Assembly (NCBI RefSeq): GCF_014635845.1
Contig: NZ_BMDP01000005.1
Coordinates: forward strand, 1 to 49,511
Direction: 5' to 3'
Length of the DNA: 49,511 bases
DNA from: Oxalicibacterium solurbis
Lineage (GTDB): Bacteria; Pseudomonadota; Gammaproteobacteria; Burkholderiales; Burkholderiaceae_D
Positions 1-49,511 of this stretch are shown here, piece after piece (the first letter of the stretch is position 1; each line of letters opens with the position of its first letter). Below the pieces are notes generated by a model. It did not search any database. It had not been told where the DNA came from and saw only the letters and a program-made list of their open reading frames with translations. A program made the position numbers and the translations under genes.

Positions 1-1
1 T

Positions 2-41
2 GAGGTTCGGCCGGGATTCGTGCAAAATTTGTCAAAACTCC
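2..41 (+). repeat. left terminal inverted repeat (IRL) of the Tn3-superfamily element
   Basis: It starts GAGGTTCGGCCGGGATTC and continues with TGCAAAATTTG. It pairs with 49472-49511 read on the other strand. A CAAAATTTG-like core in a 38-47 bp repeat is typical of the Tn4651/Tn5041 branch. Confidence 0.92.
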
Positions 42-70
42 ATATAACTATATGAATAAAAAGGAGTTTT
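34..70. repeat. short inverted repeat overlapping the inner edge of IRL
   Basis: AAAACTCC (34-41) is mirrored by GGAGTTTT (63-70) with a 21-bp AT-rich spacer. It could be a hairpin limiting read-through from outside the transposon or a protein site. Function unknown. Confidence 0.4.
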
Positions 71-135
71 AACTTTTCGCTTGATATCCTTCACTCAGGT
101 ATTTTCAGTGCCTTGATGCCTGACTGAATGGAGTG

Positions 136-151
136 GTCCCAACGTTGGGAC
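136..151. repeat. perfect 16-bp palindrome GTCCCAACGTTGGGAC
   Basis: A perfect dyad without spacer lies 8 bp beyond the 3' end of the truncated HAD gene. No U-tract follows on either strand, so it looks more like a protein-binding site than an intrinsic terminator. Nothing else is recognised in bases 42-158. Confidence 0.45.
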
Positions 152-158
152 TTCAACA

Positions 159-396
159 TTAGTCTTTAAGCTTATTTCTGAGAATTGCCTCTTCCTTCGA
201 GGTGAAACCGGCCTCGCAGATAATAAGATTTCTGCATTGGTGTGGAAATAATCCATCATCATCATCCAAAGCGACCCAAGGAATGTCGCGCCCAGCCAGA
301 TAACATTCTATTTCTCTAAAACGTATCCCATTAATGTCTTCAACACTCTCAATATCAATAATGGGAAGAACGTCAATTACTCTCGAAGCAATGTCC
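159..396 (-). pseudogene. C-terminal half of a HAD-fold gene split by IS21-type element 1
   Basis: Minus-strand frame with the second half of a HAD-like protein, including RFREIE, the acidic WVALDDDD motif and a C-terminal end at K-L-K-D. It begins at a Q-D-I codon trio exactly at the 397 border of the IS21-type element. The N-terminal half is at 11088-11284. Deleting 397-11087 and one copy of the ATGTCC duplication restores one open frame reading through F-S-Q-D-I-A-S-R-V, colinear with the intact paralogue at 573-1004. Upstream codons in this frame are read-through from the element's end repeats and are not gene sequence. Confidence 0.88.
391..396. repeat. 6-bp target-site duplication ATGTCC, left copy of element 1
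   Basis: Identical to 11088-11093, immediately outside the two TGA...TCA ends. Confidence 0.88.
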
Positions 397-505
397 TGAG
401 TATTTGCATGAAGTGCGCCACTAATTCGCACTGCAATGTAGCCATGCTTTCGCATTTCAAAGTGGCCACCTAGCCGCACGTAAAAGTAGCCATCGCCAAG
501 GTGTG
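397..505 (+). repeat. left-end repeat array of element 1
   Basis: TGAGTATTTGCATG (397-410) is followed by four tandem units of about 24 bp starting at 411, 435, 459 and 483. Their common core is AAAGTNGCCA, then about four variable bases and TTCGCA. IS21 ends are known to carry multiple internal repeats that bind IstA; assigning this role here is by analogy. Confidence 0.85.
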
Positions 506-572
506 AGTTTTATCCACACGGAATATGCGTCCAGATTACGTTGTTTCGATGGCCTGGCCTGACTAGACGCTA

Positions 573-1004
573 TCAACCTTCCGCCGAAAGGAAACTTCGC
601 AGCTTCTTCGCTTCCGCATCGCCGAATCCGGCGACGCATTGAATCAAGTTGGCGCAGCCACTAGGGAACAGATCCAGGTCGTCATCAAGCGCAACCCAAT
701 TGTCAGAACTGCCGTTGAGATATTGGTGTATTTCTCTGAATCGAATGGCTTCCATATCAGCCAGGCTATGTATCTCAATGACAGGCAGCACATCAACGAT
801 TCTGCTTTGAATATCAGAGGAAAAGAGTGCTGCCAATGCAGAGAGTGAAAGGCTTTCGCGCCATGTGCTGCTAATTACGACATTCACATTCGGATAGTCA
901 CGGAGAACGCTTTCTAGACGGTCTCGATTTACAAATAGCTGACTCGAATCTTCCGGTGTTGGAAACGGGTGCAGTACTCCATCAAAATCCAAAAATAGAA
1001 TCAT
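573..1004 (-). CDS. HAD-superfamily protein, Swiss-Army-Knife RNA-repair HAD type
   Basis: A 143-residue single-domain protein. It has the DxD nucleophile motif in FLDFDGVLH near the N-terminus, the motif II serine/threonine in VVISSTWR around residue 45, and the acidic motif WVALDDD around residue 105. The layout resembles the compact HAD domains found in bacterial RNA-repair (SAK) proteins, so a phosphatase or nucleic-acid end-processing activity is plausible but unproven. It starts at an ATGA overlap with the gene upstream, so the two form an operon and probably work together. It is about 55-60 percent identical by eye to the HAD gene that element 1 interrupted. Confidence 0.8.
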   Translation of the reverse strand: MILFLDFDGVLHPFPTPEDSSQLFVNRDRLESVLRDYPNVNVVISSTWRESLSLSALAALFSSDIQSRIVDVLPVIEIHSLADMEAIRFREIHQYLNGSSDNWVALDDDLDLFPSGCANLIQCVAGFGDAEAKKLRSFLSAEG

Positions 1005-2119
1005 CGACCGGCCTTGGCACCAAACTCTCGGCCAATCGGTTCGAAATCCATCACTTCGCCGCTATGCAGCTTAGGGTCAAAAAGTGCCAATTTCATCTCA
1101 AGCGCCTTCTCTCCGCTGGCGCTTTTCTCTGCAATGCGACGCATATGGAAACGTCTTTTCTTGGTCCTGTTTTTCATTTTCGATTCCGCGGTATCAGTTG
1201 TCGGTGGCATCGCATTCTCCGATATAGAAATTGCGTCACGCATCGCTTTCAAGTTGTACAAGCTCGTTTCGGTAGGCGGTCCAAGATCAAGATCTGGGCC
1301 GACTAATGGCTGAAAGAAGTCGCGCAAAAACTGACTACGTTCGCCATTCAGAAGCTGCAAAGCATAGAAGCTTTCCTGCTTCCGATCCCGGGGACCCGAT
1401 GCCCGATATCGCAAGTGCTCAGCTAATTCACACAGCGCTTGTGACACAACCGGATAGTTGCACTCCTCAACATACATCCGGAGACCGGCATGCTTGACCA
1501 GGCTAAAGACACGTTCGGAGTAAAGCGCAAACAATCTTGCCCCTATCTGCCGATCGTTGAACTCGTCACCGAGCATGAGCAAAACACGGTAGATACTTTT
1601 CCCGCATTCCCATACCTGTTCGCTATCTTGGCGCTCGTAATTCATGCGCAACAAGATCGTCAATGCGGCCAAACTATCCACACTGGCACGACGCTCGAGA
1701 GACCCGAGATAGTGCCGTCCGCCTTTCAACCGAATCTCATTATTCGCTTCAAAAACGACGATTTGAATCTCGGGCACAAGATGTCGAAACCATCCGTGCT
1801 CTTGGCCGCTGATCGATCCCTTATGGCGCAAGACAGACCATAGTACGTGGTTGATTTCCCATCCTGATCCCGGAATCAGCTGGTTCGCATGCGTTATCAA
1901 CGACTCACGAGGAACATGGAGACCTTGTGAATATTCAAGGTACTTGTTATTGCGAATCCTGATGCCGTGAATGTCGTGGTCGGACTTACCCGGCTCCAAA
2001 TATCGTTGAACGTGACGAGGAATGTAGGTGCCGAGTTCATCGCCAAGGTATCGGAACCAATTGATTGTTCGGATTGCATCGACTTCATCATCGCGCCTTT
2101 TTGATCGTATCGTCGCCAT
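1001..2119 (-). CDS. unknown protein, operon partner of the HAD gene
   Basis: A 372-residue soluble protein not recognised as any family. The N-terminal half contains RRDDEVDAIRTINWFRYLG. The middle is helical, and the C-terminus is rich in Lys/Arg (KMKNRTKKRRFHMRR near residue 310), suggesting nucleic-acid contact. No signal peptide or membrane segment is visible. Its stop codon overlaps the HAD start (ATGA), the strongest clue to a joint function. An AT-rich stretch upstream (2120-2240) probably holds the promoter. Confidence 0.65.
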   Translation of the reverse strand: MATIRSKRRDDEVDAIRTINWFRYLGDELGTYIPRHVQRYLEPGKSDHDIHGIRIRNNKYLEYSQGLHVPRESLITHANQLIPGSGWEINHVLWSVLRHKGSISGQEHGWFRHLVPEIQIVVFEANNEIRLKGGRHYLGSLERRASVDSLAALTILLRMNYERQDSEQVWECGKSIYRVLLMLGDEFNDRQIGARLFALYSERVFSLVKHAGLRMYVEECNYPVVSQALCELAEHLRYRASGPRDRKQESFYALQLLNGERSQFLRDFFQPLVGPDLDLGPPTETSLYNLKAMRDAISISENAMPPTTDTAESKMKNRTKKRRFHMRRIAEKSASGEKALEMKLALFDPKLHSGEVMDFEPIGREFGAKAGR

Positions 2120-2312
2120 TTACAAGTCGATAAAGTGTCAAGAACGGTTCGACTATAGATGGAATATCTCATTTATTCAATGAGTTACGAAATCGCGGAT
2201 TATTAAAAAAGAGCGAAATTAAGGGGGGAATATATAGATTGGCTGCGCGTTTCTAGGTTGCTAAGCTTTCGATGACTAAACAACCCTGTAACAGCGAGTT
2301 ACCAGCAGCGCC

Positions 2313-2597
2313 ATGACCGACCTGAAGTTTGACGAACCGATGGCCACGTTGCTGGAGCGAGAGCTGATGCATCGCTATGGGCCGATGGTGTCCAATGATA
2401 ATTTGCGCATTGTGTTGGGCTATCCGTCGAAGGAGGCGTTCCGGCAAGCGATTTTCAGAAAAACCGTCCCAATCCCGATCTTCGATATTGAAAACAGAAA
2501 AGGCAAATTCGCCTTGGTCAAGGATGTCGCTGCATGGCTTGCAGAGCAACGAGAACGAGCCGTTACGGAAATGAATACATCGTCCGGCGACAAGTGA
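2313..2597 (+). CDS. small putative helix-turn-helix (AlpA/excisionase-like) protein
   Basis: A 94-residue protein with a helix pair around LERELMHRYGP and LGYPSKEAFRQAIF followed by a beta-wing-like IPIFDIENRKGKFALVKD and a final helix DVAAWLAEQRERA. This is the pattern of small winged-HTH regulators such as AlpA or excisionases. No strong Shine-Dalgarno precedes the ATG. It points towards istA but is separated from it by an intrinsic terminator, so it is a separate transcript. It could regulate the istAB promoter or assist the transposition complex; that is speculation from position. Confidence 0.55.
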   Translation: MTDLKFDEPMATLLERELMHRYGPMVSNDNLRIVLGYPSKEAFRQAIFRKTVPIPIFDIENRKGKFALVKDVAAWLAEQRERAVTEMNTSSGDK

Positions 2598-2650
2598 AGG
2601 AGCGTCATCATGACTTAGCCCAAACCGCATAGCGGGGGGTAGAAACGACA

Positions 2651-2682
2651 AAGGCCTGTGAGCGTCAACTCACAAGCCTTTT
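2651..2682 (+). terminator. intrinsic terminator after the small HTH gene
   Basis: AAGGCCTGTGAG, a 6-nt loop (cgtcaa), CTCACAAGCCTT, then a short T run. The 12-bp stem has one non-Watson-Crick pair. Confidence 0.8.
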
Positions 2683-2844
2683 GTACAGCGTTGGATCTCC
2701 AAGAACCGCGCTCAGTATCTCCCTTCCCAAATCCTCTGTCAACACTTTGAATTAATCGAAGTGCCTAGCCACGTCCGTGTGGCGCTCATGAAATTGCTGC
2801 CTTTGGCAGCGATAGATACAGCCATGGCCAACAGGAGAACCGAC

Positions 2845-4413
2845 ATGCGAAAAATTCGCGATGTCCTTGAGTGCATATTCACAAAAGAATTATCCGTAAG
2901 AGAAACGTCGCGGCTCTTACGCGTCGGTCGCAGGACCGTTACGGCATATGCGGAACGTTTTAAAACAGCGCAGCTATCGTGGCCATTATCGATTGACATC
3001 GATGACGATCAACTAGAGAAGGCCCTATTCCCTTCCACTGAAAGGCAAAAAAAGACCGATCCGCCGGTACATGATTTCGCAGCGGTCCATGCGGCGCTCG
3101 GGCAAAAAGGTGCAACGCTGGGAATTCTTTACCAAGAATGGCGAGAAGGCGTCCCGCTAAAAAATCAGATCAGCTATTCGCAGTTCTGCAGACGCTATAA
3201 CCGATTTAGAAAATCGCTGCAGGTATCGATGCGACAAACAGCAGTGTTTGGCGAGGTCGCCTTCGTGGATTATTCCGGCAAGACGCTGGCCGTGACAGAT
3301 CCTGATAGCGGAGAGCTGAAAAAGGTCCAGATATTTGTCGGTGTGTTGGGCGGATCAAATTACACATTTTGCGAAGCGACTTGGACCCAGACGTCGAGGG
3401 ACTGGATTGGTTCACATTCGAGGATGTTTGAATTCTTTGGCGGCGTGCCACGTATTGTTGTTCCGGACAACTTGAAAGCTGGGGTTACCAAGGCAGACCG
3501 ATTCGCCCCGGTGATTAACGAATCGTACAACGCGATGTGCCGCTATTACGGCACTTATGTCTTTCCAGCGCGTCCACGGGAACCGCGGGACAAATCAAAG
3601 GCGGAAGCAGGTGTGTTGCTGGCACAACGGTGGATTTTGTTTTCTTTGAGAAGCCGCAAGTTTTTTTCTCTGAACGAGATGAATCAGGAGATAGGTGCGT
3701 TACTGGAAAAACTGAACCGGCGTTCATTTCAGAAATTGCCTGGTTCGCGTTTCACAAAATGGCTGGAGTTCGAACAACCGGCCCTCATGCCTTTACCTGC
3801 ACAGCGATACGAGTTTGCAGACTGGGGAAAGGTGCGTGCGGCGCAGGACTATCACGTTTGCGTCGACCGCCATTTCTACAGCGTGCCTTACCACCTCAAA
3901 GGTCACGAATTCGAATATTGCCTCACAGCTCACTCTCTTGACTTGCTGCACCGAGGCAAATGCATTGTCACGCATACGCGTAGTTTGGAGCCCGATAAGG
4001 CGACAACCCTCGCAGAACATCAGCACCCGAGTCACCGAGCGGTACTGCAGTGGAATGAGCCGCAAGCGTTGGCGTGGGCCACAACAGAAGTTGGGCTGAA
4101 TACCGCAACGCTACTCAAGACGCAACTTGCCAAGGTCCGAGGTTACCTGCTGGGCTATCGCATCACACAAGCAATGAAAGAACTGTTTAAAAGCTATGGC
4201 AAGACCAGACTGGAAGAAGCATGCACTTATGCCGTGAAAAACAATGTGACTGGCACGCATGCGTTGCGCAACATCCTTTCCAAAAACTTGGACCAGTTGT
4301 TGAAGCACGATGAGCCGGAAAATCCAAGCGACATAGCCCACCAAAATATCAGAGGCGCCGACTACTACAGCGAACTTTTGCAATCGACAAACAATAAGGA
4401 AATCGAATCATGA
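2845..4413 (+). CDS. istA: IS21-family transposase IstA
   Basis: DDE recombinase of 522 residues. An N-terminal helix-turn-helix lies at about residues 15-40 (SVRETSRLLRVGRRTV). The catalytic acids sit in VDYSG (D142), PDNLKAGV (D208) and RDKSKAEAG (E254), giving D-D-45-E spacing as in IS21 transposases. The ATG at 2845 was chosen because AGGAGA lies 6 nt upstream; an in-frame ATG at 2824 and a GTG at 2761 have no such site. istB overlaps the stop by ATGA. With IstB it should act on the TGA-ended repeat arrays at 397 and 11087, and possibly in trans on those of element 2. Confidence 0.93.
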   Translation: MRKIRDVLECIFTKELSVRETSRLLRVGRRTVTAYAERFKTAQLSWPLSIDIDDDQLEKALFPSTERQKKTDPPVHDFAAVHAALGQKGATLGILYQEWREGVPLKNQISYSQFCRRYNRFRKSLQVSMRQTAVFGEVAFVDYSGKTLAVTDPDSGELKKVQIFVGVLGGSNYTFCEATWTQTSRDWIGSHSRMFEFFGGVPRIVVPDNLKAGVTKADRFAPVINESYNAMCRYYGTYVFPARPREPRDKSKAEAGVLLAQRWILFSLRSRKFFSLNEMNQEIGALLEKLNRRSFQKLPGSRFTKWLEFEQPALMPLPAQRYEFADWGKVRAAQDYHVCVDRHFYSVPYHLKGHEFEYCLTAHSLDLLHRGKCIVTHTRSLEPDKATTLAEHQHPSHRAVLQWNEPQALAWATTEVGLNTATLLKTQLAKVRGYLLGYRITQAMKELFKSYGKTRLEEACTYAVKNNVTGTHALRNILSKNLDQLLKHDEPENPSDIAHQNIRGADYYSELLQSTNNKEIES

Positions 4414-5186
4414 TCAATAACACTATTCAACAACTCGAAACACTGAAATTGTTTGGCATGGCCGAGGAGCTGAGTCGGCAAATCAACAATCCCAATATGC
4501 AGGACCTACCATTCGAACATCGGGTGAGAAGTATGGTGGATCACGAAACCACGTTACGTGAGAGCAAACGTCTGCAGCTTTTATTGAAAAAAGCCAGGCT
4601 ACCGATCAATGCTTCCATAGACGATATCGATTACCGATCGCCTCGTGGGCTAGACAAATCCAGCATGCTCACTTTATCAACGCTCGACTGGGTACGGCTT
4701 CGACATAATCTGGTGATTACCGGTCCTACTGGTACGGGAAAAACATGGATCGCCTGCGCCCTTGCCAACTACGCTTGTCGGCTTGGGCTATCGAGTTACT
4801 TCGTTCGCGTACCGGTGTTGATGGAAAGCTTGCTGTCGGCTCGCGCTTCTGGGCTATTCAGCACGCGGCTGGAGCAGTTGAAGAAGTTCGACCTGCTGAT
4901 TTTGGATGACTGGGGCATAGAGACATTCAGCAAACGTGCGCAGAACGACTTGCTCGAATTGGTCGATAGCAGGCTCAGTGCAAAGTCGATGATCATCACC
5001 AGCCAATTTCCCATGAGCCATTGGCATGACGCGCTGGATAACAAAACGGTCGCTGACGCCATCATGGACAGGATTGCGCATAGCTCGTACTCGATGCAGT
5101 TGAGCGGCGAATCTCTGCGAAAAATCAAGGGAGTGGTCACGAAAAAGACCGGAAAAGCAGCACTGAGCGAAAAGCAGACGCGCTGA
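4410..5186 (+). CDS. istB: IS21-family helper ATPase IstB
   Basis: A 258-residue DnaC/IstB-type AAA+ ATPase. Walker A is GPTGTGKT at residues 105-112 and Walker B is LLILDDWG with D166/D167; the terminal arginine-rich part is typical. IstB forms filaments on target DNA and activates IstA. The start codon overlaps the istA stop (ATGA), implying translational coupling. Full length with no visible damage. Confidence 0.94.
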   Translation: MINNTIQQLETLKLFGMAEELSRQINNPNMQDLPFEHRVRSMVDHETTLRESKRLQLLLKKARLPINASIDDIDYRSPRGLDKSSMLTLSTLDWVRLRHNLVITGPTGTGKTWIACALANYACRLGLSSYFVRVPVLMESLLSARASGLFSTRLEQLKKFDLLILDDWGIETFSKRAQNDLLELVDSRLSAKSMIITSQFPMSHWHDALDNKTVADAIMDRIAHSSYSMQLSGESLRKIKGVVTKKTGKAALSEKQTR

Positions 5187-5194
5187 TGGGATCA

Positions 5195-5236
5195 TTCGTA
5201 TTTGAAGGTGCGCCATGGCGCACTTCCAAATACGAA
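5195..5236. repeat. 42-bp near-perfect palindrome between istB and arsH
   Basis: Two 20-bp arms around a central AT match at 18 of 20 positions (outer arm TTCGTATTTG, inner arm GTGCGCC). It lies between the convergent istB and arsH genes and may work as a bidirectional terminator, although no T run follows. The right arm read on the minus strand contains TATTTG next to GAAGTGCGCCA. Both also occur in order at 401-420 in the left end of element 1, separated there by 3 bases, so it might instead be a relic of an IS end. Confidence 0.7.
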
Positions 5237-5250
5237 AGCGATCGAGATGC

Positions 5251-5964
5251 TTAAATAGCTTTTTGATTCACTCGTTTGCTGAGTTCTTCCGCGCTCTCGC
5301 GTCGCTCGCTATATCGATCGACCAGATACGGTGATACGTCCCGCGTGAGAAATGTGAATTTGAACAATTCTTCCATTACATCGACGACACGTTCGTAGTA
5401 AGAGGATGGCTTCATACGCCCAACGTCATCGAACTCCAAGAACGCCTTGGCGACCGACGATTGATTAGGAATGGTGATCATGCGCATCCAGCGGCCAAGT
5501 ATGCGCATCTGGTTCACGGCATTGAACGACTGCGATCCACCCGATACTTCCATCACGGCCAATGTTTTACCTTGCGTCGGCCGTACTGCACCGATGGCCA
5601 ATGGGATCCAGTCGATCTGGGCCTTCATGATGCCAGTCATCGCGCCATGACGTTCCGGTGAGCACCAGACCATGCCTTCGGCCCATTCCGCAAGGCTGCG
5701 CAGTTCCCGCACCTTTGGGTGCGTATCCGGCTCACTGTCTGGCAGCGGCAAGTCACGAGGGTCGAACACCTTGACCTCGCCACCCATCACTTCGAGTAGA
5801 CGCGCCGCTTCCATGGTCAGTAAACGGCTGTACGAGCGATCGCGTACTGACCCATACAGGAGCAGGAACCGCGGCGCGTGACGTGAGCTGCCTACACCGT
5901 GGAAATCCGCGTTAGTCGGAACCCGAAAATGTTCAGGCTGGACGTTCGGTAATTCAGTCGACAC
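5251..5964 (-). CDS. arsH: ArsH, NADPH-dependent FMN oxidoreductase
   Basis: Flavodoxin-fold protein of the ArsH family. The FMN-binding loop [13 protein letters not shown] follows the family N-terminal stretch [23 protein letters not shown] and the QIDWIPL segment are typical too. ArsH oxidises trivalent organoarsenicals such as methylarsenite to less toxic pentavalent forms. The GTG at 5964 is preferred (GAGGGA 6-7 nt upstream); a GTG at 5994 would add ten residues from the overlapping arsC remnant. It is the last intact gene of an ars operon whose arsC and arsB parts upstream are wrecked. Confidence 0.92.
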
Positions 5965-6145
5965 GTCGTCCCTCGCTGTCCGGTACTGCCTCACCGTCTT
6001 CTTTTAAGAACTGCTCCTTTTGCCGGTGGCGGCAGAAAGTCCAATACCAACTCCGATGGGCAGCACAGTTTAGTGCCTATTGGCGTGGCAACGAAGGGCC
6101 GATTGATCAGAATTGGAGTACGTACCATGGCGGTAGGCAGCTGTT
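5954..6145 (-). pseudogene. arsC remnant (glutaredoxin-type arsenate reductase, C-terminal part)
   Basis: Translating the minus strand gives RTPILINRPFVATPIGTKLC followed by CPSELVLDFLPPP, the C-terminal half of E. coli-type ArsC. One extra A in the run around 6003 (CTTAAAAGAAGAC) shifts the frame; correcting it continues [10 protein letters not shown] to a TGA overlapping the arsH start. The catalytic N-terminal half is missing. This arsC type differs from the LMW-phosphatase type at 14492. Confidence 0.85.
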
Positions 6146-6170
6146 CATCGCTTAACGCAGCTTAGGGTAA

Positions 6171-6318
6171 TTAACGCAGCGCCAGTAGTATGGCAATCAC
6201 GATGGGCGTCAGTATTAATGCGGCGCCATGGCAGGCCAACACCGCCGAGGCGGCCGCACCCAGTAAGATAATTAGCACAAACAGTTTCTGACCGTTGCTC
6301 AATGCTATCAGCTTGAAC
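6171..6318 (-). pseudogene. arsB remnant (arsenite efflux permease fragment)
   Basis: The minus-strand frame reads LFVLIILLGAAASAVLACHG then AALILTPIVIAILLALR and a TAA. This matches the membrane segment of ArsB around its conserved ANDGAALILTPIV motif, with the N-D pair changed to C-H. Only about 45 of some 430 codons are left, so the pump is non-functional. The rest of 6319-6400 shows nothing recognisable. Confidence 0.8.
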
Positions 6319-6408
6319 TTGGCCTATCTATTCGACTGGGATTGCACCTGAAAACGCACCATCTCAGGGCATAGCCTACGCAGATTATAACGGTTGTTCG
6401 CCTATCCT

Positions 6409-6436
6409 TTGAAAAGCAACAGTTCCTGTCTAAAAT
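6409..6436 (+). promoter_or_regulatory. candidate promoter of the pbrT-like gene
   Basis: TTGAAA (6409-6414) and TAAAAT (6431-6436) are 16 bp apart, 29 bp before the ATG. No MerR-type dyad lies in the spacer. A loose AT-rich dyad over 6437-6455 faintly resembles a Fur box but is too weak to call. Confidence 0.45.
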
Positions 6437-6465
6437 AGAATACTTCTCATTCTTGTCTGTCGATC

Positions 6466-8397
6466 ATGCGTGTCGCCCGTTTTATATCTCCCTTACTTTT
6501 TATCGCTTGTTTCTTATTCTCCCTGGGAAGCACCACAGTCAGCCATGCGCAGGACGCGACCACACAAGACAAAGCCAAGCAGATCTGGCAGATCCTTGAT
6601 TACTTGGCGGTAGATTACGGCGCGGCCGTCCAAAACGGCGCTGTCGCCAGCAAGGACGAATACGCAGAGATGCAGGAATTTTCCGCAAACGCCGAAAAGC
6701 AACTGTCCGAACTGCCTAAAACAGACGCCAGCGCAAAGCTCGTATCCGAAGCGAGCAAATTGCGGGAACTGATCGCGGCGAAAGCGTCGCCGGAGCAAGT
6801 GGCCGCGCAATCTCGTGCCCTGGCTGCAGACGTATTAAAAGTCTATCCGGTGCCGTTGTCGCCGACGCAGGCGCCTGATCTCAAGCGCGGAGCGGCTTTA
6901 TATCAAGCAAATTGCGCCTCTTGCCACGGCGCTGCCGGGCATGGCGACGGTCCTCTGGCCAAAAGCTTGAATCCACCTCCGATCGCACTGTCGGATCACG
7001 AACGTGCACGGGAACGCAGCGTTTTTTCACTGCAGCAGATTATTTCGCACGGCGTGGCAGGCACGTCGATGCCAGCGTTCACGCAGCTGTCTGAAGACGA
7101 CCGTTGGTCGATTGCATTTTTCGCGTCCACGATGTCGTACAGCGATGCCGACCGCGAAGCGGGCAAAAAAGCATGGACAGACAATGGGGCGCTGCGCAAC
7201 GCGGTACCGGACCTGAACGCGCTGACACAAGCCACTGAGGCGGGACTGGAAAAACAGGTCGGTGCCGGTGCGCGTCCACTGCTGGCACACTTACGTAACG
7301 AACCTAGCCAGGTGATGGCCTCTAACGAAGATAGCCTCGCTTTGGCGAAGAAACGTCTGACTGAAAGCGTACAAGCTTTGCAGGCAGGCGATAAGGCCAA
7401 TGCTTCCCGACTTGCCTTATCAGCCTATCTCGATGGCTTCGAGATTGCTGAACCGGCCCTGTCTGCCAAAAACAATGCGCTATTCAATGATCTTGAAAAA
7501 GGAATGGGTGCATTCCGGGCAATCGTCAATCGCGGTGATCTCGCAGGAGCAAAAGAGGCGGAACAAGCACTGCAAGTTAAGCTGACCCAAGCACAAGATG
7601 CATTAACAACCGCAACTGACGATCCACTTGCCACTTTTCTTGGCGCCTTCACCATTTTGCTACGCGAAGGGCTCGAAGCGTTGCTGGTCGTCGTTGCCAT
7701 GGTTGCGTTTTTGAAGAAAGCCGACCGTCGCGACGTCTTGAAGTATGTGCATGCGGGCTGGGTAGTCGCTTTGGCTGGTGGCGGCGTCACGTGGGCCGTG
7801 GCGACGTATCTGGTCGATCTCAGCGGCGCCAGCCGGGAAATGACAGAAGGATTTTCAGCGATCTTTGCCGCCGTCGTTTTGCTGGGCGTTGGCATCTGGA
7901 TGCATCAAAAAAGCATGGCTGGTCGCTGGCAGGCCTACGTGAAGGACAAGTTGTCTTCAGCGCTGAATGGGCGCTCGGCATTCATGCTCTTCATTCTGTC
8001 GTTCGTGACGGTATATCGCGAAGTCTTCGAGACGGTGTTGTTCTACGCTGCGCTGTGGACCGGTGGAAACGGGGCGTATATGTTATTGGGTATGGCTGCT
8101 GCCATTCTGATTTTGGCTGTCGTTGCCTTCATTCTCCTGCGGACATCCGCCCGACTGCCGATCGGTCAGTTCTTTGCTGCCAGCTCCGCGTTGGTCGCCC
8201 TCCTGGCCTTCGTCATGGTCGGTAAGGGCGTGGCGGCTTTACAGAAGGTCGGCGTATTCGACATCACGCCCATAACCTTCCCGCAAGTCGATTTACTTGG
8301 CATTTATCCTACGACGCAGACGGTTGCTGCCCAATTACTAATATTGGCCATCATTGTTGCAAGCGTAATGTACAACGTACGGTCTGCCAGAATGTAG
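6466..8397 (+). CDS. pbrT: PbrT-like cytochrome c / FTR1-family metal permease
   Basis: A 643-residue inner-membrane protein. It has a signal peptide (residues 1-28), a c-type haem motif CASCHG near residue 150, and a long helical periplasmic part. A C-terminal FTR1 permease of about seven membrane helices follows, with the two REXXE-type motifs (REGLEALL near 400 and REVFETV near 520). FTR1 proteins move oxidised iron; PbrT of the pMOL30 lead operon has this fused layout and is credited with Pb(II) uptake. The convergent neighbouring PbrR-like regulator supports the pbr reading, but an iron role cannot be excluded. Confidence 0.82.
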   Translation: MRVARFISPLLFIACFLFSLGSTTVSHAQDATTQDKAKQIWQILDYLAVDYGAAVQNGAVASKDEYAEMQEFSANAEKQLSELPKTDASAKLVSEASKLRELIAAKASPEQVAAQSRALAADVLKVYPVPLSPTQAPDLKRGAALYQANCASCHGAAGHGDGPLAKSLNPPPIALSDHERARERSVFSLQQIISHGVAGTSMPAFTQLSEDDRWSIAFFASTMSYSDADREAGKKAWTDNGALRNAVPDLNALTQATEAGLEKQVGAGARPLLAHLRNEPSQVMASNEDSLALAKKRLTESVQALQAGDKANASRLALSAYLDGFEIAEPALSAKNNALFNDLEKGMGAFRAIVNRGDLAGAKEAEQALQVKLTQAQDALTTATDDPLATFLGAFTILLREGLEALLVVVAMVAFLKKADRRDVLKYVHAGWVVALAGGGVTWAVATYLVDLSGASREMTEGFSAIFAAVVLLGVGIWMHQKSMAGRWQAYVKDKLSSALNGRSAFMLFILSFVTVYREVFETVLFYAALWTGGNGAYMLLGMAAAILILAVVAFILLRTSARLPIGQFFAASSALVALLAFVMVGKGVAALQKVGVFDITPITFPQVDLLGIYPTTQTVAAQLLILAIIVASVMYNVRSARM

Positions 8398-8423
8398 ACG
8401 GCGTCTTAACGGGGCCAATAGCG

Positions 8424-8855
8424 TCATTGCCGTTTGGCTCGGTTCGTATTGCCCGATTTGAATTGTTCGACGGCGAGCGCATGCAGTACCCCACATTCGC
8501 TTGACCTGCGCTGTGCATCACAACGGCGACGCAGACCGGCAAGTTGGCTTTGCAACGTCTGCAACGCTTGCATCTGCCGCTCTACGTCGAACAAATGGTC
8601 GTCGATCAGCTGATTCACGTCATCGCACAATAAGTCCGGCTTGTCTTGCAACTCAATGAGTCTGGCTATTTCTTGCATGGCCAGCCCGAGTGCGCGGCAA
8701 TTGCGGATAAAGAGCAGACGCTCCAAATCTTGTTCGCCATAGACACGGTAGTTCCCCGGCGTGCGTCCAGGATTACCCAACAGCCCCTTGCTCTCATAGA
8801 AGCGCACGGTCACCGCTTGGCAGCCAGCCGCTTTCGCGAATTCGCTTATTTTCAT
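8424..8855 (-). CDS. pbrR: MerR-family Pb/Cd-type regulator (PbrR/CadR-like)
   Basis: A 143-residue MerR protein. It has an N-terminal winged HTH (KISEFAKAAGC... FYESKGLL), a dimerisation helix, and metal-ligand cysteines at C77, C112 and C121, the triad arrangement of PbrR/CadR sensors. It is divergent from the CDF-like gene, whose promoter carries a matching dyad with a 19-bp spacer, and converges on the pbrT-like gene. The expected role is Pb(II)/Cd(II)-dependent untwisting of that promoter. Metal specificity cannot be read from sequence alone. Confidence 0.88.
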   Translation of the reverse strand: MKISEFAKAAGCQAVTVRFYESKGLLGNPGRTPGNYRVYGEQDLERLLFIRNCRALGLAMQEIARLIELQDKPDLLCDDVNQLIDDHLFDVERQMQALQTLQSQLAGLRRRCDAQRRSSECGVLHALAVEQFKSGNTNRAKRQ

Positions 8856-8864
8856 AAAGCCTCC

Positions 8865-8895
8865 TTGACCTTATAGCTACTATAAGCTTTATTCT
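8865..8895 (+). promoter_or_regulatory. MerR-type promoter/operator upstream of the CDF-like gene
   Basis: -35 TTGACC (8865-8870) and -10 TATTCT (8890-8895) are 19 bp apart, the overlong spacer typical of MerR-activated promoters. The spacer contains the perfect dyad CTTATAG-cta-CTATAAG (8870-8886). Confidence 0.88.
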
Positions 8896-8920
8896 GCAAG
8901 AATTGACGCGGGAGGACAAC

Positions 8921-10225
8921 ATGGCGGCAGAAACGAGTCAGCAGGGAAACAACCGTTACCGTAGCACCTATACGGTACCGAAGATGGATTGCCCTTCAGA
9001 AGAGAACTTGATTCGGATGGCACTGGCAGCCATACCGGTCCACCAATTTGCATTCGACCTTCAGAACAGACGTGTGACGATCGAGCATGACGGCATACCT
9101 GACGATGTATCTGCACGCCTTGAGCCTTTGAAACTAGGCGCGACCTTGGCCAGCTCCGAGCCACTATCGGTTCTAAATGATCGGCAGTCAACGCATCAAG
9201 AAACGACGTTCAGCATCCCGAAGATGGACTGTCCATCTGAAGAGAATCTGATCCGCATGGCGTTAGCCGACGAGCCCGTCACCTCATTGCGTTTCGACTT
9301 GCCGAATCGGACGTTATACATCACGCACAGTGCCGATCCGGCCGATTTGCTCGCACGCCTGTCGCCATTGAATCTTGGGGCGTCGGTGAAAGAAACGCGT
9401 GTGGTAGGCGAAGGCAGCAGCGGTTATCAGCAAACTGTTTTTTCCATACCGAAGATGGATTGCCCTTCTGAAGAAAACCTGATCCGCATGGCGCTTCAGG
9501 AATACGGTGATAGCGTGCGTTTGTCGTTCGATCTAAAAAGCCGTCAGTTGCAGGTCGTGCACCAGGTGCCGGCGTCAGAGATTCTTGCCAAGCTCAGCCC
9601 TTTGAATCTCGGTGCATCGATTACGCAGACAACAATGGCGGACAGCGGACCGGTCAGCGCGACGGCGGCACCAGACGACACAGGAGAAGCGCGCACGCTG
9701 CGTCTGCTGCTGGCGATCAATGGCGCCATGTTTGCCGTCGAAATGATATTGGGATTAATGGCGCAATCGGCCGGGCTGGTCGCGGATTCTCTGGATATGT
9801 TCGCCGACGCTGCCGTGTATGGGCTTTCGCTTTACGCGGTTGGCGGGGCCGCGCACATGAAGGTCCGGGCAGCGCATATCGCTGGTTGGCTACAGATGAT
9901 TCTGGCCGTCGGCGCGCTGGTAGAAGTCATACGCCGGTTCACGTTCGGCAGCGAACCGGAGTCGGACCTGATGATGGGGATCGGCGTACTTGCCCTGATC
10001 GCTAACGTGAGCTGCCTGGTACTGATTTCCCAAAAACGGAATCATGGGGTGCACATGAAAGCGAGTTACATCTTTTCTGCGAACGATGTGCTGGCGAACA
10101 TCGGTGTCATCGTGGCCGGCTTGCTTGTCCACTGGACACATTCGTCGTATCCGGATCTTATTATCGGCACCTTCATCGCGTTGATTGTCATGCGTGGTGC
10201 TCAACGCATTTTGAAACTCTCTTGA
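8921..10225 (+). CDS. CDF-like cation transporter with three N-terminal metal-binding repeats
   Basis: 434 residues. Three tandem repeats of about 77-80 residues each contain PKMDCPSEENLIRMAL, with cysteines at C24, C104 and C181. The units are also nearly identical at DNA level around the motif, which implies recent duplication. A membrane domain from about residue 250 to the end follows, with CDF-like signatures (LVADSLDMFADAA, SANDVLANIG) and about six helices. The usual cytoplasmic C-terminal CDF domain is absent. ATG 8921 has GGAGG upstream; an in-frame TTG at 8903 is less likely. Likely exporter of Pb/Cd/Zn-type ions, standing where pbr operons usually have the PbrA ATPase. Confidence 0.85.
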   Translation: MAAETSQQGNNRYRSTYTVPKMDCPSEENLIRMALAAIPVHQFAFDLQNRRVTIEHDGIPDDVSARLEPLKLGATLASSEPLSVLNDRQSTHQETTFSIPKMDCPSEENLIRMALADEPVTSLRFDLPNRTLYITHSADPADLLARLSPLNLGASVKETRVVGEGSSGYQQTVFSIPKMDCPSEENLIRMALQEYGDSVRLSFDLKSRQLQVVHQVPASEILAKLSPLNLGASITQTTMADSGPVSATAAPDDTGEARTLRLLLAINGAMFAVEMILGLMAQSAGLVADSLDMFADAAVYGLSLYAVGGAAHMKVRAAHIAGWLQMILAVGALVEVIRRFTFGSEPESDLMMGIGVLALIANVSCLVLISQKRNHGVHMKASYIFSANDVLANIGVIVAGLLVHWTHSSYPDLIIGTFIALIVMRGAQRILKLS

Positions 10226-10749
10226 TGGATATTCCCTTTCAGGAGACCTCAACGGAGCAACGCTGGCTCCAAGCAAGAAGGCGGCACCGCACGGGCCTGC
10301 TCACGCTCGCCTTCATTGTGTTCGCTCTTGATCAGTTGACCAAACGGTGGATAGAGTCGACCTTGGACTTGGGGCAAGTATGGCCGGTATCGTCCTTTTT
10401 CAATTTGGTTCATGCCCTCAATACAGGTGCGGCATTCAGCTTTCTGGCCGACCAATCCGGGTGGCAACGTTGGTTTTTGATCGCACTCGGCGTCGGCATA
10501 TCAGCTGCGCTCACCATATCGATCGTCTTGCATCCACTGCAAAAAACGGCGACATCGTTTGCCCTGCTAATTGGCGGCGCGATGAGCAATGTTGCTGATC
10601 GTTTAACGCGGGGCGCCGTTGTCGACTGGCTGGATTTTTACCTGATGAGATGGCATTGGCCCGCATTCAATATTGCGGACATGTCGATCGTGGTCGGCGC
10701 GCTCTTGCTTTGCCTCCACGCACATTACGGCGAACAGCCGACTCCCTGA
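10225..10749 (+). CDS. pbrC: LspA-like signal peptidase II (PbrC type)
   Basis: 174 residues with about four membrane helices. Motif regions are ALDQLTKRWIES (first aspartate), NTGAAFSFLAD, GGAMSNVADRLTRGAVVDWLDF and the second catalytic aspartate in FNIADMSI. It starts by TGATG overlap with the CDF-like gene, so the two are coupled. Lead-resistance operons carry such an lspA copy (pbrC), thought to support envelope sequestration of lead. It is not the housekeeping lspA, which normally follows ileS. The 230 bases after it hold no recognisable gene. Confidence 0.92.
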   Translation: MDIPFQETSTEQRWLQARRRHRTGLLTLAFIVFALDQLTKRWIESTLDLGQVWPVSSFFNLVHALNTGAAFSFLADQSGWQRWFLIALGVGISAALTISIVLHPLQKTATSFALLIGGAMSNVADRLTRGAVVDWLDFYLMRWHWPAFNIADMSIVVGALLLCLHAHYGEQPTP

Positions 10750-10983
10750 GAGGGGACAGCCGGGACGTTAAAAAAATTGCGGTTGGTTCTCGCCTTCAAA
10801 CTTATATTGAACTGTAGTGCGTGTTGCACTCCAATGCGAAATTAATGCCAAGCCGCAGTAACGCCACCTTAGCGGTCCTGCCAGCCTTCTTCGCTGACAC
10901 GTCATATAAGTTCAATGCATCGTAGATATACCTACATTGCGAGTCTCACATCTATAACCACGTCAATAAATAAATTCTTCAAA

Positions 10984-11087
10984 GCGAAGGCGGCGGCAAA
11001 AGCGCTGCGAAATTGTGGCTACTATGAGATGCGAATTTATGGCTACTTTGGCGTGCGGATCAATGGCTACTTTCATGCGCATCCTCA
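10984..11087 (-). repeat. right-end repeat array of element 1
   Basis: Read inward on the minus strand: TGAGGATGCGCATG, then units starting at 11073, 11049 and 11025 (AAAGTAGCCAT... CGCA) and a degenerate fourth to 10984. Same length and core as the left array, in inverted orientation. Confidence 0.86.
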
Positions 11088-11093
11088 ATGTCC
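11088..11093. repeat. 6-bp target-site duplication ATGTCC, right copy of element 1
   Basis: Identical to 391-396; lies between the TCA end of the element and the HAD N-terminal half. Confidence 0.88.
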
Positions 11094-11284
11094 TGAGAAA
11101 ACAGGGTTTTCAAGTACGGAAGTGCGTAATCTTGCCGCCAGCTACTGCTAATTACGATTTGTACATTTACGTATTCTCTTAGTACTGCCTCAAGCCTCGG
11201 TAGATTGCAAAATAATTTCGCACTGTCCTGAGGTGGAGGAAAATCATGCAGAACGCCGTCAAAATCTAGAAAAATAATTTTCAT
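11088..11284 (-). pseudogene. N-terminal half of the HAD-fold gene split by element 1
   Basis: Begins ATG-K-I-I-FLDFDGVLHDFPPP, contains VVISS-type motif II as IVISSSWRQ, and runs to LFSQDI where element 1 begins. It carries the DxD catalytic motif, while the second acidic motif is at 159-396. The open frame extends upstream of 11284 to 11563, but that part looks non-coding (Arg/Ser/Pro-rich, crossing a terminator-like hairpin). An intact ancestor would encode about 142 residues, like the paralogue at 573-1004. Confidence 0.88.
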
Positions 11285-11730
11285 TCTGCGAATCGCATTT
11301 AACCTGTACCTAACAGATACGTGGAGCGCGTAGACGTCATCAAAGTGTGACTTTACGGAATGAGATACCAAAGAAAAAGGCCCCGAAGGGCCTGATCTCG
11401 GTAGTAGGCTACCTTGCGAGATTCTGTTTCCCCTGCTAGCCGCAGGACCCAATTTTCTTTGGGCAGCACGTCCGTCTTTCACTCGCTCTCGGATCGTCTT
11501 GGACGGAATTGTACATTGAGAGTCAGTCTCGCAATGCGTCAGTGGCACTAAATTTTCGTCCAACCGGCGCTACTTTCCCCAACACTTCGCAGTTCTGTCG
11601 CGTGTCTTACTAATCATGACGATCCGCTACGATTGCCAGAAAAAGAAAAGCCGCCAAGGTTGCGCATTGTTAAGAGGCGTGGCGGCTATGTTGAAATCAC
11701 TATAACCAAACCAGTGCATTTGCACAAGAC
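11285..11730. other. intergenic stretch with two minus-strand terminator-like hairpins
   Basis: No gene is recognised here. AGGCCC-cgaa-GGGCCT (11378-11393) is followed by a T-rich run on the minus strand. AGCCGCCA...TGGCGGCT (11649-11687) is followed by TTTTCTTTTTC on the minus strand. Both look like intrinsic terminators for transcripts entering from the right, before element 2 inserted at 11737. Confidence 0.6.
11649..11687 (-). terminator. intrinsic terminator (minus strand)
   Basis: Stem AGCCGCCA/TGGCGGCT with a 23-nt loop and a T-rich tail on the minus strand (CTTTTCTTTTTC). Confidence 0.7.
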
Positions 11731-11736
11731 CTTTAG
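11731..11736. repeat. 6-bp target-site duplication CTTTAG, left copy of element 2
   Basis: Identical to 15353-15358, directly outside the TGAG end at 11737. Confidence 0.86.
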
Positions 11737-11840
11737 TGAGTATACGCATCGACATTGCCACTGATTCGCATCTCAAAGCTGCCACCTAACGCATCTGAAA
11801 CCTGCCATCGATTCGCATGGCAAATTTGCCTACGCAGACC
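11737..11840 (+). repeat. left-end repeat array of element 2
   Basis: TGAGTATACGCATCG, then units at 11752, 11775, 11798 and a partial one at 11822. Core: AAA, two variable bases, TGCCAYC, ATTCGCAT. Spacing is 23-24 bp. Confidence 0.85.
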
Positions 11841-11876
11841 AAGCGTTATGCGATCAGTTCAATGCCACAAACTGAT

Positions 11877-12452
11877 TTATGGATTTTGGCCGAGCGTTTT
11901 TTCTCCAAACACCCAGGGCAGCAAGCGCGCAATATTCAACGCATCATCGAGACCACGATGATGCGTTCCCTCCAGCGTGAGTCGAGCTAGTTGACAGGCC
12001 TTGACCATCCCAACCTCTTTACCGATGCGCTGCGCTTTTGCGAATAATCGCTTGGCATTCTGGTGCGGGAGGCCAAGCGGTTCGGCAATTCCATGCAAAG
12101 CGCTATCCCGCATGATTTGTTTTTGGTCGTATGCACCCCAGCTCACCCAGATTGATGTTGCGGTTCGATATTGCTCGACAAACTGGTGGAGCAATACCGC
12201 CGCATCCGGAAACAATGGCGCGCTATCCACATCACCTTGGTGAATGCCTGTGAGAGAAGTACAAAACGTAGTCAATTTTGGATTTCTGACGGGGCGCACG
12301 AACGATTGAAAGCGTCCCAGAACCGTTGCCTCGGGCCCAACCCAGCACGCACCGATTTCGATGGTTTCCATCTGCTCTGCAACGATAGAGCCGTCATCCG
12401 AGCAAGTCGCTTCAAGGTCAATTACTAGAATCGTCGCGTCTGGACGTGCCAT
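11877..12452 (-). CDS. DEDDh 3'-5' exonuclease (DnaQ/Eri1-like)
   Basis: 191 residues with the exonuclease motifs in order: VIDLEATCSDDG (Exo I, D-x-E) near residue 10, a middle acidic region around SWGAYDQKQI (Exo II), and GTHHRGLDDALNIARLL (Exo III with the His of DEDDh) near residue 163. The family includes RNA 3'-end trimming enzymes of the Eri1/KapD group as well as DNA exonucleases. It lies just inside the left end of element 2. The gene upstream on the same strand is 69 bp away, so a two-gene transcript is likely. Confidence 0.88.
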   Translation of the reverse strand: MARPDATILVIDLEATCSDDGSIVAEQMETIEIGACWVGPEATVLGRFQSFVRPVRNPKLTTFCTSLTGIHQGDVDSAPLFPDAAVLLHQFVEQYRTATSIWVSWGAYDQKQIMRDSALHGIAEPLGLPHQNAKRLFAKAQRIGKEVGMVKACQLARLTLEGTHHRGLDDALNIARLLPWVFGEKTLGQNP

Positions 12453-12521
12453 TCATTCTCCACTTCAAATACTTTATCGATAGAAGACGCTTCCTCATGA
12501 GGATTCTTCCTCCGTCTGTCT

Positions 12522-13529
12522 TTATCCGATCGATATGCTATGTACTTGTAGCTGTTCTTTGATATTCGCCTCGTGTTTGGCCAGCCAATTCCCTGGCTCG
12601 ATCTTTTCAGATTTTTTCCCTAACCGAGACATAGCCAGCCTAGCGGCCTTGGCACGCTCGTTTTTATCCTTTGTCAGAAAACAGAACAGGGAAAAATCAT
12701 TCTCGAAAAATTTTCGCTCAAGATCGAGTAAACGCTGCCCTTCTTGGATAGATCCGACATATTGTTGCAGCCTTCCTGCAACAGCATTGACTTGCTTAGA
12801 TTTACGTCGCAAATCCGGCTCTTGGATCAATGTTTCGGCAAGTTCGTACGCACGTACAATGTCATTGACTGCATCGTAGAGCGCATTAAATGCTCCTGCA
12901 GTAACCAGATCAAGTGCGGCAAGACTTCCAAGCCGGTGTTGGAATGAGCTGTTTTCGTATGTCGTGTGTCCATTCGAATCTGTCTCGGTTCGCTGCCGTG
13001 TGGCAGTAATGAAGACTTCATAGCGACGCGTTCTGACCATGTCCTGTAAACGTCTCGTGGTCAGCAAACCGAACTGACTTGTTGTCTTTTGCATCCGAGC
13101 TTCAAGGGCTTTGACGTCCGCCTGCATCTTTCCTAGCGCTCCAAGGCGCTCGGACTTGGCTGTAAGCGCTTCCGATAATGAGGCGATGCGCTCTTGCCGC
13201 GCCTTTTCATTCCGATAATGACTGAGATCGACCATCAATCGGCGATCGGCACCGAATTTGTTCACGCCACAATCGCCTCCGACCAAAGTCAACTTTCCGT
13301 CGGCTCTCTCGACAAGCCAGCCATGATTATGTGGTTCCTCGCACAGTTTTCCATTTTCTTTCTGCACACAGCAGCGCACTTTTTCCGGTAAGTGATAGTC
13401 GCCAAACAATCGTTTGTAATTAGCCGGGTTGAGTGGTGCATTCACTTCAAACTGATCGAGTGCTTGAATTTCTTCGAAGCTGCCGAAGGTACGAATTTCT
13501 AAACTGGATGCATTAGGCTGAGCACTCAT
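12522..13529 (-). CDS. unknown protein with Cys/His-containing N-terminal part
   Basis: About 335 residues from the ATG at 13529; the frame is open to 13619, but those residues look non-coding and neither start has a clear ribosome site. A Cys/His cluster (RCCVQ... LCEEPHNHG... GGDCG) within residues 45-90 could bind zinc. It is followed by a helical, partly coiled-coil stretch (EALTAKSERLGALGKMQADV). No family recognised. Its place directly upstream of the exonuclease mirrors the unknown-HAD pair at the left end of element 1. No membrane segment or signal peptide is visible. Confidence 0.65.
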   Translation of the reverse strand: MSAQPNASSLEIRTFGSFEEIQALDQFEVNAPLNPANYKRLFGDYHLPEKVRCCVQKENGKLCEEPHNHGWLVERADGKLTLVGGDCGVNKFGADRRLMVDLSHYRNEKARQERIASLSEALTAKSERLGALGKMQADVKALEARMQKTTSQFGLLTTRRLQDMVRTRRYEVFITATRQRTETDSNGHTTYENSSFQHRLGSLAALDLVTAGAFNALYDAVNDIVRAYELAETLIQEPDLRRKSKQVNAVAGRLQQYVGSIQEGQRLLDLERKFFENDFSLFCFLTKDKNERAKAARLAMSRLGKKSEKIEPGNWLAKHEANIKEQLQVHSISIG

Positions 13530-13605
13530 GGATAGTGGGCAAAGTTGTTTGCAATGTCGCATTCTATACTGGACATACGTACAGTAACCGACCATGCCAA
13601 ATGAT

Positions 13606-13640
13606 TTGATTATCTCCATTATTTCGACTATTATTGAAAT
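13606..13640 (+). promoter_or_regulatory. arsR promoter and operator, leaderless
   Basis: -35 TTGATT (13606-13611) and -10 TATTAT (13629-13634) are 17 bp apart. The dyad ATTTC (13621-13625) / GAAAT (13636-13640) overlaps the -10 and is a good ArsR autoregulatory site. The ATG starts at 13641, only 6 nt beyond the -10, so the transcript would be almost or fully leaderless. Confidence 0.72.
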
Positions 13641-13976
13641 ATGGAAGAATTAGAAATCGCCAAAGCGCTAAGTGCCATCGCGCACGAGTCGCGGCTCGCC
13701 GTTTTCCGTCATCTTGTTCAGGCCGGACCGCAAGGTCTACCCGCCGGCAAGCTGGCCGAATTAACAGGCTTGGCTCCTTCGTCCCTATCGTTCCATCTCA
13801 AGGAACTCGTCATGGCCAATATGGCGAGCTCAAGGCAGGAAGGGCGATTTGTCATCTACTCGGCCAAGTACGAAACCATGAATGCCGTGCTGGCCTACCT
13901 CACTGAAAACTGCTGCGGCGGCAACCCTTGCACTCCGGCTTCCCCCGCCTGCTGCCCTGAAGGAGAATCGTCATGA
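13641..13976 (+). CDS. arsR: ArsR-family arsenite-responsive repressor
   Basis: A 111-residue winged-HTH repressor with recognition helix region LAPSSLSFHLKEL at residues 45-60 and wing ASSRQEGRFVIYS. Its cysteines are C-terminal: ENCCGGN then PCTPASPACC. This is the type in which As(III) binds a C-terminal cysteine set rather than the helix-3 CVC of E. coli ArsR. It overlaps arsI by ATGA and so heads an arsR-arsI-arsC-acr3' operon. No Shine-Dalgarno is visible, consistent with the leaderless promoter. Confidence 0.93.
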   Translation: MEELEIAKALSAIAHESRLAVFRHLVQAGPQGLPAGKLAELTGLAPSSLSFHLKELVMANMASSRQEGRFVIYSAKYETMNAVLAYLTENCCGGNPCTPASPACCPEGESS

Positions 13977-14455
13977 AACGCATGCATGTCCATGTCCGTG
14001 TGGCCGATCTGGCGCACAACATCCGTTTTTACTCGGCGCTGTTTAATGCAGAACCAACAGTCGTCAAGTCTGACTATGCCAAGTGGATGCTCGAAGACCC
14101 ACGCATCAACTTCGCGATCTCATCGCGCTCGAACGCCATTGGCGTCGACCACTTGGGCTTTCAAGTAGAAACCGAGGAAGAGCTTGAAGAGATGAACGAG
14201 CGGCTTGCGAAGGCCGATCTACCAATCGAAACGCAGGTAGACGCCGCATGTTGCTACGCAAAGTCGAACAAGCACTGGACTATTGATCCGCAAGGGATTG
14301 CCTGGGAGAGCTATCACACGCTCGACAGCATTCCGGTGTTCAGCGAATCGCGCGAAGAGCCAGCCGAAACGGCCTGCTGCGCACCGGCACCCACGATTAT
14401 TCCCGTTGCGGCATGCTGCGCGCCCGCCAAAGACAAAAGCAGCTCGGGCTGCTAA
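13973..14455 (+). CDS. arsI: ArsI C-As lyase (vicinal oxygen chelate dioxygenase)
   Basis: 160 residues of the glyoxalase/VOC fold with the ArsI-specific vicinal cysteines C93-C94 in AACCYAKS. Candidate Fe(II) ligands lie at the N-terminal HVHVRV strand, H60 (VDHLGF) and E112 (GIAWESYH). ArsI cleaves the carbon-arsenic bond of trivalent organoarsenicals such as methylarsenite. The C-terminal tail has two extra CCAPA motifs (from about residue 133), which may help bind As(III). Start overlaps arsR (ATGA). Often annotated CadI, but the CC motif argues for ArsI. Confidence 0.88.
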   Translation: MKRMHVHVRVADLAHNIRFYSALFNAEPTVVKSDYAKWMLEDPRINFAISSRSNAIGVDHLGFQVETEEELEEMNERLAKADLPIETQVDAACCYAKSNKHWTIDPQGIAWESYHTLDSIPVFSESREEPAETACCAPAPTIIPVAACCAPAKDKSSSGC

Positions 14456-14491
14456 CCATCCGTTCTTAACTTCCACCTCGATCGCGACATC

Positions 14492-14998
14492 ATGACCGAC
14501 AAAACCTACAACATCCTTTTCCTCTGCACCGGTAATTCCGCACGCTCGATCATGGCAGAAGCGCTTGTCAGCACCATGAGCAAAGGCCGCTTCAAGGGCT
14601 TCAGCGCTGGCAGCAATCCGGGCGGCAAGGTCAATCCGTTCGCAATTGAGATGGTGACCCGCACTGGATATCCAGTCGACCATTTGCGCAGCAAGAGCTG
14701 GGATGAGTTCGCCGCACCAGACGCGCCACATATGGACTTCATCATCACCGTTTGCGATAACGCGGCCGGCGAAGCCTGCCCGCACTGGCCAGGGCACCCA
14801 GCGACAGCACACTGGGGCTTTGAAGATCCAGCTGCGGCAGAAGGTACTGATGAAGAAAAACGTGCCGTGTTTGAAAAGATATATCGTCAGATTCTGGCGC
14901 GGATGAATACTTTCCTCAGCCTTCCACTGCACGTGCTGGAAAAGCACGCCATCCAGCAAGAACTCCGCAAGATTGGTGAAACACCGGTCGCAGCCTAA
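14492..14998 (+). CDS. arsC: arsenate reductase ArsC (LMW-phosphatase type)
   Basis: 168 residues with the N-terminal P-loop FLCTGNSARS (C-x5-R) of the low-molecular-weight phosphatase fold. VCDNAAGEACPHWPG supplies the resolving-cysteine region and HWGFEDPA the acid loop. It reduces arsenate to arsenite with thioredoxin or glutaredoxin. It lies 36 bp after arsI and 5 bp before truncated acr3. With the pump lost, the arsenite it makes cannot be exported by this operon. Confidence 0.94.
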   Translation: MTDKTYNILFLCTGNSARSIMAEALVSTMSKGRFKGFSAGSNPGGKVNPFAIEMVTRTGYPVDHLRSKSWDEFAAPDAPHMDFIITVCDNAAGEACPHWPGHPATAHWGFEDPAAAEGTDEEKRAVFEKIYRQILARMNTFLSLPLHVLEKHAIQQELRKIGETPVAA

Positions 14999-15003
14999 CC
15001 GTC

Positions 15004-15210
15004 ATGACAGCTTCACAAGCGGCCGTCGCGAAAGAGGCAGCACCAAGCATTGGTTTTTTTGAGCGATATCTGACGGTCTGGGTCGCGCTATGCATTGTTG
15101 TCATCGGCATCGGGCAGGTCTTCCCTTCCGTGGTACGTGTAGTTGGCGGCATGGAAATCGCCCAGGTCAATCTGGCGGTGGGCGTACTGATCTGGGTGAT
15201 GATCATTCCA
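15004..15210 (+). pseudogene. truncated acr3 (arsenite permease, first ~69 codons)
   Basis: Begins MTASQAAV and contains SIGFFERYLTVWVALCIVV and GQVFPSVVRVVGG up to VLIWVMIIP, the conserved start of Acr3 through its second membrane segment. Homology then stops and the frame continues into the element 2 end repeats. Roughly 280 residues are missing, so it is not functional. Confidence 0.9.
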
Positions 15211-15222
15211 ACTGCCCATCAA

Positions 15223-15352
15223 GCGCCATGTAGTGGCAAGTTTGCCATGCGAATAGATGGCAACTTTCAGATGCGACCCGTAGCAGGTTTGTTATGCGAT
15301 CAGATGGCAAGGTTGCGATGCGAATCGATGGAAGTTTTGATGCGAATATTCA
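15223..15352 (-). repeat. right-end repeat array of element 2
   Basis: Read inward: TGAATATTCGCATC, then five units starting at 15338, 15314, 15290, 15267 and 15243 (core AAASTTGCCATC... TTCGCAT). It is the longest of the four arrays, with one more unit than the left end. Confidence 0.86.
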
Positions 15353-15358
15353 CTTTAG
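15353..15358. repeat. 6-bp target-site duplication CTTTAG, right copy of element 2
   Basis: Identical to 11731-11736. Confidence 0.86.
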
Positions 15359-15413
15359 AGCGTACCGTAGAAATTTCAGCCAAGATATCAATGCCAGATA
15401 AGGCAAGTATAGA

Positions 15414-15447
15414 AAAGTTAGGAAAGTTATCGAAATTTCCTAACTTT
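15414..15447. repeat. 12-bp perfect inverted repeat
   Basis: AAAGTTAGGAAA (15414-15425) and TTTCCTAACTTT (15436-15447) around a 10-nt loop. No T run follows, so it may be a protein site or a weak terminator. No gene is seen between 15359 and 15592. Confidence 0.6.
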
Positions 15448-15592
15448 GACGACTGAGACTTGGTTATGCGATTCGCCTTCAACTGCAATGATGACAAATT
15501 AACAAATTGTTGGTAAATATTCCTAGTATCGGATCTCACCTTCCTGAATAATTATCGGGCGCCATTTGCGCATGAATTACTTGGGAGGAAAC

Positions 15593-15718
15593 ATGAAAAA
15601 ACTATTAGCCGTGGCATGCATGCTTTTGATGAGCTCTGCAGCCTTTGCTCATTCGGGCGGAACCGATAAAAATGGTTGCCACAATGATCGTAAAAATGGC
15701 GGTTATCACTGCCATTAA
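15593..15718 (+). CDS. 41-residue secreted YHYH-type peptide
   Basis: The reading frame starts MKKLLAVACMLLMSSAAFA, a clear signal peptide, followed by a mature part of about 22 residues: HSGGTDKNGC, H, then GGYHCH at the C-terminus. This Cys/His pattern occurs in small periplasmic YHYH-type proteins of unknown function. GGGAGGAA lies 3-4 nt before the ATG, and a strong terminator follows 16 bp after the stop. The two Cys and four His could bind a metal ion, which fits the cargo theme. Confidence 0.78.
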   Translation: MKKLLAVACMLLMSSAAFAHSGGTDKNGCHNDRKNGGYHCH

Positions 15719-15734
15719 GATTGACGATGTGATT

Positions 15735-15771
15735 GGTGGCTTACGACAGGATGCAGTAAGCCACCTTCTTC
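15735..15771 (+). terminator. intrinsic terminator between the YHYH peptide gene and tnpT
   Basis: Perfect 10-bp stem GGTGGCTTAC/GTAAGCCACC with an 11-nt loop and a TTCTTCT tail on the plus strand. It separates two convergent genes. Confidence 0.85.
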
Positions 15772-16784
15772 TACCCTTCCCCTAGGGATTGGGGTTGGAA
15801 TTTGTCGAGCAACCCACGCAGCTCTGCAATCCGGTTTTCTTGAGAATCAATTTGAGCGGTCGCGGCGGCAAGCTGTAGTTGCGACTGTTGTAGATCCACA
15901 ACGGACCGCGCATATTGTGTATCGCGCTCGACCAACATTTTCTCCTTTTGCGCCAAATCCTTTTCAAGCAAGTTGCAGCGTTCCTGGAATGGCCGTAACA
16001 CATCTATTTTCTGTTCGGTCTGATGCAGACGGGTATCCCGTTCGCGTAGCGCCAATTCAGCATGTGAAATTTCATTGACCAGTCGACTTCCCTCTTGATT
16101 GAGCCGCGTCACTTCTTCTTGCTTAACGACCAGGCTTTGCTGGAGGTGTCGCATTTCGGCTTGTAGTTGCTGAATTTGCTGCTCATGCCGGCGACTATCC
16201 TGATCGCGCTGCTCTTTTACCGAGTGTCGATAATGCTCCAGCGCTTCTCTGGCATGCTGATGCTTTTCTTCCAGCGAACGTCGATGCCCTTCGTTTTCCA
16301 AAAGGCGCTCTTTGAGATCAGCCACTTGCTGTTCAGCCGTATGTCGCGCAATCGATTCTGATTGGAGTTGCGTTCGGCGTTGCTCCTGACTATCTGCCAG
16401 AGCGTTGTAAGCGTTTCGTACCTGGTCAAGCTGGGCAGTCAAGGAATCGATTTGCGCCCTGAACTCGGCAGCAGTGTCCGCGTGGTACCGCTCGCGTTCA
16501 GCCGCTTGTACCTGACATTCATCGATCTTGGCGCGCGATTCGTTTTCCAACTGCATGGCCAACCGCTCCACCAGGTCCAGCACTGCCTCGGAGACGGTCA
16601 TGCAGCCATTAGCAACACCGCCCTCTTCGTCTTCCAGTTCCTTCAGGTATTTGTGGATCGTTGTTTTGGAGCCGGTATTGCCCAATTCAATACGTATGGC
16701 ATCAAGCGATGGGTGCCGGCCAAGCGCCAACAACGCATCACGTGCCTTTTTCACGTCAGTCTTATATAGACCGCTTCGCGCCAT
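15771..16784 (-). CDS. tnpT: TnpT-like cointegrate resolution protein (KfrA-type DNA-binding, coiled coil)
   Basis: 337 residues from the ATG at 16784 (GAGGA upstream); the frame extends 17 residues further. The N-terminal 60 residues (LYKTDVKKARDALLALGRHP, then TIHKYLKELE) match the KfrA N-terminal DNA-binding domain. Residues of about 90-330 are almost entirely heptad-like coiled coil rich in Glu, Gln, Arg and Leu. In Tn4651, TnpT has this design, a similar size, binds the resolution site and helps TnpS. It is divergent from the tnpS-bearing operon, with a palindrome-rich candidate site between. Confidence 0.87.
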   Translation of the reverse strand: MARSGLYKTDVKKARDALLALGRHPSLDAIRIELGNTGSKTTIHKYLKELEDEEGGVANGCMTVSEAVLDLVERLAMQLENESRAKIDECQVQAAERERYHADTAAEFRAQIDSLTAQLDQVRNAYNALADSQEQRRTQLQSESIARHTAEQQVADLKERLLENEGHRRSLEEKHQHAREALEHYRHSVKEQRDQDSRRHEQQIQQLQAEMRHLQQSLVVKQEEVTRLNQEGSRLVNEISHAELALRERDTRLHQTEQKIDVLRPFQERCNLLEKDLAQKEKMLVERDTQYARSVVDLQQSQLQLAAATAQIDSQENRIAELRGLLDKFQPQSLGEG

Positions 16785-17119
16785 TGGATCGTCCTCAATC
16801 AATATCATACCGTGGTACGTACCACGTATATACATACTAATAATACCGCAATTCTGGAGAAAAATTTGAACTGATTGATGCCAGATAATAAAAAATTATC
16901 CTATGTGATGCCTCCAGAATGCACATTTAGCACGGTGCTTGCCTGTACCGCAGCGTTAGGCAGCACGATCGTTAATGCAACGAATAAAGCTTTAATCAGG
17001 ACGCGAATTTGCAACGATGATGGCTGTCAAATCAACGTCGGAATAATATTTGGAATAATTTGTTGAATATTTTGTTGTTGCGGCATATGATTCAGACATT
17101 CCGATCCTATGGAGTCTGT
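16785..17119. promoter_or_regulatory. candidate resolution site (rst) and divergent promoters
   Basis: This 335-bp gap holds CGTGGTACGTACCACG (perfect palindrome, 16811-16826), 27 bp from the tnpT start. It also has ATTCTGGAG (16851-16859) mirrored by CTCCAGAAT (16912-16920). Inside that pair lies GATAAT-aaaaa-ATTATC (16884-16900), a dyad of the size of a tyrosine-recombinase core. By analogy with Tn4651, the resolution site lies beside tnpT. Which dyad is the crossover core cannot be decided from sequence. Confidence 0.6.
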
Positions 17120-17734
17120 ATGCCGTTTCTGATCAAGTCCCAAGCTGATACTCTGCTACGTCCATTTTTCAACGATTTCGAACAAATCATGCGTGCCGCC
17201 TGGCAGGATTGGCGGGATAACCGGTTGGCAGCACAGATGCAACATAAGCGTGTGCGAGCAGCCATTGTATGGAACCAGATGTTGGCACATGCCAAACGGC
17301 AGTTTGATGGCCGCGAGGACGTCACTGTTGATACGGTCAAGGAATGGGAAGGCATCCTGATTGATGGGCGAATCTTTATCCGCATGAAAAAAGGGACGGA
17401 TAAGCTACTTTCCCGCAATTTTCCTACACAGACAGCATTGGCGTTTCATGATCAGGATCAGGATTTGTTCGGCGGAATTGTCCGTCTAGAATTACTTTAT
17501 GTGTTGAACACGGCCGAAACAGACATTGAGCGCATCGTTTTGATTCAACGACACAAGAAGCAAATTGTTTGGTCGATTGACTTGCTCGACGAAGCAGACG
17601 ACAGGCACAATGTACAGCCGCTTATTCCGCTGGAACCCGCCCCCGAAACGGGCTCTGTGGCGGACCGGATTATCAAACCGAAGACAGATCAAATAGACAA
17701 GAAGCAATATGGAAGCTCAGGCGTCGATTCCTAA
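17120..17734 (+). CDS. unknown protein, first gene of the tnpS operon
   Basis: 204 residues from the ATG at 17120 (GGAG 5 nt upstream). Helical N-terminal half with many Arg/Gln (MRAAWQDWRDNRLAAQMQHK), a mixed middle part, and a polar tail (PKTDQIDKKQ). No signal peptide or membrane segment, and no family recognised. Its end overlaps the XRE-ImmA gene by 26 bp, so translation is coupled. A toxin-like or partner role to the XRE-ImmA protein is possible because XRE-ImmA proteins often pair with a small unknown gene. Confidence 0.72.
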   Translation: MPFLIKSQADTLLRPFFNDFEQIMRAAWQDWRDNRLAAQMQHKRVRAAIVWNQMLAHAKRQFDGREDVTVDTVKEWEGILIDGRIFIRMKKGTDKLLSRNFPTQTALAFHDQDQDLFGGIVRLELLYVLNTAETDIERIVLIQRHKKQIVWSIDLLDEADDRHNVQPLIPLEPAPETGSVADRIIKPKTDQIDKKQYGSSGVDS

Positions 17735-18806
17735 CGCGGTATTTCGCCCGGATTTATTGGGCCTGCGTCGCCGCATGCGCGACATGGGGCAGGCCCAATT
17801 GGCCGATGCATGTGGGATTGGCCAAGGAACCTTGTCCAAGATTGAACAAGGCCTGCGTGAACCAACGGAAGAGATCGTACATAAGCTGGCCTCAGCCCTG
17901 CACTGCTCTCCCTCATTCTTTTATCAGGCAGAGCGTGAATACGGCTCACCGATGAGTGCGCATCCGATGTTCCGCAAAAAGGCTTCGGTCGGACAGAAAG
18001 TGCTCGATCGCGTCATTGCGGAATTGAATGTCCGCATCGGGCATATTCGGACGTTTCTATCGAGCGTCGATTTTGCACCTGAATTGCCTTTTCCGCAGTA
18101 TGACGTGGATGACTATAACGGCGACATCGAAACAATCGCCGAACACGTGCGCCGCGCCTGGTACGTGCCCCGTGGTCCAATCAAATCGTTAACGGAGTTT
18201 GCCGAACGTGCCGGCTGTCTGGTTGTGCACTGTGACATGGAAGCAGCGCGCATCGATGGTGTCAGCTACCGTATTCCAGGCCTTCCGCCAATTATTTTCC
18301 TGAATCGCAATCAGCCGGCTGACCGTATGCGGTTTTCACTGGCCCATGAACTAGGGCATTTGATTCTGCATGACTATCCAACGCCAGACATGGAGAAGCA
18401 GGCCGATCAGTTTGCGTCTGCATTGCTGATGCCGAAAAGCGATATTGGTCCAGAATTGAATGGGTTGACGATCGAAAAAGCCGCGTACATGAAACCGCTG
18501 TGGCGCGTGTCGATGGCATCGCTGATTTATCGCGCCTCAACGCTCAATCGCATCGATCAGGGGAAATACATCTATCTGTGGCGTCAAATGTCGGCACGGA
18601 ACTTCCGCTTACGTGAGCCAGCTTCACTGGATTTTCCTCATGAGGTTCCCAGCGTCATGGACGCCCTGGTGACCAATCTCACCCACAACATGGGTTACTC
18701 CCATGACGAACTGGCCGCGATTCTGCACCTGTATTACGACGAAGTTGCACATATGTACAACTTGACGCCGTCTGCTCCGAAAACTGGCTTGCGTGTTGTG
18801 AAGTAA
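17709..18806 (+). CDS. XRE-family HTH / ImmA-IrrE metallopeptidase
   Basis: 365 residues. An N-terminal XRE helix-turn-helix lies at about 18-75 (MGQAQLADACGIGQGTLSK). A central ImmA/IrrE (COG2856) zinc-peptidase domain has the HExxH motif in SLAHELGHLILH near residue 215. A helical C-terminal region follows. ImmA proteins cleave repressors, and XRE-ImmA pairs occur in stress, phage and toxin-antitoxin-like modules. It sits between tnpT and tnpS and ends in TAATG, coupling it to tnpS. It could control the operon and hence recombinase dosage. Confidence 0.9.
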   Translation: MEAQASIPNAVFRPDLLGLRRRMRDMGQAQLADACGIGQGTLSKIEQGLREPTEEIVHKLASALHCSPSFFYQAEREYGSPMSAHPMFRKKASVGQKVLDRVIAELNVRIGHIRTFLSSVDFAPELPFPQYDVDDYNGDIETIAEHVRRAWYVPRGPIKSLTEFAERAGCLVVHCDMEAARIDGVSYRIPGLPPIIFLNRNQPADRMRFSLAHELGHLILHDYPTPDMEKQADQFASALLMPKSDIGPELNGLTIEKAAYMKPLWRVSMASLIYRASTLNRIDQGKYIYLWRQMSARNFRLREPASLDFPHEVPSVMDALVTNLTHNMGYSHDELAAILHLYYDEVAHMYNLTPSAPKTGLRVVK

Positions 18807-19777
18807 TGTCTGGTGTCACAAAAGTCGAGCAATACCTGCAAGCCGCCATACGGGAAAACACCCGTAAAAGCTATGATGGGGCAATCAGGCACTTCGAGAT
18901 CGAGTGGCGAGGATTTTTACCGGCAACGGCTGATAGTGTTGCCCGTTATCTAGCCGACTATGCTGGCAATCTATCCGTCAGTACGTTGCGCCAACGTCTT
19001 GCCGGACTAGCGCAATGGCATGTCGACCAAGGCTTTCCGGATCCGACAAAAGCGCCGGTAGTAAAAAAGACCATGCGTGGTATCCAAGCGCTGCATCCAG
19101 CGCGAGAAAAGCAGGCACGGCCGCTGCAGCTGGCGCAGCTCGATCAAGTCTCTAAATGGCTGAATCAAGAAATCCAGCATGCCCAAGACTGCGGCGACAG
19201 GCCCACATTTTTGCGTCATTCCCGTGACAAGGCTCTTCTTTTACTGGGATTTTGGCGAGGCTTTCGAGGAGACGAGCTATCGCGATTGGAAGTGCAAAAT
19301 GTGGAGGTCGTTTCCGGCGCAGGGATGACGGTGTTTTTGTCGCGCACCAAAGGCGACCGCAACAACCAAGGAACATTTTTTAAAGTGCCTGCATTGTCCC
19401 GACTCTGCCCAGTCGAAGCGTATTTGGACTGGATCTACGCGGGAGGTCTAACTGAAGGGGCAGTTTTTCGCCGCGTCGATCGCTGGGGGCACATCGGCGA
19501 TCGCGGACTGCATATAGACAGCCTCGTACCGTTACTACGTATCGCATTCGCATCTGCGAACGTGCCATTTGCAGATCAATATAGCGGCCATTCGCTGAGA
19601 CGTGGATTTGCCAACTGGGCGACTTCCAATGGATGGGATCTAAAAACCTTGATGGAATATGTCGGATGGAAGAGTGTTCAATCTGCTATGCGCTACGTTG
19701 ACTCCGTAGATCCATTTGGACAGGCGAGAATCGAAAATGCGCTGTCAGCGAACCAATCGCGCCATATTCCTTCATAA
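18806..19777 (+). CDS. tnpS: TnpS-like tyrosine recombinase
   Basis: 323 residues, the size known for Tn4651 TnpS. The N-terminal SAM-like domain runs to about residue 100. The catalytic set is R154 (FWRGFRGDEL), K182 (RTKGDR), H262 and R265 (GHSLRRGF), W288 and the nucleophile Y297 (MRYVDS). It resolves transposition cointegrates at the rst site together with TnpT. The start overlaps the previous stop (TAATG). The gap after it (19778-19829) holds nothing recognised. Confidence 0.93.
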   Translation: MSGVTKVEQYLQAAIRENTRKSYDGAIRHFEIEWRGFLPATADSVARYLADYAGNLSVSTLRQRLAGLAQWHVDQGFPDPTKAPVVKKTMRGIQALHPAREKQARPLQLAQLDQVSKWLNQEIQHAQDCGDRPTFLRHSRDKALLLLGFWRGFRGDELSRLEVQNVEVVSGAGMTVFLSRTKGDRNNQGTFFKVPALSRLCPVEAYLDWIYAGGLTEGAVFRRVDRWGHIGDRGLHIDSLVPLLRIAFASANVPFADQYSGHSLRRGFANWATSNGWDLKTLMEYVGWKSVQSAMRYVDSVDPFGQARIENALSANQSRHIPS

Positions 19778-19829
19778 AACTGCTATCTATTAATGTTCGT
19801 GCTCTGGTTCGTACGACTGACAATAGCAA

Positions 19830-20630
19830 TCACGGATATTCCTCTACTAAATCACTAACGAGATGCACTGTTAGACTGGTCTTTCCACTTGGAATGTCCC
19901 ATACGTGAAGGTCGGGACGTCCCCCAAGTATGGCACGCAAGGACCGTCAATATCCGCAACGCTAGTCTCTTCCTGGCACACTTTCCAACAGCACATTGAG
20001 ACTGCTTCTAAGTAAGGTCCACGTTCGCGGTAGCACCCAAAAACAGATTGCCACTGCTACTACAGAATCGCCCCATGTCCACCCCGTATAGCGGATGATG
20101 ACGGCGCCTACAATAACACCAAGCGAACCAAGCATATCGCTCCTCACTTCGAAATACGGCCCCTTCATGCTCTTGTCTTTACCACCGGACAGAACACACA
20201 TGCTGACGAGGTTGGTTATCAACCCAAGTATGGCAATGATCAGCATGCCGGCGGACTGGATTTCTGACGGTAATTGCAAGCGCCGATAGATGTCAAAGAG
20301 AATATATAAGGCGACACCGAACAGCAATACAGCGATGAATGCAGCAGCCAGAATCCCGAAACGGTAGTAACCGAAGGTTCGCATTCTGTTCGTTGGTCGC
20401 CTACCAATACGGATTGCGGCAAATGCGATCGCTAGCTCCGTGGTATCAGTAAACATATGGGCTTCATCGGATAGCAACGCCAGACTGCTGGTCAATATGC
20501 CACCAATCACTGTAGCGATCAGGAAGTCGGTAATCAGACCCAGCGCGAGCAGCAATGCCTTCTCACTCCCCTCACCTTGCGGCACGTGGGAATGCGAATG
20601 ACCCAAGTGAGAATGCCCGTGTCGCATCAT
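19830..20630 (-). pseudogene. czcD: frameshifted czcD (CDF-family Zn/Co/Cd exporter)
   Basis: The frame from ATG 20630 (GGAG upstream, overlapping the czcA stop) encodes the His-rich CDF N-terminus (HGHSHLGHSHSH), the six-helix membrane domain with HMFTDTTE and FEVRSDMLGSLG, and stops at VPGRD (19962), about 90 residues early. Downstream, other frames still encode CzcD C-terminal sequence (EETSVADIDG, then SLRAILGGRPDLHVWDIPSG and KTSLTVHLVSDLVEEYP). At least two frameshifts and a premature stop have therefore destroyed the cytoplasmic domain. The 222-residue membrane part could still be made; activity is doubtful. Confidence 0.85.
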
Positions 20631-23600
20631 GTCGCTCCTTTCGGATAAGCTCGCCGCCTCCAAAACAGGAGTCTCGCGTACCATGAACTGTCCTGTGCGC
20701 CATTCATTCCAGTCGATTCATCGTCACGATGCATAATCTCGTACAGTAGCGGCAATACCAGCAGCGTCAGCAGCGTCGAGGATAAAATGCCGCCAATAAC
20801 CACTGTTGCCAGTGGTCGCTGTACTTCGGCTCCGGTACCGGTGGCCAATGCCATCGGCACGAAGCCGAGTGAGGCGACAAGCGCAGTCATCAATACCGGG
20901 CGCAACCGTGTCATCGCTCCTTCATGGATGGCATCAGACAACGCTCTTCCCTCTTCCCTCAAGTTGCGAATGAACGAGATCATCACCAATCCATTCAACA
21001 CGGCCACGCCAGACAGTGCGATGAAGCCGACCGCAGCCGAGATAGATAAGGGAATCCCGCGCAACCATAGTGCGATCACACCGCCCGTCAGGGCAAACGG
21101 GATGCCCGTGAAGACCAGCAAACCGTCCTTGATATTGCCGAACATGGCAAACAGCAGCACAAAGACCAGCAGCAAGGAGATTGGCACCACGATTTGCAGT
21201 CGTTGTGCTGCCGATGCAAGGTTTTCGTACTGGCCGCCCCATGCTATCCAATAACCAGGAGGAATCTTCACGCTTTGGTTGACTTGCACCTCGGCATCCG
21301 CAACAAAGGAACCGAGATCCCGTCCGCGGACATTGGCGCTGACCACTACCCGGCGCTTGCCGTCTTCACGGCTGATCTGGTTCGGGCCCGGTGCAATATC
21401 CAGGCCAGCGATCTCCCCCAGAGGGATATAGCTGGCGTTCTGGTTCGGGTTCGTCGCCGGCAACTGGATCGGCAAGCGTTTCATCGCTTCGGGATCACCA
21501 CGTATCGATTCTGGCAGGCGGACGACAATATCGAAGCGGCGGTCCCCCTCGAATAAGGTTCCGGCTTCCTGACCACCTATCGCTGTCGAAATCGCCTGCT
21601 GGACCGTGGCAATGTTGAGGCCATAGCGCGCCGCTTTGTCACGGTCGATATTGATTGTCAGCATAGGCAACCCGGTGGTTTGCTCCACTTTGACTTCAGA
21701 CGCGCCGGAGACGCCCTTCAGAGCTTGGGCAATACGATTTGCCGTTTCATTCAACACATTCATATCGTCACCGAACACCTTCACCGCGACGTCACTTCGC
21801 ACACCGGATATCAACTCATTGAATCGTAGTTGAATCGGTTGCGAGAACTCGTAGCTATTCCCCGGTATCTTGTCGACTACCTCTTGAATCTGCGCAAGCA
21901 GCTCGTCACGTGACTTTCTCGGTTTGGGCCACTGATCTTCCGGCTTCAGCATGATGTAGCCGTCGGAAATATTCGGCGGCATCGGATCGGATGCGACTTC
22001 CGCAGTGCCAGTGCGTGCGAAGACACGCTCGATCTCAGGGAAGGTCTTTATCAAGGTCGTTTCGATCTGCCTTTGCATTTCGACGGATTGCGTCAGGCTG
22101 GTAGCGGGAATCCGTAAGGCTTGAATGGCAATATCGCCTTCATTCAAGCTGGGTACAAATTCGCTTCCCATGCGTGAAGCGATTAACAAGCACAACACAA
22201 TGATTGCCCCAGCCAGCGCCAGAATCACCGGTTTGTTCGCCATTCCATGCTTGAGCAAGGGCTCGTACCGAGCTCTGGCGTATTCCATCAGCCGATTTTC
22301 TTTTTCCTGAACCTTATCCCCGATGAACAGCGCCACCGCGGCTGGAATGAAAGTTACCGAGAGGATCATCGCACCGAGCAAGGCCGTAACAACGGTGAAG
22401 GCCATCGGATGGAACATTTTCCCCTCTACGCCAGAAAGAGCAAAGATGGGCAGGTACACGATCATGATGATCAACTGGCCGAAAATCAGCGGTCGGCGCG
22501 CCTCCCTGGAAGCGGCGTAGACCTCGTGGAAGCGTTCGGAGCGCGTCAACGGACGGCCGTGATGCCTTTGCGCGTGCGCGAGCCGCCGCACGCAGTTCTC
22601 GACGATGACCACCGCACCATCGATAATGATGCCAAAATCCAGCGCGCCCAGACTGAGCAGATTGGCGCTGACCTGATTGCTGACCATGCCGGTGAATGTG
22701 AACAGCATCGCGAGTGGGATCACCATCGCGGTGATGAGCGCCGCACGAATGTTCCCAAGAAACAGGAACAGAACCGCGATCACGAGAATGGCACCCTCCA
22801 GCAGATTCTTTTTGACCGTGTGAATCGCCTTGTCCACCAGGACGGTTCGGTCATAGACGGTGATGGCTTCCACGCCAGGCGGCAGGGTCTTGTTGATCTG
22901 CTCCATGCGTTTGGCTACCGCCTTGGAGACTGCACGGCTGTTCTCTCCCATCAGCATGAACACCGTTCCAAGAACCACTTCGCGCCCATTGTCTGTTGCT
23001 GCGCCCGTGCGCAGCTCGCGGCCGATATCGACCGTTGCCACATCGCGGATGCGAACCGGCACCCCACCGGTATTGGCGACAACGATATTGCGTATGTCGT
23101 CCAGCGTGCTGACCTGCCCTGGCACACGGATCAGATATTGCTCACCTCGGCGTTCAATGTAGCCTGCGCCGACATTGCTGTTGTTACTCCCCAGCGCCGT
23201 GACCAGGGATTCCAGCGTCAGATGGTAAGACGCGAGTTTTTCGGGCGAAGGCGCGACGTGGTATTCCTTCGCATAACCACCGATCGAGTTTATCTCAGTG
23301 ACACCGCGCACGTTGCGTAATTGCGGTTTGATGATCCAGTCCTGGATCTCACGCAAGTCTGTTGCGGTGTAACCGGTACCGTCAGGCTTTTTGGCGTTTG
23401 GCTTCGCTTCGACAGTCCACAGGTAGATTTCACCCAGGCCCGTGGAAATTGGACCGAGCTTAGGCGTGATGCCAGCTGGCAAACTGTCTTTTGCTTCCTG
23501 TATCCGCTGATTGACCAGTTGGCGAGCGAAGTAGATATCCGTACCATCCTTGAAGACAACGGTAATTTGCGATAAACCATATCGCGACAGCGAGCGCGTC

Positions 23601-23842
23601 TGCTCCAGGTCAGGCAAACCAGCCATTACCGTTTCGATCGGATAGGTAATGCGTTGCTCTGTTTCGAGAGGTGAATAGCCAGGTGCCGCCGTGTTGATCT
23701 GGACCTGGACGTTTGTGATGTCGGGAACTGCGTCGATTGGCAGCTTCTGGTAGCTGTATATTCCATATCCTGCCATGCCCAGCACGGCAAGTAATACAAG
23801 CCAGCGATGGGCGATTGAAAATTGAATGATGCGTTCAAACAT
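20627..23842 (-). CDS. czcA: CzcA, HME-RND cation efflux pump
   Basis: 1071 residues from the ATG at 23842 (AGAGGA upstream; a TTG/ATG pair at 23860-23863 is also open). Twelve membrane helices in two halves. The proton-relay signature DFGIIIDGAVVIVEN in TM4 is that of HME1 pumps for Zn(II)/Co(II)/Cd(II), unlike the Cu/Ag HME4 signature of CusA at 42681. The protein spans the inner membrane and docks on CzcB and CzcC. Gene order czcI-C-B-A-D equals that of pMOL30 of Cupriavidus metallidurans. Full length and apparently intact. Confidence 0.95.
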   Translation of the reverse strand: MFERIIQFSIAHRWLVLLAVLGMAGYGIYSYQKLPIDAVPDITNVQVQINTAAPGYSPLETEQRITYPIETVMAGLPDLEQTRSLSRYGLSQITVVFKDGTDIYFARQLVNQRIQEAKDSLPAGITPKLGPISTGLGEIYLWTVEAKPNAKKPDGTGYTATDLREIQDWIIKPQLRNVRGVTEINSIGGYAKEYHVAPSPEKLASYHLTLESLVTALGSNNSNVGAGYIERRGEQYLIRVPGQVSTLDDIRNIVVANTGGVPVRIRDVATVDIGRELRTGAATDNGREVVLGTVFMLMGENSRAVSKAVAKRMEQINKTLPPGVEAITVYDRTVLVDKAIHTVKKNLLEGAILVIAVLFLFLGNIRAALITAMVIPLAMLFTFTGMVSNQVSANLLSLGALDFGIIIDGAVVIVENCVRRLAHAQRHHGRPLTRSERFHEVYAASREARRPLIFGQLIIMIVYLPIFALSGVEGKMFHPMAFTVVTALLGAMILSVTFIPAAVALFIGDKVQEKENRLMEYARARYEPLLKHGMANKPVILALAGAIIVLCLLIASRMGSEFVPSLNEGDIAIQALRIPATSLTQSVEMQRQIETTLIKTFPEIERVFARTGTAEVASDPMPPNISDGYIMLKPEDQWPKPRKSRDELLAQIQEVVDKIPGNSYEFSQPIQLRFNELISGVRSDVAVKVFGDDMNVLNETANRIAQALKGVSGASEVKVEQTTGLPMLTINIDRDKAARYGLNIATVQQAISTAIGGQEAGTLFEGDRRFDIVVRLPESIRGDPEAMKRLPIQLPATNPNQNASYIPLGEIAGLDIAPGPNQISREDGKRRVVVSANVRGRDLGSFVADAEVQVNQSVKIPPGYWIAWGGQYENLASAAQRLQIVVPISLLLVFVLLFAMFGNIKDGLLVFTGIPFALTGGVIALWLRGIPLSISAAVGFIALSGVAVLNGLVMISFIRNLREEGRALSDAIHEGAMTRLRPVLMTALVASLGFVPMALATGTGAEVQRPLATVVIGGILSSTLLTLLVLPLLYEIMHRDDESTGMNGAQDSSWYARLLFWRRRAYPKGAT

Positions 23843-23859
23843 GTCGTTTTCCTCTCGCA

Positions 23860-25089
23860 TCAATGCTCATGTTCGACATCGTTCTTGCCCTGTTCTGCCT
23901 TCAGGACAAAGCTGCCAGTAGCTGCATATGAAACGCCCTGCTGCAAGCCTTCCACTATTTCGACGTAATGGACGTCACTACGGCCCGTCTCTACGTGTAC
24001 AGGAATGAAGCCCTGTGGCACCCGCACGAAGACGGTCGGCTTTTCTTCCACCGACTGGATCGCATCGGACAGCACTGCAAGGGGGACCTCAAATTCGCCG
24101 GACGCGATCTCCACGTTGGCAAACAGACCGGGGCGCCATGCCCCCTTCGGATTCGGCAATACGATGCGCGCCGTTGCGGTTCTGGTCTGTTCGCCCAGCA
24201 GTGCTCCTACGTACGAGACCCTCCCCTTGGCTTCGGAATCAAAGGAGGTGGCGCGCACCACAGCGCTTTCTCCCACGCGGACAGCGTCGAGCTGATGCGC
24301 TGGCACGCTGATTTCCGCCCACACGGTTGACAAGTCGGAAACGGTGAAGACATTCAGGTCTTCACGTACCGACTCTCCCTGCGAAATGTGCTTTTCGACG
24401 ACCATGCCGTCGAACGGCGCGCGAAGTTCGAAGCGGTTCAATGCGCCAGTGTTTGCACTTGCACCAATCGCTGTCAGCTTTTGGCGTGCATTGCGTGCAG
24501 CGATTTCCGCCTCACGCAGCGCCTGCTGCGCCTGCAGATAATCCTGCTGTGCGGAAATTTTCTCCTCCCATAGCTGTCTCTCGCGCTTGTAGGTTGCGCG
24601 TGCCAATGCCAACCGTTCCTCAGCATTCAGCAAATCGCTGCGCAGATCCGAGACCACGGTACTGCTGATCGTTGCGAGCAACTGGCCTTTTTTGACTTGC
24701 TGACCGAGGTCGGCGGAAACCGACTCGACAATACCCGTTACGCGAGGGACGATATGCGCCGTTCGATCCTGATTGAACTTGATTTCCGCTGGAAGCTGGA
24801 TCGTCGACGCAATGGTCGCCGGGCCGCTGGTCGCCAGTTTGATTCCTGCTTGAGCTATCTGCGCCTCATTCAGTACGATCGGCTTTTCTTCATCGGCGCG
24901 ATGCCCAGCTTCGCCTTCATGTGCGTTGCTGTCTTGTGGGCGGTTCGCCGTTTCCGCAGTGGCGTGCGTTTCGCTTGGTTCGGCTTCGTTGCCGCTACTC
25001 TGCGGACGATCCAGCACAAGGATCAATGCACCAAGCAGCGCCGTGACGACAACGATGGCCAGAATGGCCGTCTTCTGTTTCTTGTTCAT
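23860..25089 (-). CDS. czcB: CzcB, periplasmic adaptor of the Czc pump
   Basis: 409 residues. An N-terminal membrane anchor (AILAIVVVTALLGALILVL) precedes a His/Glu-rich linker (SETHATAETANR... HEGEAGH) that may bind zinc. Then come the barrel-sandwich lipoyl-like halves (PRVTGIVESVSADLGQQVKK), a helical hairpin and a beta-barrel domain. The C-terminus ends in His-rich VEHEH. It lies 10 bp after czcC and its stop is next to the czcA start, so one operon. Confidence 0.94.
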   Translation of the reverse strand: MNKKQKTAILAIVVVTALLGALILVLDRPQSSGNEAEPSETHATAETANRPQDSNAHEGEAGHRADEEKPIVLNEAQIAQAGIKLATSGPATIASTIQLPAEIKFNQDRTAHIVPRVTGIVESVSADLGQQVKKGQLLATISSTVVSDLRSDLLNAEERLALARATYKRERQLWEEKISAQQDYLQAQQALREAEIAARNARQKLTAIGASANTGALNRFELRAPFDGMVVEKHISQGESVREDLNVFTVSDLSTVWAEISVPAHQLDAVRVGESAVVRATSFDSEAKGRVSYVGALLGEQTRTATARIVLPNPKGAWRPGLFANVEIASGEFEVPLAVLSDAIQSVEEKPTVFVRVPQGFIPVHVETGRSDVHYVEIVEGLQQGVSYAATGSFVLKAEQGKNDVEHEH

Positions 25090-25099
25090 AAGTTCTCGC

Positions 25100-26380
25100 T
25101 TATTTTGTTGTGCCGGCGGCGCCGGTCAGCCGCTCGATCTCGGCCGCCGCGATATGGGCCTCCGAAAGAGAGCGCAAATATTGGGATTCGGCCTGAAAGA
25201 GGGTTCTCTGCGCATCAAGTACGTCGATGAAGTCAAATTTGCCGTATTCGAATCCCTTGGTCGCCGCTTGGTAGGCCGTCGTCGCGTCAGGCAGTATTTC
25301 CGATCGGTAAAGCGTCGCTTCTTCGTGCGCCGTCTTCAAGCGTTGATATTCACGGCGTATTTCATTTTCAGCTCTTACGCGCACAGCCGTAAGTTCGTCG
25401 TTGGCTGCATAGCTGCGGCTCAATGCCTCGTGGAGACTGCCTTGATTACGGTCGAATAGTGGCAATGGAATGGAAAGACCGATTACCGTCTGATCCCGGC
25501 CCAGCGTTTCATCGCGCTTGTTGCCGATGGTGAGCGTCAGATCACCGACCCGCTTGGAACGCTCGACGGCTACAAGTGCTCGCCGCCGCTCAAACTCCAG
25601 CCGCGCACGTATCACTTCTGGCGATTGACCTACCTGTGCCTGTACCGTGCTCCATGCAGGCAGTGCAGGCAAATCGTCGACCTCACCCCGTACCGTATCG
25701 AAATCCGGCTCGCCGATGCCGAGAAGCGCTGCCAAGCGGAATCGCGCATTGATCAGATCGCTGTTCGCCTGACTCAACTCCACCTGCGCGGCGGAGCGAG
25801 CCACACGGGCCTTGGTCTCATCTAGCGGAGAAACCTTACCGGCGGCGACGCGCTTTGCCGCAATATTCCTCGCTCGTTCTGCCAATTCGAGCGAGCTCTG
25901 CGCGATGCGGTATCGCTCTTGCATCGCCAGAACGGTGTAAAAAGCGCCCACGACTTCAGTTCTGATCTCAATACGTTTAGCGCGCAACGCCTCATCCGCA
26001 ATGTCGGCGCCACGCTGAGCCGCTTCCATACGTGCAGCACGTTTTCCACCCAGCTCGATCGGCTGGCTTAACTGTACCGTCGTCGTGCGCGTTTCCTTGT
26101 GCAGATCTTCAAGCAGATAGCCGAGTTCGGGATTCGGTATCGCACTGGCCTGACGTTTCAATCCGGCATTGGCCTCTACTTCATGCAGCGCGATGCTAAT
26201 CTCCGGGTTGTTTTGCAAGGCGCGGTCGATCGCTTGCTGCAGGGTGAGCGCACCATCGTCCTGGTGAAGATAGAACGTTTTTTGCTCGCTGCGCGATTGA
26301 ATATTTTGAGGCGGTTCTGCGAATGCGATTTGCATGACAAACGGCACGGCGCAAATGAGCCAATATGACTTCGATGTCAT
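25100..26380 (-). CDS. czcC: CzcC, outer-membrane channel of the Czc pump
   Basis: About 426 residues from the ATG at 26380 (GGAG 6 nt upstream; a TTG four codons earlier is less likely). Signal peptide SYWLICAVPFVMQIAFA. TolC/OEP fold with two internally similar halves of long helices, for example ALQNNPEISIALHEVEANAG and the matching EYGKFDFIDVLDAQRTL segment. It forms the outer-membrane duct for CzcCBA. Confidence 0.93.
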   Translation of the reverse strand: MTSKSYWLICAVPFVMQIAFAEPPQNIQSRSEQKTFYLHQDDGALTLQQAIDRALQNNPEISIALHEVEANAGLKRQASAIPNPELGYLLEDLHKETRTTTVQLSQPIELGGKRAARMEAAQRGADIADEALRAKRIEIRTEVVGAFYTVLAMQERYRIAQSSLELAERARNIAAKRVAAGKVSPLDETKARVARSAAQVELSQANSDLINARFRLAALLGIGEPDFDTVRGEVDDLPALPAWSTVQAQVGQSPEVIRARLEFERRRALVAVERSKRVGDLTLTIGNKRDETLGRDQTVIGLSIPLPLFDRNQGSLHEALSRSYAANDELTAVRVRAENEIRREYQRLKTAHEEATLYRSEILPDATTAYQAATKGFEYGKFDFIDVLDAQRTLFQAESQYLRSLSEAHIAAAEIERLTGAAGTTK

Positions 26381-26470
26381 CAGATTCTCCAAATGAAAAA
26401 CAGGAAAAATCCGGCGACAAGCTCAGCGAGTCAGCAATGCAAAAATATGAAGACTGAGGTCAACGCCGGA

Positions 26471-26839
26471 CTAGACGGCAGCTGACCACTTGGGACGCTC
26501 AGGGCGAGGAGAAGGAAGTGACGCGAAGAAGGTTGCTGTCGAAATCAGCGATTTAAAAGCTATGACGTTGAATATTGGTGCAGCCAAGCCAAGCGGTGGC
26601 AGAATGACATTGGAATGATGCGCCAGATGGCATACCGAGCAATTGTCATCAAAACCAACAGGCGTTTTATTGGTGTGAGAGTTGTCCGCAACGACTTCTC
26701 TACTCCCGTCATCATGATTATGAGCGAAATAGCCGCCTGTCGCCTCCGCCAGCTCGGAAGAGCTATAGAGGACAACGGCTCCCCAGCTCGCCTGAAGCGG
26801 CAATATGAAAAGCATGAAGATAATCACAAGACGACGCAT
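26471..26839 (-). CDS. czcI: CzcI-like periplasmic regulator/accessory protein
   Basis: About 122 residues from the ATG at 26839 (MRRLVIIFMLFILPLQASWG signal peptide). The mature part is rich in His and Cys (HNHDDGS, NCSVCHLAHHS), typical of CzcI proteins, which sit first in czc operons and are thought to modulate induction. It lies upstream of czcC on the same strand with a 90-bp gap. Function assigned mainly by position and composition. Confidence 0.78.
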   Translation of the reverse strand: MRRLVIIFMLFILPLQASWGAVVLYSSSELAEATGGYFAHNHDDGSREVVADNSHTNKTPVGFDDNCSVCHLAHHSNVILPPLGLAAPIFNVIAFKSLISTATFFASLPSPRPERPKWSAAV

Positions 26840-26919
26840 GTTCCGAATAATAAGGTCTGGAAGCGCCGAATGCAATCCTCCAGAATTGCTAGTGGTCGCA
26901 ACTACTTGAACGTACGCTC

Positions 26920-26947
26920 ACCATACTTTTTATTCGCCATTTTTGAA
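26920..26947 (-). promoter_or_regulatory. candidate czc operon promoter
   Basis: On the minus strand, TTCAAA (26947-26942) and TATGGT (26925-26920) are 16 bp apart, about 80 bp before czcI. No regulator site is recognised. Confidence 0.35.
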
Positions 26948-27028
26948 CCTTTTTCAGAATAGGGTTTGCCACAGCCCCTCTTAATTAACTCATCTATTTG
27001 CTTCAAGCCGCTCAACAGTGAAAAATGC

Positions 27029-27058
27029 TTGACCTTCCCACATGGGAAGGCCTAGGCT
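27029..27058 (+). promoter_or_regulatory. CueR-type copper promoter/operator heading the cop region
   Basis: -35 TTGACC (27029-27034), dyad CCTTCCCA-ca-TGGGAAGG (27033-27050) in the spacer, and -10 TAGGCT (27053-27058). The long spacer with CCTTCCC/GGGAAGG arms is the hallmark of CueR-controlled Cu/Ag promoters. No CueR gene is in the window. It stands 32 bp before the first cop-region gene. Confidence 0.82.
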
Positions 27059-27089
27059 TGCGAAAATAAGAGAAAATTGCGCTGTCGAC

Positions 27090-27503
27090 ATGACTCGTTT
27101 CGTAAAAACCGTTCTGCTTTGGCTGTTGATCGCCGCGCTGCCCCTCCAGGGAATAGCCGCTGCGGTAAAGGCCGCTTGCGGCCCGGAACATCACGAAACA
27201 ATAAGTTCAAATATCATGTCGTCTCATGAGGCGATGCCGGACGAAGAGCATGCACATCACACAATGGTGATGAACGATGCCGGAAATCCTTCCGATCACG
27301 GTTCGAAGAGCCAGCATCAGCATAAGAGCGCCTTTTGTAGTTCCTGTGCAGCCTGCTGTGTCGGTGCAGTCGCTCCGCCTGTCAGCTTGAAACAACCTTC
27401 CCCGCCGACTCTTTCTGAGACGGCACATGTTCTTGCCTCGCCATGGATTGCAGGATTCATTCCCGCCGGTCCTGAACGCCCTCCTCGACACCTTTCCGCT
27501 TAA
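27090..27503 (+). CDS. secreted His/Cys-rich protein, first gene of the copper region
   Basis: 137 residues from the ATG at 27090. Signal peptide (VLLWLLIAALPLQGIAAA). The mature part has many His and Met residues (HHETISSNIMSSHE, DEEHAHHTMVM, HGSKSQHQHK) and a cysteine cluster CSSCAACC near residue 95. Such small proteins often head copper clusters and probably bind Cu(I)/Cu(II) in the periplasm. It has no certain family name. It lies directly downstream of the CueR-type operator. Confidence 0.75.
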   Translation: MTRFVKTVLLWLLIAALPLQGIAAAVKAACGPEHHETISSNIMSSHEAMPDEEHAHHTMVMNDAGNPSDHGSKSQHQHKSAFCSSCAACCVGAVAPPVSLKQPSPPTLSETAHVLASPWIAGFIPAGPERPPRHLSA

Positions 27504-27556
27504 TCGAACGCGAATCTGCGCGTAGCGACACTTGTCGTTTGCCGTAGATCTATTGT

Positions 27557-27576
27557 GATCGCGCATTTGCGCGATC
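27557..27576. repeat. strong hairpin between the first two cop-region genes
   Basis: GATCGCGCA-tt-TGCGCGATC, perfect 9-bp arms. No T run follows, so an mRNA-stability or processing element, or weak attenuator, is more likely than a terminator. Confidence 0.6.
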
Positions 27577-27600
27577 GCCTCATCGATTCTGAGGGAAATT

Positions 27601-27921
27601 ATGGTCTTTTCATATCGGCTTATCGCCGCTGCTGTCGCGCTTCTGCCGGCAGTCGCGATGGCCAACCCATCGCACACCGCGCCCGATCCGGTCAGTGCAA
27701 ACACAGCAGTACCGACACTGCAATATCAATCGAGTTTTGCATCCTATCGCGCCGCCGTCGATGAAGAAGCGACGCCTGATGCCCGCTGGATCAGCGCCAA
27801 TCAGGAAGTTACTGGCGGCGGGCATTCCATGCACGGCATGCATGACATGCAGACCTCCAGTCCCGCCCCCATGCAGATGAATATGCAGGCGCATGAGGGA
27901 CATGAAATGGGAGGTCACTAG
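27601..27921 (+). CDS. secreted Met/His-rich small protein
   Basis: 106 residues. Signal peptide MVFSYRLIAAAVALLPAVAMA. The C-terminal third is a Met/His tail (GGGHSMHGMHDMQ, PMQMNMQAHEGHEMGGH), a likely Cu(I) binding site. GAGGG lies about 8 nt upstream of the ATG, and the TolC-type gene starts one base after the stop. No named family recognised; position and composition suggest a periplasmic copper chaperone for the following outer-membrane protein. Confidence 0.75.
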   Translation: MVFSYRLIAAAVALLPAVAMANPSHTAPDPVSANTAVPTLQYQSSFASYRAAVDEEATPDARWISANQEVTGGGHSMHGMHDMQTSSPAPMQMNMQAHEGHEMGGH

Positions 27922-27922
27922 G

Positions 27923-29347
27923 ATGCGGCAGAACAAGAAACTTCGCCGTTATGTCGGCATTCCATTGATGCTTTCAATGCTCATCCTGGGCGGTTGTGCT
28001 TCCTTTTCGCAGGACGGCGGCTTTGACTCGGTATCGGCCCTGACAAAGGAACGTTCTGGCCAAAGCGTCCAGAAAATCGCTTCGCCGGATGCAGAAGATG
28101 CTGCGCGCGCAAAAGTGCGTGAGCTGCTTGCCACCCCTCTTACACCCGACACCGCCGTTCAGATCGCACTGCTGAACAACAAGGGATTGCAAGCATCGTT
28201 TGCCGAACTCGGGATCGCGGAGGCGGATTATGTGCAGGCCGGGCGCATGCGTAATCCGGGATTCTCGTTCGGAAGACTCGGTAATGGCAGTGACGCCGAG
28301 ATCGACCGCAGTGTCATGTTCGATTTGATTGGTCTGCTCACAATCCCGGTAAGAAGCGGAATCGAACAGCGTCGCTTTGAACAGACGAAGCTACAAACCG
28401 CCAAGGAAGCGATCATGCTCGCTGGCGAAACACGGCGTGCCTATTTCAACGCCGTTTCTGCCGCGCAAACCGCGCAATACATGCAGCAGGTCCAACAGGC
28501 AGCCGAGGCCGGTGCAGAACTCGCACAACGAATGGCACGCGTGGGCAACTGGAGCAAATTGGATCAGGCGCGTGAGCAAGCATTTTATGCCGACGCAACC
28601 GCTCAGGTAGCCCGTGCCCGTCACAACGCAGTTGCTGCGCGTGAAAAATTGAATCGACTACTTGGGGTCTGGGGTAGCGGTTTGACCTACGAGCTGCCAG
28701 ACAGGCTGCCTGATCTTCCCAGTTCTGTCGTGGAGGCAGGGAATATTGAGCAAAAAGCATTGGAACAACGGCTCGACGTCCAAATTGCAAAAGGCGATGC
28801 CGTGGCAACCGCTCGAGCCCTTGGCCTGACCAAGGCAACGCGGTTCATGAATGTGCTGGATGTCGGTTACATAAACAAGAGCGAGGCCGGCATGCCACGC
28901 GAGAACGGCTATGAAATTTCGCTCGAATTGCCGATCTTCGATTTCGGCGGCGCCCGCACGGCGAAAGCTGAAGCGATCTACATGCAGTCGGTAAACCGTA
29001 CTGCGGACATCGCTATACGTGCCCGCTCCGAGGTACGTGAAGCTTATTCCGGATACAGAACTTCCTACGACATCGCGAAGCACTATCGGGATGAGGTAAT
29101 CCCACTTCGCCAGAAGATTTCAGACGAAGTCATGCTCCGCTACAACGGCATGCTGGTGAGTGTTTTTGAATTGCTGACAGACGCCCGCGAGCAGATAAGC
29201 AACGTCAATGCGGCAATCGAAGCACAACGGGATTTCTGGATCGCAGAAACTGACCTTCAAGCTGCGATGAATGTTGGAGGCGCGGATAACGGCAGCTCGA
29301 TGCAGGTTGCCAGTGGCGGCGCACCAAGCGCAGCTGCACACGATTAA
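27923..29347 (+). CDS. TolC-family outer-membrane lipoprotein
   Basis: 474 residues from the ATG at 27923 (GGGAGG upstream). Lipobox ILGGC with the lipidated Cys at 25. OEP repeats of long helices, for example LNNKGLQASFAELGIAEADY and the second-half YNGMLVSVFELLTDAREQI. It has no adaptor or RND pump beside it, unlike the CzcC and CusC proteins; its neighbours are a multicopper oxidase and CopCD. It may export copper together with the downstream periplasmic oxidase or borrow another pump. Confidence 0.9.
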   Translation: MRQNKKLRRYVGIPLMLSMLILGGCASFSQDGGFDSVSALTKERSGQSVQKIASPDAEDAARAKVRELLATPLTPDTAVQIALLNNKGLQASFAELGIAEADYVQAGRMRNPGFSFGRLGNGSDAEIDRSVMFDLIGLLTIPVRSGIEQRRFEQTKLQTAKEAIMLAGETRRAYFNAVSAAQTAQYMQQVQQAAEAGAELAQRMARVGNWSKLDQAREQAFYADATAQVARARHNAVAAREKLNRLLGVWGSGLTYELPDRLPDLPSSVVEAGNIEQKALEQRLDVQIAKGDAVATARALGLTKATRFMNVLDVGYINKSEAGMPRENGYEISLELPIFDFGGARTAKAEAIYMQSVNRTADIAIRARSEVREAYSGYRTSYDIAKHYRDEVIPLRQKISDEVMLRYNGMLVSVFELLTDAREQISNVNAAIEAQRDFWIAETDLQAAMNVGGADNGSSMQVASGGAPSAAAHD

Positions 29348-29360
29348 AAGGACGCAATAA

Positions 29361-30731
29361 ATGGTTTCTCGTAGAAATTTTTTCAAAGGTGCCGGTGTGG
29401 CGGTTACCGCTGGTCTTGTCAGCCGCGTCAATGCCGCGACCTTGCCCGAAATCGTCAACATGTCAGGGCCCGCGACGCAGCAGCCCTCGTTGCCCGCCAG
29501 CGGCCGCCCGTTCAATCCGGTCATCACGCTCAACGGCTGGTCTTTACCTTGGCGAATGAATGTCGGTGTCAAGGAGTTTCATCTGGTGGCTGAACCTGTC
29601 GTGCGCGAAATTGCGCCGGGCATGAAAGCGAACCTGTGGGGCTACAACGGCCAAAGCCCAGGCCCCACGATTGAAGTGGTTGAAGGCGATCGCGTCAGGC
29701 TGTTCGTGACCAATCGCCTGCCAGAAGCGACAAGCGTGCACTGGCATGGCCAGCGCTTGCCAAGCGGCATGGATGGCGTAACAGGCCTCACACAACGTGC
29801 AATCGAGCCGGGCAAAACATACGTGTACGAATTTGTCGCCGAGCATGCTGGCACGTTCATGTATCACCCGCATGCCGACGAAATGGTACAGATGGCGATG
29901 GGGATGATGGGATTCTGGGTCACTCACCCACGCAACCCGGCAGAGCATCGCGTCGATCGCGACTACGTCATGCTCCTCAACGCCTATGACATCGATCCCG
30001 GCAGCTATACGCCCAAAGTCAACACGATGCTGGACTTCAATTTATGGACCATCAATTCGCGTTCCTTCCCTGGCGTGGCGCCGATGGTCGCGACGACCGG
30101 AGATCGGGTTCGGGTGCGTATCGGCAATCTCACGATGACGAACCATCCGATACACCTGCACGGCTTTTCGATGGAAGTAACGGGCACCGATGGTGGCTGG
30201 GTACCGAAATCGGCACGCTGGCCGGAAGTGACAGTGGATATTGCCGTGGGCCAAATGCGCGCGGTCGAGTTCGTGGCCGACAAGGCGGGAGATTGGGCTT
30301 TTCACTGCCATAAGTCGCACCACACGATGGGACCAATGGGCCACTCGGTACCGACCATGATTGGCGTCAAGCAGGACGATATCACCAGGAAGATCAACAA
30401 GCTGGTGCCGGATTACATGGCAATGGGACAAAACGGCATGGGAAGCATGGCAACCATGCAGATGCCGATTCCCGACAATACCTTGCCGATGATGGACGGG
30501 CAAGGGCCATTCGGCGGAATCGAAATGGGCGGCATGTTCACGGTCCTGAAGGTACGAGATGGCCTGCCGCGTAACGACTATCGGGATGTCGCTTGGTACA
30601 AGCATCCGAAAGGCAAGCTCGCCTATGAATGGACTGGTGACAAGCCGCCAGTTAGCCAGGCGCCGAAGATGGACAGCGGTGTGCCGGCAACGGAAGTCAC
30701 TGTCCGCAAACCTCAAAGTCATCAGCATTAA
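29361..30731 (+). CDS. multicopper oxidase (periplasmic, Tat-exported)
   Basis: 456 residues with a Tat signal SRRNFFKGAG. Copper sites in order: HWHGQRLPSGMDG near residue 130, YHPHADEM near 170, NHPIHLHGFSME near 260, and HCHKSHHTMGPM near 315. The last gives the T1 ligands Cys, His at +5 and Met at +10. The gene is shorter than PcoA/CopA at 35633 and ends in a Met-rich tail (MQMPIPDNTLPMMDG). It likely oxidises Cu(I) to Cu(II). It follows the TolC lipoprotein by 13 bp. Confidence 0.9.
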   Translation: MVSRRNFFKGAGVAVTAGLVSRVNAATLPEIVNMSGPATQQPSLPASGRPFNPVITLNGWSLPWRMNVGVKEFHLVAEPVVREIAPGMKANLWGYNGQSPGPTIEVVEGDRVRLFVTNRLPEATSVHWHGQRLPSGMDGVTGLTQRAIEPGKTYVYEFVAEHAGTFMYHPHADEMVQMAMGMMGFWVTHPRNPAEHRVDRDYVMLLNAYDIDPGSYTPKVNTMLDFNLWTINSRSFPGVAPMVATTGDRVRVRIGNLTMTNHPIHLHGFSMEVTGTDGGWVPKSARWPEVTVDIAVGQMRAVEFVADKAGDWAFHCHKSHHTMGPMGHSVPTMIGVKQDDITRKINKLVPDYMAMGQNGMGSMATMQMPIPDNTLPMMDGQGPFGGIEMGGMFTVLKVRDGLPRNDYRDVAWYKHPKGKLAYEWTGDKPPVSQAPKMDSGVPATEVTVRKPQSHQH

Positions 30732-30751
30732 ATTTAACCAAGGAGCTTTAA

Positions 30752-31120
30752 ATGAAATCCGCAAAGAAATTCGTTCTGTCCGCCCTTTTTATTGCCGCGA
30801 CTGCAGGACAGGCAACGGCATGGGCGCACGCAACCTTGCAAAGCGCGACGCCGGCAAAGGATGCCGAGGTCACCGTTGCGCCAAAAGAAGTCGTGATGCA
30901 CTTCAACGAAGACCTTGAACCAGCATTTATTTCGGCCAAAGTCGTGGATAGCACGGGCGCAGTGGTTTCCACTGAAAAGGCCGCCCTGGATGCAAAGGAC
31001 GCCACCGTCATGAAACTGGCTGTGCCGGCGCTGTCGCCGGGCAAGTACACCGTACAGTACAACGCCGTAGGCCATGACGGCCATCGTCGCAAGGGCGAAT
31101 ATTCCTTCACGGTGAAATAG
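30752..31120 (+). CDS. copC: CopC, periplasmic copper-binding protein
   Basis: 122 residues. Signal peptide ending AWA; the mature protein starts with the Cu(II)-ligand His (HATLQSATPAKD). Immunoglobulin-like beta-barrel with HFNEDLEP and the closing VGHDGHRRKGEYSFTV, which supplies further His/Asp ligands. Binds Cu(II) tightly and may deliver it to CopD. The ATG has GGAG 8 nt upstream. copD follows after 3 bp. Confidence 0.94.
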   Translation: MKSAKKFVLSALFIAATAGQATAWAHATLQSATPAKDAEVTVAPKEVVMHFNEDLEPAFISAKVVDSTGAVVSTEKAALDAKDATVMKLAVPALSPGKYTVQYNAVGHDGHRRKGEYSFTVK

Positions 31121-31123
31121 CAC

Positions 31124-32041
31124 ATGGAAGCTTCGCTCCCACAGGTCATTGCGACCTCCTTCATTAACGTCAGCCTGGCATGGGTCGTCGGCGCGCTGGC
31201 CGCTCGCGCCTGGCTGACGAAAGTGAGCGCCGATTGGCGCATTCCGGCCAGCCGAGCCTTGTACCTCCTTATGCCGTATGCACTAATCACTTGCGCGTGC
31301 GCCCTCCTCTTTTCTCTCTGGTCTGAAGCCGTAGTTATGGCTGACGTTCCATTTTTTGAGGGAGGAGCGGCATTTAAGGAAATGCTGAAATCAACGCATT
31401 ACGGACATGCGGGGCTGACCGCAATTACCGCCGTCGTATTGGCGCTGGCAGGACATCTGGTTTTGGCAAATCGGGAGACACCAAAATTCTACGCAGCGAC
31501 AATCGCCGTCTTCGTCGTTCTACTCGGCGCTGCCCGCGTAAGTATCGGTCACGCATACGAATATGGCGCGTTCAGTCTGGCGACAGCAGTCGAGCTTGTC
31601 CACGTCCTTGCGATGGCCATGTGGGCCGGCATTGTCTTTATCGCCGGTTGGGTAGCGCTGCCAATAGTAAGCAAATCAGAGCACACCGCGATACCGGATC
31701 GCGCATCTTTTCTTAATAGCCTGTCGGACTGGGCGACCGTGGCGCTGATTGCGATCGTGGCCACTGGTGCATACAACGCTTACCGTGTTCTGCATGCGCC
31801 GGCAGACCTGTTCAGCTTTTACGGCAACGTACTGCTCTTCAAGCTCGCCATGGTAGCGATTGCGATTCTGCTCGGTGCCTACAACAAGTTTTTCGGCCTG
31901 CCTGGCGCATCCGCCTACGAGTTCAACGACAACACATCTGGTTTGCGCCGTGTAATCACCGTCCTGCGTGTGGAATCGGTTGCTCTATTTTTGGCAATAG
32001 TTGCCGCTGCAGTGCTGACTGGCAGTGCGCCGCCGGCATGA
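31124..32041 (+). CDS. copD: CopD, inner-membrane copper transport protein
   Basis: 305 residues with about eight membrane helices. Conserved histidines lie in STHYGHAGL, SIGHAYEYG and ELVHVLAMAMWAGIVF, matching the CopD/YcnJ membrane domain. Coupled to copC. CopCD are associated with copper uptake or cofactor supply. Full length and intact. Confidence 0.92.
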   Translation: MEASLPQVIATSFINVSLAWVVGALAARAWLTKVSADWRIPASRALYLLMPYALITCACALLFSLWSEAVVMADVPFFEGGAAFKEMLKSTHYGHAGLTAITAVVLALAGHLVLANRETPKFYAATIAVFVVLLGAARVSIGHAYEYGAFSLATAVELVHVLAMAMWAGIVFIAGWVALPIVSKSEHTAIPDRASFLNSLSDWATVALIAIVATGAYNAYRVLHAPADLFSFYGNVLLFKLAMVAIAILLGAYNKFFGLPGASAYEFNDNTSGLRRVITVLRVESVALFLAIVAAAVLTGSAPPA

Positions 32042-32074
32042 TCACCCCACTTTTTATTTTTTGAAAGGAAGTCT

Positions 32075-32395
32075 ATGAAATCAATCTCTACCGCCATCTT
32101 TTCCGCCATGTTGGTAATGGCTGCCGCTCCGGCTCTTCACGCCCAAAACGCCCCTGCTACAACGGATGCGTCTGCAGCGATGTCGAGCGGAGAGATAAAG
32201 AAAGTCGACAAGAGTACGGGCAAGCTCACCATCAAGCACGGGCCGCTCGTGAATCTCGGCATGGATGGCATGACGATGAACTTCAAGGTGTCCGATCCTG
32301 CGATGCTGGATGCCGTGAAGCCGGGCGACAAGGTGAACTTTATTGCCGAAGAGCCCAACGGCCAGTTGACTGTAACGAAGATCGTTAAACAGTAA
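32075..32395 (+). CDS. cusF: CusF-like periplasmic Cu(I)/Ag(I)-binding protein
   Basis: 106 residues with signal peptide MKSISTAIFSAMLVMAAAPALHA. CusF fold: KVDKSTGKLTIKHGPLVNLG followed by MDGMTMNFKV, with the His and two Met ligands in place. The position of the CusF tryptophan is occupied by a residue of GMDGM, so the cation-pi contact is changed. A second CusF is at 45830. The 293 bp after this gene hold no gene; a CGTACG...CGTACG dyad (32461-32474) and a TGAGCAC/GTGCTCA pair (32597-32658) are visible. Confidence 0.88.
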   Translation: MKSISTAIFSAMLVMAAAPALHAQNAPATTDASAAMSSGEIKKVDKSTGKLTIKHGPLVNLGMDGMTMNFKVSDPAMLDAVKPGDKVNFIAEEPNGQLTVTKIVKQ

Positions 32396-32688
32396 CTGAT
32401 GCGCCGCTGCTTGCAGCGGCGAATTTAACACGATCTTGACGAGCGAAATGTTCGGGGAGGCGTACGTCCGTACGATTGGTGTTGTACCAGAAAACTTGAA
32501 ATGTTATTTAAAAAATGATGAACATTTTTCCAATTCTTCGCTCGTAAATTGGTATCTACACCGTCGAGAAATCAGGGATCTGAGGTAGAAAACTTTGATG
32601 AGCACACGAAAGAATGACGGAATAGAACAAGGAATGGAATCTTACAGATAAAGGTGCTCACCCACCCCCAACCTGAAGGAGAAATGCC

Positions 32689-33027
32689 ATGAATCAACAG
32701 CAATTCCAATCTTGTATCAACGCCTGTAACGACTGCGCAAATGCCTGCGATTACTGTTCCGCCGCATGTTTGGGCGAACAAGATGTGAAAGCGATGACGC
32801 GTTGTATCGCTCTCGATATCGACTGCGCACAGATCTGCCGCATGGCGGCGGCCTATATGGCGCGTGGCAGTGAATTCGCAGAACTGATTTGCCGCGCCTG
32901 CGCCGATATCTGCGACGCCTGCGGAAAAGAATGTGCGAAGCACAAGATGGACCACTGTCAGCAGTGTGCTCAAGCTTGTCGGCGCTGTGCCGAAGAATGC
33001 CGCAGCATGGCCGCGCAGCCGGCATAA
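32689..33027 (+). CDS. csp: four-helix-bundle copper storage protein (Csp type)
   Basis: 112 residues with 19 Cys in the i/i+3/i+4 spacing of Csp/DUF326 proteins, for example CINACNDCANACDYCSAAC and CRACADICDACGKECAKH. No signal peptide, so a cytosolic Csp3-type store able to hold many Cu(I) ions in the bundle core. AAGGAG lies 8 nt before the ATG. Its own promoter probably lies in the 290-bp gap upstream. Confidence 0.92.
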   Translation: MNQQQFQSCINACNDCANACDYCSAACLGEQDVKAMTRCIALDIDCAQICRMAAAYMARGSEFAELICRACADICDACGKECAKHKMDHCQQCAQACRRCAEECRSMAAQPA

Positions 33028-33101
33028 GAACAGGACAGTAACGCCGCTTGCTGAATCCATGATGGAAGACGCAACGAAAGCTCGCGTATCAGGAGGTTGC
33101 C

Positions 33102-33230
33102 ATGTACAAAATACAGGTAGAGAAGATGAGCTGCGGCGGATGTGCCAGCCGCGTGACCGAGGCAACCAAGGCCGTTGATCCGGCCGATCCCATTCCGGGG
33201 GCCGGATATTTCACCTTGGCGCGAACCTGA
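33102..33230 (+). pseudogene. truncated copZ-like copper chaperone (HMA domain)
   Basis: ATG with perfect AGGAGG, then YKIQVEKMSCGGCASRVTEA, the start of a CopZ/HMA domain with the CxxC metal site. After VDPADP the reading changes to [12 protein letters not shown] and stops at 42 residues instead of about 66, because an internal deletion removed the middle strands. The CxxC loop might still be made, but the fold cannot form. Confidence 0.82.
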
Positions 33231-33253
33231 CGCGCCTGGACGAGGGAGAAGAC

Positions 33254-35590
33254 ATGGACACGAAAACGCATTCTCACCATCGGGAACATGCCCACCAGAC
33301 GGTCGAAGCTGGGACTGGTAAGCCCTTTATCGATCCCGTCTGCAAGATGACGGTGGCGGACGATCCGACTAAGCGAATTGAGTTTCAAGGAACGACCTAC
33401 CACTTCTGCAGTACCGGCTGCATGGCCAAATTCCGCGAACATCCGAATACTTACCTGGCACCCTCGCCGTCAAACGACAACAAAAACGAACAAGCGGACA
33501 CGGTCTACACGTGCCCAATGCATCCGCAGATTAGACAGAGTACACCGGGCGATTGCCCGATTTGCGGCATGTCGCTTGAACCGGTGATGCCTTCATTGGA
33601 AGAAGAATCGAATCCAGAACTTGCTGATTTTAGGCATCGCTTCTGGTGGACACTTCCCCTTACCGCTGCAGTCGTGCTGATTGCGATGTTTGGACATCAA
33701 TTTGTCGCTGGTGGCCTTCCCAAGCAAAGTTGGATCGAACTGGTTCTCAGCTCGCCGGTGGTCTTGTGGGCCGGATGGCCGTTTCTGGTCCGATGTGTGC
33801 AATCTATCCGTCGTCGAAGCCTCAATATGTGGACGCTGATCGGCGTCGGCGTTTCCGCGGCATACTGGTATAGCGTTGCCGCCACCCTGTTTCCACAAAT
33901 ATTTCCCCAAAGCTTTGCCATGCAAGGACGCGTCAGCGTCTATTTCGAAGCGGCGTGCGCTATCGTTTCGCTGACCTTGCTCGGTCAAATTTTGGAGCTT
34001 AGGGCACGTTCACAGACTTCAGCCGCAATCAAGCTGTTGCTTGGCATGGCACCGAAAACCGCGCGCCGCATACTTTCAGACGGCACCGAAGAGGATATTC
34101 CGCTGACGCATGTTCATCCAGGGGACATCTTGCGCGTGCGGCCAGGAGAAAAGATCCCGGTGGATGGCGAGGTCATTGAAGGGCAAAGTGCGGTAGATGA
34201 GTCGATGTTGACCGGCGAACCGGTCCCGGTCACCAAGAAACTTGGCGACAAGATCATTGGCGCTACCTTGAATACCAGCGGTAGTCTCGTCATGAAGTCC
34301 GAGAAAGTCGGTGCTCAGACCGTGCTTTCTCAAATCGTACAAATGGTTGCGCAGGCACAGCGTTCGCGTGCGCCCCTGCAACGACTGGCCGATGTCGTCG
34401 CAGGTTATTTCGTGTTTGCCGTCATCGGTATTGCTGGCCTTACGCTGCTGGGATGGGGATTGTTCGGCCCGCAACCGAGCTGGGTATACGGGTTCATCAA
34501 TGCGGTCTCCGTATTGATTATTGCCTGTCCCTGCGCGCTTGGTTTGGCCACACCTATGTCGATCATGGCCGCAACAGGCCGCGCTGCAGGGCACGGCATC
34601 CTGTTTCGGGACGCCGCCGCGATTGAGGCATTACGCAGCATCGATACGCTCATTGTCGACAAGACAGGCACCTTGACAGAGGGGCGTCCCGTGTTCAACC
34701 GCGCTCTCCCCGCCACCGGCCATTCTGAAGATGAAGTCATTCAGCTGGCTGCCAGCATTGATCAAGGTAGCGAACATCCCCTGGCGCAAGCCATCGTGGC
34801 GGAGGCGAATAAACGCAATCTATCCCTGGACAAACCGACCATGTTTGATTCAGAAAGCGGGATTGGTGTACGTGGGGTCGTGAAAGAACACCAGATCGCT
34901 TTGGGAAACTCGGCATTGATGGATGCAGAACAGGTTGATTGGTCATCATTGGCACAGCAAGCAGAAGCGCTGCGGCGTGAGGGTGCAAGCGTGATGTTTC
35001 TAGCCGCCGACGCACGTCTGGTTGGACTTCTCGCCGTTTCCGATCCGTTGAAGGCCAATACCAGCGAAGCTCTGCACGCCTTGCTGGGAAGCGGTATGCA
35101 CGTCGTCATGGCGACCGGCGATGGCCTTACGACCGCACGGGCAGTTGCCGAGCGCCTGGGGATTAAAGACGTGTATGGCGAAGTCAAGCCGCAGGACAAA
35201 TTACATCTGGTTGAAGATTTGCAGAAAGCAGGAAAGAAAGTCGCCATGGCGGGCGACGGCATCAATGACGCGCCCGCACTTGCACGCGCCGATGTCGGCA
35301 TTGCGATGGGAACTGGCACCGATGTCGCAATCGGTAGTGCGCACATAACGCTGGTCAAGGGGGACTTGCGCGCCATTGCACGCGCCAGGGATTTATCGGA
35401 AGCGACGATCAAAAACATGCACCAGAACCTGGGATTCGCATTTATCTACAACGCGCTTGGCATTCCGTTGGCCGCCGGCCTGCTTTATCCGTTCACCGGA
35501 CATTTTTTATCACCAATGATTGCCGCCGCCGCAATGAGCCTCAGTTCGGTTTCGGTCGTCATGAACGCGCTACGCCTGCGGCGGGATTGA
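33254..35590 (+). CDS. copF: P1B-type copper-exporting ATPase with YHS and HMBD N-domain
   Basis: 778 residues. His-rich start, YHS-type domain ([11 protein letters not shown]... [10 protein letters not shown], residues 25-70), and heavy-metal-binding domain [20 protein letters not shown] (residues 85-115). Then eight helices with the CPC transport motif in [14 protein letters not shown], the phosphorylation site DKTGTLTEG, and hinge [10 protein letters not shown]. The TM8 region with [14 protein letters not shown] is typical of Cu(I) pumps. It exports Cu(I) from the cytoplasm to the periplasm. The N-domain replaces CxxC HMA domains, as in CopF/SilP-type ATPases. Confidence 0.93.
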
Positions 35591-35632
35591 TGCCGAATTC
35601 ACAACAAAAAGTTATTTATTGAAGAGGGAATG

Positions 35633-37426
35633 ATGAGCTCCTATCAATTTGAAGAAGTGGACACATGGAGGCGGCGGCTGTTGAAAAGCGCAGGCGCTGT
35701 CGGCGCGTTGATGGGCTTCGGACCGGCGGGACGTTTTGCGTGGGGAGGCGATGCACCGGCACCGCAACCATCGGTATTACGGGGAACTGAATTCGAGCTC
35801 GATATCGCGCCAACGCCAGTGAACATTACCGGACAGGCACGCATTGCGACCGCAGTGAATGGTCAAATTCCAGCACCAACCCTGTACTGGCGCGAAGGCG
35901 ACACAGTCACACTGCGTGTCACCAATCGTTTGTCGGTACCGAGTTCGATTCACTGGCACGGCATTCTTCTGCCGGCTGGTATGGATGGCGTGCCAGGCCT
36001 GAGCTTCCATGGCATTGCCCCTGGAGAAACCTTTGTCTATCAATTCGAAGTCAAGCAGACCGGCACTTACTGGTATCACAGCCACTCCCGATTCCAAGAA
36101 CAAACGGGACTGTATGGATCCATCGTTATTGAACCGCGCGATGGAGAACGCTTCAAGGCCGATCGCGAGCATGTGGTGATGTTGTCGGACTGGACCGACG
36201 CGGAGCCCGAATCCATTTTTGCCAAGTTGAAAAAGACCGGGGATTTCTTCAACTTCAATCAACCCACGGTGGGTGGCTTCATGCGCGACGTTTCCCGCAT
36301 GGGACTCAGCGAAGCGGTGAAAATGCGAAAAATGTGGAACCAGATGCGTATGATGCCCACCGACTTCAGCGACGTTACGGCAGCACTGGGCACCAGCGCC
36401 AGATTGACCTACCTTGTCAACGGGCAATCCGCTTCCAGAAATTGGACCGGCCTCTTCCAGTCAGGGGAAAAGCTCAGGCTGCGTTTTATCAACGGTTCCG
36501 CGACAACGATTTTTGACGTTCGGATACCTGGCCTGAAAATGACAGTCGTATCGGCTGACGGACAGGACGTCGAGCCAGTCCCCGTTGATGAGTTCCGGAT
36601 ATCCGTTGCCGAAACATACGATGTGCTTGTTGAGCCGCAGGGGGATAACGCCTACACCATCTTTGCCCAATCCATTGACCGTACCGGTTACACCAGGGGC
36701 ACGCTGGCGCCCCGCCTCGGCATGCAAGCTGCCGTGCCGGCAGTCGATCAGCCGGAATGGTTGACCATGAAGGACATGATGGGTGCCATGGCCAGCATGG
36801 GGGGCATGAGCGGCATGGGGAAGATGGACGGCGCGGCCATGGATCATTCGATGATGCCCGGCATGCAACATGACCAGATGAACGGCATGTCGGACATGCC
36901 GATGCCAGCGGTACGCCATGCGAGGACTGAATACGGGCCGAACGTGGATATGCACGTCAATATGCCGCGCACCGACCTGCAGGATCCGGGCGTCAATCTG
37001 CGCAACAACGGAAGGCGCGTTCTCACCTACAACGATCTGCATACCATCGGCGGGCCGCTGGACAAGCGTCAGCCGTCACGCGATATCGAGTTGCATTTGA
37101 CAGGCCACATGGAACGTTTCGTGTGGTCCTTCGACGGCCAGAAGTTTTCGGAATCCATGCCTATCCATTTCCGCTTTGGCGAACGCCTTCGGATTATTCT
37201 GGTGAATGACACCATGATGAATCATCCCATTCACCTGCATGGCATGTTCAGCGAACTGGAGTCGCCAGACGGTCAATTCCTGGTGCGCAAACATACGATC
37301 AATGTGCAGCCCGCGCAACGCATCGCCTATCAGGTAACGGCAGATGCGCCGGGACGCTGGGCCTTTCACTGTCATTTGCTGTATCACATGGAAGCGGGCA
37401 TGTTCCGGGAGGTGGTGGTGTCATGA
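35633..37426 (+). CDS. copA: CopA/PcoA multicopper oxidase
   Basis: About 597 residues from the second ATG of an ATGATG pair (GAGGGA suits 35633 better than 35630). Twin-arginine signal WRRRLLKSAGAVGALMG. T2/T3/T1 copper motifs HWHGILLP, WYHSHSRFQEQTG, NHPIHLHGMF and HCHLLYHMEAGM. The Met-rich insertion MSGMGKMDGAAMDHSMM near residue 400 is typical of CopA/PcoA and binds several extra Cu ions. Periplasmic cuprous oxidase. copB overlaps its stop (ATGA). Confidence 0.95.
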   Translation: MSSYQFEEVDTWRRRLLKSAGAVGALMGFGPAGRFAWGGDAPAPQPSVLRGTEFELDIAPTPVNITGQARIATAVNGQIPAPTLYWREGDTVTLRVTNRLSVPSSIHWHGILLPAGMDGVPGLSFHGIAPGETFVYQFEVKQTGTYWYHSHSRFQEQTGLYGSIVIEPRDGERFKADREHVVMLSDWTDAEPESIFAKLKKTGDFFNFNQPTVGGFMRDVSRMGLSEAVKMRKMWNQMRMMPTDFSDVTAALGTSARLTYLVNGQSASRNWTGLFQSGEKLRLRFINGSATTIFDVRIPGLKMTVVSADGQDVEPVPVDEFRISVAETYDVLVEPQGDNAYTIFAQSIDRTGYTRGTLAPRLGMQAAVPAVDQPEWLTMKDMMGAMASMGGMSGMGKMDGAAMDHSMMPGMQHDQMNGMSDMPMPAVRHARTEYGPNVDMHVNMPRTDLQDPGVNLRNNGRRVLTYNDLHTIGGPLDKRQPSRDIELHLTGHMERFVWSFDGQKFSESMPIHFRFGERLRIILVNDTMMNHPIHLHGMFSELESPDGQFLVRKHTINVQPAQRIAYQVTADAPGRWAFHCHLLYHMEAGMFREVVVS

Positions 37427-38451
37427 ACATTCTGAAAACAAGCGGTAGAGCCGCGCTCTCTGCAGCCCTTTTGATTTCCATCCTGCAGCCGCACAGCGGC
37501 ATGGCGCAAGCGACGATGTCGGATCACATGTCGACGATGCCTGGCATGGAGATGCCGGCCACCGAGACAATGTCTCACGGCAAATCGATGAACGGAATGT
37601 CCGGAATGGACCATGGCGACATGCCGATGCAGGGCATGCCTAATATGCAAGAAAAGCCGGTTTCTCCTGCCAGTGACATGTCGGATATGAAGATGGACGA
37701 CATGCCGCAAATGGATATGAGCGGCATGCAAGGTGGCAAGGCGCCTCCCGACGCCCGCGATCCTGATGCCTATGCTGAAGGACTATCAAAGGAGCCCATG
37801 CCAGGTATGGACATGGCGGATGACCAATCGTTCGGTCGGCTACTGGTAAATGAACTGGAATACACCAATAGCAATAGCGCCCACGGACAGAATCTCGATA
37901 TGGAGGCGTGGTATGGCGGCGATCTGAATAAAGTCTGGTTCAAGGCCGAAGGTGAGCGAAGAAATGGGACTCTGGAAGATGCACGCACCGAGGTACTGTG
38001 GGATCAGAATATCGCCACCTACTGGAGCAGTCAGCTCGGCTTACGACACGACAATGGAAACGGCGAATCGAAGAACTGGTTGGCCATCGGCGTGCAGGGC
38101 CTGGCGCCATATTGGTTCGAGACCGAAGCTACTGCCTATGTCGGAAGTGGCGGTTCCCTCGCCGCCCGCCTGGGAGCACGCTATGAATTACTGTTTACCC
38201 AGCGGTTGATTCTCGAGCCGAAAATCGAAACGAATTTGTATAGCAAGAATGATGCTGACAGAGGTATCGGGTCTGGCTTGTCCGATATCTCCGTTGGACT
38301 GCGGCTGCGTTACGAAATCAACAGGCAATTTGCCCCTTATATAGGTGTTTCATGGAATCGCAAGTATGGAAACACTGCGGACTATGCGAGGGAAGCCGGC
38401 GAAGACGTTCACGATACGGAGTTGGTTGCCGGTGTGCGGATGTGGTTTTAG
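37423..38451 (+). CDS. copB: CopB/PcoB outer-membrane copper protein
   Basis: 342 residues. Signal peptide, then a Met/Asp/His-rich segment of about 90 residues (MDHGDMPMQGMPNMQ, MKMDDMPQMDMSGMQGG). The C-terminal beta-barrel domain contains NELEYTNSN, YWSSQLGLRHD and the closing ELVAGVRMWF with terminal aromatic residue as in outer-membrane proteins. Translationally coupled to copA. Binds copper and works with CopA. Confidence 0.94.
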   Translation: MNILKTSGRAALSAALLISILQPHSGMAQATMSDHMSTMPGMEMPATETMSHGKSMNGMSGMDHGDMPMQGMPNMQEKPVSPASDMSDMKMDDMPQMDMSGMQGGKAPPDARDPDAYAEGLSKEPMPGMDMADDQSFGRLLVNELEYTNSNSAHGQNLDMEAWYGGDLNKVWFKAEGERRNGTLEDARTEVLWDQNIATYWSSQLGLRHDNGNGESKNWLAIGVQGLAPYWFETEATAYVGSGGSLAARLGARYELLFTQRLILEPKIETNLYSKNDADRGIGSGLSDISVGLRLRYEINRQFAPYIGVSWNRKYGNTADYAREAGEDVHDTELVAGVRMWF

Positions 38452-38512
38452 CCTATTAACATCGGAGTCATCGAAAGCCACACCTGGATTTTTTTTGGAA
38501 AACGGAGTAGGA

Positions 38513-38929
38513 ATGAAAAAATTGTTCATCGCGAATTTGCTCTTGATGACGGCGACGCTCGCCAACGCTGCTGGCGAAACCATTACCGTCTACAAAGACC
38601 GTAACTGCGGTTGCTGTGCCGCTTGGGTCGATCACTTACGCGAATCGGGCTATCAGGTCAAAGCAGTCGACTCGGAAGATATGTCGGCAGTGAAAAAGCG
38701 CTTTGGCGTTCCCGCATCCCTGCAGTCGTGCCACACGGCTGTTATCGACGCCTCTGGACAAATCATCGAGGGCCATGTGCCGGCTGCGGCGGTGGCAAAA
38801 CTCATTGCCACCCCTGGAGTAAAAGCTGTAGCTGTGCCGGGAATGCCCATGAATTCACCTGGGATGGGAAAAATGGATGGCAAGCTTGTCACGGTGGAAT
38901 TTTCGGGTAAGCAGTTTTCCAAGAATTGA
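38513..38929 (+). CDS. copG: CopG-like DUF411 copper protein
   Basis: 138 residues from the ATG at 38513 (GGAG 7 nt upstream); the frame is open further upstream over copB. Signal peptide ending in ANA, thioredoxin-like DUF411 domain with YKDRNCGCCAAWVDHL (CxCC site) and the second Cys/His site LQSCHTAVI, followed by EGHVPAAAV. A Met-rich loop (VPGMPMNSPGMGKMDG) lies near the C-terminus. CopG proteins are periplasmic copper redox or binding proteins. Confidence 0.88.
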   Translation: MKKLFIANLLLMTATLANAAGETITVYKDRNCGCCAAWVDHLRESGYQVKAVDSEDMSAVKKRFGVPASLQSCHTAVIDASGQIIEGHVPAAAVAKLIATPGVKAVAVPGMPMNSPGMGKMDGKLVTVEFSGKQFSKN

Positions 38930-38992
38930 CCGCGCAATATTGCCGACCGTTTGTGCTTCGCTTCATTGAAGATTTAACTTTAGGAGGTCATC

Positions 38993-39295
38993 ATGAAATC
39001 ACCATACTCTCTATCAATGCTGGCGGCCGCCGCCTTGATCGCAACAACGCTGGCTGGCTGCGCAGCCAGCCAGTCACAACGCCCCCAGCAATCGCAAGGT
39101 TCAATGGGGTCAATGGACATGTCCAACGCTGACTCGATGGCGATGTGCAAAGAGATGCACACGCAAATGATGAATGCAAAGACACCGGAAGAACGGCAGG
39201 CGATGATGGCGGAACACATGAAAAACATGTCTCCGGAGATGATGCAGCACTGTCCTATGATGCAGGGGCAGCAAGGCGGAGCATCCACGAAGTAA
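38993..39295 (+). CDS. small Met-rich lipoprotein
   Basis: 100 residues. Lipobox TLAGC with the Cys at 23 after a clear signal helix. The mature part is Met/His/Gln-rich (MGSMDMSNADSMAMCKEMH, MMAEHMKNMSPEMMQHCPMM), a probable Cu(I) sponge attached to the envelope. A perfect AGGAGG is 7 nt before the ATG. No family name recognised. Confidence 0.8.
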   Translation: MKSPYSLSMLAAAALIATTLAGCAASQSQRPQQSQGSMGSMDMSNADSMAMCKEMHTQMMNAKTPEERQAMMAEHMKNMSPEMMQHCPMMQGQQGGASTK

Positions 39296-39322
39296 GTCTG
39301 GTTCGGCAGAAAGACGCGGGCT

Positions 39323-39356
39323 GAAGCGTAGTCAACGTCGCAAAGGCTTCGTTTTT
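39323..39356 (+). terminator. weak intrinsic terminator candidate
   Basis: GAAGC (39323-39327), an 18-nt loop, GCTTC (39346-39350), then GTTTTTT. The stem is short. If real, it separates the cop genes from the cus genes, whose own promoter may be near TTATACACT at about 39401-39409. Confidence 0.4.
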
Positions 39357-39427
39357 TGGCCTTCCTGCGTACAGGGCTTCTCTATTCCGGGTAATTCTGT
39401 TATACACTCGGCGAAATTCAAAAAGCC

Positions 39428-39802
39428 ATGCGCCAATTCATTTCATCATTTCGACGCGGTATCGCCGCCTTCCTGGCATTGTCGATTTTGACATCGACCA
39501 TTGCCATGGCGGCTTACCTGTGTCCGCAAGTGCCGGTAGCACCGATGCCAGAAATGGCTATGGATGCACCTTGCGCGAGCGTGGATGTAGAAAAGCCGGT
39601 GCACTGCGCAACATCGCAATCGCCTGTCCAGTTGGCGCTGGAGCACCTATCCGCAGCGCCGGCCTTGGCCTTGCCGATGATCGTTTTCGTCTTGGCGATC
39701 CTGGCGCCTCGCTCCTCCTCTTTCGTCCCTCGCTCGGCATGGATTTCGAGCCCACTCGGGGCGGATCCCCCCTACCTTCGTACGCAGCGCCTTCGCATTT
39801 GA
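39428..39802 (+). CDS. small secreted protein at the head of the cus genes
   Basis: 124 residues. N-terminal signal helix (AAFLALSILTSTIAMA), a Pro/Met/Cys segment (CPQVPVAPMPEMAMDAPCAS, then HCATSQSP) and a possible membrane helix LALPMIVFVLAILAP. In C. metallidurans a small gene (cusD) precedes cusCBAF; this one sits in the same place, but homology is not certain. Probable periplasmic copper-binding accessory protein. Confidence 0.65.
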   Translation: MRQFISSFRRGIAAFLALSILTSTIAMAAYLCPQVPVAPMPEMAMDAPCASVDVEKPVHCATSQSPVQLALEHLSAAPALALPMIVFVLAILAPRSSSFVPRSAWISSPLGADPPYLRTQRLRI

Positions 39803-39871
39803 TCTAACCCTCTGTTGCTCTATCGGCAGGCATTAGCCGTCGATTATTTTCGTCTTCACACAGAGGGTTGT

Positions 39872-41182
39872 ATGACCATATCGCTATTAACGCGAGCACG
39901 TTCAGGATGCTCGCATTTCGCATGGCACATGAGTGCGTGCGCATTTTTCTTGTCTGTTTCTTCCTTCGCCTTCGGCCAGGCGAATGACTTGCTCCTCGAT
40001 CAGGCCCTTCAATTAGCCCAAGATCGTGCCGGTTCTGTAAAGGCAGCTGGCGCCTCAGTACAAGCCAGCCGGGAACTGGCTGTCAAGGCCGATCAGTTAC
40101 CAGACCCCATGCTCAAGGTTGGCATCGATAATCTGCCTGCTACCGGCGCCGATCGCTATAGCACGACCAGCGACTTCATGACGATGCGCCGCATTGGCAT
40201 TGAACAGGAATGGGTATCGTCCGATAAACGTGCCGCCCGTGCAGCACGTGCGCAGCGTGCGATCGAAATGGGGGACGCCACCTACCTTGAAACGATCGCC
40301 AACGTCCGAGAGCAGACAGCAAAGGCTTGGCTGAATGTCTTGTATGCCCAGCGCAAGCTGGACTTGGCCCATGAAATGGAAGCAAACGCTGCGGACACGC
40401 TGAAAGCCGTGAAAGCGGCACATCGGGCGGCAGCAGCGGCAGCCGAAGAAGCCGTTCAAGCTCAAACCGCACTATTGCTCGCCCAAGATGCAAAAAGACG
40501 CGCCGAGCAAGAACTGCGCATCGCACAGCGAAGCTTGAGCCGCTGGACGGGCATTCCCTCCCCGACCGTAGCAGACGTAACGCCGACACTGACTTCCCAC
40601 GTCGCCAATCTTCCTGTTGAAGAACTTGAAAAATATCATCCGATGCTGATGGCGGCGCGTCGTGCGATTGCACTGGCTGACGCAGACAGCACTGTCGCTG
40701 TAAAGGAAAGTTCACCGAACTGGAGCGTGGAAGCGTCTTACAGTCAACGCGGCAGCCAGTATTCCAACATGGTCTCCGTCGGCATCAGCATCCCGCTCAC
40801 TTTGAATCGTGAACGCCGGCAGAACCGCGACATCGCTGAAAAAGCTGCACTCGGCACCAAGGCCCGAATGGAATACGAAGAGACCTTGCGTGCCCTGCGC
40901 GAGGAAATCGAAAATCTGTCGACGACGATCAATAGCGACAAGGATCGCATCGCATTTCTCAATGCAAATCTTCTTCCTTCCGCCAGGCAGCAAGTGCAAT
41001 TGGCCGAGGCTGCCTATCGCGCAGGGTCTGGCAAGCTCGCCGGAGTGTTTGCCGCGCAAAAAAATCTTCTGGATCAGCGGCTGCAAGTTCTGGAACTCGA
41101 GCAAGCGGCCTCGATTGCCTGGGCCTCACTGGAATACCACGTCATCCCGCATGACATGACAGTATCTGGAGACACAAAATGA
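39872..41182 (+). CDS. cusC: CusC, outer-membrane channel of the Cus pump
   Basis: 436 residues from the ATG at 39872 (GAGGG upstream). Signal peptide ending in FAFGQ, with no lipobox (unlike E. coli CusC). OEP helical repeats: LDQALQLAQDRAGSVKAAGA in the first half and AEAAYRAGSGKLAGVFAAQK in the second. The stop overlaps cusB (ATGA). Forms the outer duct for CusCBA. Confidence 0.92.
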   Translation: MTISLLTRARSGCSHFAWHMSACAFFLSVSSFAFGQANDLLLDQALQLAQDRAGSVKAAGASVQASRELAVKADQLPDPMLKVGIDNLPATGADRYSTTSDFMTMRRIGIEQEWVSSDKRAARAARAQRAIEMGDATYLETIANVREQTAKAWLNVLYAQRKLDLAHEMEANAADTLKAVKAAHRAAAAAAEEAVQAQTALLLAQDAKRRAEQELRIAQRSLSRWTGIPSPTVADVTPTLTSHVANLPVEELEKYHPMLMAARRAIALADADSTVAVKESSPNWSVEASYSQRGSQYSNMVSVGISIPLTLNRERRQNRDIAEKAALGTKARMEYEETLRALREEIENLSTTINSDKDRIAFLNANLLPSARQQVQLAEAAYRAGSGKLAGVFAAQKNLLDQRLQVLELEQAASIAWASLEYHVIPHDMTVSGDTK

Positions 41183-42684
41183 AAAAACACACTCTCATCA
41201 AAACAGCGGTAGCTGCCTTTTCTGCTGCAGCACTTCTCCTGATCGGCTACAAACTTGGTCAATCGAATCAGTCGATGGACATGAACACAGATGCATCCAT
41301 GTCAAAGGGCAACGCCTCCGTCGATCCTAAAACAGGCCGGAAAGTCCTGTACTGGCATGACCCGATGGTTCCGGGACATCGTTTTGACAAACCGGGCAAA
41401 AGCCCTTTCATGGACATGCAGCTCGTTCCGGTTTATGCGGACGAAGGCGCACAAGACGGCGGTGTCAGGATCGATCCTTCTCTGCAACAGAATCTTGGCA
41501 TTCGCCTCGCCACTGTTCGCCAGGAATCGATCGCACAGGCCTTCGATGTCGTCGGAACGACGGAATTCGATGAAAGTGCCGCCGAGGTCATACAAAATCG
41601 CGCAAACGGCTACATCGACAAGCTTTATGCCCGCATTCCGATGCAGCGGATCAAACGCGGCGAAGCGGTCGCATCGATTTTTGTTCCAGATTGGGTGCCG
41701 CCGCAAGAGGAATATCTGGCACTGAAGCGTAACGGAAATAGCGAACTGGCTGCAGCAGCCCGACAACGCATGCGCGTCCTGTCGATTCCAGACTCCTTGA
41801 TCGCACAAATTGACCGAACCGGACGATCCCAATCACACGTGGTGCTCACCTCCCCGGTCACCGGCGTCGTAACGGAGCTGCCGCTACGCGAAGGTGCGGC
41901 GGTCACGCCCGGGATGACGATTGCGAAGATCAACGGGCTGAGCAACGTGTGGTTGACGGCCGAGATTCCGGAAACACTCAGCGGTAGCGTCAAGCCCGGC
42001 ATGCAGGTCACTGCCACGGCATCGAACAATGACGCCGAAGAATATAGCGGAAAGATCCGCGACATCTTGCCGGGTGTGAACGCAGCCACCAGAACCGTGC
42101 AGGCGCGCATCGAGCTCGCGAACAAGGACGGTCGCTTGATCCCGGGATTGCTGATGCGCGTCCGATTGTCATCGACAGAAAAGCGCAGCCGGTTGCTGGT
42201 GCCGACCGAAGCCATCATCTCGGACGGCAAGCAAACGGTGGTCCTGCTCAAGGAGCAGGAAGGCGGCATTCGCCCGGTGGTGGTCGCCGTCGGCCAGGCC
42301 TTCGGCAACGACACGGAGATCACAGCCGGTTTGACGGAGGGTCAGCAAGTCGTCGCATCCGGACAATTCCTGATCGATTCGGAAGCGAGCCTGAAATCAG
42401 TCCTGCCAAAGCTGTCGGGCGGTATTCCCCCAGCCAAGACGCCTGCAGCAGCCACCATTTACGAAGGCAAAGGCCGCGTTGAAAGCGTCAGCAAGGATGG
42501 AATCACCTTCTCGCACGAACCGATACCGGCGCTCGGCTGGGGGGCCATGACGATGGAGTTCAACAAGGCCAAGCCGAACGACTTCGCCGACATCAAGCCA
42601 GGACAGCAGGCCAACTTCCGTTTCCACGAAACGGAAAACGGCTACGTGCTGGAGGAAGTTCATCCGACTGGAGTGCAGCCATGA
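41179..42684 (+). CDS. cusB: CusB, adaptor with N-terminal HMBD and C-terminal CusF domain
   Basis: 501 residues. Membrane anchor, Met-rich start ([12 protein letters not shown]), and heavy-metal-binding motif [20 protein letters not shown] ending MDMQLVP near residue 70. Then lipoyl-like and barrel domains ([32 protein letters not shown]). An extra C-terminal domain of about 80 residues has the CusF signature [16 protein letters not shown], with W-x-x-M-x-M Cu(I) ligands. The adaptor thus carries its own CusF metallochaperone. Coupled to cusC and cusA by 4-bp overlaps. Confidence 0.94.
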
Positions 42685-45600
42685 TCCCGCGCATCATCCG
42701 TATCTCGATCGAGCAACGCTTCTGGGTCATGCTTGGCGCGATCGCCATTGCTGTCTGGGGCGTCTGGTCGGTTGGCAAGACGCCTCTGGACGCGCTCCCG
42801 GACCTGTCGGATACGCAGGTCATCATCCGCGCCCAATTTCCCGGTAAAGCCCCGCAGCTGGTCGAGGATCAAGTCACCTATCCGCTGACCACTGCGCTGC
42901 TTGCCGTGCCAGGTGCAAAGACTGTTCGTGGCTACTCCTTCTTTGGCGACTCCTTCGTTTACGTCCTGTTCGACGATGCCACTGACCAGTACTGGGCGAG
43001 ATCGCGCGTACTGGAATACCTGAGTCAAGTGCAAAGCCGCCTTCCACCGGGAGTCAAGACCGAGCTCGGTCCTGATGGCACGGGCGTGGGCTGGATCTAC
43101 GAGTACGCGCTGGTTGACCGCACCGGCCAGCACGACTTGAGCCAATTGCGCACCTTGAACGACTGGTTCCTGAAATTCGAGCTGAAGACCGTACCGGACG
43201 TCTCGGAAGTCGCAAGCATCGGCGGCATGGTCAAGCAGTACCAGGTCGTGCTTGACCCCGACAAGCTGCGCGCATTCGGCATTTCGCAAGCCAAGGTGCT
43301 GGAAGCGCTGGATAAAGGAAACCAGGAGTCTGGTGGCTCGGTTGTGGAAATGGCAGAAACCGAATACATGGTGCGTTCTCACGGTTATCTGCATACGCTG
43401 GACGACTTCCGCAACGTCGTCATCAAGGCCAATAATGCCGGCACGCCCGTCCTGTTACGTGATGTGGCGACCGTCCGATTGGGTCCTGAAATGCGGCGCG
43501 GCATTGCCGAATTGAATGGTGAAGGCGAAGTGGCCGGTGGCGTCGTCGTCATGCGGTCGGGGAAAAATGCGCTAGAAACCATCAAGGCAGTCAAAGCCAA
43601 AATGGCATCGCTGCGGTCTTCCCTTCCTGCCGGCGTGGAAGTGGTGACCACCTATGACAGGTCGACCTTGATCAAGGCCGCGGTAAGCAACCTGACGCAC
43701 AAGTTGATTGAGGAATTCATAGTCGTTGCATTGGTATGCGCGATCTTCCTGTTTCATCTGCGAAGCGCCTTCGTCGCAATCGTATCGCTTCCCCTTGGCG
43801 TCCTGGCTGCTTTCATTGTCATGCGATATCAGGGAGTGAATGCCAATCTGATGTCGCTAGGCGGCATCGCGATCGCCATCGGCGCCATGGTCGACGCTGC
43901 CATTGTGATGATAGAAAACGCGCACAAGCGCCTTGAGGCCTATGGCCACCAGTATCCGGATCGTCCGCTGGAGGGAAAGGCGCGCTGGGATTTGATTGCG
44001 GAGGCAGCAAGTGAAGTCGGGCCAGCGCTGTTTTTCTCGCTTCTCATCGTCACGCTGTCGTTCGTGCCGGTATTCGCGCTTGAGGCGCAAGAGGGCAAGC
44101 TGTTCGCTCCCCTCGCCTATACGAAAACCTACACGCTGGCTGCCGCAGCCGGACTGGCCATCACGCTCATCCCGGTTCTCATGGGATACATGATCCGGGG
44201 ACGCATCCCGAGCGAAGCGTCGAATCCGATCAACCGGATTTTAATCAACGCATACCGGCCGGCGCTGGATCTCAGCTTGCGGCATCCTGTCTGGACACTG
44301 TCGATCGCTGTGCTGGCGCTCGTGTTGACCGCCATTCCTGTGTCGCGCCTGGGCGGCGAGTTTCTTCCGCCGCTGGATGAGGGCGATTTGCTGTACATGC
44401 CGTCGGCCTTGCCGGGATTGTCCGCCTCAAAGGCGGCCGAGCTGCTGCAGCAGACCGACCGCCTGATCAAAACCGTGCCGGAAGTTGCGACCGTATTCGG
44501 CAAGGCGGGCCGGGCCGAATCCGCCACCGACCCTGCCCCGCTGGAAATGTTCGAGACCACTATCCAGTTCAAGCCTAAAGACCAATGGCGGCCGGGAATG
44601 ACGCAAGCCAAGCTGATTGAGGAACTGGATCGCGTCGTGAAAGTGCCGGGACTGTCCAACGTATGGGTGCCGCCCATCCGCAACCGGATCGACATGCTGT
44701 CCACCGGGATCAAGACACCGGTCGGGGTCAAGGTATCCGGCCCGGACCTGGCCGTTATCCAAACGGTGACAGAGCAAATCGAATCTGCGGTGAAATCAGT
44801 TCCCGGCGTGACCTCCGCCCTTGCAGAACGCGTCAGCGGCGGGCGTTACATCGATATCGATATCGACCGTCTGCGCGCGGCGCGCTACGGGCTTTCCATC
44901 ACCGACATTCAATCGGTCATTTCGTCGGCCATCGGCGGCGAAAACGTGGGCGAAGTGGTCGACGGACGACAACGGTTTCCCATCAATGTACGTTACCCGC
45001 AAGCCTACCGCGATTCCGTACAGACGCTGCGATATCTGCCGATCGTAACCGATGCTGGTGCGCAGATCCGTCTGGCCGACGTCAGCGATATCAAGATCAT
45101 TGACGGCCCGCCGATGATACGTAGCGAGAATGCCCGTCTATCCGGTTGGGTCTACGTCGACGTTCGCGGGGTGGATCTCAGCACTGCCGTCAAGGACATG
45201 CAAGCTGCTGTATCCCAGAAAGTGAAGCTTCCGCCAGGCTATGCGATTGGCTGGTCAGGTCAGTTCGAATATCTGCAGCGCGCCGCAGACAAGCTCGAAA
45301 CGGTGATACCGCTGACCTTGGGCGTAATCTTTATTCTGCTCTACCTGGCGTTTCGCTCGTTCTCGGAAGCGGCACTATTGATGTTGACCGTTCCTTTTGC
45401 CCTGATCGGCGGTTTCTGGTTTATCTGGCTGCTGGGACACGCGGTCTCCGTCGCCACCGCAGTCGGTTTTATTGCATTGGCGGGGCTGGCGGCAGAGTTC
45501 GGCGTCGTCATGCTTGTGTATCTGCGGAATGCGCTGAACGAACGACTTGCCTCCGGACGTGCGCTCGACAAAGGCTTGATCGAAGAAGCGATTCGTGAAG

Positions 45601-45833
45601 GAGCCGTGTTGCGTGTTCGTCCAAAAGCCATGACCGTTGCCGTCATTCTGGCTGGCCTTATTCCCATCATGATCGGTAGCGGTGCGGGCTCCGAAATCAT
45701 GCAGCGTATTGCCGCGCCCATGGTGGGCGGCATGGTAACCGCCCCCCTGCTATCGCTTTTTGTTATCCCCGCAGCATGGCGCCTGCTTCAAGAGCGCAAA
45801 TTGAAATCAACCCAACCAAAGGAGTCAATATGA
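42681..45833 (+). CDS. cusA: CusA, HME-RND Cu(I)/Ag(I) efflux pump
   Basis: 1050 residues and twelve membrane helices. The TM4 signature [20 protein letters not shown] (then ENAHK) belongs to HME4, the Cu/Ag type. Methionine-lined pore segments ([22 protein letters not shown]) fit the CusA Met relay. With CusB and CusC it exports Cu(I)/Ag(I) from the periplasm or cytoplasm to the outside. Intact; the stop overlaps the cusF start (ATGA). Confidence 0.95.
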
Positions 45834-46192
45834 AACATTTGCCTATCGTCATCGCAGTCGTCGCCGCCCTTGCGGCATCGAGCAGTTTCGCCCAGCAATC
45901 GCATCAAGGTATGGATATGGGAGGCATGAAAATGGATGGCACATCATCCATGGGCACCAGCTATCCCTTGACTACGGGTGAAGTAAAGGCTGTGAACAAG
46001 GAGCGGCAAATGATCACGCTCAAGCACGCAGCGATCAAGAGCGCGACAGTGGAAATGTCGCCAATGACAATGGCGTTTCCAGTGAAAGACGCTGCCATGC
46101 TCAAGAACGTCAAGGTCGGTGATACAGTGAAGTTCACCGTTGAGAACGTAAAGGGACAGGCGATGGTGACTGTGCTGGATCCACAGACATAA
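45830..46192 (+). CDS. cusF: CusF, periplasmic Cu(I)/Ag(I) metallochaperone
   Basis: 120 residues from the ATG at 45830 (AAGGAG 7 nt upstream). Signal peptide ending in SFA, Met/His tail segment ([18 protein letters not shown]) and an OB-fold with [20 protein letters not shown], giving the His and Met ligands. The Trp of E. coli CusF is replaced in MSPMTM. It hands Cu(I) to CusB. Last gene of cusCBAF. Confidence 0.92.
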
Positions 46193-46492
46193 CGCACTTC
46201 TATCGTAATTTTTGCGATTTTTTATGCTCGCAAAAGCTCGCCTTGGCAGCTTCCCACGGTCTAGTCATGCGCTATTCGGTCAGGAAACTGTTTGGGGCGA
46301 GCAGACAACGAAAAACGATAGCGAGACTATCGCAGAGATGCCACGCACTCTCTTGTGGCCGGCGGCAACAGGCCGCATCCCCGGCCGAGACACACATAGG
46401 CCAGCATCTATTTGATCAAGTTGACTTTGGAACACCTCATTGGCAGTGTATCAATTTTTTTCAAAATTGACTGCGTATGGCGGGAGCATAGT
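46193..46492. other. intergenic region between cusF and tnpA
   Basis: About 300 bp. A weak terminator-like ATCGT...GCGAT with a TTTTTT tail lies at 46202-46222. A 67-codon open frame (46212-46415) has Arg/Ser/Gln-rich composition and no recognisable motif; it is probably not a gene. The rest is presumably the tnpA promoter region, but no convincing -35/-10 pair stands out. Confidence 0.4.
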
Positions 46493-49456
46493 TTGAGCAG
46501 CATCCATGAAACGGCTTACCCACGCTTCAAGCCGGACTTGACCCAGCGTGAATTAGAAGAAATCTATACACCAAATGAGACTGAACAGCGTTTTGCACGC
46601 CGACTTAGTCGTAGCAATGCTTCACGGCTGTATTTGATGGTTCTGTTGAAAACCGTTCAACGGCTGGGTTATTTCCCGATGTTCGCGGAAGTGCCAGAAG
46701 CCATCGTGACTTTTATCACTAAATCCATTGGCGTACCCCCGGTACCGTTACGCGCAATGGTGGCGGAAGAGAAATCGCGCTCTCGGCGTGATTTTATCGA
46801 TGTAATCCGTACATATTTGAAGATCCAGCCAATCTCAAAAGAGACGGACAAGGCAATCGAGTTGGCGGCAACGCAAGCCGCCCAAACCAAACAAGAATTG
46901 GCAGACATCATCAATGTCGTTATCGAAGAATTGATACGTCAGCGCTACGAACTTCCTGCATTCAGCCGCTTGAATCGCGCCGCATTTCGAATTCGAAATC
47001 ACGTCAATGAACAATACTTTCACACACTGGCTGATCCATTGCCATCAGCCGTCATCAACCAGTTCGATGCCATGCTGATTCTCTCCCCCGGCCAGTTAAT
47101 CACCGGTTGGCAACAAATAAAACAAGATCCGAGAAAGCCGACCAACACCGAAGTCCGCCAATATCTCGAGCGTGTGAAATGGCTCAAAAGCTGGGCTTGC
47201 GGATTGCCACAAGTTGACCATATTCCGGTGGCCAAGCGCACACAATATGTCAACGAAGCACGTGCGCTGGATGCAGCAGATCTAAAGGCCATGCAGCAGA
47301 ACAAGCGCTATGCGTTGATGGTGTTGTTATTTCATTCGCAATTGAGTAAAGCACTAGACGATGCAGTCGATATGTTTATCCGCAAAATGCGAAAAATCCA
47401 TACCGGTGCGGTAGAACAACTGCAACTGTATTATTTGGAACACCAAAAGCGTACGGAAAAACTCGTTTCGCAATTGCGTGATGTGCTTGAAGCGTTTCAA
47501 GAGGGAGAAACCGATCAAGAACGAGGCAAACGGATTGCCATTGCCATGCATGGCGATCCCGAAAGCCTTCTCGCCGAATGCGAGGAGCACATGGCCTATG
47601 CAGGAAACAATTATCTTCCGTTTATGTTGGCGCCATACCAGACACAACGGCCTTTGTTGCTGAACTGCTTGAGTCTGCTTGACCTGGAATCCACATCTGC
47701 CGACGTGTCTCTCATAGAGGCGATTCGGTTTGTTCTGGCGAATCGACAAAGCCACAAAGAATGGTTATCGATCGTTGGCACGAATATCAACTTGAAATGG
47801 CTCCCGGAAAAATGGCGGCGGCCTGTGACTGGCCAAAAATCGGGCGCTGTCATAGAAATCAACCGCAAGTACTTTGAACTCTGTGTTTTAACCGAAGCAA
47901 TGCAGGAACTGCAGTCGGGCGATCTTTATGTGTCCAATAGCGATCAATATAGTGACTACCGCACCCAGCTAGTCGACTGGGATACCTATGAAGCCCAAGT
48001 CACAGAATATGGGGCGATGCTTGATTTCCCTACTGATTCCAAACAATTTGTCAGCAACCTCAAAAAATGGTTTTCTGACACAGCTTTCCGCGTCGATCAG
48101 GGTATGCCAAACAACGAGCATCTTGATTTAAACGGCAATGAAATCGTCTTGAAAAAACACGGCAAGGACACCAAACCTGCAGCTCTGGACCATATCGACA
48201 AAGAGATTACGGCGCGCCTTCCAGAAAAGAATATCCTCGACATCCTGGTTGAATCAGAGACGTGGCTCGATCTTCACAAACAGTTCGGAACCTTATCTGG
48301 CTTTGAAGCCAAAATTGACGATCCGCGTAAGCGATTCGTCACGACATTGTTTTGTTATGGCTGCAATCTCGGCCCTACTCAAACGGCGCGATCGGTCAAA
48401 GGGCTAAGCCGTAAGCAAGTAGCCTGGTTAAATTTGCACCATATAACTGAGGAGCGATTGGAAAAGGCAACTGTTCAAGTTATCAACGCCTATAACAAAT
48501 TCGCACTCCCCAAGTTCTGGGGATCTGGAAAAAGTGCGTCGGCCGATGGCACCAAATGGAACATGTATGAGCAGAACTTACTGTCCGAATACCATATTCG
48601 GTATGGCGGATATGGTGGAATCGGGTATTACCACGTCTCAGACATGTATATCGCCTTATTCAGCCACTTTATCCCTTGTGGGGTCTACGAGGCTATCTAC
48701 ATTCTGGACGGTCTTATCAAGAACGAATCGGATATTCAGCCTGATACGCTGCATGGTGACACGCATGCTCAGAGCGCACCGGTCTTCGGCTTGGCATATC
48801 TGCTGGGTATCAATTTGATGCCGCGTATTCGTCAGCTGAAAAAACTGGTTTTTTACAAGCCAGAACGAGGCGTACGGTATGAACATATTAATGGCCTGTT
48901 CAGTGAAGCCGTCAATTGGGAAATTATCGAGACCCATTTGCCAGATATGTTACGCATTGCCTTATCGATTAAAGCCGGCAAAATCACGCCATCGACGATC
49001 CTACGGCGGCTCGGGACTGCAAGCCGAAAAAATAAGCTTTATTTTGCCTTCCGTGAGTTGGGGCGCGTGGTCAGAACAGAGTTTCTGTTGAAATATATTA
49101 GCGACCTCGATCTGCGCAAAACTATCAACGCAGCGACAAACAAGAGTGAAGAATTCAATCAATTCATCAAGTGGCTATTTTTTGGCAATCAGGGCGTGAT
49201 TGCTGAAAATGTCCGTCATGAGCAACGTAAGGTAGTGAAATACAATCAGTTGGTGGCCAATCTGGCAATTTTGCACAATGTCGAGGCAATGACGGGCGTG
49301 CTGAAGGATATGCAGGAAGAGGGACTGCCCATAACCGAGGAAGTGTTGGCCTCTTTGGCGCCATATCGTACTGAACATATCAACCGATTCGGGGATTACA
49401 CCTTAGATTTTGATCGAGTGGTTCCGCCAATGAACTACAAGACAAAAATTATTTAA
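46493..49456 (+). CDS. tnpA: Tn3-family transposase TnpA
   Basis: About 987 residues from a TTG at 46493 (GGGAG 7 nt upstream, residues then SSIHETAYPRFKPDLTQREL); an in-frame start at 46412 would add 27 atypical residues. N-terminal DNA-binding region and C-terminal DDE catalytic core with SADGTKWNMYEQNLLSEYHI, the HGDTHAQSAPVFGLAYLLGI segment, and the C-terminal helix region FNQFIKWLFFGNQGVI. It cuts and joins the 40-bp terminal repeats in replicative transposition. Full length with no internal stop. Confidence 0.95.
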   Translation: MSSIHETAYPRFKPDLTQRELEEIYTPNETEQRFARRLSRSNASRLYLMVLLKTVQRLGYFPMFAEVPEAIVTFITKSIGVPPVPLRAMVAEEKSRSRRDFIDVIRTYLKIQPISKETDKAIELAATQAAQTKQELADIINVVIEELIRQRYELPAFSRLNRAAFRIRNHVNEQYFHTLADPLPSAVINQFDAMLILSPGQLITGWQQIKQDPRKPTNTEVRQYLERVKWLKSWACGLPQVDHIPVAKRTQYVNEARALDAADLKAMQQNKRYALMVLLFHSQLSKALDDAVDMFIRKMRKIHTGAVEQLQLYYLEHQKRTEKLVSQLRDVLEAFQEGETDQERGKRIAIAMHGDPESLLAECEEHMAYAGNNYLPFMLAPYQTQRPLLLNCLSLLDLESTSADVSLIEAIRFVLANRQSHKEWLSIVGTNINLKWLPEKWRRPVTGQKSGAVIEINRKYFELCVLTEAMQELQSGDLYVSNSDQYSDYRTQLVDWDTYEAQVTEYGAMLDFPTDSKQFVSNLKKWFSDTAFRVDQGMPNNEHLDLNGNEIVLKKHGKDTKPAALDHIDKEITARLPEKNILDILVESETWLDLHKQFGTLSGFEAKIDDPRKRFVTTLFCYGCNLGPTQTARSVKGLSRKQVAWLNLHHITEERLEKATVQVINAYNKFALPKFWGSGKSASADGTKWNMYEQNLLSEYHIRYGGYGGIGYYHVSDMYIALFSHFIPCGVYEAIYILDGLIKNESDIQPDTLHGDTHAQSAPVFGLAYLLGINLMPRIRQLKKLVFYKPERGVRYEHINGLFSEAVNWEIIETHLPDMLRIALSIKAGKITPSTILRRLGTASRKNKLYFAFRELGRVVRTEFLLKYISDLDLRKTINAATNKSEEFNQFIKWLFFGNQGVIAENVRHEQRKVVKYNQLVANLAILHNVEAMTGVLKDMQEEGLPITEEVLASLAPYRTEHINRFGDYTLDFDRVVPPMNYKTKII

Positions 49457-49471
49457 ATCAAAAAGTTAGGT

Positions 49472-49511
49472 GGGATTTTGGCAAATTTTGCAAGAATCCC
49501 GGCCGTCCCTC
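49472..49511 (-). repeat. right terminal inverted repeat (IRR) of the Tn3-superfamily element
   Basis: Read inward on the minus strand: GAGGGACGGCCGGGATTC, then TGCAAAATTTG and CCAAAAT. It lies 15 bp after the tnpA stop and ends exactly at the last base of the window. Confidence 0.92.

Follow-up and report, generated by a model that had tools for sequence, protein, structure and literature searches.

Comparative sequence evidence indicates that positions 397 to 11087 of the window, the 49,511-nucleotide stretch of Oxalicibacterium solurbis DNA that we analyzed, are very probably an autonomous unit ("transporter") transposon of the IS21 family, belonging to a lineage that exchanges its cargo and carries a two-gene accessory module. 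The element, E1, is 10,691 bp long and has IS21-type ends with istA and istB inside. Its left end (397 to 500, + strand) consists of a TGAG tip and 24-bp units, and its right end (11000 to 11087, − strand) of a 24-bp unit array closed by the tip CTCA. A perfect 6-bp target duplication, ATGTCC, flanks the element at 391 to 396 and 11088 to 11093; the left junction (391/397) reads ATGTCC followed by TGAGTATTTG, and the right junction (11087/11088) reads CGCATCCTCA followed by ATGTCC. Repeated units with a terminal TG..CA and a short duplication are both IS21 traits, and IS21 target duplications are short, at 4 to 8 bp.

A preliminary description of this DNA had proposed these tips, arrays, and duplication, and they were recovered at the same positions by a blind search around istAB for inverted TG..CA ends bordered by a duplication. 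The pair 397/11087 ranked first, with 18 of 26 end bases matching plus the 6-bp duplication. Shuffling the sequence 100 times never produced an equally good pair, a result obtained separately for E1 and for two further elements, E2 and E3, described below. The strongest two arrays of 21- to 27-bp units within 390 to 11100 lay at 11002 and 425, i.e., at the ends of E1, and the unit motif matched the window seven times (0.08 expected), twice in E1's right end and five times in the two ends of E2.

E1 splits a HAD gene, whose 3′ part (159 to 396) and 5′ part (11088 to 11284) both lie on the − strand. The halves rejoin in frame when computed across the element, as the preliminary description had claimed, and the rejoined protein shares 81 of 141 residues with the HAD paralogue carried by E1 itself, in an alignment that is gap-free at the junction. 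Support for E1's empty site comes from the in-frame join and the paralogue only; no natural record of it was found. A megablast search of window positions 1 to 11800 against plasmids returned 13 records, the best places being short and in the arsH or FTR1 region.

Besides istAB, E1 carries eight further genes and so departs from the compact istAB-only layout, which is typical of IS21 without defining it. istA (2761 to 4413, +; start probably at 2824) matches the IS21 transposase model NF033546 at 253 bits (cut-off 160), and the residues that would form its catalytic triad, D149, D215, and E261 in the 529-aa form, are invariant in E1 and four relatives. It overlaps by 4 bases the helper AAA+ ATPase gene directly downstream, istB (4410 to 5186, +; NF038214, 241 bits, cut-off 200). 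Just after istB lies a spacer-free inverted repeat with 21-bp arms that are 90% complementary (5195 to 5236), which we infer to be terminator-like. On the other side of istA are a gene for a 372-aa protein without a known family (1001 to 2119, −), conserved beside istAB, and a small accessory gene of 94 aa (2313 to 2597, +) with weak matches to PrtN (below the cut-off) and to phage excisionase. Neither these two genes nor E2 had figured in the preliminary description. The carried HAD_SAK_2 gene (573 to 1004, −; PF18143, 83 bits) overlaps the 372-aa accessory gene by 4 bases. The cargo beyond istB, which includes metal-resistance genes, comprises arsH (5251 to 5994, −; TIGR02690, 398 bits, cut-off 292); an FTR1 permease gene with a cytochrome c domain (6466 to 8397, +), named PbrT-like in the preliminary description but matched by the FTR1 and cytochrome c models; a CadR/PbrR-type MerR regulator gene (8424 to 8855, −; TIGR02047, 151.9 bits, cut-off 151.45); a gene combining an HMA domain within three similar repeats with a CDF transporter (8903 to 10225, +); and lspA, for signal peptidase II (10222 to 10749, +; TIGR00077, 131.6 bits, cut-off 74).

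Another explanation for this arrangement could be that an ordinary IS21-like insertion sequence of about 2.5 kb sits within an unrelated segment and that the 397/11087 ends are remnants of another element; IstA and IstB are, after all, normal members of the IS21 family models, and 2.6-kb relatives exist. We regard this as extremely improbable. istAB lies deep inside E1, and a search for convincing inner ends or arrays around it found none, the sole candidate pair matching at 13 of 24 bases with a 4-bp match; the perfect duplication sits at the outer ends; and, as detailed below, the same ends and core are found again with unrelated cargo, and natural empty sites are missing ends, core, and cargo alike, which excludes an embedded insertion sequence for the Pseudomonas relatives. 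Hardly more probable is a composite transposon, in which two IS21-like copies would bracket the segment, one having lost its genes. This reading accounts for IS21-type arrays at both ends, but the borders do not hold two complete insertion sequence copies, the duplication flanks the whole, a single istAB lies inside, inner tips around istAB were not found, and the recurrence of the layout in E3, in Herminiimonas contaminans, and in Pseudomonas makes an accidental composite unlikely. That the whole segment is one unit, as first proposed from the letters, is thus supported by the outer duplication together with the cargo exchange and empty sites of its relatives.

The O. solurbis genome contains one further copy of istA, 74% identical, within E3, a 13,227-bp element with the duplication CATAGC whose cargo includes arsB, an arsC-arsH fusion, and a chromate transporter gene. 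The gene split by E3 is the third in a row of three, and its reading frame continues across the joined flanks. The first two of these genes match Phage_integrase; the split third has no Pfam match, and a comparison gave no support to its being a recombinase relative of the gene beside an element in Herminiimonas fonticola. The H. fonticola element runs to the end of its contig. The H. contaminans element is 7,744 bp long and carries SulP-like and universal-stress-like genes (both below cut-offs); its flanks match over 4 bp only, and joining them gave no continued reading frame.

More distant relatives, with IstA 52% identical and element tips TGAGTATTCGCAT, occur on Pseudomonas plasmids, where comparison of records places one unit at several sites. 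The P. aeruginosa unit, as seen in pWTJH36, measures 17,091 bp with the duplication GTCTAAC. Copies of this unit with nested insertions are found in pSE5369-NR (19,723 bp) and twice in pSE5369-VIM (21,030 and 21,034 bp, the second with the duplication GTTCATC), giving four plasmid sites among which long aligned segments are 99.4 to 100% identical. A P. shirazica element of 26,046 bp (duplication ATTGATG) lies inside TnAs1 and carries a large ars cluster. On a sister branch, the pNY8709-IMP element (11,547 bp, duplication CCCACA) has an istA region annotated as two genes.

The preliminary description had suggested a search for empty sites, and natural records of such sites exist for five Pseudomonas insertions, with flank overlaps of 6 to 7 bp. 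The overlap is 7 bp for the pWTJH36 copy (empty site in pWTJH17), for the second pSE5369-VIM copy (in a plasmid of P. koreensis), and for the P. shirazica copy (in a TnAs1 that is intact). For the pSE5369-NR copy and the first pSE5369-VIM copy, flanks paired crosswise show a 6-bp overlap at each of two pTTS12 sites, which indicates that the SE5369 plasmids exchanged flanks by recombination between two transposon copies.

Terminal arrays with istAB and variable cargo between them, the other search suggested there, were found in the P. aeruginosa and P. shirazica elements. Over the first 4,975 aligned bp, which comprise the left end and the core, these two are 94% identical, and over the last 74 bp 95% identical. 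The cargo between is nearly unrelated; elsewhere the two share only three matches of 99 to 128 bp, two of which overlap in the P. aeruginosa element. The opposite outcome, the same ends around istAB alone, did not emerge when the Pseudomonas ends were compared with 72,556 plasmid records: 4 records matched, and every full match was one of the five cargo-bearing elements. In a sister branch, a P. fluorescens plasmid has arrays lying tightly about the core, with no cargo and no duplication, and no convincing duplication was found at the loci of Rms149, C. freundii, P. fluorescens, and Comamonas.

As a size control, we used 22 of 30 loci from a genome scan, leaving out two accessory-bearing loci and six partial or distant ones (L063 to L068), and searched 2.5 kb on each side. 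Ends were resolvable in 7 of the 22, selected because both tips start TGCG(T/C)ATTCC, and all seven elements measured 2,580 to 2,660 bp; a chance pair scored equally at L057, and L041 and L045 gave chance-like pairs only. The accessory gene was undetected in all 22 of these IS21 relatives (IstA 39 to 56% identical), nine of which (L042, L044, L051, L052, L055, L056, L058, L059, and L060) cannot be judged, having short contigs with less than 1.2 kb before istA and unresolved ends. In an IstA tree, 20 rows in which the accessory gene went undetected (8 being unjudgeable) group together with support of 90/82. The tree omits the split IstA of L072, as well as L053 and L055, and ISPst3 is too distant to serve as its root.

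The autonomous elements thus compared share two conserved genes beside istAB, encoding proteins of 247 to 390 aa and about 90 aa. The larger protein has no known family, and the smaller has a weak PrtN/excisionase-like match. Homologs of the larger one were found in 15 of the 72,556 plasmid records. In the 11 of these that were read, istA and istB adjoin the accessory gene in nine (in one of them istA is present as two open reading frames), and the small gene is detectable in ten; the Acinetobacter and Acidovorax stretches with an accessory gene lack an annotated istAB. All four Herminiimonas copies have the accessory gene beside istA and istB. Across the order Burkholderiales, 11 of 399 genomes besides the window's own gave an accessory match, mostly a weak one. 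When all 11 loci were fetched, two had all four genes, one had the accessory and small genes, one had a partial istB (on a 5-kb contig), and seven had neither the small gene nor istAB. A class-wide search with a single accessory protein as the query matched 1 of 369 genomes besides the window's own. Pfam, NCBIfam, and PHROGs held no family for the accessory protein beyond three chance-like single-member Pfam matches, a family profile gave 0 matches to PDB sequences, and an AlphaFold2 model built from three sequences had a mean pLDDT of 40.8.

These distributions bear on whether the two proteins take part in transposition. They might be passengers, for example a regulator pair, with no role in movement: 8 of the 11 Burkholderiales loci have an accessory-like protein and no detectable istAB, and L041 lacks the accessory gene although its IstA is nested among accessory-bearing rows in the tree. 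Against this, the accessory gene, small gene, istA, and istB stay linked in divergent elements while the other cargo changes. We hold the passenger explanation to be the less probable one, while giving it appreciable weight, and suggest that the two proteins may belong to the transposition module; regulation or target choice would be our guess at their role.

E2 occupies positions 11737 to 15352, close to E1, and has the same kind of tips and units without istAB. It is flanked by a perfect duplication, CTTTAG, at 11731 to 11736 and 15353 to 15358. Its cargo consists of an RNase_T exonuclease gene, a 365-aa open reading frame, arsR, an ArsI/CadI-family gene, and an arsC-like gene (below the cut-off). 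Its right array truncates a gene of which a 68-aa fragment of the start is left; this fragment has no Pfam match, and we take the gene to be arsenite-transporter-like. The E2 duplication would equally persist after an in-place deletion of istAB.

Similar elements occur in Herminiimonas, where the tip pattern matched 50 times in 13 genomes, against 3 matches for a reversed control pattern, and a facing tip pair was present in 6 of 20 stretches fetched around some of these matches. The istAB-less elements measure 13,807 bp (duplication ACGAA), 782 bp (CTAGG), and 515 bp (CTAAAC), and a 642-bp element exists in three copies, two with duplications (GTAAA and CGTCAT) and one without. The 642-bp element is a single 158-aa gene between ends; the encoded protein shares 57% identity with a 154-aa protein in the E3 cargo that itself has no Pfam family. 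Found in the 13.8-kb element are arsR, arsH, arsC-like and SulP-like genes, and two IS30 transposase genes, along with a phosphonate/phosphite-type ABC transporter and a dehydrogenase-family gene, a set that we presume to serve phosphite oxidation, with no model confirming it. The genome that holds it gave no match to the E1 IstA at an E value of 0.001. Relatives with the same kind of ends thus span 0.5 to 26 kb, pointing to a cargo-transposon family.

The 642-bp element bears on how such ends-only elements arose. Its copies in three genomes are 93.6 to 95.2% identical, flank similarity is absent in all three genome pairs, and two copies have different perfect duplications. These observations argue against the view that elements lacking istAB, E2 included, are no longer mobile, being remnants of larger elements from which istAB disappeared in situ, a view with which the truncation of the arsenite-transporter-like gene by E2's right array and the lack of a duplication at one 642-bp copy agree, and which we consider rather unlikely. 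The ends-only elements (E2 and those of 0.5 to 13.8 kb in other Herminiimonas) would instead most likely have moved in trans.

The E1 lineage shares with members of the IS21 family (IS21, IS5376, and IS1491/ISPpu7) an IstA DDE transposase and an IstB AAA+ helper above model cut-offs. It differs in its size (7.7 to 26 kb versus about 2.6 kb), in its cargo and two accessory genes, and in having, as read by eye, three or more units in most ends. A locus resembling IS21 in Rms149 (IncP-6) has the accessory, small, istA, and istB genes and a 22- to 23-bp array beside istB, but it represents a distant branch (accessory protein 27% identical), and a search there resolved no ends. PMC10122671 and PMC11208146 describe IS21 ends as repeated units, L1/L2 and R1/R2, with a terminal CA, features that the E1 lineage has as well, and IS21 chemistry as that of a tetramer on paired ends activated by IstB. 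The chemistry of the E1 lineage is expected to be the same. IstA would bind the 24-bp unit arrays at 397 to 500 and 11000 to 11087 and pair them across the whole 10.7 kb, and IstB would activate strand transfer into the target, leaving the 6-bp duplication. Every gene between the ends would then travel along, and the lineage would keep its ends and core constant while swapping the cargo.

Transporter insertion sequences (tIS), a known class in which passenger genes lie on an insertion sequence backbone inside a single pair of ends (PMC9330008), have this layout in common with E1; the accessory genes of the E1 lineage, being linked to istAB, would be more than simple passengers, and the available text of that source yielded no IS21 case. 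In the open-access literature that we searched, we recognized no report of cargo-carrying IS21 unit transposons. Tn7, Tn5053/Tn402, and Mu have arrays of binding sites at their ends and large cargo. They also combine a DDE transposase with an AAA+ ATPase, according to PMC11208146, as does the E1 lineage. The lineage differs from them in using IstA/IstB instead of TnsB/TnsC or TniA/TniB and in its duplications of 5 to 7 bp (4 bp in one case). The comparison with Tn7-like transposons made in the preliminary description therefore stands as an analogy only, since no TnsA-, TniQ-, or TnsD-like family was found among the ten E1 proteins scanned with Pfam and NCBIfam.

IS21 is used as a minimal model of AAA+ ATPase-driven transposases. 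A lineage that carries 7 to 26 kb of exchangeable resistance and other genes puts IS21 alongside Tn7 and Tn5053 among gene carriers. Tentatively, and with somewhat less than even confidence, we propose that members of the lineage, up to 26 kb long, evolved as modular carriers of cargo in which the accessory module would provide control or target choice and which would feed a pool of single-gene and multi-gene elements that share their ends and are mobilized in trans; if this is true, the accessory module would be the first target selector or regulator of IS21. The ends and accessory genes are supplied here, where the records read annotate them as hypothetical protein or as plain istA/istB. With single-gene elements bearing the same ends accompanying the lineage, how an insertion sequence became a cargo transposon can now be tested.

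The window (1-49511) takes up the whole of its contig (G000:C5), both tips of which bear ends that match each other, and it looks like a complete Tn3-family transposon. It encodes TnpA with a Tn3 DDE domain (46412-49456) and contains a phage-integrase-family gene (18806-19777); the genes between its two ends also include, judged by eye, ones for metal efflux. Within it, the IS21-family cargo transposon E1 carries a HAD_SAK_2 gene of its own (573-1004), and the target gene that it splits (halves at 159-396 and 11088-11284) is a paralogue of that gene, the two products being identical at 81 of 141 residues.

Elements lacking istAB were found in other Herminiimonas genomes. One, of 13.8 kb (L132, 2465-16271), carries, besides arsenic genes, a transporter of the phosphonate/phosphite type together with a dehydrogenase; no match to the IstA of E1 was detected in its genome. 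A 642-bp mobile element present in three genomes (L133, 1134-1775; L134, 1039-1680; L135, 1052-1693) consists of a single 158-aa gene flanked by IS21-type ends. By eye only, its product is exonuclease-like. E3, the E1-like element elsewhere in the O. solurbis genome, holds a relative of this gene (57%), and the 13.8-kb element has another (55%) at its left edge.

The target duplications CCCAAC and GTCGAG are distributed crosswise over the two SE5369 plasmids (L075 and L077) that carry a Pseudomonas relative of E1, which indicates that both derive from one larger plasmid, divided when two copies of the transposon recombined with each other.

E3 interrupts the last of three clustered genes (L003, 1939-6717), the other two of which match Phage_integrase, and the H. 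fonticola element adjoins a 652-aa gene that itself lies beside a Phage_integrase gene (L037, 6291-9677); comparison of the interrupted gene with the 652-aa gene revealed no similarity. Given these neighborhoods, and since E1 and the istAB-less E2 lie in a Tn3-family transposon and the Pseudomonas shirazica copy in TnAs1, E1-type elements may prefer mobile DNA, but the counts are small and the plasmid searches carry a bias.
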